Position numbers and translations under genes: made by a program
Shown here: positions 1-36,530 of the stretch, piece after piece
Layout of the letters: each line of letters begins with the position of its first letter
Numbering within the stretch: the first letter of the stretch is position 1
The notes under the pieces: generated by a model
The model's input: only the letters and a program-made list of their open reading frames with translations
Database searches by the model: none
What the model was told of the DNA's origin: nothing
NCBI GenBank assembly: GCA_024639325.1
Contig: JAHEIO010000036.1
Span: 1 to 36,530, forward strand
DNA from: Gammaproteobacteria bacterium
Lineage (GTDB): Bacteria > Pseudomonadota > Gammaproteobacteria > Arenicellales > JAANXG01
Length of the DNA: 36,530 bases
Reading direction: 5' to 3'

Positions 1-572
1 GCCTTACCATAGGACGCCCCCTTCCATCGTATGGCGTCCGGCATCCATTCGGCGGATCCGAAAAATACGTACATCACGAAAATGCTGCTGATGACCACCA
101 GCGGCAGGCCCAGTGACCGATAGACCGAAATGCCCAGAATGATCATACCGATAGTGGAAATTACCAGGTCACCGGTGGTGGGCAGACCAGCACGTATCGC
201 GATCTCATTCCGAAAAAATACGATGTACATGCAGGCGATAACGCCCAGGGCACCCAACACCCAGTCATACCACGGTATCGTATTTCTTGGGCTGGTCTTG
301 AACAGGGGAAACGCGAGCGCGGCCAGAAAAAAAGCAAATGCCAGGTGGGCGAGACGGGCATTGGAGTCGGTCACCACGAAGCTGATTCCCGTCCAATCGG
401 TAAGATCGAATGGCAGGTTGGACGCGATGAAGAGCTGGAAGCAGGCCCAGACAAAGGCAACGATTAGAATCAACCGGCCCTGCCAGCCGGTAGGGTTGCG
501 CGCCCCGGTATCGACCTGAGCTACCAGATCGTCGACATCTACATCGGAGGCAGAGCGTTCTTCTTTGGCCAT
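1..572 (-). CDS. TRAP transporter fused permease, N-terminal part (cut by window edge)
   Basis: This is the inner-membrane permease of a TAXI-type TRAP transporter, which uses an ion gradient to import a solute delivered by the periplasmic binding protein. About 190 codons are visible. The protein starts MAKEERSASDVDVDDL, has a cytoplasmic N-terminus of roughly 30 residues, and then four to five hydrophobic segments (for example around residues 33-52, 74-92, 101-121 and 136-172). This matches the N-terminus of fused TRAP permeases. The ATG at 572 is preceded by GGGGAG about 8 nt upstream. It lies downstream of the TAXI binding-protein gene at 699-1679 on the same strand, 126 nt away, so the two should form one transport operon. 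The conserved permease core lies outside the window, so substrate and completeness cannot be judged. Confidence 0.85.
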   Translation of the reverse strand, partial: MAKEERSASDVDVDDLVAQVDTGARNPTGWQGRLILIVAFVWACFQLFIASNLPFDLTDWTGISFVVTDSNARLAHLAFAFFLAALAFPLFKTSPRNTIPWYDWVLGALGVIACMYIVFFRNEIAIRAGLPTTGDLVISTIGMIILGISVYRSLGLPLVVISSIFVMYVFFGSAEWMPDAIRWKGASYGK

Positions 573-645
573 TGCCGATCTCCCCGGTTGAGCGGCTCCG
601 TCATGCGCCCGCCGGGCCAGATGCCGCAGACACCTGAAAAGAGTG

Positions 646-682
646 AGAAAACGGGGCGGCCATGGATCGACCAGGCCGCCCC
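646..682 (-). terminator. GC-rich hairpin between binding-protein and permease genes
   Basis: The arms GGGGCGGCC (653-661) and GGCCGCCCC (674-682) form a perfect 9-bp stem with a 12-nt loop. Read on the minus strand, the stem is followed by GTTTTCTC, a short U-rich tract. It lies just after the stop of the TAXI binding-protein gene and before the permease gene. A likely role is partial termination or 3' end protection, giving more binding protein than permease. This is inferred from structure only. Confidence 0.55.
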
Positions 683-698
683 TCAAACAGAGGGATTG

Positions 699-1679
699 TT
701 ACATCCAGCCGCGTTCTTTGTAGTACTTCTCGGCACCCGGATGCAGCGGCGCGGAGAGCGAGTCGGTAATCATTTCCGTCTCCTTGAGGTTGGCAAACGC
801 GGGATGCAGCTTCTTGAACTGATCGAAGTTGTCGAAAACCGCCTTGACCACGACATAGACCACGTCATCCGACACGTTAGCGCTGGATACGAATGTGGCG
901 CCGACGCCAAATGTGTTGACGTCTTTATCGTTGTTATACATGCCGGCCGGGATGGTCGCCGTACGATAATAGGAATTCGCCTCGACCAGCTTGTCGATCT
1001 CGGGACCGGTGGCGTTGACCAGATGGGCGGCGCAGGTGGCCAGCGATTCCTGGGTGAGGGCGGAGGGGTGGCCCACCAACCAGAAATAGGCGTCGATCTT
1101 GCCGTCACAAACCGCCTGACCTGTTTCAGCCGATTTCATTTCGGCCGCCAGTTTGAGGTCGCTTCGCTGCCAGCCCAGCGCCTCTTCCAGCACGTCCCAA
1201 GTGCCGCGCGTACCGGAACCGGGGTTGCCGATATTCAGGCGCTTGCCTTTGAGATCGGTGATATTCATTACGCCGGAATCATCATGGGCGATGATTGTCA
1301 CCGGCTCGGGGTGGACTGAAAAAACCGCCCTTAAGTCTTCGAATTTTCCTTTGTCCTCGAACTTGGAGGTCCCATTGTAAGCATGGTACTGCCAGTCTGA
1401 CTGGGCGACGCCGAACTCGAGCTCACCCGCACGGATTGTGTTGATATTGTAAATCGAGCCGCCCGTGGATTCCGCCGAGCAGCGAATACCATGATCCTTC
1501 CTGTTCTTGTTGACCAGACGGCAAATGGCGCCTCCGGTTGGGTAATACACACCGGTAACACCACCGGTGCCGATACTGATGAACTGGGTTTCGGCTGATG
1601 CCAGACCCGACACGCCGCTCAATCCCAAAGCCAACGCAATGGACAGAGCCAAGGTTCTACCAAATGACAGTAAGCGCAT
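699..1679 (-). CDS. TAXI family TRAP solute-binding protein (copy 1)
   Basis: Periplasmic binding protein of a TRAP transporter, 326 aa, the usual size for the TAXI family. It has a signal peptide with likely cleavage after ASA at residue 29. Family motifs are intact: GTGG at 37-40 followed by VTGVYYPTGGAICRLV, STGGS at 71-75, and QSDWQ at 93-97. It ends APLHPGAEKYYKERGWM, a tail shared with the other two copies in this window. The ATG at 1679 has a perfect AAGGAGG (1687-1693) 7 nt upstream. The fused permease gene follows downstream on the same strand. Known TAXI proteins bind glutamate, 2-oxoglutarate or related acids. The ligand here cannot be read from sequence. Confidence 0.93.
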   Translation of the reverse strand: MRLLSFGRTLALSIALALGLSGVSGLASAETQFISIGTGGVTGVYYPTGGAICRLVNKNRKDHGIRCSAESTGGSIYNINTIRAGELEFGVAQSDWQYHAYNGTSKFEDKGKFEDLRAVFSVHPEPVTIIAHDDSGVMNITDLKGKRLNIGNPGSGTRGTWDVLEEALGWQRSDLKLAAEMKSAETGQAVCDGKIDAYFWLVGHPSALTQESLATCAAHLVNATGPEIDKLVEANSYYRTATIPAGMYNNDKDVNTFGVGATFVSSANVSDDVVYVVVKAVFDNFDQFKKLHPAFANLKETEMITDSLSAPLHPGAEKYYKERGWM

Positions 1680-2059
1680 TTTGAATCCTCCTTAACAGTT
1701 GGTTTCTAAAGATTTTATTATCAAGAGGCAACTATTTTTAGGCCTCTCATAGCCGCCATGTAATGATGAACGGGTAATCAGCGGCCTATGGTATCACTAT
1801 TTCTGAAGTAGTTTGTTAATCTTTTGGCCCCGATAATCCAGCGAACGCTCCTACTCCCTTTCCCTAATCCGTGCGCCGCGATTGACTCTTACTCCCCTGC
1901 CGACCCTAATCGCATAGCGCATCTCGAGATGATCAGCGCGTTAGCCCGAGCCGGCGACGAGCAAACTTCAGTGTTCGATGATATCGCTATATACTGTCGG
2001 CTTGACGTATCCATTTGCGTTCATCGTTGTGACTCCCGCGACCCGTGAAGGAGGGCGCC
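1680..2059. promoter_or_regulatory. Divergent intergenic region between TAXI copies 1 and 2
   Basis: This 380-nt non-coding stretch must hold the outward promoters of both flanking TAXI genes. For the plus-strand gene, a possible -10 TATACT (1990-1995) lies 17 nt after a weak -35 TTCAGT (1967-1972). The Shine-Dalgarno AAGGAGG (2048-2054) decides the start at 2060. For the minus-strand gene I see the strong Shine-Dalgarno at 1687-1693. I also see a leader inverted repeat, AGAGGC with GCCTCT, at about 1724-1748, but no convincing promoter hexamers. I saw no small gene or RNA here. Confidence 0.4.
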
Positions 2060-3085
2060 ATGCAATGCCTATCGATCATTGGCCTCACAGGGATTGTGCG
2101 TTTCACGACTCCTGCGGTGTTCGCCCTGGCGGTCGTTTCACTGGCACTGGCGTCGATCCAGGCGCACGCGGTGGACATGCTGATTGGCAGCTCGCAAAGA
2201 AATGTATTCAATTACAATGCGAGCCGCATCCTGTGCCGCCTAGTCAACGACCAGACAGACGACCTGATCTGCCAAGTACTTCCCGCGGCGGAGGGACTGC
2301 ACAGCTCGGATCAGATCCATACTCTGACCAACGTCCAGAACGGCGCGCTCGACCTGGGCGTGATCGATTCCGCCGTGCAATACGACGCCGTCAACCGACG
2401 CGGACGGTTCGAGTTTTTCGATATTGATCTGGGAAATATCCGCAGCTTGTTCTCGCTGTATGGGGTCCCGCTCACCGTGATCGCGCGAGGGGATGAACAA
2501 CTGCATTCAATCGCCGATGTCAGGGGCAAAAAACTTAATATCGGCAACCCCGGGTCGACGCAACGGGCCATCATGGACGATCTTATGCGGGTCAACGGTT
2601 GGTCGCGCAAAGACTTCAAGCTGCTGGAGGAATTACCAGCAACCCAGTCTCAGGACATGCTGGCCCTGTGCTTCGGCACGGTTGACGCGCTGGTCCGTTT
2701 CAACGTGCATCCAAACGCCGACACCAAACACATGGTCAACCTGTGCGGCGCATCTCTCGTGGAGATAGCAGGGCATGGCGTCGACAAGCTGACCAGAGAC
2801 AGCCCGTTTTTCTCAGCGATGTCCATTCCGGCGGGCCTGTACAGCTCGAATGACATGGCGGTATCCACATTTGGTCTGCTCGAAACGGTCATTGCCAGCG
2901 AGGATCTTGATGAGAATACCGCCTACACGATCGTCAAATTGGTATTCGAGAACCTGGATCGTTTGAGAAAATCCCATCCCGCCTTCAGTGCACTGACCCC
3001 CGAACACATGCACTCCACGGGTTTGACTGCGCCGCTGCACCCCGGTGCGCGGAAGTATTATCGAGAGCGGGGATGGTCGCAGTGA
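2060..3085 (+). CDS. Divergent TAXI family solute-binding protein (copy 2)
   Basis: Periplasmic binding protein of the TAXI/TRAP family, 341 aa, with a signal peptide cleaved probably after AHA at residue 37. I chose the ATG at 2060 because AAGGAGG lies 5 nt before it. An in-frame GTG at 2045 sits upstream of that Shine-Dalgarno, which would then fall inside the gene. The overall fold signatures remain (RILCRLVND, KLNIGNPGS, the tail APLHPGARKYYRERGWSQ). The three ligand-loop motifs of copies 1 and 3 are altered: GTGG is GSSQ (43-46), STGG is AAEG (76-79) and QSDWQ is DSAVQ (103-107). No permease gene is next to it. It may bind a different ligand, act as a sensor partner, or be a drifting duplicate. 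It is convergent with copy 3. Confidence 0.88.
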   Translation: MQCLSIIGLTGIVRFTTPAVFALAVVSLALASIQAHAVDMLIGSSQRNVFNYNASRILCRLVNDQTDDLICQVLPAAEGLHSSDQIHTLTNVQNGALDLGVIDSAVQYDAVNRRGRFEFFDIDLGNIRSLFSLYGVPLTVIARGDEQLHSIADVRGKKLNIGNPGSTQRAIMDDLMRVNGWSRKDFKLLEELPATQSQDMLALCFGTVDALVRFNVHPNADTKHMVNLCGASLVEIAGHGVDKLTRDSPFFSAMSIPAGLYSSNDMAVSTFGLLETVIASEDLDENTAYTIVKLVFENLDRLRKSHPAFSALTPEHMHSTGLTAPLHPGARKYYRERGWSQ

Positions 3086-3136
3086 GCCGAGGCGCGACGC
3101 GTGCCTCCTACAGGCAGCTCGATGAGCGCACCAACA

Positions 3137-3199
3137 TTGTCGCAGCGGCGCCTCGCCGCGAAGAATCGATGCGAGGACGAACTCCGTCCCACGCCTACA
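3137..3199. repeat. REP-like palindromic repeat, copy 1
   Basis: This stretch, TTGTCGCAGCGGC... through GCGAAGAATCG...GCGAGG to GCCTACA, aligns with the reverse complement of 18789-18844 (shared core GCGAAGAATCG, then GCGAGG). It lies between two convergent genes. Its TGTAGG end, read on the minus strand, contains the TAG stop codon of the TAXI gene at 3195. A short extra piece, GTGCCTCCTACA at about 3101-3112, resembles the other end of the same repeat. The family resembles the REP/BIME repeats common between genes in Gammaproteobacteria. Confidence 0.6.
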
Positions 3200-4202
3200 T
3201 CCAGCCCTTTTCCCTGTAATACTTCTCCGCGCCCGGATGTAGCGGCGCAGATAGGCCGTCTTCTATCATTTTCCCCGGCTCCAACTGAGCGAAGGCGGGA
3301 TGCAGTTTCCTGAAGTCTTCCAGATTCTCGAATACCGAGCGCACGAGCTCGTAAACGACGTCATCCGGTTGATCTGCACTGGTCACCAGTGTGGCCATGA
3401 CACCGAAAGTGGTCACTTCCGAGACCGAAGATTTGTAGGTACCTTTGGGTATGTTGGCAAATGCGTAGAATGGGCTATCGGCGACCAGCTTTCGTTCCAC
3501 GCCGCTGTTCAAATTAATGATCCTGGCGCCGCAACCGTCGGTGGCCACGGACACACCGGCGTTCGGTACTCCGACGGTGTATCCGTAAGCGTCGATCTTG
3601 CCGTCGCATAGTGCCTTGGACTGCTCGGTCGACGTCAACTCGGTAGCAACCTTGAAATCGTTGACCGTCGTACCGTGCGCGGCCATCAGGACCTCCATCG
3701 TTCCCCGCTGCCCGGATCCCGGGTTGCCGACGTTCACACGCTTGCCCCGCAGGTCAGCCCAGCTGTTGATGCCCGAATCCCTGCCCACGAGTACGTGGAA
3801 CGGTTCCGGGTGTATGGAGAATACGGCGCGAAGATTTTCGAAACGATTTCCTTCGAATTTGCTGGTGCCGTTGAAAGCGTGGAACTGCCAATCGGACTGG
3901 GTGATCCCGAAGTCCAGCTCGCCCTGCTCGATGTTCCGGATATTGTATGTCGATCCGCCCGTGGACGGCGCAGCACACCTGATTCCGTGCTTTCTGCCCT
4001 GCCTGCGTCCTTCGGCGGCCTGCTTGTGCACCATTCGGCATATTGAATTGCCGACCACGAAATAGACGCCGGTCGGGCCGCCCGTTCCGATGGCGATGAA
4101 CACTCTTTCGACCGCCTCGACGGACATCGACGCGGTGGAAAGCAAAACCAGCGCTCCGGCGAGGATACCGATCAGGGCATTTTGTCTTTTCTCAAGTGTC
4201 AT
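3195..4202 (-). CDS. TAXI family TRAP solute-binding protein (copy 3)
   Basis: Periplasmic binding protein of the TAXI/TRAP family, 335 aa. The signal peptide probably ends after VEA at residue 30. All family motifs are present: GTGG (39-42), STGGS (80-84), QSDWQ (102-106), then VNVGNPGSGQRGTMEVL and the C-terminal APLHPGAEKYYREKGWM. It is closer in motif content to copy 1 than to copy 2. A basic insertion (QAAEGRRQGRKHGI, about 61-74) is not seen in copy 1. The ATG at 4202 has GGGGGA about 5 nt upstream. It stands alone, with no adjacent permease. It may share the permease at the left edge or feed one elsewhere. Confidence 0.92.
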   Translation of the reverse strand: MTLEKRQNALIGILAGALVLLSTASMSVEAVERVFIAIGTGGPTGVYFVVGNSICRMVHKQAAEGRRQGRKHGIRCAAPSTGGSTYNIRNIEQGELDFGITQSDWQFHAFNGTSKFEGNRFENLRAVFSIHPEPFHVLVGRDSGINSWADLRGKRVNVGNPGSGQRGTMEVLMAAHGTTVNDFKVATELTSTEQSKALCDGKIDAYGYTVGVPNAGVSVATDGCGARIINLNSGVERKLVADSPFYAFANIPKGTYKSSVSEVTTFGVMATLVTSADQPDDVVYELVRSVFENLEDFRKLHPAFAQLEPGKMIEDGLSAPLHPGAEKYYREKGWM

Positions 4203-4297
4203 GAATCCCCCAGAAACGTTTTCTCAATGTATCAAGAATAGTACGAATTTAATCTGTTTGGACTGAAACTTGATGTCAAATTTGCGAGAAATCCGTA

Positions 4298-4315
4298 AGC
4301 CTGCATGTGCAGGCT
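4298..4315 (-). terminator. Perfect palindrome at the end of the cyclase gene
   Basis: AGCCTGCA-TG-TGCAGGCT is an exact 8-bp stem that starts within the TAG stop codon of the cyclase gene (4314-4316). On the minus strand it is followed by TACGGATTTCTC, which is only weakly U-rich. It could be a 3' end structure, a weak terminator, or an operator for the TAXI gene that starts at 4202. Confidence 0.4.
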
Positions 4316-5675
4316 AATCCTCTGAATCCAAGGTGTACACGGTGGTGGCACTTTGCCTGCCCCGCACCTGGACTTCACCGATTCTACGGAACGGAAAGTT
4401 CTCTGCGCCAGCCATGTCCCGTGTACTCTCCGACAGCAGTATGGTCGTTCCGTAGTCCTTGTTGAGCTGCTCGAGTCGAGCAGCAAGATTTACGTCGTCC
4501 CCGTGCACTGTGTAGCCCAGGCGATCCTTGGTACCAACCAGTCCGCCGACGACGATTCCGGTGTTGATTCCGATCCGGCAGCGAAGCCGCATCCCATCGC
4601 CGAACCTCCGATCGTCGAGGATCTTCTGGATCTCCACGGCGGCGCGAACCGCATTCGCCGCATGATCTTCATCGGTTGCGGGCTGATTGAAACTGGCTAG
4701 AATTGCGTCGCCCTGGAACTGCGTGACGGTACCGCCAAAACGTTCAATCGGTTCGACGATCGCAGTAAAGTAGTCATTGAGCGTGTTGATCAGATCCGTC
4801 GGCGTCAGTTTTTCACTCAGACTGGTGAATCCTTCCAGATCGGTAAAGAGTATGGTTGTGGGCTTGAGTTCACCCTGGCCGGCGGTAATCTCATCCGCCG
4901 CGGACTGCACCTGTCTCGCGACTTCCGAAGGAACGAATCGGGACAGGTCTCTGGCGGTCGTGCTGCCGACGACGGATTCGATCAGCAGATTGCGGGCACG
5001 AAACAGCGCGACCGCGAGGATCATCGTAACCATGAGTATCGTAATGATTTTGTCGAATTCCGCACCGAGCAGAACACTGTTAGACGTCATATACCGCACA
5101 TAATCCCTGGTCACCTCCATGGAGTCGTTGGAAATAACATACCAGACCATCACCAGCCAGCCGATCGCAGCGGTCAGGCCCGCGGCGATGACGAATCGGG
5201 CCTCGAAGCGCAGCGCCCGCAATGCGATGAAAATGAAAACATACAGCAACGTCGGCACTTTCAGGTAGAACGAAGGCGGTTGCTGGTACTGCAGGTGAAA
5301 ACTCCAGATAAGCACCATGAGCAGCATCATGTCGATCACCACTGACACATACAGGAACCAGTCGGAAAGGTTCCGTTTATGAGCGATCGAAAGTCTGGTT
5401 ACCGTAAATGCAAAATAGCAGGCAAGCACCCACGGGACGGGTTCGAATCCGGCGCCTTCAGCGAAGGTTTTGGGCGCGATTGTATACAGAATCCAGAACG
5501 TGGCGACAACACCGAGCTGAATCCAGCCGATTATCAGTTCGCTTCGGGCCTGCTGGAGCTCGATGGCGCGACGAACCCTGTCCGGTAGTACCTGGCGGCG
5601 GTTGGCGCTACCCGGGCGATTCGGATTGATCTTTAGCAATGGCAGGAATTTGAATATTTGAATCCAATCCGTCAA
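4314..5675 (-). CDS. Membrane-bound class III adenylate/guanylate cyclase
   Basis: 453 aa. About six membrane segments (roughly 47-68, 80-95, 104-128, 139-155, 158-180, 206-227) precede a C-terminal class III nucleotidyl cyclase domain (about 265-450). Metal-binding aspartates are visible at D279 (ILFTDLEGFTSLSE) and D323 (QFQGDAIL). The transition-state pair N396/R400 is present in GDDVNLAAR. The residue usually Lys before F-x-G-D is Gln319. I recall this TQFQGD variant from many proteobacterial cyclases, so activity is still likely, but the base specificity (ATP or GTP) is not certain. It would make cyclic nucleotide in the cytoplasm in response to a membrane or periplasmic cue. It is divergent, across 100 nt, from the glycosyltransferase at 5776. 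Confidence 0.9.
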   Translation of the reverse strand: MTDWIQIFKFLPLLKINPNRPGSANRRQVLPDRVRRAIELQQARSELIIGWIQLGVVATFWILYTIAPKTFAEGAGFEPVPWVLACYFAFTVTRLSIAHKRNLSDWFLYVSVVIDMMLLMVLIWSFHLQYQQPPSFYLKVPTLLYVFIFIALRALRFEARFVIAAGLTAAIGWLVMVWYVISNDSMEVTRDYVRYMTSNSVLLGAEFDKIITILMVTMILAVALFRARNLLIESVVGSTTARDLSRFVPSEVARQVQSAADEITAGQGELKPTTILFTDLEGFTSLSEKLTPTDLINTLNDYFTAIVEPIERFGGTVTQFQGDAILASFNQPATDEDHAANAVRAAVEIQKILDDRRFGDGMRLRCRIGINTGIVVGGLVGTKDRLGYTVHGDDVNLAARLEQLNKDYGTTILLSESTRDMAGAENFPFRRIGEVQVRGRQSATTVYTLDSED

Positions 5676-5775
5676 AGTTAATGTGTAGATACAACCATAT
5701 TATAGTTGCACGGCACTCGCATTCCCCGTAACCATACAGGACCTTGAGCACGCCCTTGCCGCTATATTTCATCCA

Positions 5776-6951
5776 ATGAGTATCCAGCGCAGTCTTCGTG
5801 GACAGCCCCGGGTAATGTTCTATGTACAACATCTGCTGGGCACCGGTCACGTAAAAAGAGCGGCCTTACTGGCCGACGCAATGATAGAGCAGAACCTGGA
5901 TGTACATATTATCAGCGGCGGCGTACACATGCCTGGTATGCTGCGGGGCATACCCACGATCCGGCTTCCAGCGCTCCGCGCCAAGGATCAATCGTTCGGA
6001 GAGCTGGTGGATGAATCCGGTAAGAAAATCGACTCAGCGTGGAAGGAAGAGCGTTGCCGCATCCTGTTGGAACGGTACCGCAGTCTCGAGCCGGATATCG
6101 TGGTTGTCGAATCCTTTCCCTTCGGGCGGAGGAAACTCAGGTTCGAGCTCATCCCTTTCCTGGATGCAGTACATGTCACGAATCCGAGACCTCTGGTGGT
6201 CTGCTCGGTACGCGATATAGTTCAGGCGAGGGCGCCTTCGAGGGTTGCGGAAACTGTGCATCTGTTGTGCACTCGCTTCGATCACGTCATGGTCCACGGT
6301 GACCCGAAATTCGTTCGATTCGAGGAGTCGTTTCCGGCTGTGAATCGAGTCGCCGGACGACTGCGCTATACCGGCTATGTCGCGCCGCCCCGGGCTTCGC
6401 ATCGATCGATGATTGGCCGTGAGGAGATACTGGTTTCAGGCGGGGGCGGCGCCGTCAGCGCGACGCTGATCGAAACCGCGATCGAGGCCCACGCTATTAG
6501 CAGGCTCAATAACGTCGGTTGGCGGATACTGGCTGGCCCGAATATTCCGGACAGTGTATTTTATGCTCTCAAGGCAAAGGCAACGGGCAGCATACGTGTG
6601 GAGCGCAACCGGGACGATTTTTCGAGTTTGTTAGAAAATTGCAGGGTTTCCGTATCCCAATGCGGATACAACACAATGGTTGACCTGATCCAGTCACGCG
6701 CACGCTCGATAGTGGTCCCTTTCGAGGGCGAAGCCGAGACGGAACAACCGCTGCGTGCCGCGAAGCTGGCCAAACACGGTTTGGCGGAAGTGTTGACGGA
6801 GCGCGAACTCACGCCGGCCGCGCTGGCCAGCGCCGTCGACAGGTGCGCGTTGCGGTCCGGTCCGGAAGCACTTGATCTGGATCTGGACGGGGCTGCCGGG
6901 TCCGCTCGGTTCCTTCTGGATGTGTGGAAAAATCGGGTCGACCGCTCGTAA
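5776..6951 (+). CDS. MurG-like (GT28-type, COG4671-like) glycosyltransferase
   Basis: 391 aa, two Rossmann-type halves as in GT-B glycosyltransferases. The N-terminal half has FYVQHLLGTGHVKRAALLADAM (about 15-36), a glycine/histidine loop typical of this group. The C-terminal half has SGGGG (221-225), VSQCGYNT (293-300) and PFEGEAETEQ (315-324), which resemble the nucleotide-sugar site of MurG and COG4671 proteins. No membrane segment is evident. The ATG at 5776 lacks a clear Shine-Dalgarno. A second ATG at 5815 would remove 13 residues and keep the glycine loop. The deacetylase-like gene follows after 12 nt, so the pair is probably co-transcribed and acts on one glycan. Acceptor and sugar are unknown. 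Confidence 0.8.
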   Translation: MSIQRSLRGQPRVMFYVQHLLGTGHVKRAALLADAMIEQNLDVHIISGGVHMPGMLRGIPTIRLPALRAKDQSFGELVDESGKKIDSAWKEERCRILLERYRSLEPDIVVVESFPFGRRKLRFELIPFLDAVHVTNPRPLVVCSVRDIVQARAPSRVAETVHLLCTRFDHVMVHGDPKFVRFEESFPAVNRVAGRLRYTGYVAPPRASHRSMIGREEILVSGGGGAVSATLIETAIEAHAISRLNNVGWRILAGPNIPDSVFYALKAKATGSIRVERNRDDFSSLLENCRVSVSQCGYNTMVDLIQSRARSIVVPFEGEAETEQPLRAAKLAKHGLAEVLTERELTPAALASAVDRCALRSGPEALDLDLDGAAGSARFLLDVWKNRVDRS

Positions 6952-6963
6952 TTCCTGTGCATT

Positions 6964-7755
6964 ATGCAGTCTGGGGCTCGGTACTGGGACAAACTAAGGC
7001 GCGAGTTCGACGCGTGGGATCGACTCAACGCGACCGCAACGCTTTGGTGGCGAGACGATGATGCCGAACAGCCGGTCGAGGCGCTGGAGCGGCTGTTCCA
7101 TTTGAGTGAAAGCCATGCTGCTCCGGTCGCAATTGCCGTTTCGCCCGCGCTCGCGGCACCCGCACTCGGCACCCGTGTCAGGAAACACTCTGAATGTGCT
7201 GTACTGCAGCACGGATACGCCCATTCGAACCATGCCTCAGCCGAACGGAAAAAGAATGAACTTGGCGACGACCGCCCCACACAAACGGTCACAGAGGAGC
7301 TTCGTAATGGTTTTCACCGTATGCAGCACCTGTTCGGTGACCGTTTCGTTAAGGTGATGGTGCCTCCGTGGAATCGCATCAGCGATACACTGACGGCCGG
7401 CCTGTACGACATCGGCTTTACCGGAATATCGACATATCTGGCGCGAAAAACCATGCTGGAGCACAAGCTGATACGGTGCAATTCCCACGTTGATATCGTC
7501 GATTGGAAGGCCGGCGACCGCTTTGTGGGCACTGACCGAGCTATTCGGCTACTCGTAGACCATCTCGCTGCACGGCGCGCCGGCGAGGTCGATCCGAACG
7601 AGCCGACGGGGCTGCTGACCCATCATCTGCGCCACGACGAGGATGCGTGGCAATTCATCGAAAAACTTTTGGACTACACCACCCGCCATCAGATCGTCCG
7701 CTGGCGCCCGGCCGCCGAGATCTTCAACCAGGAATTAAGTATTGTGTCCCCTTAA
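6964..7755 (+). CDS. Polysaccharide deacetylase-like protein
   Basis: 263 aa, resembling the NodB/polysaccharide deacetylase fold. The N-terminal LWWRDDDA (D31-D33) fits the catalytic Asp motif. LQHGYAHSNH (H83, H87, H90) fits the metal-binding histidine motif, though spaced unlike the standard H-S/T-x3-H. VMVPPWNRIS (132-140) fits the motif-3 loop. The C-terminal GLLTHHLRHDEDAW may give the last catalytic histidine. There is no signal peptide, so it acts in the cytoplasm if active. It follows the glycosyltransferase by 12 nt. A likely job is removal of acetyl from the sugar the glycosyltransferase handles. Its stop is only 4 nt from the stop of the convergent korB-like gene. Confidence 0.75.
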   Translation: MQSGARYWDKLRREFDAWDRLNATATLWWRDDDAEQPVEALERLFHLSESHAAPVAIAVSPALAAPALGTRVRKHSECAVLQHGYAHSNHASAERKKNELGDDRPTQTVTEELRNGFHRMQHLFGDRFVKVMVPPWNRISDTLTAGLYDIGFTGISTYLARKTMLEHKLIRCNSHVDIVDWKAGDRFVGTDRAIRLLVDHLAARRAGEVDPNEPTGLLTHHLRHDEDAWQFIEKLLDYTTRHQIVRWRPAAEIFNQELSIVSP

Positions 7756-7759
7756 TTCC

Positions 7760-8809
7760 TTAGCGATGCGCCTCGAACAACTCATCCAATGCCTCCTGCC
7801 CGGGGCACAGCTTCTCATAGGGCAATGTATAAAGCGGTTGATCGATGCTGTCGTTGTGACTGTGGAGATCGGCCCCGGCTTCATCCACGTACAAAAGCCC
7901 GGTGACGATCTCTCCTCTTCTGTGGTGTTGCTGGATGTAGGACCACGCCGCATTCCTGGTCTTCATGCTGTAGGTGGGGGATGTCTTGCGCAGCACCACC
8001 TGGCTGCCGTCGTGAAGCGTCACCGGGGTGACGTCGTCGTACGCAACGATTATCTCCGACGCCTGCGGCAGAAAATCTGCGTGTATCACTTCCTCGAAAT
8101 GGTTTCTCGTATACGCATAGCTCCGCGTGGAGCCCTCATGGTCGTTGAAAGTGACGCAAGGGGAAATGACATCGATCAAGGCAAAACCGCGGTACGAGAG
8201 CCCGGCCTTGATCAATGGCACCAATTGCGCCTTGTCACCGGAAAAACTGCGCGCCACGAAGGTGCCGCCGAGGCTAAGCGCCAGCAGCACCGGATCCAAT
8301 GGCGGGTACTCGTTGATTTCCCCGCGTCTGGCGGTGCTTCCAATATCCGCCGAAGCGGAAAACTGTCCCTTGGTGAGTCCATAGACGCCGTTGTTCTCCA
8401 CAACGTAGAGCATATTCAGATTACGTCGGATGGCATGGGCGAATTGGCCCAAGCCAATGGACAGTGAATCCCCGTCGCCGGAGACCCCAATGATATTGAG
8501 ATCCCGGTTGGCTGCGTTGGCGCCTGTTGCCAGAGCGGGCATGCGGCCGTGGACCGCGTTAATGCCGTGAGAGGCACTCAGGAAGTAAGCGGTGGTTTTC
8601 GAAGAGCAGCCGATTCCGCTGATCTTGGCCGTCTTGTGCGGCGGCAGGTTGAGTTCGAAAAAAGCTCGAACCAGCGCCGCGGTGATCGAATCGTGGCCAC
8701 ACCCGGCACACAAGGTTGACATCCCGCCTTCGTAATCACGCACCGTCAGACCGAGTTTGTTCTTCTTGATTCCAGGGTATTTGACTTTGGGTTTTGACAG
8801 GTAACTCAT
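7760..8809 (-). CDS. korB: 2-oxoacid:acceptor oxidoreductase, beta subunit (KorB-like)
   Basis: 349 aa, thiamine-diphosphate-binding beta subunit of a 2-oxoacid oxidoreductase, which decarboxylates a 2-oxoacid to its acyl-CoA and passes two electrons to ferredoxin or another acceptor. Cluster ligands visible are C34 and C37 (STLCAGCG), C68 (GIGCSS) and C218 (ISPCVTFND). The TPP/Mg motif is GDGDSLSIG (111-119) followed by NNGVYGLTKGQ. The ATG overlaps the stop of the alpha-subunit gene by 4 nt (8806-8809), so translation is coupled. 2-Oxoglutarate is the best substrate guess given the KorC-like partner and the NAD-glutamate dehydrogenase in the window. Pyruvate or a branched 2-oxoacid is not excluded. 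Confidence 0.9.
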   Translation of the reverse strand: MSYLSKPKVKYPGIKKNKLGLTVRDYEGGMSTLCAGCGHDSITAALVRAFFELNLPPHKTAKISGIGCSSKTTAYFLSASHGINAVHGRMPALATGANAANRDLNIIGVSGDGDSLSIGLGQFAHAIRRNLNMLYVVENNGVYGLTKGQFSASADIGSTARRGEINEYPPLDPVLLALSLGGTFVARSFSGDKAQLVPLIKAGLSYRGFALIDVISPCVTFNDHEGSTRSYAYTRNHFEEVIHADFLPQASEIIVAYDDVTPVTLHDGSQVVLRKTSPTYSMKTRNAAWSYIQQHHRRGEIVTGLLYVDEAGADLHSHNDSIDQPLYTLPYEKLCPGQEALDELFEAHR

Positions 8810-10614
8810 GCAACCGACTCCTCGCTCATGGCGTCAAGCAGGATCCTTTCTATGTGGCCACTGCTGATAGGGAAGCCGTCATAGTGCAGGACCGGTATCA
8901 GTTTGCGGCTCTGAATATCAAGCTCCGCCTTGAGCAATGTGCAAAGCTGAGCGTCGCGATTCTGTTCAACCACGAACACCCGTTCATGAGAGTCGATGAA
9001 CTTCTTTACCTTTCCGTTAGCGGGAAACGCACGCAGACGCATATAATCAACCGGTTCATTGAGCCGTGGCAGCACTTCGCGAACGGCGCCGTCGCTGCTG
9101 CCGATGGCAATTATCCCGGTGCGGGCGTCCTTTTTTCTGATGACTACCGGCTGTGGCACCAGAGCGAAGGCTCCCTCCCATTTTCGAATCAAGCGGTCGA
9201 GAACTTCCTTGTATTCAGCCGGGTCCTCGGTATATCCACCACTGCGATTGTGGCCGGATCCGCGCGTGAAATAGGCGCCGCTCCGATGCACTCCGGGATA
9301 GGTGCGATAACAGATCCCGTCTCCGTCCTTGTCTTCATAACGAAAAAAATCGCCAAGGCGGTCGATCTCCTCCTCGGAAAGCACCTTGCCGCGATCCGGC
9401 TCATAAGATTCATCCCATTCTAGGCGCGGACACATCCAGTCGTTCATGCCGATGTCCAGATCCGACATCACGATGACCGGTGTTTGCAGCCGGTCGGCCA
9501 GATCGAATGCCCGTACAGCGAAGTAGAAACATTCTTCCGGGTCGCTGGGAAACAGTAGAATCTGGCGGGTATCTCCGTGGGATGCGTAAGCGCATGCGAG
9601 AAGGTCGGACTGTTGGGTTCTCGTCGGCAATCCGGTCGAAGGACCTGCCCGCTGCACATTGAACAAAACCGCGGGGATCTCGGCGTAGTATGCGAACCCT
9701 AGAAATTCGGCCATCAGTGAGACACCCGGTCCGCTAGTCGCCGTGAACGCGCGGGCGCCGGCCCAGCTTGCACCAAGCACCATTCCCATCGCGGCCAGTT
9801 CGTCTTCTGCCTGCACTACACAGAATCGGCGCGCCCCGGTGTCGGGATCCCTCCGAAATCGCTCGCAAAAGCGGTTGAAAGCGTCCATCAATGAGGTCGA
9901 CGGTGTGATCGGATACCATGCTGCCACCGTGGCACCGGCATAGACACAACCCAGACCGGCGGCGGTATTGCCGTCTATCATCATGTGCTGTGACGTTTTG
10001 TCCATGGCTTCCACGTGCACAGGCAGCGGACACTTGAAATGCCGCGATGCGAAGTCGAAGCCGAGATCGAGGGCGGTCAGGTTATTTTCCAGCATGGTCG
10101 CCTTTTTTGCATAAGCCTTCGAAAGACGAGCCCGAATCACTTCGAGGTCGAGCGCAAGCAGCGCCGCAAGTGCCCCGACGTAGGTGATGTTCTTCATCAA
10201 AATCCGAACACGCGGATCGTCGAACGCATCGTTGCACAGCTTGGACAGCGGAACTCCGAGAACGCTGATGTCGTCTCTCGCCATCATTTCTTCGCGGGGC
10301 CAGCTCGAGTCATAGAGCAGGAAACCGCCCGGGCTGACTTCCCTGACGTCCTGCTTGTAGGTCTGGGCGTTCATCGCCACCATGATGTCGACACGCCCCG
10401 ACCGCGCCTTGTGTGCGCCACGGGTGACCCTGATTTCATACCAGGTAGGTAATCCCTGTATGTTCGATGGAAAGAAATTCTTTCCGACCACCGGGACCCC
10501 CATCTGAAAAATGGATTTCATCAGAAGCGTATTTGCACTGGCGGACCCCGTGCCGTTGACGTTGGCCAACTTGATGACAAACTCGTTTACGCGATTTTTA
10601 TTGTTGTTTCGCAT
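8806..10614 (-). CDS. korA: 2-oxoacid:acceptor oxidoreductase, fused gamma-alpha subunit (KorA-like)
   Basis: 602 aa from the ATG at 10614. An N-terminal gamma domain (about 10-185; VNGTGSASANTLLMKSIF) is fused to an alpha domain (about 215-600; WYPITPSTSLMDAF, then TSGPGVSLMAEFLGF and GPSTGLPTRTQQSD). The frame is open upstream to an ATG at 10710, but homologues begin near VNEFVIKLANVNGTG. I therefore chose 10614, although no strong Shine-Dalgarno precedes it. The gene overlaps the flavoprotein gene upstream by 28 nt and the beta subunit by 4 nt, so this is one tightly coupled operon. The alpha domain contributes to the acyl-CoA/2-oxoacid site and the gamma domain usually binds CoA. Confidence 0.9.
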   Translation of the reverse strand: MRNNNKNRVNEFVIKLANVNGTGSASANTLLMKSIFQMGVPVVGKNFFPSNIQGLPTWYEIRVTRGAHKARSGRVDIMVAMNAQTYKQDVREVSPGGFLLYDSSWPREEMMARDDISVLGVPLSKLCNDAFDDPRVRILMKNITYVGALAALLALDLEVIRARLSKAYAKKATMLENNLTALDLGFDFASRHFKCPLPVHVEAMDKTSQHMMIDGNTAAGLGCVYAGATVAAWYPITPSTSLMDAFNRFCERFRRDPDTGARRFCVVQAEDELAAMGMVLGASWAGARAFTATSGPGVSLMAEFLGFAYYAEIPAVLFNVQRAGPSTGLPTRTQQSDLLACAYASHGDTRQILLFPSDPEECFYFAVRAFDLADRLQTPVIVMSDLDIGMNDWMCPRLEWDESYEPDRGKVLSEEEIDRLGDFFRYEDKDGDGICYRTYPGVHRSGAYFTRGSGHNRSGGYTEDPAEYKEVLDRLIRKWEGAFALVPQPVVIRKKDARTGIIAIGSSDGAVREVLPRLNEPVDYMRLRAFPANGKVKKFIDSHERVFVVEQNRDAQLCTLLKAELDIQSRKLIPVLHYDGFPISSGHIERILLDAMSEESVA

Positions 10615-12383
10615 GATTCGCCAGCGGCGTAAGGAATTCGAAGGGTAGATTTCTGCATGTCCCACGCACCGGTCGGACAGCGCTCGGCGCAGAGCCCGCA
10701 GTGGATGCATACATCTTCATCCTTGACCATGACCTTGCCGGTCTGAGGCAGCGCCGCCGAGACATAAATTGCCTGATCCTCGTTCATCGCCGGCCGTTTG
10801 AGGCGCCGCCGAAGATCGTCTTCGCCCCCGTTCGCAGTAATGGTCAGACACTCTACGGGGCAGACGTCGATGCAGGCGTCGCACTCGATGCACGACTCGG
10901 CCGTGAATACGGTTTGAATATCGCAATTTAGGCAGCGCTGGACTTCCTTGTTCACCTTTTCAGGCTCAAAGCCTAACTCCACCTCGATATTGATCGTGTC
11001 GAACCGGCTTCTCAACGGGACGTTGGACATGGACCGACGCGGCGACCCGTCGAACGTGTTGCCGTAGCTCCACTCATGCAGGCCCATCTTGGTACTGCTC
11101 ATATCGATGGTGTACGGCGGACGTTCGTCCAAAGGCACGCCGTTGCAGTAGTTGTGGATGGATATTGCCGCCTGGTGCGCATGCTCCACGGCCCAAATTA
11201 TGTTAAGCGGCCCAAATGCGGCGTCGCCGCCAAAGAACACGCCGTCCCGCGTGGACTGCATCGTTTTCTTGTCGACGCTGGGCATGTCCCATCGGTTGAA
11301 ATCGATACCGATATCACGCTCGATGAATGGAAATGCGTTCTCCTGACCAATTGCCAGGATGACCGAGTCGCACTCGATGACTGTTTCCCCGAGTTTCTGG
11401 GACGACAGACGGCCGTCCTCGTCCTCGTTCCACTCCACCTGCGAGAACCTGACGCCGAGCAGTCTGCCGTTGTCCAGTACGAACTCCTCGGGGGCGTGGT
11501 TGTAGATCATTTCTACCCGTTCCTCGATGGCGTCTTCGAGTTCCCAGTCGGAGGCTTTCAGCATGTTTGGCGGTTTGCGGGCAATTACGCTCACTTCCCG
11601 TCCCCCCAGCCTCAATGCGGTTCGGCAGCAGTCCATTGCGGTATTGCCGGCACCGATGATCAGGACCCGCTTACCGATACTCTCTACATGGCCGAATGCC
11701 ACGGATTCGAGCCACTGGATGCCAACAAATATTTCATTCGTTCCTTCGCGGCCGGGGAGTTTGAGATCGCGTCCCAGCGGCGCGCCGGTCCCCACGAATA
11801 CGGCGTCATATCCCTCGTTGAGAAAACTGGCCATGCTGGTCACCGGCGATGCCATTCTGAGATCGACCCCCATATCGAGAATGCAGCCGATTTCGTCATC
11901 CAGGATTTGCGCCGGCAGACGGAATGCCGGGATGTTGGTTCGCATCAATCCACCGGTGACATCGAGCTTTTCGAAAACGACCACCTCGTAGCCGAGGGGC
12001 AGAAGATCATTGGCCACGGTGAGCGACGCACACCCGGCACCAACACATCCGATTCGCTTTCCGTTCTTCATCTGCGGAATGTTCGGAAGTGCGTTGCTGA
12101 TTTCGGCCCGCAGATCCGCGGCGACCCGTTTTAGTCGGCAAATTGCAACCGGCTTCTCATCAATCCGTGCTCGACGGCAGGCAGGCTCGCAAGGCCGATC
12201 GCAAACTCGACCCAATATGCCGGGAAATACGTTCGATGTTCGATTGATCAGGTAAGCGTCGGTGTACCGCTTTTGAGCGATCAGGCGGATATACTCGGGG
12301 ACATCGGTGTGAGCCGGGCAGGCCCACTGACAATCCACGACTCTGTGATAATAATCCGGATGTTTGGTGTCCGTAGCCTTCAT
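10587..12383 (-). CDS. GltD-like NAD(P)-binding flavoprotein with ferredoxin domains (KorC-like)
   Basis: 598 aa from the ATG at 12383. The N-terminal iron-sulfur segment has C18, C22, C61, C65 and C69 (CQWACP...CDRPCEPAC). The FAD site is GCVGAGCAS (112-120), with Cys where homologues usually have Pro. The NAD(P) site is IIGAGNTAMDC (242-252). A C-terminal ferredoxin pair follows: CIECDACIDVCPVEC and CIHCGLCAERCPTG. It probably passes electrons from the oxidoreductase to NAD(P)+, as the KorC subunit of 2-oxoglutarate:NADP+ oxidoreductase does in aromatic-degrading betaproteobacteria (from memory). The open frame extends to a TTG at 12431, which is too close to its AGGA. It overlaps the korA-like gene by 28 nt. 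Confidence 0.85.
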   Translation of the reverse strand: MKATDTKHPDYYHRVVDCQWACPAHTDVPEYIRLIAQKRYTDAYLINRTSNVFPGILGRVCDRPCEPACRRARIDEKPVAICRLKRVAADLRAEISNALPNIPQMKNGKRIGCVGAGCASLTVANDLLPLGYEVVVFEKLDVTGGLMRTNIPAFRLPAQILDDEIGCILDMGVDLRMASPVTSMASFLNEGYDAVFVGTGAPLGRDLKLPGREGTNEIFVGIQWLESVAFGHVESIGKRVLIIGAGNTAMDCCRTALRLGGREVSVIARKPPNMLKASDWELEDAIEERVEMIYNHAPEEFVLDNGRLLGVRFSQVEWNEDEDGRLSSQKLGETVIECDSVILAIGQENAFPFIERDIGIDFNRWDMPSVDKKTMQSTRDGVFFGGDAAFGPLNIIWAVEHAHQAAISIHNYCNGVPLDERPPYTIDMSSTKMGLHEWSYGNTFDGSPRRSMSNVPLRSRFDTINIEVELGFEPEKVNKEVQRCLNCDIQTVFTAESCIECDACIDVCPVECLTITANGGEDDLRRRLKRPAMNEDQAIYVSAALPQTGKVMVKDEDVCIHCGLCAERCPTGAWDMQKSTLRIPYAAGESCETTIKIA

Positions 12384-12701
12384 AGCCGTATCGGGAGACA
12401 AGACCTCCCCCGGCCCGTGAAGGGAAGACAATTCCTACGATGACACGGAATATGTAACGTCAATTTGCGGATCAGACGCCCCAAAACTTCGTATGCCCCG
12501 GCTTACAGCCATCCAATGATAATCCGATCTTATCGCATAAAATAAAGTTTTTCTTATTGTATTCAGCATAGCCGTAAAACGAATCCCCAACCAGCCGATG
12601 AGTCGGCAGCAGGCAAGGCGAAGATTCTCCCTTTTGATCGGCGCGGGGGCGCGCCTTCAGCAGAGTCGTCGGATGTTCGATATTTTATGTAGGAGAATCG
12701 A
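12384..12701. other. Intergenic region upstream of the 2-oxoacid oxidoreductase operon
   Basis: 318 nt without a convincing gene. An AT-rich patch at about 12530-12575 probably holds the minus-strand promoter of the oxidoreductase operon (TACAAT is seen on the minus strand near 12560), but no matching -35 stands out. A strong hairpin GGCGCG-GGGG-CGCGCC lies at 12640-12655. Its surroundings, ATCGGCGCGGGGGCGCGCCT, resemble the end of the REP-like repeat at 18789-18844, and TGTAGGAGAATCG at about 12688-12700 resembles the other end, so this may be a degraded copy. Confidence 0.35.
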
Positions 12702-13280
12702 TTAGGGGTCCAGGCGGGTCATCTTCGGTGAATAAAACTCTTCTGGACGCCGTTCCTCCAGATGGTCGAACTTCGTCGAACTGATGACCAGATGGATACG
12801 CTCCTCCTTGCTGGCGTTGATGGCGGTGTGGTTCTGGGTCCCATCCATTTGGTAAAGATAACCATCGGCGGGAACATGGTGAAACGTGCCCACTCGACCG
12901 TCCATTTGCACCAGAAAACACGCCGGATTGGTTTTTATCGCGAGGTGATATCGCAGGCACGTGTCGTTGTGTATGGTCAGGCACGTCTTCTTGCCAAGAC
13001 GCATCAGCCTGGCCCGGCGGTAGGGAAACGGCAGTTGATGAAGAAATTCTTCGAACGCGGTGCCCCTGAATTCCTCGTTGATCGTCGTGAAATCATCTTC
13101 GTTGATATCATCCGGCAACCACCCGGAAAAATCTTTCAGCGGAATTTTGCTGTTCGCATGGCAGTTGACCAGGATCACGTTGTCGTCACCGAACAACTCG
13201 TATACGTCTTCCATCACGGTCCGTATTTTTTGGATATCGCAGTGGATATCGAGCTTTTTCAGGAACTCCCGTTCAGCCAT
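12702..13280 (-). CDS. Aspartyl/asparaginyl beta-hydroxylase-like 2-oxoglutarate/Fe(II) dioxygenase
   Basis: 192 aa from the ATG at 13280; an in-frame GTG at 13289 is the only longer option. The second half fits the Asp/Asn beta-hydroxylase cupin fold. Iron ligands H104 and D106 (IHNDTCLRYHLAIKTNP) and H151 (NHTAIN) are seen, and R161 (ERIHLVIS) would hold the 2-oxoglutarate carboxylate. It should hydroxylate an amino-acid side chain, free or in a peptide or protein, using O2 and 2-oxoglutarate in the cytoplasm. No membrane segment or TPR region is present, unlike animal AspH. Its start overlaps the end of the methyltransferase gene by 8 nt, so it belongs to that operon. The substrate is unknown. 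Confidence 0.78.
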   Translation of the reverse strand: MAEREFLKKLDIHCDIQKIRTVMEDVYELFGDDNVILVNCHANSKIPLKDFSGWLPDDINEDDFTTINEEFRGTAFEEFLHQLPFPYRRARLMRLGKKTCLTIHNDTCLRYHLAIKTNPACFLVQMDGRVGTFHHVPADGYLYQMDGTQNHTAINASKEERIHLVISSTKFDHLEERRPEEFYSPKMTRLDP

Positions 13281-13974
13281 CACCGCCACCCAATTGGTGT
13301 TTTATCGATCGGGGTTCTATCACCCGCGTAGAGCGAACGGCCCGATGGTCGTTGACAAGGCAGTCAACGTCGCAGCCTGCAATCACGGCGTAATCATTTT
13401 CGATAAGTTTCGACAATTTTGGCAGGTGATCTTTAGTGGCCTCGATCACCATGACGCCGTTCGCCGCCAGATACGCGTTGAGCGAAAGCAGTATCTCGAG
13501 CCAATCCCGCTTGTCACCTTTGCGACCGCCGCGGGTCCAGGTCCGTCCGATTCCACCCCATACGATGCAGTCGTAGGTATCCCGTGGGCTTTGCCATTCA
13601 CGAAAATTAGCGGCATCGAAATCCGTGTTCGGTCGTCCGGCATATCTTTTTTTTGCCGCCTCGATCGCGGTTGGCGAAATATCCATCCCGACATAGTGGA
13701 TATCGGGGCCGAGGTACTTGAGCAGTTCCCCCGTGCCGCACCCCACGTCCAGCACCGATCTGGCCTGTCTGTGAACAACGTAACCTGCCTGGACCGCGAT
13801 CCGAGCCGAGAAATCCAGGCTCTCGATGACTTCGTACGCGCCGCTTCGGTAAGCCTGGTCCTGGGTATCCTCGGAATAGCGCAGTTCCTGTCCCGGATCC
13901 ACCCAGCGGTCACCGGTCGGAATTGCGTCCGATTCACCAGATTTTTCGGCAGGGTCGTCTGATTTTGCTTGCAC
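13273..13974 (-). CDS. Class I SAM-dependent methyltransferase
   Basis: 233 aa, starting from a GTG at 13974 without a clear Shine-Dalgarno; the first 20 or so residues look disordered. The SAM-binding motif I is VLDVGCGTGELL (74-85), followed by the acidic ribose-binding residue D98 (YVGMDIS). YDCIVWGGIG at about 133-142 fits motif IV. This is a free-standing small-molecule or peptide methyltransferase of the UbiE/Methyltransf type. It sits between the GT2-radical SAM gene (50 nt upstream) and the hydroxylase-like gene (8-nt overlap). The acceptor is not predictable, but the setting suggests it modifies the same product as its neighbours. Confidence 0.82.
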   Translation of the reverse strand: MQAKSDDPAEKSGESDAIPTGDRWVDPGQELRYSEDTQDQAYRSGAYEVIESLDFSARIAVQAGYVVHRQARSVLDVGCGTGELLKYLGPDIHYVGMDISPTAIEAAKKRYAGRPNTDFDAANFREWQSPRDTYDCIVWGGIGRTWTRGGRKGDKRDWLEILLSLNAYLAANGVMVIEATKDHLPKLSKLIENDYAVIAGCDVDCLVNDHRAVRSTRVIEPRSIKHQLGGGDG

Positions 13975-14024
13975 GGGTATCTAACAACAGGAATCGTTTT
14001 CTGGCTCAACTCGATTGGCACGGA

Positions 14025-16043
14025 TCAACTTGCGATTTTTGAGACCCGACCCTGATCCAACAGATCCAGATGAGTCGATATATTACACCCGTTGATGCAG
14101 GCGCAGGTGCTGGTCAATGCACGGTGTTCCCAGGCTTCTGTCGAATTCCATGCCTCCGCCAGATCCCAGTTCCAGTCCCTCAAATGACCGAACGGCTTGA
14201 CCTGCTCGCATACCGCCACGTACCCGTCCGCGTAGATCACCGCATCATCGAATCCGGCGCGGCACGGGAAATTCCGTTTACGGGTCTTGAGCGTATCCAG
14301 CATGAGCTGCAGTTTCACGCGCTGATATCCGCGAAAATAGTTCGGGTGCCTGGTCTCAATACGATCAAGGAACCGTTTAACGGTCTCGATATCATTGCCA
14401 AGGTAGGGTTTTTGGGGTTCGTACTCCTCTTCAAGGATGCTTGCCGGGACGCCGAACGTACTGAAGGAATTTCCCCGCACCATGGACATCTTGCTCGGCA
14501 CGCCGATCCGCTCCAGTTCATCGACGAGCGTCTCGACCGCGTCGAGGTTCTCCCGCATCAGAGTGATGGCGGCGGTAAACTTGAGATTGCTGTGACTCCT
14601 CTTGATTTCCGCAAGGAGCTCGAAACTCTTCATTGCTTTTTCATAACCGCGTCGCATCTTCCGGATCTCGTCGTGCGTTTCTTCCGGGCCGTCCAGCGAT
14701 ATCTGGATCTTCAGCTTTTTTCGAGGGTGCCGGCAGAGCAGGGATTCACTTATCTCGGCAAGCCGCCGCGGCATGGAGCCGTTGGTCAACAGGCCAAGAT
14801 AACGCACGTGATGATTCGACATCAGGTAATCCAGGATTGCCTCGAGATCCCGGGTAAGAAGCGCCTCACCGCCGGTTATGGTCATATCGACGGGCTGGTT
14901 TAGAGAATCGACGATACGTCCGATCTCTTCCTTGCTCATCTCCGGCGTCCTGGTATTGAGATCCGGTATGAAGCAGTGGTCACAAGCCATATTGCACCGG
15001 TTGTTGATGAACAGCACCAGGCTCGATGGCGTTGCGGGCCTCGAAGGCACCGGAAACGGGTGCATCGCCGCGAGATTATCGGCCGTTTTTTGCTTGAAGT
15101 ACCGGTCGAGTTCGTGCTGGTCGAGAAAGTTGACGCCATGCCTTTTCCTGAGTTCCGGGGTGGTTCTCAACACATCGAGCAGTCCGGGAAGGTTCTCACG
15201 CTCCATGACATGCGTAGCGTGGCCGGACATCCACTTCAGCGCCGCGCCGGCGCCCTGTCGCTTGACAACAACTTCCAGGACACGCTCATTGCGCTCCCTT
15301 CTCCGCCCGTCGTCGTCCTTCGCAACATAGGAGGTGTGGTTGTGATGAATTGCCCGCGGCGCCCAGGCGGCTACGACGCGATAGCCATGAGACCTGATTT
15401 CCAGGCACAGATCACGGTCCTCGCACATGTAGAACCAGTAGGGATCATAACCGCCGGCCTCTTCGAAGATTTTTCTGGGTATGGCGAGAAACGCGCTTTC
15501 GACATGATCGCAATCATAAATCGCGCTACGGCCTTCATCCTCCGGCGGGTGGCAGAAGTATTTGCCGCGCTTGTTGGGCCCAACCACGCGCAGTGCGGAC
15601 TCCCTGTCCGATGGGGGATAGTAGACGTATTTTTCGTGCCTGAACTCACCACACATCTTGCCGGATATGAACTCCACGTCCTTGCCCGAGGCGTCCGCCG
15701 GGCCGCATCCGCCAATTGCACCAATGTCGGGATTGGCTGCAAGGATCTTCGCCAGCTCATCGACGCTGTCCGGCAGCAATTCGGTATCGTCGTCCAGGAA
15801 GAGCAGCACCTCCCCTGTACTTTTCAACGCGGCAACGTTCCTCGAATACGACGGCCCCAGGTTGATCGGATTCCTGATGCAGACGTCGATCCGGTGAGAA
15901 AGGTGAGTCAGGTCTGCCGTGCCTGCATCGTCTATGACCAGGGTTTCCAATGCATGTCCGCCACGTTGAGCCTCGATACTGCCCAGGCAGGCAGCCAGAT
16001 CACCGGGGCGATTGCAGGTTGGAATGATGATGGAAAATTTCAT
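14025..16043 (-). CDS. Fusion: GT2 glycosyltransferase + radical SAM/SPASM-like enzyme
   Basis: 672 aa in one uninterrupted frame. Residues 1 to about 255 form a GT-A family 2 glycosyltransferase: FSIIIPTCNRP (3-13), the metal-binding D84-D85-D86 (LFLDDDTE), and the likely catalytic E208-D209 (CEDRDLCLEI). After a linker (about 255-338) comes a radical SAM domain with C350-x3-C354-x2-C357 (NNRCNMACDHC), GGE at 391-393 and SLDGPEE (449-455). The C-terminal SPASM-like segment has C594, C612, C647, C649 and C653 for an auxiliary cluster. The enzyme should both transfer a sugar and carry out a radical reaction, perhaps on the same acceptor. It is in a six-gene unit of modifying enzymes. I do not recognise this fusion as a named family. 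Confidence 0.85.
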   Translation of the reverse strand: MKFSIIIPTCNRPGDLAACLGSIEAQRGGHALETLVIDDAGTADLTHLSHRIDVCIRNPINLGPSYSRNVAALKSTGEVLLFLDDDTELLPDSVDELAKILAANPDIGAIGGCGPADASGKDVEFISGKMCGEFRHEKYVYYPPSDRESALRVVGPNKRGKYFCHPPEDEGRSAIYDCDHVESAFLAIPRKIFEEAGGYDPYWFYMCEDRDLCLEIRSHGYRVVAAWAPRAIHHNHTSYVAKDDDGRRRERNERVLEVVVKRQGAGAALKWMSGHATHVMERENLPGLLDVLRTTPELRKRHGVNFLDQHELDRYFKQKTADNLAAMHPFPVPSRPATPSSLVLFINNRCNMACDHCFIPDLNTRTPEMSKEEIGRIVDSLNQPVDMTITGGEALLTRDLEAILDYLMSNHHVRYLGLLTNGSMPRRLAEISESLLCRHPRKKLKIQISLDGPEETHDEIRKMRRGYEKAMKSFELLAEIKRSHSNLKFTAAITLMRENLDAVETLVDELERIGVPSKMSMVRGNSFSTFGVPASILEEEYEPQKPYLGNDIETVKRFLDRIETRHPNYFRGYQRVKLQLMLDTLKTRKRNFPCRAGFDDAVIYADGYVAVCEQVKPFGHLRDWNWDLAEAWNSTEAWEHRALTSTCACINGCNISTHLDLLDQGRVSKIAS

Positions 16044-16070
16044 TGACGGCAGTATACGCTGAGGCGGGTT

Positions 16071-16826
16071 CTATCTGCGGCCGATCAACATGAATCGGGT
16101 GTATTTCTTGAGCTTAGTCTGTCCGTCGTAAATTGGTTCCGACAGCGGTACCTGGCGCTTGAACGAACCCAGATCGGGAGCGCAGTTGTGGTGTTCCTCG
16201 CAGCTAAAGTAGTCATTGGATTGGACGATCATGAGGGTTCCCGGCGGTATTCGACTAAACCAGCGATCGAATTCCGCAAGGTGCTCACAGCTCGTATTGA
16301 TCAACAAATCGGGCCGGGAGTCGTCTGCCGAGGTCCTGGCCAGCAGCCTGCGGTAATCCAGTTCATATATATCGGCGGTCAGGCTCTCGAATCTGCCGTT
16401 CTCTGCATTGGTGCGATTCAATGCCTCCGCGACAGGTCTGCACTGCGGCTCGATATCCACGGATACTACCTTTTTGATGGTGAAACGCGGGTCGTGCAGA
16501 AACATGGCCCCCAGCACACCGTACCAGCCACCCAGGATATAAATCGTACCGAGATCCGTTGTTCCAGTGTCGGCCAGGGTGTCGAGCAACCATTTCTTGC
16601 AGGTAACCTGTCCAAGATTGAGCGAATGCCCCAGTCGCAGGATGGGGTACTCCCTGATGGCATAGAGGATGTCGAGTATGTAGTCGCTGTCCATGAACAC
16701 CGACAGGCCATCCAGGATATCGTGATAGAACTCATCCTTGTCCTGCGGCCCGACAGGATCCACCAGACGCGGATTCAGATCTGGATTCGCTCCCTCTTCG
16801 GCGTCCGCCCCGCCCGGTGCGTTCAT
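16071..16826 (-). CDS. Divergent class I methyltransferase-like protein
   Basis: 251 aa. The middle reads as a Rossmann fold: TIYILGGWYGVLGAMFL (94-110), where the usual DxGxGxG loop is replaced by GGWYGVLG. The acidic residue after strand 2 is D124 (VVSVDIEPQC) and a later motif is LLINTSCEHL (174-183). The N-terminal 30 residues are low-complexity and acidic. A GGAAG Shine-Dalgarno lies about 6 nt before the ATG. It could be a SAM-dependent methyltransferase with an altered cofactor loop, or a methyltransferase-fold protein with another role. It lies 27 nt upstream of the GT2-radical SAM gene, consistent with one operon. Confidence 0.6.
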   Translation of the reverse strand: MNAPGGADAEEGANPDLNPRLVDPVGPQDKDEFYHDILDGLSVFMDSDYILDILYAIREYPILRLGHSLNLGQVTCKKWLLDTLADTGTTDLGTIYILGGWYGVLGAMFLHDPRFTIKKVVSVDIEPQCRPVAEALNRTNAENGRFESLTADIYELDYRRLLARTSADDSRPDLLINTSCEHLAEFDRWFSRIPPGTLMIVQSNDYFSCEEHHNCAPDLGSFKRQVPLSEPIYDGQTKLKKYTRFMLIGRR

Positions 16827-16865
16827 TCCAACTTCCAGTCGCGCGAGATCGCCCGGGCGGCCCGC

Positions 16866-17504
16866 TTACTGCAGGTGCGCCAACGCCTCGGCGGGAACCA
16901 CTGTCGTTACACCTCCGGGCGGCGTCCACAGGAGCTGCAGGGCATGGGAACCTTTCTTCTGGTAGTAGTCGAGCTTGAACTCGTACCAGCCCGGCTCCGG
17001 GATGACCAGTTCCAGCGGATCGGATTCACGGTCGAAGTGGATTTCGGGATCCTCCCAGATCTCGACGCCGCCTACCCAGAACCGTACGCCATCGTTAGAA
17101 ACCAAGTGTAGGATCCAGTTTCCAGACTCCTGAAAATGGATCATTCCGCGGATGAACGCACCGACCATCATGCTTCGATCCGAGGTCAACACGTTGATGA
17201 TCTTGTCTTCCTTGGTAACCGGATCCGTTTCAGTGAGCTGGTTGAGCATGGCAATCGGCTCACCCGGCACCGGGGCCGCGTCGGCCTGATAAATCTCATC
17301 CAACGTGTAGAACTTCTGATTGAGGTATTCCACGGCGAGTCCCGGTTTTATCGCGTCAGCAGAGGGCTGCGGAGAAAGCGGTACTACACCGGAAATGGGT
17401 TCGGCCTGTACGGCGGTCAGGGGACCCGCCAGCACTAGTACCAGCAGCCACTGAATGATTCCTGTTGGCACCGATGCTTGCCGGGCAATGATTAAGTGGG
17501 ACAT
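16866..17504 (-). CDS. Secreted PA14-like domain protein
   Basis: 212 aa from the ATG at 17504, preceded by a strong GAGGAGG; a longer frame to 17558 would bury this Shine-Dalgarno. There is a signal peptide with likely cleavage after VQA (residue 34). Residues about 55-205 match the PA14 beta-barrel: GLAVEYLNQKFYTLDEI near the start, GMIHFQESGNWILHLVSNDG (120-139), RFWVGGVEIW (141-150), and EPGWYEFKLDYYQ with LQLLWTPPGG near the end. PA14 domains in bacteria often bind carbohydrate. It is the only exported, apparently non-enzymatic protein among six genes for modifying enzymes, so it may be their substrate or may bind the product. That is inference. Confidence 0.75.
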   Translation of the reverse strand: MSHLIIARQASVPTGIIQWLLVLVLAGPLTAVQAEPISGVVPLSPQPSADAIKPGLAVEYLNQKFYTLDEIYQADAAPVPGEPIAMLNQLTETDPVTKEDKIINVLTSDRSMMVGAFIRGMIHFQESGNWILHLVSNDGVRFWVGGVEIWEDPEIHFDRESDPLELVIPEPGWYEFKLDYYQKKGSHALQLLWTPPGGVTTVVPAEALAHLQ

Positions 17505-17599
17505 TGAGCCTCCTCGAAACTGATAGTTTTCCCTGCGCCTGGCAGTATACAGTGACATTTAGATAAACAAAATCGCCCGCGCGTTACGGGCCCGGAAGG

Positions 17600-18694
17600 T
17601 CAGGATTCGCCGTCGATAGCAATGCGCACGACGTCATCGGGCTTGTTAGGCCGGTCACCTCTTGCGGCCTCATCGTACTTAAGTCGGAAGTCCTCATGTA
17701 CACCGCAGGTGTGCGCACAGGTGCCGGGCGCGGCAGATGCGCGCCGCCACAGACGCTCCAGTTCCCGCCATTTTTTCGATGCCAGGATGTGCCGAATCGA
17801 ATGTTTTCGCAGACTGAAATGTTGCCGGTTGCGGTAGAACCATGTGCCGGTGTCCGAAGATTCACAGTTCGTGCAGGGATAGAGATAACCCAATGCGGTG
17901 ATAGCGAGGCCTTTGCCGGAAAGGCAATTGGGCCGGATGGAAAGCTGGCTGTCGAGTTCGGGCGCCGGCATGTCCGCAGAGCGGACGCGGCGGACGGCGC
18001 GGCGATTGAGATTGACCACCCCGATGTAGTCGCCGCTTGCGGGCGCAAGTGGGTCGTCCTCGCGGAAACGCGCACTCTTTTTGAACGTGATGTCACGCAC
18101 TCCCAGCCGCTCGGCCAACCTGCGCGCTTCTTCGATCTGGTGTTCATTGTGCCGGAACACGATGAACTTCCAGGACACGAACATCCGCGGCGCACAGTAG
18201 GCCATCGCCGCCTCGATGTCGCTCCAGCGCGAATTGACGCGGTAGATGTGATTGGTATCCTCGAGCCCGTCGACGGAAAAAGTTATGGCGTCCCTCTCGT
18301 CGAGGAGTGCGCACGTCTTCTGCCACCATTGCATGGTGCGGTGGCTGCCGTTGGTCTCGATCATGACGCTCAATCCCGCGGCCTTGAAATGGGCAATCAC
18401 CTCATGGAAACGGGTGTGATAAATGCAGTCACCGTAAGTACCGCACAGATTGATCTTCAGTCCCTCGAAAGCGCGCCGCCCGGACACCGGAAAGATCCGC
18501 TCGATTAGATCGACCGGCAGCTGGGTCAGGTTTTCACGGACCCACGGATTGCCGGTGCGGCTGCACTCGGGGCAGCCTAGCGAGCAGCGATTGGTGATCT
18601 CGACATTGAATGACCGCACGGGTGCGCCCAAAAACTCGTACCCCACAGCAGACGCCGTTTCAGGCTGCTGGAGAAAATCATTAGACGTGGTCAT
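17600..18694 (-). CDS. Radical SAM/SPASM-like protein
   Basis: 364 aa from the ATG at 18694. The frame is open to 18844, but the extra 50 residues run into the REP-like repeat and look non-coding. The radical SAM cluster motif is C37-x3-C41-x2-C44 (TNRCSLGCPEC). The SAM-binding stretch is NLCGTYGDC (82-90) where GGEP is usual. Auxiliary cysteines C257, C274, C277, C326 and C330 form a SPASM-like C-terminal cluster region. Such proteins usually modify peptides or proteins or rearrange sugars. It is the first gene of the six-gene unit that runs leftward, with 95 nt before the PA14-like gene. No short precursor-peptide gene was seen beside it. Confidence 0.82.
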   Translation of the reverse strand: MTTSNDFLQQPETASAVGYEFLGAPVRSFNVEITNRCSLGCPECSRTGNPWVRENLTQLPVDLIERIFPVSGRRAFEGLKINLCGTYGDCIYHTRFHEVIAHFKAAGLSVMIETNGSHRTMQWWQKTCALLDERDAITFSVDGLEDTNHIYRVNSRWSDIEAAMAYCAPRMFVSWKFIVFRHNEHQIEEARRLAERLGVRDITFKKSARFREDDPLAPASGDYIGVVNLNRRAVRRVRSADMPAPELDSQLSIRPNCLSGKGLAITALGYLYPCTNCESSDTGTWFYRNRQHFSLRKHSIRHILASKKWRELERLWRRASAAPGTCAHTCGVHEDFRLKYDEAARGDRPNKPDDVVRIAIDGES

Positions 18695-18788
18695 GATCGG
18701 ACCGGATGGTAGTCGACAGGCCGCGCCACCTGCAAGCCGCCTGACAAAACAGATATTATCGCGGCGACGGTTCTGAACCGCGCCTTGA

Positions 18789-18844
18789 TTGTAGGAGGCG
18801 CGCCCTCGCGCCGATTCTTCGCAGCGGGGCTGCCGCTCCCACAA
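18789..18844. repeat. REP-like palindromic repeat, copy 2
   Basis: A 56-nt unit with inverted ends TTGTAGGAG and CTCCCACAA (8 of 9 positions pair). It has internal pairing as well (GGCGCG with CGCGCC). It lies upstream of the radical SAM gene in the 214-nt gap between two minus-strand genes. The central CGATTCTTCGC is found, reversed, at about 3158-3168 within copy 1. It resembles the REP/BIME-type intergenic repeats of Gammaproteobacteria. The rest of the gap (18695-18788, 18845-18908) shows no gene. Confidence 0.6.
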
Positions 18845-18908
18845 AATTCGTGCGGCTGCAAGGAAGGTGTATGCGGCAGCCGACCCACCATGGATCGGAG
18901 ACTAACCG

Positions 18909-20072
18909 TTATTTATAAGGATCAGCAGCGTCGCGCAGGCCGTCACCAAAGAAGTTAAACGCCAGGATAACGACGATCACCGGCACCACCGGCAGCATCA
19001 ACCAGGGGTACAGGGCCACGACGTTGATGTTCTGCGCTTCGTTCAACAGGACACCCCAGCTCGTAATCGGGGGACGCAGACCCAGGCCCAGGAAGCTCAG
19101 CGCGGTTTCACCCAGGATCATGGACGGAATCGACAACGTTGCCGAGGCGATCAGGTGGCTCATGAAGCCCGGCAGCAGGTGCCGACCGATGATACGGCGC
19201 GGCCGCGCACCCATGAACTGTGCCGCAGTGCAGTAGTCTTCCTCTCTCAGCGCCAGCAGCCGGGACCGCACGGCCCGTGCCAGGCTGGTCCAGTCCAGAA
19301 AGGCCAGGATCACCGTGATGCCGAAAAACACCAGAATCGGGCTCCAGTTTACCGGCAGTACCGCCGACAGGCTCATCCACAGCGGCAACTCCGGGAACGA
19401 CCTGAAAATCTCGATGATACGCTGGATGACATTGTCTATCGGTCCGCCGTAGTATCCGGCGATGCCGCCGATGACGATGCCGAGCGTCATGCTGATCACA
19501 ATCCCGATCAATCCTATGGTTAAGGAAATGCGTGCACCATGGATGATGCGCGACAACATGTCGCGGCCCAGCCGGTCTGTCCCCAACCAGAAGAAATAAC
19601 CGTCCTTGGCGGGACACACCAGGTGAAACGTCGATTCAAAGAGATCCCAGAACATGTAGGGATCGCCCGAACACAGAAAGCGCAGTGGATACACGCTACC
19701 CGTGTCAACTTTGTATTCCCGCTTCAGATTGGTCATGTTCATCTCGAACTTAAAGCCGTAGACGAACGGGCCCTTGAACTCACCCTCGTGGAACCAATGT
19801 ACGGACTGCGGTGGGGCGAAAATGCGCTGCGTATTTCGCGTATTGAAGTTATAGGGGGAGATGAATTCCGTGAATATGCAGGTCACATACGAAAAAAGCA
19901 GGATTGCCGCCGAAATCATGGCAATCTTGTGCCGCTTCAGCTTGAGCCACATCAACTGCCATTGCGAGGCGAGGTAGTACTTTTCCTGCTCCGGGGTCAG
20001 CGCCTCGATGGAGAACGGATCGAACGGCTTTTTCGATACGTAATGCTCTACCGTTCTGTTTGGCGTACTCAT
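18909..20072 (-). CDS. Oligopeptide-type ABC importer permease (OppC-like)
   Basis: 387 aa inner-membrane permease of a peptide/nickel-type ABC importer. One membrane segment (about 48-70) is followed by an unusually long periplasmic region (about 72-163) holding C134 and C153. Five further segments form the transport core. The ATPase-contact loop is AAQFMGARPRRIIGRHLLPG, and GETALSFLGLGL near the C-terminus is typical of OppC. It is longer than a usual OppC (about 300 aa) because of that periplasmic insertion. Its start overlaps the OppB-like gene by 4 nt. It is the last gene of the operon that begins at 24895. Confidence 0.92.
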   Translation of the reverse strand: MSTPNRTVEHYVSKKPFDPFSIEALTPEQEKYYLASQWQLMWLKLKRHKIAMISAAILLFSYVTCIFTEFISPYNFNTRNTQRIFAPPQSVHWFHEGEFKGPFVYGFKFEMNMTNLKREYKVDTGSVYPLRFLCSGDPYMFWDLFESTFHLVCPAKDGYFFWLGTDRLGRDMLSRIIHGARISLTIGLIGIVISMTLGIVIGGIAGYYGGPIDNVIQRIIEIFRSFPELPLWMSLSAVLPVNWSPILVFFGITVILAFLDWTSLARAVRSRLLALREEDYCTAAQFMGARPRRIIGRHLLPGFMSHLIASATLSIPSMILGETALSFLGLGLRPPITSWGVLLNEAQNINVVALYPWLMLPVVPVIVVILAFNFFGDGLRDAADPYK

Positions 20073-21064
20073 CGCGTCACACCTCCCTGCAGCCGTATCC
20101 TGGGATCGAGCATGGCCAGCGCGATATCCGACACCAGTACCCCGACCACCGTCAAGGTCGACAGGAACATCAGGAAGGATCCTGCAAGATACATATCCTG
20201 ACTCTGCAGAGCGCTCAGCATCATGGGCCCGGTGGTCGGCAGGGACAAGACCACGCCCACGACCTCCGCCCCCGAAATAATGCTAGGCAGGATGGCACCG
20301 ATATCCGCAATAAAGAAATTGAGCGCCATGCGCAGGGGATACTTGCGCAGCAGTTTTCCGGGCGGCAGGCCCTTGGCGCGGCCGGTGGTGACATATTGCT
20401 TCTGCAGTTCATCGAGCAGGTTGGCGCGCAGCCGGCGGATCATGCCGGCGGTGCCGGAGGTTCCGATCACGACCACCGGTATCCACAGATGCTCCAGCAC
20501 CGACATCGCTTTGCCCCAACTCCACGGCTGGTCGATGTATTCCGGTTCCATCAGACCCCCTATCGAGGTCCCGAAATACACGTTAGCCAGATACAGCATT
20601 ACCAGAGCAAGCAGGAAGTTCGGCGTGGCCAAACCAATGAAGCCGATAAAGGTCAATCCGTAATCACCCCAGCTGTACTGGTGCGTCGCGCTGTAGATGC
20701 CGATGGGGAACGCAATGATCCAGGTAAACACGATCGTTACCACGGACACGACGATGGTCAAAATCAGCCGGTCGCCGACAACATCACTGACTGGCAGATC
20801 GTACTCGAATGAGTAGCCGAAATCCCCCTGCACCATGCCGACGACCCAATAGACGTACTGCTCCCACATGGGTTTGTCGAGTCCATACTCCTGCCTCAAA
20901 AACTCGACTTTCTTGGAGTCGACGGTCTCTCCCTGGCTTTCGAGTTCGGCGATGTAGCTCTCCAGGTAGTCGCCCGGCGGCAGCTGGATGATAACGAAGC
21001 AGATCAGGCTGATCACCAGCAATGTCGGGATCATCATCAGGAAACGGTGGATGATGTACTTCAT
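20069..21064 (-). CDS. Oligopeptide-type ABC importer permease (OppB-like)
   Basis: 331 aa inner-membrane permease paired with the OppC-like protein. It starts MKYIIHRFLMMIPTLLVISL, the usual OppB N-terminal membrane segment, and continues with GDYLESYI and KPMWEQYVYWV before the core segments. The ATPase-contact loop is YVTTGRAKGLPPGKLLRKY. EVVGVVLSLPTTGPMML near residue 265 matches the conserved pore region. It lies 43 nt after the binding-protein gene and overlaps the next permease by 4 nt. The substrate is not evident: this subfamily includes importers for peptides, sugars and opines. Confidence 0.92.
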   Translation of the reverse strand: MKYIIHRFLMMIPTLLVISLICFVIIQLPPGDYLESYIAELESQGETVDSKKVEFLRQEYGLDKPMWEQYVYWVVGMVQGDFGYSFEYDLPVSDVVGDRLILTIVVSVVTIVFTWIIAFPIGIYSATHQYSWGDYGLTFIGFIGLATPNFLLALVMLYLANVYFGTSIGGLMEPEYIDQPWSWGKAMSVLEHLWIPVVVIGTSGTAGMIRRLRANLLDELQKQYVTTGRAKGLPPGKLLRKYPLRMALNFFIADIGAILPSIISGAEVVGVVLSLPTTGPMMLSALQSQDMYLAGSFLMFLSTLTVVGVLVSDIALAMLDPRIRLQGGVTR

Positions 21065-21107
21065 ACCTGGGTGGTCTCAGTCTCGGTGGCAGATAGGTCG
21101 ATCATTG

Positions 21108-23009
21108 TTAGTCGTCGAACCAGAACGTATCCGGCTGGTAGATACCAAAGTACGAACCGGGCTCCCAGTTGTAGAGGCCCTGCTCCGGGACATTGCGCAA
21201 CTTGTTGTTGACCACAACCGGCTGCGGCACGCCGTTTACGGTACCGATCGTGAAAACCTGATCGGCGTGAATCCCGAGCATTTCGTGCCAGATTTTCTTC
21301 CGCTCCTCCGGGGATTCTGTATGTACCCAATTATCGTTCAGCTTGGACAAACGAACGACCGGTTCGAGATCTGGGGGTTCTCCGGACTGTCCACCGGATT
21401 CGTAGAACTTGCCCCATTTGGACCAGTGCAGCTGCTGCTGAGTAGTCGGCGCCAGTTCCGCAGGGCTCATATCAGCGGTGGGAATGCCATTGTAAAGGCC
21501 CGACCATACCGCCATAACGGAGTCGCCCGCGAAGATCCGGTTTCTGAAGACTTCACGCTGGGACGGTCTGGTAAACAATGCAATTCCCAGCTTCCTCCAA
21601 CTGCCGGTGATCAGTTCCAGGACATCGGTTTCCTCGGTACTTTCACCCGACGATTGGACGATGATCTCCATCGGTTTCCCATTGGGCAGCAAACGCAGCC
21701 CCTTGGAGTTGCGTTTGGACAATCCCATTTCATCCAGCAAGGCATTGGCCTGCTCGAGGTCGAACTGGGCCCAGTTCGTCTGATACTCCGGCCTGAACAG
21801 GGGACTGTCCGGCAGCACGGTGTTGTTGCTCTCGCTAACCAGTCCGAAATAGATCACCTGGTTTATTTCCTGCCGGTTTATGGCCAGGGACAGTGCCCTG
21901 CGAAACCGCACATCTTGCAACATGCTGCGCCAGACTTCGTCGTTGCTATTCAAATTGGGTGCCAGCGCAATCTGCGAACCCTTGGCGGTCCGCCAAAGAC
22001 GCACCGTATAGTCATTGCGCTGTTCCCCTTCCTTCAGAAAGGTATAGTCCTCGAAGGTCAGGTAGCGGGCCTGCAGGTCCACGTCACCGGCTCCGGTCTT
22101 GGCGGCCACGAGACTGACCGACACGATGGTGACGATCGCCCGATCGATGTACGGCAGCTGGTTGCCCTGTTCATCAACGCGGTGGAAAAACGGGTTGCGT
22201 ACGAACACATAGCGATCCGAAGGGGGAAACACCGTGTTGTACCAGGGTTGCAAGGTCGGCAGGTCGGGGTTGGTCAATTTGTACATGCGGGACATGCGTG
22301 CGTGCATACCGGCCCAGTTCCGGGTCCCGGCTTTCCTGACCTTGGTTTTGAGTTGCTCCTCGGTCAGATAGTTCGCATGGAACTGCTTCATGTAGTGGGC
22401 GGGTTCGTAGATGAACAGCGGTCGCGCACCGGCCAGGGCGGTCAGAAAGAAGGGGTTGGGGTTGGACCAGGAGTATCGGATGGTGTATTCATCGATGATC
22501 TCGACTTTCGGCGGCTGATCGTCCACCAGCAGGGAGGTGCTGGGGCCGAAAGGGGACAGGTCCTCGTTGTTGGCGACGTCCTCCCAGAAGTAGCGGAAGT
22601 CTTCAGTCGTAAAAGGGTGGCCGTCGGACCACTTGTGACCCGGGCGCAGGTGGAAGGTGAATATCTTGCTGTCCTCGACTTCGAACCTCTGCAGAACGTC
22701 CGGCACCAGTTCCAGGTTCTGGTTGTAACCGACGAGACGGGAATATCCGTAAATGACCATCTGGCGGATGTCCCGGGTTTTACCCATGAGCATGTCGAGA
22801 TCTCCGCCGTAGCGGCCGATCTTCCTGCCCGTGTCGGAGAGATTGATAACGCGCGGCATCTCCGGCAGCCGTTCGTTCACGGCAGGCAGCTTGCCGGCCT
22901 CGACGTCCGCAACCAGGCTTGGAACTTCGCCGGCTATTGCTGCAAGGGGCAACGAACCGAGCAATAGGCCGGCAGCGGGAATCGTCAGGGCTCTCAACAG
23001 GTTCTTCAT
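21108..23009 (-). CDS. Family 5 extracellular solute-binding protein of ABC importer
   Basis: 633 aa periplasmic binding protein (OppA/DppA type). A signal peptide ends near AIA at residue 26. The family region begins around YGGDLDML (68-75). FTFHLRPGHKWSDGHPFTTEDF near 118 is the hallmark segment, and ALSLAINRQEINQVIYFGL in the second half is also typical. It is longer than usual OppA (about 540 aa). The start overlaps the stop of the ATPase gene by 1 nt (TAATG), and AGGAG lies about 9 nt upstream. It captures the solute and delivers it to the two permeases encoded just downstream. Confidence 0.92.
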   Translation of the reverse strand: MKNLLRALTIPAAGLLLGSLPLAAIAGEVPSLVADVEAGKLPAVNERLPEMPRVINLSDTGRKIGRYGGDLDMLMGKTRDIRQMVIYGYSRLVGYNQNLELVPDVLQRFEVEDSKIFTFHLRPGHKWSDGHPFTTEDFRYFWEDVANNEDLSPFGPSTSLLVDDQPPKVEIIDEYTIRYSWSNPNPFFLTALAGARPLFIYEPAHYMKQFHANYLTEEQLKTKVRKAGTRNWAGMHARMSRMYKLTNPDLPTLQPWYNTVFPPSDRYVFVRNPFFHRVDEQGNQLPYIDRAIVTIVSVSLVAAKTGAGDVDLQARYLTFEDYTFLKEGEQRNDYTVRLWRTAKGSQIALAPNLNSNDEVWRSMLQDVRFRRALSLAINRQEINQVIYFGLVSESNNTVLPDSPLFRPEYQTNWAQFDLEQANALLDEMGLSKRNSKGLRLLPNGKPMEIIVQSSGESTEETDVLELITGSWRKLGIALFTRPSQREVFRNRIFAGDSVMAVWSGLYNGIPTADMSPAELAPTTQQQLHWSKWGKFYESGGQSGEPPDLEPVVRLSKLNDNWVHTESPEERKKIWHEMLGIHADQVFTIGTVNGVPQPVVVNNKLRNVPEQGLYNWEPGSYFGIYQPDTFWFDD

Positions 23010-24895
23010 TACATCAACTCCTGGGAACTGGAGCCGACCATGGCCCGGACCAGGTGCCGGTCGGTCAGCGAAATGAATTCGGTTGGCGTGTGCGCGGTGG
23101 CGGTAAACGGCGGTGGCCAGGCGGCGGGATTCGAATCCTTACCTTCCATCAACGCGGCAAAATTCAGTGGATGATTCAGATCAGGCGAGGGAACCGCGGC
23201 GAGCAGAGCCTTGGTATAAGGATGCGTCGGTTTTTTGAACAGTACATCGCGAGGCGCGATCTCCACCAGGCGACCGGCGCACATGACGGCGATACGGTCG
23301 GACACGTAGTCCACCACCGCCAGGTTGTGCGACACAAATAAATAGGTCAGACCCAGTTCCTTTTGCAGATCCTTCATCAGATTGAGAATCTGCGCCTGGA
23401 TGGAAACATCGAGCGCGGCAACCGGTTCGTCACAGATCAGAAAATCCGGTCTAAGGGCCAGCGCCCGCGCAATGCCTATGCGCTGTCGCTGTCCGCCGGA
23501 AAAACTGTGCGGGTAGCGGTTGAGAAAGCGCGGGTCCAGACCCACCATACGCAACAATTCCGTGACCATCTCCTCCTGGTACGAACGATCACCTGCCTTG
23601 TGTATAACCAAGGGCTCCCGGACTAGATCGAACACGGTCATGCGCGGATTCAAGGAACTGAATGGGTCCTGAAAAATGAACTGCATCTTTCGCGTGAAAT
23701 CCAGCCCCGCCTGGCCGGATAACGCTCGCAGGTCAACCAGCTCGCCCCGGTCATTGTAGGTCATCGAACCGGAGTCCGGGATCAGCCCCCGCATAATCAT
23801 CTTGCTGAGGGTGGTCTTGCCGCATCCGCTCTCGCCGACCAGTCCCACGCACTCTCCGGGCTGGATATCCAGGCTGACGTCACTGACCGCGGTAATGGCG
23901 TGCTCACCACCCATACCGAGCAAGCCACTTTGCCTGATGCGAAATGTCTTGGTCAGATTCTTTATCGATAGATGAGGGCCGCTGGCGCTCGCCTCGGCGG
24001 GCCAGGGCTCCCGGCCGGCAAGCAGCGGTCCGGTCTGATGGTCGATTTCGCGTATCGGAACCAGGCGCTCCCCCGGTTTCATATCGAAGCGCGGCACCGC
24101 CGTCAGCAGCGACTTGAGATAAGGGTGCGATCCTCGCCTGAAGATATCCTCCAGCGTGCCGCGCTCCATAACCTCGCCGTGATACGCTACAACCACTTCG
24201 TCGGCAACGTTGGCAACGACGCCCAGGTCATGGGTAATGATCAATACCGCCATCCCCAGTTCGGTCTGAAGATCCATGATGAGATGCAGTATTTGCGCCT
24301 GAATGGTGACGTCCAGCGCGGTCGTTGGCTCGTCGGCAATCAACAGCGCCGGATGGCAAACCAGGGCCATAGCAATCATTGCGCGCTGGCGCAGGCCGCC
24401 CGACAATTCAAAGGAGTAGGTTTTCATTGCGTTTGCCGGATCGGGAAATCCGACGAGCCCCAGCATTTCCTCCGTAAAATCCAGCCCCTCCCGTCTTCCC
24501 ACATCCCGGTGGAGAAACAAAGCCTCGCTAACCTGATCGCCGACGGTGTGCAGGGGCGACATGGATACCATGGGCTCCTGAAAGATCATCGAAATATTGC
24601 CGCCGCGTATGCTCCTCATGTGGGATCCCTTGCCATCCAGTTTGGCAATATCGACAACTTCGCCACCGCGCTTCGGGTCGGAAAACAAAATCTCGCCGTT
24701 TGTGATGGTCCCGGTGTCGGGAAGTATACGCATGATGGACTGGGCGATTACCGATTTACCAGAACCGCTCTCACCTACCAGCGCGACCGTGGAACCTGGG
24801 GCAACATCGAACGAGACACCTCTGACGGCTTCGACCTCAATGCCGTGTACATTGAAGTCGACTTTCAGATCGCGAATTCTTAAAAGTTCGTCCAT
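23009..24895 (-). CDS. Double ABC ATPase (OppD-OppF fusion) of peptide-type importer
   Basis: 628 aa with two complete nucleotide-binding domains that drive the importer. In the first half, Walker A is GESGSGKS (41-48), the signature LSGG (164-167) and Walker B LLIADEP (184-190). In the second half, Walker A is GESGCGKT (354-361), the signature FSGGQ (465-469) and Walker B FLICDEP (485-491). Each half ends with the HPY...LLAAVP-type region typical of oligopeptide ATPases. The protein starts [12 protein letters not shown]. The ATG at 24895 has no obvious Shine-Dalgarno. It is the first gene of the operon, followed by binding protein, OppB and OppC. The 135 nt upstream probably contains the promoter. 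Confidence 0.95.
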
Positions 24896-25006
24896 TATTT
24901 TTCAGTAATGGTACTTTATCCAGATATCGGGGCTGGTTTCACTCGGCCGGGATCTTGCCCTACATCTCCTCACCACCTCGATGCCGGCTTTTAATCAAGT
25001 TGCGAG

Positions 25007-25028
25007 AATACTCTACTGGAGTAGTATT
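25007..25028 (-). terminator. Hairpin after the BKACE gene
   Basis: AATACT...ACT pairs with AGT-AGTATT, giving a 9-bp stem with a 2-nt bulge and a GG loop, 2 nt past the BKACE stop codon. No U-run follows on the minus strand, so it is at best a weak terminator or an RNA end-stabilising structure in the 135-nt gap before the ABC operon. Confidence 0.3.
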
Positions 25029-25030
25029 AC

Positions 25031-25864
25031 TCAATCGTAGCGGAACATCCGGCGCAGGTCTTCCGCTTTCGCCAACGGGCGACCGATGGCGCCGGCGACA
25101 TCCTTCATCTGGATGATGAGCTGGTCATTGGACACCGCTTTGCGGCCGTCCTTGAGATACAGATTGTTCTCGAATCCCAGACGAACGTGGCCACCGAGGG
25201 TGGCGGCACATGCCGCGCTCACGTGCTCGTTCCGTCCAAACGCGCAGACCGCCCATGGGGTGTCGTCCTGCCGGCAATTCAGGAAAGGCAGCAATGAAAC
25301 GGGCGACGAGGTGAAACCTGTGTCGTATCGTCCCAGCACGAACAGCAGCCAGTGGGGATTATCCGGAACAACGCCCCTGATCATCAGATCGCGGTAAAGT
25401 TGGAGATCATCTTCGGAAAACAGGATGTACTGTGACACAACGTGCTCATCTGCCAGCCACTTGAAAAATCCGGCGGTCTGCCTCAAATCATTCGTCTCGG
25501 CGGCAAACTCCCTCAACGCCAGAGATATCGCTTCGGGGCGTACTCTGCGCATGTGCCCGATCTGCTGCTCGCAATCATAAACACCCCCCGCCTCGCTGGT
25601 GACCTGGATCACCAACTCATCGCCAACGACGCGCTGGATTGCGGAAATTGCCGCAGTATAGTGATCGGCATCCAACGAGTGCCTGCCCTGCGCGTCTCGC
25701 ACATGCAGATGCATCATTGACGCACCGGCATCGAGGCAGCGACGTGCCGCGTGCGCAATCTCCTCCGGGATCACGGGCAATCCCGGGTGGTCTGCTTTGG
25801 TCTTGCGGGCGCCGTTGGGGGCAACCGCAATGACCAGAGGGCTCTGATTCACTCTGGCCCGCAT
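25031..25864 (-). CDS. BKACE family beta-keto acid cleavage enzyme (DUF849)
   Basis: 277 aa. Members condense a beta-keto acid with acetyl-CoA and split it to acetoacetate and a new CoA ester, as 3-keto-5-aminohexanoate cleavage enzyme does in lysine fermentation. Zinc ligands are H52 and H54 (MHLHVRD) and E232 (RLGFENNLYL). The N-terminal APNGARKTKADHPGLP is the family signature. The ATG at 25864 lies in the left end of a repeated element (ATGCGGGC on this strand). A GTG at 25852 (MNQSPLVIAVAPNG) is the alternative and closer to the usual length. The aminotransferase gene upstream may make the keto acid it cleaves. The actual substrate within the family cannot be assigned. Confidence 0.88.
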   Translation of the reverse strand: MRARVNQSPLVIAVAPNGARKTKADHPGLPVIPEEIAHAARRCLDAGASMMHLHVRDAQGRHSLDADHYTAAISAIQRVVGDELVIQVTSEAGGVYDCEQQIGHMRRVRPEAISLALREFAAETNDLRQTAGFFKWLADEHVVSQYILFSEDDLQLYRDLMIRGVVPDNPHWLLFVLGRYDTGFTSSPVSLLPFLNCRQDDTPWAVCAFGRNEHVSAACAATLGGHVRLGFENNLYLKDGRKAVSNDQLIIQMKDVAGAIGRPLAKAEDLRRMFRYD

Positions 25865-26096
25865 TGCTCATCAGCAGCGAGTGGTAGCGCACAACAGGTG
25901 CCGATCAACGCCGGGCTGCAGTGAGAGGCATAGCCGGTGCTATGGATCGAATGAAGCCCAGGCTCAGCGGGGCCTGGACCAGCCAGCGCCGGGGCAGGCG
26001 TTGCCGATACAGACTGTTTTTCAGTCAATACCGAATTCCTTAGCATTGTCAGTCGTTAACAGGAATTTAACGCCGCCTAGTGAGAAATGCGGGCTA
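25855..26096. mobile_element. MITE-like element copy A with terminal inverted repeats
   Basis: 242 bp between two tandem minus-strand genes. The left end TGGCCCGCATTGCTCATCAG (25855-25874) is a worn version of the right end, which on the minus strand reads TAGCCCGCATTTCTCACTAG. The middle (ACAGGTGCCGATCAACGCCG, then TGGATCGAATGAAGCCCA, GCGGGGCCTGGA and AGCCAGCGCCGGG) matches copy B at 36019-36330 step by step, but copy A lacks about 80 bp that copy B has. The right end contains the TAG stop of the aminotransferase gene (26094-26096). The left end contains the ATG of the BKACE gene (25862-25864). No transposase is encoded. Confidence 0.75.
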
Positions 26097-27410
26097 TAGA
26101 ACGGCCTGGAATGTTCTATCCAGTTTTGCGACTATTTCCTCGACGTGCTCGTCTCCGATGATATAGGGGGGTGCGAGCAGAACGTGGTTACCGTTTTGGC
26201 CATCTATTGTTCCGCCCATCGGATAGCACATCAGGCCCTGGTTCATAGCCTCTCGCTTGATGGCTACGTGAATCTTCGATTCCATAGGCATCGGTGATTT
26301 CGACGTCTTGTCCGATACGATCTCGAGCCCCAGGAACAATCCGCGGCCGCGAATATCCCCGATGTGCGGGTGTGAGCCAAATCGCTCGTTCAACGCATCG
26401 AAGAGCCTGGCCCCCTGCTTCCGCACATTGTCCAGCAGGCTCTCGTCCTCGATGAATCTTTGAACAGCCAGGCCCGCGGCGCAGGCCGTGGGATGACCCA
26501 TGTAGGTGTGGCCGTGCTGGAAAAAACCGCTCCCACCGACAATCGCATCATAAATCTGGCGGGTAACCATCAGGGCACCTATAGGCTGGTAACCCGCGCC
26601 CAGCCCCTTGGCGACCACGAGCATATCCGGCTCGATGCCTTCCTGTTCACAGGCAAACAGGGACCCGGTGCGTCCCATACCGCACATCACCTCATCAAGT
26701 ATCAGCAATATTCCAAACTTGTCGCAGATCTCCCGGATACGTTTGAAATACCCGGGTATCGGCGCCACGGCTCCCGAGGTCGCCCCGACTACGGGTTCCG
26801 CAACGAACGCCAGCACGCTGCCGGGCCCGAGCTCTTGAATCTTGCCCTCCAGTTCATCCGCCACCCTAAGACCATATTCGGATTCCGTTTCGTCGGCCAT
26901 CCGGTCGCGGTAGCTGTAGCAGGGAGCAATATGATGGGTCTGTATCAGCACGGGCTCGAACTGCCGGCGCCGCCATTCGTTTCCGCCCACAGCGAGGGCG
27001 CCCAGGGTATTGCCGTGATAGCTCTGCCGTCGCGCTATGAAATGCCTGCGCTGATCTTCTCCGCGCTCCAGATAATACTGCCGTGCGAGCTTGAGTGCCG
27101 CCTCCATTGCCTCAGACCCTCCCGACACGAAGTACACGCGGTCCATGCCCGGTCCCCGTTCCACTAAAAAGTCGGCGAGTTCCTCCGCCGGTTCGCTGCT
27201 GAAAAAAGACGTGTGCGCGAACGGAATCCGATCGAGCTGGGCCTTGATCGCATCGATGACCGCGGCGTTATCGTGGCCGAGGCACGACACCGCTGCGCCG
27301 CCGGAGGCATCCAGATACTTCCTGCCGGCACTGTCGATGATATAGGGTCCAACACCGGAAACTGCTATCGGCAAGTCGTGTCCCGGAAAGCGGTGAAATA
27401 CATGATTCAT
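26094..27410 (-). CDS. Class III (omega-type) PLP aminotransferase
   Basis: 438 aa, fold type I aminotransferase of the class III family, whose members transfer amino groups from omega-amino acids, GABA or amines. PLP contacts are visible: GSE at 98-100 (VSGGSEAMEAALK), YHG at 131-133, D239 (ILLILDEVMCG) and the Schiff-base lysine K268 (VVAKGLGAGYQP). The QHGHTYMGHPTACAAG segment (298-313) is typical. The stop codon TAG lies within the inverted repeat end of a mobile element. The BKACE gene follows on the same strand across that element, suggesting transamination then cleavage of the keto product. It is divergent from the glutamate dehydrogenase, with 171 nt between starts. The amino donor is unknown. 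Confidence 0.9.
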   Translation of the reverse strand: MNHVFHRFPGHDLPIAVSGVGPYIIDSAGRKYLDASGGAAVSCLGHDNAAVIDAIKAQLDRIPFAHTSFFSSEPAEELADFLVERGPGMDRVYFVSGGSEAMEAALKLARQYYLERGEDQRRHFIARRQSYHGNTLGALAVGGNEWRRRQFEPVLIQTHHIAPCYSYRDRMADETESEYGLRVADELEGKIQELGPGSVLAFVAEPVVGATSGAVAPIPGYFKRIREICDKFGILLILDEVMCGMGRTGSLFACEQEGIEPDMLVVAKGLGAGYQPIGALMVTRQIYDAIVGGSGFFQHGHTYMGHPTACAAGLAVQRFIEDESLLDNVRKQGARLFDALNERFGSHPHIGDIRGRGLFLGLEIVSDKTSKSPMPMESKIHVAIKREAMNQGLMCYPMGGTIDGQNGNHVLLAPPYIIGDEHVEEIVAKLDRTFQAVL

Positions 27411-27581
27411 GGCGTAGATATTCCGGTATTCAATTTCGTTGATCCGCCTGCAGCTTCGTCTGGACGGTCCCCAAAAATCCGTTCCCCGATTCTCGGGACA
27501 GATATGGATATGGCTGGAAAATAAGCATAGACTGGGTTTATAGCAACCACCGATGCGTCGTTTCCAAATTCAGAGGTTAAC

Positions 27582-30500
27582 ATGGATTCAAAGCAACATT
27601 CTCACTCCGAAAATTCCATTGACCATAAAGTGGGTAAGCTGCGGGAGCGCGTCCTCGAACAGATTCCGGACGACGTCACCGACAAAAGCACGCGCAGATT
27701 TGTAAGCCAGTATTATGCCGACGTCCCTCCCGAAGATCTTCTCCAAAGGGATCCGGCAAATCTTGCCGGCATCGCATTGGAGCATCTGCGATTCGGACAA
27801 TCGCGAAAGGTCGGCACGCCGCTGGTGCGGGTGTATTACCCCGAGCAGACCGATCACAAGCCCGACATCCGGCATATCGTACTCGAGATCGTTACCGACG
27901 ACATGCCGTTTCTGGTCGATTCGGTAAGTATGGAAATCAACAGGCAGGGATTGATCATTGCACTCACCATACACCCGCTGATCAAGGTCAAGCGCGACCG
28001 GGACGGCGAATTGCAAAAGATCACCGAAAAACCGGGACCGGACCGTATCGCCGAGTCGTTCCTGAGGATCGAGATCGATAACGAAGTAATGAGCGAAGAT
28101 CTTGCCTCGATCGAAGCGGGGATACGGCGCGTTCTGCGCGACGTTTCGTTCACGGTGCAGGACTGGAAGCAGATCATTAAAAAGACCGCGGAGGTCAGGG
28201 AATCGATCGAGCAGGCCTCGATAGCGGTATCACCGCATGAGGTATCGGAAACCCGGGCATTCCTGGACTGGCTGGTCGACGACCACTTCATCTTCCTGGG
28301 CTATCGTGAATACGACCTGCTGGACGAGGACGGGCAGGACGTGCTGCAGATCGTCTCCGGCTCGGGACTCGGCATCTTGCGCGAGGACGATGAAAGCTCC
28401 GTCTCGACTTCATTTTCCGTGCTGCCGCAACACGTCCGCAGCCACGCCAGGGCGAAGAATCTGCTTACCCTGACCAAGGGCAACTCACTTTCCACCGTGC
28501 ACCGGTCCACGCACATCGACTACGTCGGCATCAAGAAATTCGACAGAAGCAGGGAGGTCACCGGAGAACACCGGTTTCTTGGATTGTATACCTCCAAGGT
28601 ATATCTGGACGACCCTTATGAAATACCGGTGGTGCGAGACAAGCTACACGAGGTCACCCGAAGATCGGGCCTGCAGGTTGGAAGTCATTCGGAGAAGGCA
28701 CTTCAGGCCACACTGAGAAACTTCCACCGAAGCGAACTTTTCCAGATCTCTCCGGAGCTGTTGTATGAAATATCCCTGGGCATACTGCACTCACAGGAGC
28801 GGCAGCAGACCCGGCTTTTCGTGCGCCCGGATGCCTTTGGCAGGTACGTTTCCTGCCTGGTTTTCGTACCGAGGGACCGCTACACCACCGAACTGCGCAT
28901 GCGGGTGCAGGACATCCTGATGCAGGAGTTCAGCGGTACCAGCTCGGATTTCACCATCCAACTCGGCGCCTCGTTCCTGGCAAGAATCAATTTCTGGATC
29001 CGCACCGATCCGGCTCACACGACGGATGTGGATGTCGCGGCGGTCGAACGCAAGCTGGTCGAAGCCAGCCGCACCTGGCACGAGAAGCTGTTCAATGCCC
29101 TGGATGCCGAGCTTCAGTCCACGGAACGAGCCAAGTTGCTGCTGAAGACCTACGGGGACGCCTTCCCGGCATCGTATATCGAGTACTACAAGACGCCCAG
29201 GGCCGCGGCGAAGGACGTCCTTTTGATGGAGCCGATTGACAGCGAGAAGGACGTGAATATGGCGCTGTACCGCCTGCCAGAAGACGACAAAGCCCTCATT
29301 CGCATCAAGCTGTTCCACCTGGCGGAGCCTATCCCCTTGTCGAATATCCTGCCCATCCTGGAGAACTTCGATCTTCGAATCACCACCGAGCGCCCGTTCC
29401 CGATCTGGCGCAAGAACAAGGAAGTCGTATGGATCGACGCATTCAAAACAACGCACGTCGAACGCAAACACTTCGATATACCCAGTATTGACGAGCGATT
29501 TCAGGCGGCGCTGCTGCACATCTGGCGGGGTCATGCCGAAAACGACGGTTTCAACCGGCTCCTACTGGGCGCCGGACTGGATTGGCGACAGGTAAGCACG
29601 CTCCGCGCCTGCTGCCGCTATCTCATACAGCTGGACGTCCCGTTCAGCCCGCGGTACATGGAGGACGCGCTGGTCAACAACCCCGGTATCAGCAACCTTC
29701 TGGTAGAGTATTTCGAAACCAAATTCAGGCCCGGTCTAGAAGGGCGCGAAGCGCTGCTCCAGACCAAACTCGAAGACATCGTGAGCAAGATAAACGAGGT
29801 GTCCAGCCTGGATGAGGACCGCATCCTGCGATTGTTCCTGTCCGTGATGCGTGCCGCGATCCGGACGAACTACTTTCAACAACGCGATGGGCACATCAGG
29901 CCGGCACTTGCGATCAAGCTCCGACCGGAACAGATCGAGGCGGCGCCGCAGCCCCGGCCCATGTTTGAGATCTTCGTTTATTCACCACGCGTGGAGGGTG
30001 TCCACCTGCGCGGCGGCAAGGTGGCTCGCGGCGGCCTGCGCTGGTCGGACCGCCGGGAGGACTTCCGCACTGAAATCCTTGGCCTGATGAAGGCCCAGAT
30101 GGTCAAGAACGCGGTCATCGTGCCGGTCGGGGCCAAAGGAGGATTTGTCCTCAAACAGCCGCCCTCCGACAGCGCCGGTCTGAAACAGGAGGTGCTCGAA
30201 TGCTACACACTGTTCATCCAGTCGCTGCTGGACCTCGCCGACAACCTGATCGATGGCGAGGCGGTTTCACCCGCCGACACCGTGTGCTATGACGAGAAAG
30301 ATCCCTATTTCGTCGTTGCCGCGGACAAGGGTACGGCGACGTTCTCGGATGTCGCCAATGAAATTGCCATATCGAACAATTTCTGGCTCGGCGACGCATT
30401 TGCCTCCGGCGGTTCCGCCGGATACGACCACAAGAAAATGGGCATCACCGCCCGCGGTGCCTGGGAGTCGGTCAAACGCCATTTCAGGCACCTCGGAGTA

Positions 30501-32405
30501 GACTGCCAGTCCTCGCCTTTCACCGCGGTCGGGATCGGCGACATGGGCGGAGACGTGTTCGGCAACGGCATGCTGCTGTCTCCGTTTACCCGCTTGCTTG
30601 CGGCATTCAATCATGTCCATATTTTTCTCGACCCCAATCCCGATCACGCCATCAGTTTCGCGGAACGCAAGCGTTTGTTCGAGGCATCGGATACCGCCTG
30701 GACGGCGTATGACCCGCAGCTCATATCCAAAGGCGGCGGGGTATTCCTGCGCTCGGCCAAATCCATCCCGATTTCACCCGAGATCAAACAGGCGCTTGAT
30801 ATTCAGGCAGACAGCCTGACACCCAGCGAACTGATCAAGTGCATATTGAAGGCACCCGTCGACCTGCTCTGGAACGGGGGTATAGGGACCTTCATCAAAT
30901 CGAACGACGAAAGCCACGCCGATGCCGGTGACCGGGTAAACGACCCGATCAGGATCAATGGTGAGGATCTGCGGTGCAAAATCGTCGGTGAGGGCGGCAA
31001 TCTGGGCGTGACTCAGCTGGGCCGTATCGAGTTTGCGAAGAAGGGCGGCTATATCTACTCCGACGCCATCGACAATTCGGGGGGCGTGGACAGCTCCGAC
31101 CACGAAGTAAACATCAAGACCCTACTCAACGACGTCGTCAACCACGGCGAGCTTTCGAAGGAGGAAAGAAATCAACTCCTGGAGAAGATGACGGACGAAG
31201 TCGCCGAGCTGGTCCTGGAAAATAACTACAGACAGACCCTGGCCATCAACTTGACCCACGCACAGGCGCCGGCGAATTTAGAGGCCCATGTGCGCTTTAT
31301 CCGTGCCCTGGAGCGACAGGGCAAGCTGAATCGGGCCCTCGAGTACCTGCCCGACGATGAAGAGATCGCGGACAGGCACGTCAAGGGAATGGGGCTGACC
31401 CGGCCGGAAATCGCCGTACTGCACTCCTACGCCAAAATGCGGCTCTACGAGGAGCTGCTGCCATCGCAGGTGTGCGAGGACGCTTACCTGGGAGCACGGC
31501 TCAAATACTATTTTCCGACTCCGCTGCGGGAGCCCTATGAATCACACATGAGCCGGCACCCGCTGCGGCGGGAAATCATCGCCACCTATTTCACCAACAA
31601 CGTGATCAACGCCACCGGCATCACGATGTTGCAGCGATTTAAGGAGCAGTTCAATTTCAACTCACCCGACATCACGATGGCTCACATAGCGGCCAAGGAA
31701 ATCTTCGATACCGTTTCCTATCGCCGGAAGATCGAATCCCTCGACAACCAGATTCCGGCAGACCTGCAGTTACGCATGACCATCGAAGCCGGACGGCTGA
31801 TCGAGCGCGGCACGCTTTGGCTGCTGCAGAACCAACCACGACCGATCGATATCCAGTTCCTGGTGGATCGCTACCGCTCTGGCGTTCAATCGATCATGGA
31901 GAATGTTTTTTCGATCATCACGCCGCAGCACCGCGCCACCATCGAAGAAATGGCCAGTCAGTTCGTGGAAGCCGGCGTGGAGGCCGGGCTGGCGACTCGT
32001 TGCGGCATGATGCGCGCGCTTTATTCCAGCCTCGACATCGTCGAAGTCGCAACCAATGCGAACATCGACGTGCAGGAAGCCGGCCGCATCTACTTCGAAA
32101 TCGGTCGAAAACTGGATCTGTTCTGGTTGAGAGAACAGGTCTCGTCGCTGGAAGGCGATTACTGGCAGCGGCTGGCGGCGGACGGCATTTACTCCGATCT
32201 GTTCCGCTATCAGAGACTCATCACAGCCGAAGTCATCGCTACCGCCGATGTCGATCAAGAGGAAGTCTTATCCAAATGGCAACAGGACCACGATGCCGCG
32301 ATATCACGGGTAAATAAAACCATTTCCGAGATCAAGGATGCAGCGCAGTTGAACCTGGCTATGCTGTCCGTGGCGCTGCGGGAGATCGAACACGTAACGG
32401 GCTAA
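27582..32405 (+). CDS. gdhB: NAD-specific glutamate dehydrogenase, large (about 180 kDa) type
   Basis: 1607 aa, the full usual length of the L_180 class of NAD-glutamate dehydrogenase (Bac_GDH), which oxidises glutamate to 2-oxoglutarate and ammonia in the cytoplasm. The long N-terminal regulatory part (about 1-750) contains the ACT-like regions of the family. The catalytic domain begins near residue 790 with VEGVHLRGGKVARGGLRWSD and has VPVGAKGGFVLKQP near 850. The NAD-binding stretch GIGDMGGDVFGNGMLLSP lies near 985. AGAGG-type Shine-Dalgarno (AGAGG) lies about 6 nt before the ATG. It is divergent from the aminotransferase. A remnant of a DUF1611 gene lies against its 3' end. I see no frameshift. 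Confidence 0.97.
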   Translation: MDSKQHSHSENSIDHKVGKLRERVLEQIPDDVTDKSTRRFVSQYYADVPPEDLLQRDPANLAGIALEHLRFGQSRKVGTPLVRVYYPEQTDHKPDIRHIVLEIVTDDMPFLVDSVSMEINRQGLIIALTIHPLIKVKRDRDGELQKITEKPGPDRIAESFLRIEIDNEVMSEDLASIEAGIRRVLRDVSFTVQDWKQIIKKTAEVRESIEQASIAVSPHEVSETRAFLDWLVDDHFIFLGYREYDLLDEDGQDVLQIVSGSGLGILREDDESSVSTSFSVLPQHVRSHARAKNLLTLTKGNSLSTVHRSTHIDYVGIKKFDRSREVTGEHRFLGLYTSKVYLDDPYEIPVVRDKLHEVTRRSGLQVGSHSEKALQATLRNFHRSELFQISPELLYEISLGILHSQERQQTRLFVRPDAFGRYVSCLVFVPRDRYTTELRMRVQDILMQEFSGTSSDFTIQLGASFLARINFWIRTDPAHTTDVDVAAVERKLVEASRTWHEKLFNALDAELQSTERAKLLLKTYGDAFPASYIEYYKTPRAAAKDVLLMEPIDSEKDVNMALYRLPEDDKALIRIKLFHLAEPIPLSNILPILENFDLRITTERPFPIWRKNKEVVWIDAFKTTHVERKHFDIPSIDERFQAALLHIWRGHAENDGFNRLLLGAGLDWRQVSTLRACCRYLIQLDVPFSPRYMEDALVNNPGISNLLVEYFETKFRPGLEGREALLQTKLEDIVSKINEVSSLDEDRILRLFLSVMRAAIRTNYFQQRDGHIRPALAIKLRPEQIEAAPQPRPMFEIFVYSPRVEGVHLRGGKVARGGLRWSDRREDFRTEILGLMKAQMVKNAVIVPVGAKGGFVLKQPPSDSAGLKQEVLECYTLFIQSLLDLADNLIDGEAVSPADTVCYDEKDPYFVVAADKGTATFSDVANEIAISNNFWLGDAFASGGSAGYDHKKMGITARGAWESVKRHFRHLGVDCQSSPFTAVGIGDMGGDVFGNGMLLSPFTRLLAAFNHVHIFLDPNPDHAISFAERKRLFEASDTAWTAYDPQLISKGGGVFLRSAKSIPISPEIKQALDIQADSLTPSELIKCILKAPVDLLWNGGIGTFIKSNDESHADAGDRVNDPIRINGEDLRCKIVGEGGNLGVTQLGRIEFAKKGGYIYSDAIDNSGGVDSSDHEVNIKTLLNDVVNHGELSKEERNQLLEKMTDEVAELVLENNYRQTLAINLTHAQAPANLEAHVRFIRALERQGKLNRALEYLPDDEEIADRHVKGMGLTRPEIAVLHSYAKMRLYEELLPSQVCEDAYLGARLKYYFPTPLREPYESHMSRHPLRREIIATYFTNNVINATGITMLQRFKEQFNFNSPDITMAHIAAKEIFDTVSYRRKIESLDNQIPADLQLRMTIEAGRLIERGTLWLLQNQPRPIDIQFLVDRYRSGVQSIMENVFSIITPQHRATIEEMASQFVEAGVEAGLATRCGMMRALYSSLDIVEVATNANIDVQEAGRIYFEIGRKLDLFWLREQVSSLEGDYWQRLAADGIYSDLFRYQRLITAEVIATADVDQEEVLSKWQQDHDAAISRVNKTISEIKDAAQLNLAMLSVALREIEHVTG

Positions 32406-32550
32406 CCCCACAATGCCCGATCTGGCATGGCGACCGCACCTGGCCAATGCATGCGCTGGGTCTCGAGTCGTAAATCCCGAATGCGGTTTTCGCGGCAAGA
32501 TCATTCGGCGCATCGCCCAAAAACGGCAGATAAGGTTGCTTTATTTCCAT
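32406..32550 (-). pseudogene. Remnant of a DUF1611 (DgcN-like) gene, N-terminus only
   Basis: Reading from an ATG at 32550, about 39 codons match the family start: MEIKQPYLPFLGDAPNDLAA, then KTAFGIYDSRPSACIGQVR. DUF1611 proteins typically begin PYLLFLGD...AAKTA.GI..WRP..C.GQ.RL. After VR the similarity breaks; a one-base shift would restore a D-x-A-L-like stretch, and the frame then runs into the glutamate dehydrogenase gene. AAGG lies about 8 nt before the ATG. DUF1611 includes DgcN, an N-acetyltransferase that works with DgcA to turn D-glutamate into L-glutamate (family knowledge). Here most of the gene has been deleted next to the glutamate dehydrogenase. Confidence 0.6.
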
Positions 32551-32651
32551 CTCTTGACCTTCAGTGATTTACTATAGGGATATATGCCCCTGATCCTGCG
32601 TCAAATCATCCCCATTCTTCTCACGCCCAGGACAACATAGGTCGACGAGAC

Positions 32652-33575
32652 ATGAACAGTGACGAACTCCGCGGACTCCTCGTGCCCGCACTTACGCCAT
32701 TTCTCCCGGACCTGCGGCCCGCCACGGATGCAATGGTCAAGCACTGCCGCTGGTTGTTGCAGCAGGGCGCGAACGGACTGGCTGTTTTCGGTACGACGAG
32801 TGAAGCCAACTCCCTAGGCTGCGACGAGCGGATCGAACTGCTCGAAGCATTGATTGAAAGCGGCATTCCGGCGGATCGAATCATGCCGGGGACCGGTACC
32901 TGCGCATTGACCGATAGCGCGCGGTTGACCCGTCACGCGACGGAGCGAGGTTGTGCCGGAGCATTATTGCTGCCCCCATTCTACTACAAGGGGGTAAGTG
33001 ACGAAGGATTGTTCTCTTTCTATTCCGAGGTCATCGAACGGACGGGAGATGCCCGTCTTAGAATCTATCTCTACCACATCCCCGCCATGTCCGGTGTCGC
33101 GTTGACGGTGAACCTCGTCGATCGCCTGGTCAAGACCTACCCGACCACGGTGGTCGGCCTGAAGGACAGCGGTGGCGACTTTCAGAATACCACGACGCTA
33201 TTAAAGGAATTCCCAGGCCTCTCGATCTTCCCTGGGTCCGAATCTTTCCTTCTGGAAGGGCTTCGACATGGCGGCGCCGGCTGCATTACCGCGACAGGAA
33301 ACGTGAATCCGGCAGGGATCCGGTCGTTGATCGAACACTGGCAGGAACCATGCGCGGACGAAATGCAGGTGAGGATCGCCCGGATCCGTGAGGTGATCCA
33401 GACATATCCAATGATACCGGCGCTAAAAACCATCATGGCCGATCACCACCGTGAGCCCGACTGGCTGCGCGTTCGACCGCCGCTCATGGAGCTCGACGAG
33501 TCTGTGCGAGACAAACTGCTGGGGGAACTCGGAGAACTCGGCTTCAGTATGGCAGGCAGCGGAGCCGCGGCCTAG
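32652..33575 (+). CDS. DapA-family (dihydrodipicolinate synthase-like) lyase/aldolase
   Basis: 307 aa TIM-barrel enzyme of the class I Schiff-base lyase family. The substrate carboxylate loop is GTTSEAN (47-53). The catalytic tyrosine is Y141 (IYLYHIPAMSGV) and the Schiff-base lysine K171 (VVGLKDSGGD). The usual GTTGE of true DapA is GTTSE, and the gene has no lysine-pathway neighbours, so it is more likely a catabolic aldolase or lyase for a keto acid than lysine biosynthesis. A start at ATG 32652 gives MNSDELRGLLVPALTPF, the expected family start. Its TAG stop (33573-33575) is part of a repeated inverted-repeat end. It is convergent with hisC. Confidence 0.88.
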   Translation: MNSDELRGLLVPALTPFLPDLRPATDAMVKHCRWLLQQGANGLAVFGTTSEANSLGCDERIELLEALIESGIPADRIMPGTGTCALTDSARLTRHATERGCAGALLLPPFYYKGVSDEGLFSFYSEVIERTGDARLRIYLYHIPAMSGVALTVNLVDRLVKTYPTTVVGLKDSGGDFQNTTTLLKEFPGLSIFPGSESFLLEGLRHGGAGCITATGNVNPAGIRSLIEHWQEPCADEMQVRIARIREVIQTYPMIPALKTIMADHHREPDWLRVRPPLMELDESVRDKLLGELGELGFSMAGSGAAA

Positions 33576-33623
33576 CCCGCATTTTTCACCAGGGTCCCGG
33601 CGCCTGCTGGTGCAGGACCGGGG
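33573..33623. repeat. Solo end of the MITE-like element (copy C)
   Basis: The 21 bases from 33573, TAGCCCGCATTTTTCACCAG and the next G, match the left end of copy B (36019-36039) at all but one position. The next bases GGTCCCGGCGCC and GCAGGACCGG continue the similarity loosely. The TAG is the stop codon of the DapA-family gene. No right end is present, so this is a fragment filling the gap before the hisC stop at 33624. Confidence 0.65.
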
Positions 33624-34703
33624 TCAGCGACCCGAAAGGATCGCCGCCAGCGCCGCCATGAATACGTCGTTCTCTCGCCGCGTTCCGACCGTTACCCTCA
33701 GGCAATGATCCAGTCCGGAACCGTGGTCGCCAAATCCCTTCACGAGTATACCGTGCTCGACGAGCCGGTCGTACAGGGCCGGCGCATCAAGGCGGTTGCT
33801 TCGAAACAGTATGAAGTTGGTCTTGCTTGGATACGGCGCGATCCCCTCCAGCGCATCCAGGTGCGCGTAAACGCGGTCCCGCTCCGCCACGATTCGCGAC
33901 GCTTGGTGTTCGAATACGTCGAGCCGACCCAGAGCGAATTCCGCCGTGCGCTGCGTCAGCGCGCTGATGTTGTAGGGCATGCGAACTTTTTCGAATTCGT
34001 CAAGCAGCTCCGCGGGCCCGATCACATAACCCAGGCGAAGTCCCGCCAGGCCCAGCTTGGACAGCGTACGCATCACGATTAGATTGTCGTAGCCGGCGAG
34101 CTCATCGACGAAGCTGGTCCCCGCGAATGCGTGATAGGCCTCGTCAACAACCACCAGCCCCTTGGTTTCATTTATAATCCGGCCGATGGCGCCGCGGTCG
34201 AACAGATTACCGGTGGGATTGTTGGGATAGGCAAGAAACACCACGGATGGACGATGATCCCTGATCGCCCGCAACATTGCATCCTCGTCTATTGCGAAAT
34301 CCGGTGACAGCGGGACGCCGACAAATTTTGCACCTACGAAGCGTGCGGTCATTTCGTACATGACGAACGACGGCACGGGAGCGACGATAACCCCGTCCCG
34401 GCCCACTGCGCCGAGCTGAATGATCTGAATCAGTTCGTCCGAACCGTTGCCGAGCAGTATCTCGTTATCACCGGCCGCTTCCAGGCTGCCTCGAAGGCAA
34501 TTTTTAAGACTCGTCGCCGATGGATCCGGGTAGCGGTTAAGCGGTACGCCCCGCAGATAATCGAGCCAATCTTCTTCCATCCCATCGGGCCATGGATAAG
34601 GATTCTCCATGGCATCGAGCTTGATCAGGCCGGTGCTGTCCGGAACGTGATAGGCCGACATCGCCCGGATCTCCGGCCGCACGCTGTTGGCGGCGAACGT
34701 CAC
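33624..34703 (-). CDS. hisC: Histidinol-phosphate aminotransferase
   Basis: 359 aa PLP enzyme (fold type I) of histidine synthesis, which converts imidazole-acetol phosphate and glutamate to histidinol phosphate. [10 protein letters not shown] (85-94) is the HisC phosphate/PLP loop, YPNNPTGN (159-166) the cofactor segment, and K216 ([16 protein letters not shown]) the Schiff-base lysine. RYPDPSA (58-64) is typical of HisC. Its ATG overlaps the hisD stop by 4 nt (34700-34703), so the two are translated together. It ends the his gene run and is convergent with the DapA-family gene. Confidence 0.95.
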
Positions 34704-36004
34704 GGTATTCGGTATTCCGCTGACCTCGCATGCGCGGTCAGCGATTCAGCCCGCGCCAGGGAGGCGGCCGTGACGGCGAGTTCTCCCGCCTTCGAGGCAG
34801 AGCAACGTATAACGCTGCTGCGCTTCTGAAAATCATAAACACCCAGGGGAGAACTGAAACGCGCCGTCCCGGACGTTGGCAGCACGTGGTTCGGCCCGAC
34901 GCAGTAGTCACCGAGCGCCTCGGCGCTATAGCGACCCACAAAAATTGCGCCGGCGTGCCTTATCGAACGCAGTATCTCATCCGGTTCCGCGATCAACAGT
35001 TCCAGATGCTCGGGTGCAATCCTGTTTATCACATCGGACGCCTCATCCTGATCCCGTACCCGGATCAAGGCACCCTGACCGATCAGCGCAGCACGCGCAA
35101 TATCTTCACGTTCCAGGGTTGGAAGCAGCATGCGAAGAGCGGACCCGACACCAGCAAGGACCTGGCCGCTCGTACTGACCAGGATCGATTGAGCGAATTC
35201 ATCGTGCTCGGCCTGCGCCAGCAGGTCCATGGCAACCCACTCCGGGTCTACGGATTCGTCGGCGAACACCAGCACCTCCGACGGTCCGGCTATCATGTCT
35301 ATTCCCACCTGCCCAAACACCAGCCGCTTGGCCGCGGCGACATATGCATTGCCGGGTCCGACGATCTTGTCGACCCGCGGGATGGTTCCGGTGCCGTAGG
35401 CGAGTGCCGCGATAGCCTGTGCGCCCCCGACGCGGAAAACCTGATCCACGCCTGCCAGAGACGCTGCAGCTAGCACCAGATCGTTGGTCTCATTGCCGGG
35501 CGTCGGAACCGTCATCACTATTTCCGGCACACCGGCAATCCTTGCTGGAATGGCGTTCATCAAAACCGACGACGGGTATGCGGCCGTGCCGCCGGGCACG
35601 TAGATGCCGACCCGATCGATCGGTGTGATCCTTTGACCGAGCCGGGTCCCGTCCTGCTCCTGGTATTCCCAGGATTCCTGAAGCTGTCTGCGATGATAGT
35701 CCTCGATGCGACCGGCCGCGATATCGAGGGCTCGACGCAGTTCCGGGTCTATACCGCATAGACATGCGTCGAGTCGAGGACGATCCAGCCGAAGGTCTGA
35801 AACGCTATGCACATCAATCCCGTCGAATTTTCGGGTCAGGTCCAGGACGGCCTCATCACCCCGCTGCCGAACGTCGCTGATAATTCCTGCGGCAACCTCG
35901 TCAATACCGGTTATTTCCTCCCCCTGCCTTGCCAACAGCCTGTCGAGGTCCCGATCGAATTCCGGGTGGGTACTTTCGAGGGTTCGGATCTCAAGTTCTT
36001 TCAT
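34700..36004 (-). CDS. hisD: Histidinol dehydrogenase
   Basis: 434 aa from the ATG at 36004. It makes the last two oxidations of histidine synthesis, histidinol to histidine. Zinc ligands are Q264 and H267 (AQAEHDEF), D366 (LGDYCVG) and H425 (TAHARSAE). The catalytic pair is E332-H333 (APEHLELL). The frame is open to an ATG at 36028, but those eight residues lie in the inverted-repeat end of the element (ATGCGGGCTA). [11 protein letters not shown] is the normal family start. No Shine-Dalgarno is visible, since the element begins 15 nt upstream. In related Gammaproteobacteria hisG lies immediately upstream and is absent here. Confidence 0.95.
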
Positions 36005-36018
36005 GTGGAAAAGCCGGC

Positions 36019-36327
36019 TAGCCCGCATCTTTCACCAGGATCCCGAGCGATGGCGCAAGGACAGGTGCCGATGAACGCCGGGCTGAAAAAATCGCCAGGA
36101 GCGATTTTTCGCGGTAGCCCCGAAGGGGTGAGGCGCTTAGGATGCGTCGAGCCGGTGAGATGCATAGCCGCAGCCATGGATCGAATGAAGCCCAAGTGCA
36201 GCGGGGCCTGGATAAGCCAGCGCCGGGATGGGCGGTGCCGATACAAACTGTCTTTCAGAAAAAACCAAATAACCTCGCATTGTGCGTCCTAAGCAAGAAG
36301 TTAAAGCCGCCTGGTGAGAGATGCGGG

Positions 36328-36330
<3 letters not shown>
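36019..36330. mobile_element. MITE-like element copy B with 21-bp terminal inverted repeats
   Basis: 312 bp. The left end (36019-36039) and the reverse complement of the right end (36310-36330) are identical at 20 of 21 positions, starting TAGCCCGCATCT and ending TCACCAGG. The body aligns with copy A. It carries an extra stretch of about 80 bp at about 36085-36165 with the hairpin AAAAATCGC-CAGGA-GCGATTTTT and a CCCC-GAA-GGGG stem. The right end holds the TAG stop of murA (36328-36330). The left end lies 15 nt before the hisD start. No transposase is encoded, so it is a non-autonomous element. It occupies the place where hisG normally lies. Confidence 0.8.
36087..36109. terminator. Perfect AT-flanked hairpin inside element B
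   Basis: AAAAATCGC (36087-36095), loop CAGGA, GCGATTTTT (36101-36109) form a 9-bp stem. Each strand ends in a run of T, so it could terminate transcription in both directions. It is inside the segment that copy A lacks. If it works, it would cut hisD off from murA transcription. Confidence 0.5.

Positions 36331-36530
<200 letters not shown>

Follow-up and report, generated by a model that had tools for sequence, protein, structure and literature searches.

A possible glycoconjugate-tailoring cassette with a glycosyltransferase-radical SAM fusion in an older glycan-building and export locus

Introduction

The best-known radical SAM/SPASM enzymes act on peptides and on other enzymes. In the mycofactocin system a radical SAM enzyme, MftC, occurs together with a glycosyltransferase, MftF. 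Cpz10 is the beta-hydroxylase of caprazamycin biosynthesis and acts on a small aminoacyl-nucleoside (PDB 7V4F; PMC9814697). The third system relevant here is a glycan-building and export locus of rhizobia, carried on pSymB of Sinorhizobium meliloti (824-845 kb) and on pWSM1497 of Mesorhizobium. A literature search found no study of this locus, which is marked by a methyltransferase gene referred to below as MT1. Coordinates in one paper (PMC12542648) and the text of another (PMC5498481) suggest that its position in S. meliloti is some 10 kb past the Clr-regulated polysaccharide cluster nodP2-smb21248. Two links to other S. meliloti genes were rejected. The operon of msbA2 (SMb21191) lies near 938 kb, as opposed to 836-846 kb for the MT1 locus, and nothing found connects the K-polysaccharide genes smb20804 and smb20805 with it.

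The window, a 36,530-nucleotide stretch of DNA from an uncultured gammaproteobacterium (contig JAHEIO010000036.1), contains an MT1 gene within an island of six genes. A sequence-only reading of the window had held that the island looks like a peptide or protein modification pathway, perhaps acting on an exported PA14 protein, and had offered a modified sugar or an amino acid-based compound as the other option. Here the island is compared with related genomes and described systems.

Results

ORF calling and domain scans located six intact minus-strand genes at 12702-18694. From 18694 to 12702 the order is rSAM1, PA14, MT1, GT2-rSAM, MT2 and AspH (Table 1). If PA14 and AspH begin at their ATG codons, the arrangement first described stands: the genes are co-directional, no gap exceeds the 95 nt that precede PA14, and MT2 and AspH overlap by 8 nt. 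The domain calls were also upheld, by predicted fold for MT1 and by Pfam for the other five. All six genes are under purifying selection, with dN/dS of 0.15-0.32 against the nearest relative. Promoter and terminator matches were not clearly above those of shuffled sequences. As the sequence-only reading had stated, no named system with this set was found, either in the literature or with Pfam, NCBIfam, PADLOC and PHROGs; the literature search covered few subscription papers and leaves the absence unproven.

Table 1. Features of the island and its flanks, with positions in the window.
Feature	Position	Strand	Evidence and remarks
rSAM1, radical SAM with twitch/SPASM-like C-terminus	17600..18694	-	PF04055 35.8 bits (cut-off 29.5)
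PA14, exported PA14-domain protein	16866..17504 (longer ORF starts 17558)	-	PF07691 32.7 bits (cut-off 24)
MT1, divergent class I SAM methyltransferase, glycan-locus resident	16071..16826	-	AlphaFold2/Foldseek fold
GT2-rSAM, GT2 glycosyltransferase fused to radical SAM/SPASM	14025..16043	-	PF00535, PF04055, PF13186
MT2, class I SAM methyltransferase	13273..13974	-	PF13489/PF08242; GTG start
AspH, AspH/Cpz10-like 2-oxoglutarate Fe(II) hydroxylase	12702..13280 (or 13289)	-	PF05118; Cpz10 match
oppC permease, end of Opp-type ABC transporter operon bordering the cassette	18909..20072	-	PF00528
oppB permease	20069..21064	-	PF00528
oppA solute-binding protein	21108..23009	-	PF00496; match in 12/14 relatives
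oppDF fused ATPases	23009..24895	-	PF00005
Polysaccharide-deacetylase-like protein, opposite locus border	6964..7755	+	No Pfam or NCBIfam match
GT28-type glycosyltransferase, opposite locus border	5776..6951	+	PF04101 40.5 bits
Adenylate/guanylate cyclase-domain protein beside the locus	4314..5675	-	PF00211; close homologue in 5/22 MT1 loci

The island order is common to 3/4 genomes compared within the genus (G000, G001 and G002). The fourth has no match for rSAM1, PA14 or AspH and only partial matches for the fusion (completeness of the G003 genome is 89%). Because the three cassette genomes belong to one genus, synteny alone is little proof. Unrelated genes might have gathered here, with no single pathway, and stayed side by side because these three close genomes have a common ancestry. 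Relatives of AspH, PA14 and rSAM1 do occur in differing settings, and in G002 an nhaA-like gene (named by eye, as were groEL, redoxin and ilvE) sits between MT1 and the fusion, and the POR genes are missing from this position. Against such a gathering, which we regard as unlikely, stand the tight same-strand spacing and overlap in the window, the purifying selection, and an order preserved at 62-76% identity although the neighbours have changed. Outside the genus, the relatives of the four genes traced besides MT1 (rSAM1, PA14, GT2-rSAM and AspH) are unlinked. A conserved neighbourhood holds for three congeneric genomes, and beyond the genus the traceable genes are scattered.

MT1 is the exception. 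It has no Pfam or NCBIfam match, and its AlphaFold2 model (mean pLDDT 75.2) shows the class I SAM methyltransferase fold. Relatives were examined at 22 loci of very unequal length, with thresholds that vary by gene. In 17/22, including those of Sinorhizobium and Mesorhizobium, at least three of the following lie nearby: GT28 (two kinds), GT4 (two kinds), a deacetylase-like gene and an MsbA-like ABC gene. The S. meliloti deacetylase-like gene is scored absent because the fetched stretch starts within it, and five of the 22 loci come from one genus outside the class, where the locus is Mesorhizobium-like. The 5/22 loci with fewer of them are those of G000, G001 and G002, where GT28, deacetylase-like and opp genes alone were seen, and those on two contigs that measure 3.3 and 5.3 kb. 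The remaining five island genes lie beside MT1 in 3/22 loci.

The position of MT1 is also shared. In sister genera an ordinary glycan set of this kind fills the stretch between opp and the deacetylase-GT28 pair. In G005, G008, G009 and G012 this stretch has MT1 on the opp strand, and also genes for GT4, formyltransferase-like and ABC proteins and a PF12692 methyltransferase. MT1 in the window lies on the opp strand between the same borders. In G006, POR-type genes follow MT1 and the deacetylase-GT28 pair is not there. The deacetylase-like and GT28-type proteins of the window are 40% and 42% identical to Mesorhizobium genes annotated as polysaccharide deacetylase family protein and glycosyltransferase family protein, respectively. 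The GT28-type proteins are presumably those named COG4671, for which a literature search gave nothing. The two GT4s and the MsbA-like ABC gene are absent from the window. In its genome the GT4s, the ABC gene and a second GT28 sit on contig C78, and in all three cassette genomes the contig with the cassette lacks the GT4 and ABC genes, which lie elsewhere. MT1 is an old resident of this locus, and the other five genes stand around it in one genus. Together with the scattering of the traceable genes, this gives a mixed answer on the conserved neighbourhood: MT1 belongs to a conserved glycosyltransferase/exporter locus. Because the site serves sugar-chain building and export genes in related bacteria, a surface sugar compound is a likelier target of the cassette than a peptide.

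POR/PORb/DPD-like genes at 7760-12431 are found at the same place in G000 and G001 and not in G002. Distant homologues (25-36%) lie near the GT2/radical SAM pair in the five sister-genus loci with matches. These genes were left outside the pathway, in which they may possibly have a role.

The CxxxCxxC motif is present in each radical SAM protein, as is the SPASM-type CX9-15GX4C motif, which is not exclusive to RiPP enzymes. The cysteines are C37, C41, C44, C257, C274, C277, C326 and C330 in rSAM1, and C350, C354, C357, C594, C612, C647, C649 and C653 in the fusion; in both proteins the radical SAM/SPASM cysteines are invariant across the three genomes. The SPASM domain of the fusion (PF13186) scored 22.6 bits (cut-off 21.5). 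GT2 and radical SAM/SPASM were found paired in three ways: as the fusion of this cassette, as a fusion in a Sigynarchaeum MAG, and as neighbouring but unfused genes in seven genomes of sister genera. A terminal CxCx3C is common to the three radical SAM parts that were compared. The scan for fusions listed 80/155 related places and, because it depends on exact short seeds, overlooks distant fusions. Relatives of rSAM1 adjoin a PF12692 methyltransferase in family f2; a structure model of rSAM1 was discarded at a mean pLDDT of 46.8. A defence role as prokaryotic viperin was rejected, as rSAM1 scored 27.6 bits against a cut-off of 180 and PADLOC gave only weak scores (rSAM1 32.6 bits, fusion 43.3 bits).

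Among PDB entries the fusion's radical SAM half scores best against SkfB, a peptide maturase (1.4e-12), and its NCBIfam matches, all far below cut-off, include RiPP models. This resemblance and the SPASM cysteines of both proteins are what would be expected of protein or peptide modification, either of the exported PA14 protein (hydroxylation, radical cross-linking, methylation) or of an unlinked RiPP precursor using a PqqD-like protein. Such a protein (89 aa) follows the ABC gene on contig C78 with an HprK-related kinase, and the two adjoin the ABC gene in three genomes; such a pair is also present in G003, where rSAM1 has no match, and Pfam recognised no PqqD-like protein in the cassette. 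A simple peptide maturase is not expected with a fused glycosyltransferase. When short ORFs of the island interval were compared with one relative, G002, matches fell only within or overlapping genes, in line with the earlier statement that no short precursor gene is present.

By visual inspection, PA14 has a signal peptide. Cassette copies have an eight-residue charged insert at residues 114-121 (230 aa ORF numbering). PA14 is a possible modification target of the cassette enzymes, as judged from the alignment, because this insert is missing from the six unlinked copies aligned (42-47% identity, other families). Against this, 41 positions, and not the insert alone, distinguish the cassette copies. 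PA14 relatives are present in G018, G032 and G354, where an rSAM1 match is absent. The neighbours of PA14 relatives vary, with groEL adjoining one in f2. A pathway centred on PA14 is thus no longer the leading view, and we consider modification of a protein or peptide quite improbable.

AspH possesses the HxD...H iron triad and arginine of the PF05118 family. H107, D109, H154 and R164 (195 aa ORF numbering) are invariant in ten aligned sequences, including that of the window, and AspH matches Cpz10 at 6e-21 over residues 63-169. Relatives of AspH are unlinked in other genomes and lie near a class III aminotransferase in 3/4 sister-genus loci. The best solved relative of MT2 is a phosphoethanolamine N-methyltransferase (2.9e-8). 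A weak PADLOC match of MT2 to mad2 (42.4 bits) was treated as a generic methyltransferase match.

In a rival reading the cassette makes a diffusible, antibiotic- or metallophore-like small molecule from an amino acid, nucleoside or sugar, with ABC export, perhaps Opp uptake, and the glycan locus as a mere neighbour. AspH is closest to Cpz10, a glycosyltransferase with a pair each of methyltransferases and radical SAM enzymes would suit such a pathway, and in G002 rSAM1 starts 13 nt past oppC. However, none of the six genes has an NRPS, ligase or aminotransferase domain in Pfam, and Opp and MT1 are retained in genomes without the cassette. We consider a diffusible product rather unlikely.

The MT1, rSAM1, AspH and fusion proteins were also used as queries against 50,697 phage records. 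MT1, rSAM1 and AspH each matched Pelagibacter phage Mosig alone, and the fusion matched two other records. Mosig has MT1-like and rSAM1-like genes (about 26% identity each) 5 kb apart in one gene run, which also has a DegT aminotransferase, a carbamoyltransferase and a GT8-like gene scoring just under the GT8 cut-off. The AspH-like match is 24 kb from the MT1-like gene. Viral scans with bacterial MT1 and rSAM1 alignments gave no relative.

Discussion

We tentatively favor, at somewhat less than an even chance, a lineage-specific cassette that tailors a glycan or glycoconjugate and is set in an older glycan-building and export locus. The earlier option of a modified sugar or amino acid-based compound gains from the glycan-locus site of MT1 and from the resemblance of AspH to Cpz10; no sugar-nucleotide enzyme was recognised among the six genes. 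The GT2-radical SAM/SPASM pairing in three settings and the nearby MT1-like and rSAM1-like genes of phage Mosig also speak for the tailoring reading. The GT4 and ABC genes on other contigs, the unlinked PA14 and AspH relatives and the SkfB resemblance speak against it. In the tailoring pathway the GT2 half would transfer a sugar to an acceptor. The radical SAM/SPASM half fused to it would then alter that product by hydrogen abstraction (epimerisation, oxidation or a new bond). rSAM1 might make a second such change, MT1 and MT2 would methylate the product, and AspH could hydroxylate an amino acid or similar small group on it. The MsbA-like protein, now encoded on another contig, would export the product. 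Outside the cell the secreted PA14 protein, with its possible sugar-binding domain, may hold or sense it, and Opp may retrieve its fragments.

A more specific proposal, which we hold to be doubtful, is that joining glycosyltransferase and radical SAM/SPASM in one polypeptide would let a sugar be transferred and then radical-altered on the bound acceptor, with the second radical SAM enzyme, the two methyltransferases and the Cpz10-like hydroxylase finishing a new surface glycoconjugate. If this is true, GT2 and this SPASM subtype, paired also in sister genera and in an Asgard archaeon, would form a wider unnamed module, and a fusion of this kind in a glycan locus would extend radical chemistry to surface sugars. 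The host of the window is uncultured, but the core of the conserved locus outlined here (MT1, GT28, GT4, MsbA-like ABC and Opp) can be tested in the tractable S. meliloti.

The cassette shares radical SAM/SPASM and GT2 proteins with mycofactocin. It differs in that the glycosyltransferase and radical SAM enzyme are one protein and no precursor was found in the island; the GT2 half scored 57.8 bits against the MftF cut-off of 280, and rSAM1 and the fusion scored 26.9 and 46.1 bits against the maturase cut-off of 265. With caprazamycin biosynthesis it shares the AspH sequence match, in which H107, D109, H154 and R164 align with the iron and 2-oxoglutarate residues H115, D117, H160 and R170 of Cpz10. 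The other cassette families are not those that the abstract on caprazamycin names (PMC9814697), the cluster being compared via family scans. The sugar-type island of Mosig likewise combines MT1-like and rSAM1-like genes and has an AspH-like gene elsewhere in the phage genome; it differs in its DegT aminotransferase and carbamoyltransferase and in the lack of a fusion match. The fetched rhizobial stretches differ in having no match to rSAM1, PA14, the fusion, MT2 or AspH. What the rhizobial locus shares is the setting: the MT1 family (41% identical to a sister-genus MT1), GT28-type, GT4 and deacetylase-like genes, an MsbA-like ABC gene (two overlapping ORFs in S. meliloti) and an Opp-type transporter.

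Domains, fold and conserved residues of the cassette genes

The window belongs to contig C109; the genome it comes from spans 4.69 Mb in 352 contigs and is 95.6% complete. The sequence-only reading described an island of six genes running the same way: rSAM1 (radical SAM), PA14 (exported PA14-domain protein), MT1 (divergent methyltransferase), a GT2-radical SAM/SPASM fusion, MT2 (second methyltransferase) and AspH (dioxygenase-like). All six were confirmed in place, on the minus strand, and that reading's domain calls have Pfam support for 5/6 genes, all except MT1. MT1 had no match in Pfam or NCBIfam. An AlphaFold2 model of MT1, built from seven sequences and with a mean pLDDT of 75.2, shows the class I SAM methyltransferase fold, and its structural matches are many and generic, with NodS at the top (TM about 0.5). 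Between the window and the congener G001, dN/dS was 0.15-0.32 for the six genes and 0.05 to 0.41 for six neighbour genes.

AspH residues 63-169 align to Cpz10. In Cpz10, H115, D117 and H160 are the iron ligands and R170 lies in the site (PMC9814697). AspH residues H107, D109, H154 and R164 align with these four and are invariant in ten aligned sequences. The best solved relative of PA14 is the PA14 domain of the anti-sigma factor RsgI3, and the window protein may bind sugar. The fusion and rSAM1 both carry a CxxxCxxC core and a SPASM-domain CX9-15GX4C motif. A terminal CxCx3C is common to the fusion, a Sigynarchaeum protein and one sister-genus radical SAM protein. Among solved radical SAM proteins, the peptide maturase SkfB is closest to the fusion, a result that favors modification of a protein or peptide by the cassette, a reading we nonetheless consider quite unlikely.

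Coordinates of features in the window and in compared stretches
Feature	Stretch	Position	Remark
Six-gene cassette	window	12702-18694	minus strand
REP-like palindromic sequence (by eye)	window	18789-18843	within oppC-rSAM1 spacer
176 nt element, two copies	window	25921-26096, 36155-36330	81% identity; near gene ends
25 nt companion repeat, two copies	window	25894-25918, 36061-36085	96% identity; near gene ends
Class III aminotransferase	window	26094-27410	
nhaA-like gene (by eye)	L025 (G002)	8474-9829	opposite strand
PqqD-like and HprK-related genes	L248 (contig C78)	2854-3963	directly after MsbA-like ABC gene
GT2-radical SAM/SPASM fusion, 688 aa	L026 (Candidatus Sigynarchaeum MAG)	6565-8631	
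rSAM1-family gene and adjoining PF12692-type methyltransferase	L118-L130, L183	9102-10702 (L183)	family f2
MT1 locus	S. meliloti 1021 pSymB	824-845 kb	

MT1 resides in a glycan locus

A profile that took in sister-genus and phage relatives found MT1 in 14/109 genomes of the order and in 7/398 of a phylum-wide sample; both counts include the window genome. A narrower profile matched 1/274 genomes in the class. Neighbourhoods were compared for 22 MT1 loci, comprising all 20 distinct genomes and two rhizobial plasmids.

Genes found at the 22 MT1 loci
Gene	Loci
GT28-type; GT4b	17/22 each
ABC	16/22
Deacetylase-like; GT4a	15/22 each
Second GT28	13/22
oppC; cyclic-nucleotide-binding	11/22 each
oppA; oppB	10/22 each
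Formyltransferase-like; PF12692-like methyltransferase	7/22 each
Cyclase	5/22
rSAM1; PA14; fusion; MT2; AspH	3/22 each, identical three genomes

At least three of the six glycan genes (both GT28s, both GT4s, deacetylase-like and ABC) were present at 17/22 loci. The five exceptions are the loci of the three cassette genomes and two contigs, 3.3 and 5.3 kb long. In four genomes (G005, G008, G009 and G012) ABC, formyltransferase-like and GT4 genes lie together with MT1 between the opp transporter operon and the deacetylase-GT28 pair, and MT1 is on the opp strand as in the window. In G006, POR-type genes come after MT1 in place of that pair. Glycan genes occur on other contigs of the cassette genomes: C78 of the window genome and C117 of G002 each carry ABC, both GT4s and the second GT28, and C39 of G001 carries ABC with GT4b. 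In a fourth genome of the genus, G003, a single contig holds MT1, ABC, the second GT28 and GT4 genes. The PqqD-like/HprK-related pair also adjoins the MsbA-like ABC gene in G001 and G002, and G003 has an HprK/PqqD pair.

In published work SMb21240 is located near 808 kb and SMb21245 near 814 kb, and a polysaccharide cluster is described that ends at smb21248 (PMC12542648, PMC5498481). From these positions, the S. meliloti MT1 locus probably sits just past that cluster. Because the six genes lie within a glycan locus, the reading with the best support, held tentatively and with the chemistry as a proposal, is that they tailor a glycan or glycoconjugate. A small molecule as the product is unlikely.

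The cassette within the genus and relatives of its genes

The order rSAM1-PA14-MT1-fusion-MT2-AspH downstream of opp is retained in G001 (95-97% identity) and G002 (62-76%), with an nhaA-like gene separating MT1 from the fusion in G002. The oppC-rSAM1 spacer is longest in the window (214 nt), shorter in G001 (88 nt) and shortest in G002 (13 nt). In G003, which is 89% complete, rSAM1, PA14 and AspH had no match and the fusion had partial matches only.

PA14 matched 27/109 genomes of the order, including the three cassette genomes; residues 114-121 are absent from the six unlinked copies aligned. AspH matched 22/109, near full length in four sister-genus genomes. Three of these four have, near the AspH relative, a class III aminotransferase 69-71% identical to the window gene; the fourth stretch (L173) showed no such match and carries a BKACE gene. 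rSAM1 matched 17/109. Its 14 loci outside the genus all belong to family f2, and in 13/14 a PF12692-type methyltransferase adjoins it. By eye, an ilvE-like gene was present in 13/14 and a redoxin-like gene in 10/14.

Searching genome_contigs (84,980 species) with the fusion, by a seeded scan, gave 155 related places. Among the best 80, the fusion was near full length in two congeners (97% and 74%) and matched at full length (27%) in one Candidatus Sigynarchaeum MAG; the rest were partial. In seven sister-genus genomes GT2 and radical SAM are neighbouring separate genes, with stop codons between them in the cases inspected. Four of the five genes around MT1 (rSAM1, PA14, fusion and AspH) thus have relatives placed differently in other genomes; the distinctive feature of the genus is that the five meet at MT1. 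That meeting could be mere accretion of genes, which we regard as improbable.

Comparison with phage gene runs

Among 50,697 phage records, MT1, rSAM1 and AspH each matched a single one, in every case Pelagibacter phage Mosig (limits 0.01, 1e-5 and 0.01, respectively); the fusion matched two other records. The AspH match lies 24 kb from the MT1-like gene. Parts of the run holding the MT1-like and rSAM1-like genes recur on six IMG/VR contigs. Marine phage gene runs adjoining tail genes (L114, L132-L137) contain, in whole or part, several radical SAM genes, a DegT aminotransferase, a carbamoyltransferase, nitroreductase-like genes and MT1-like methyltransferases. In Mosig, 5 kb separate the MT1-like from the rSAM1-like gene, and the run includes a DegT aminotransferase, a carbamoyltransferase and a GT8-like gene that scores just below the cut-off.
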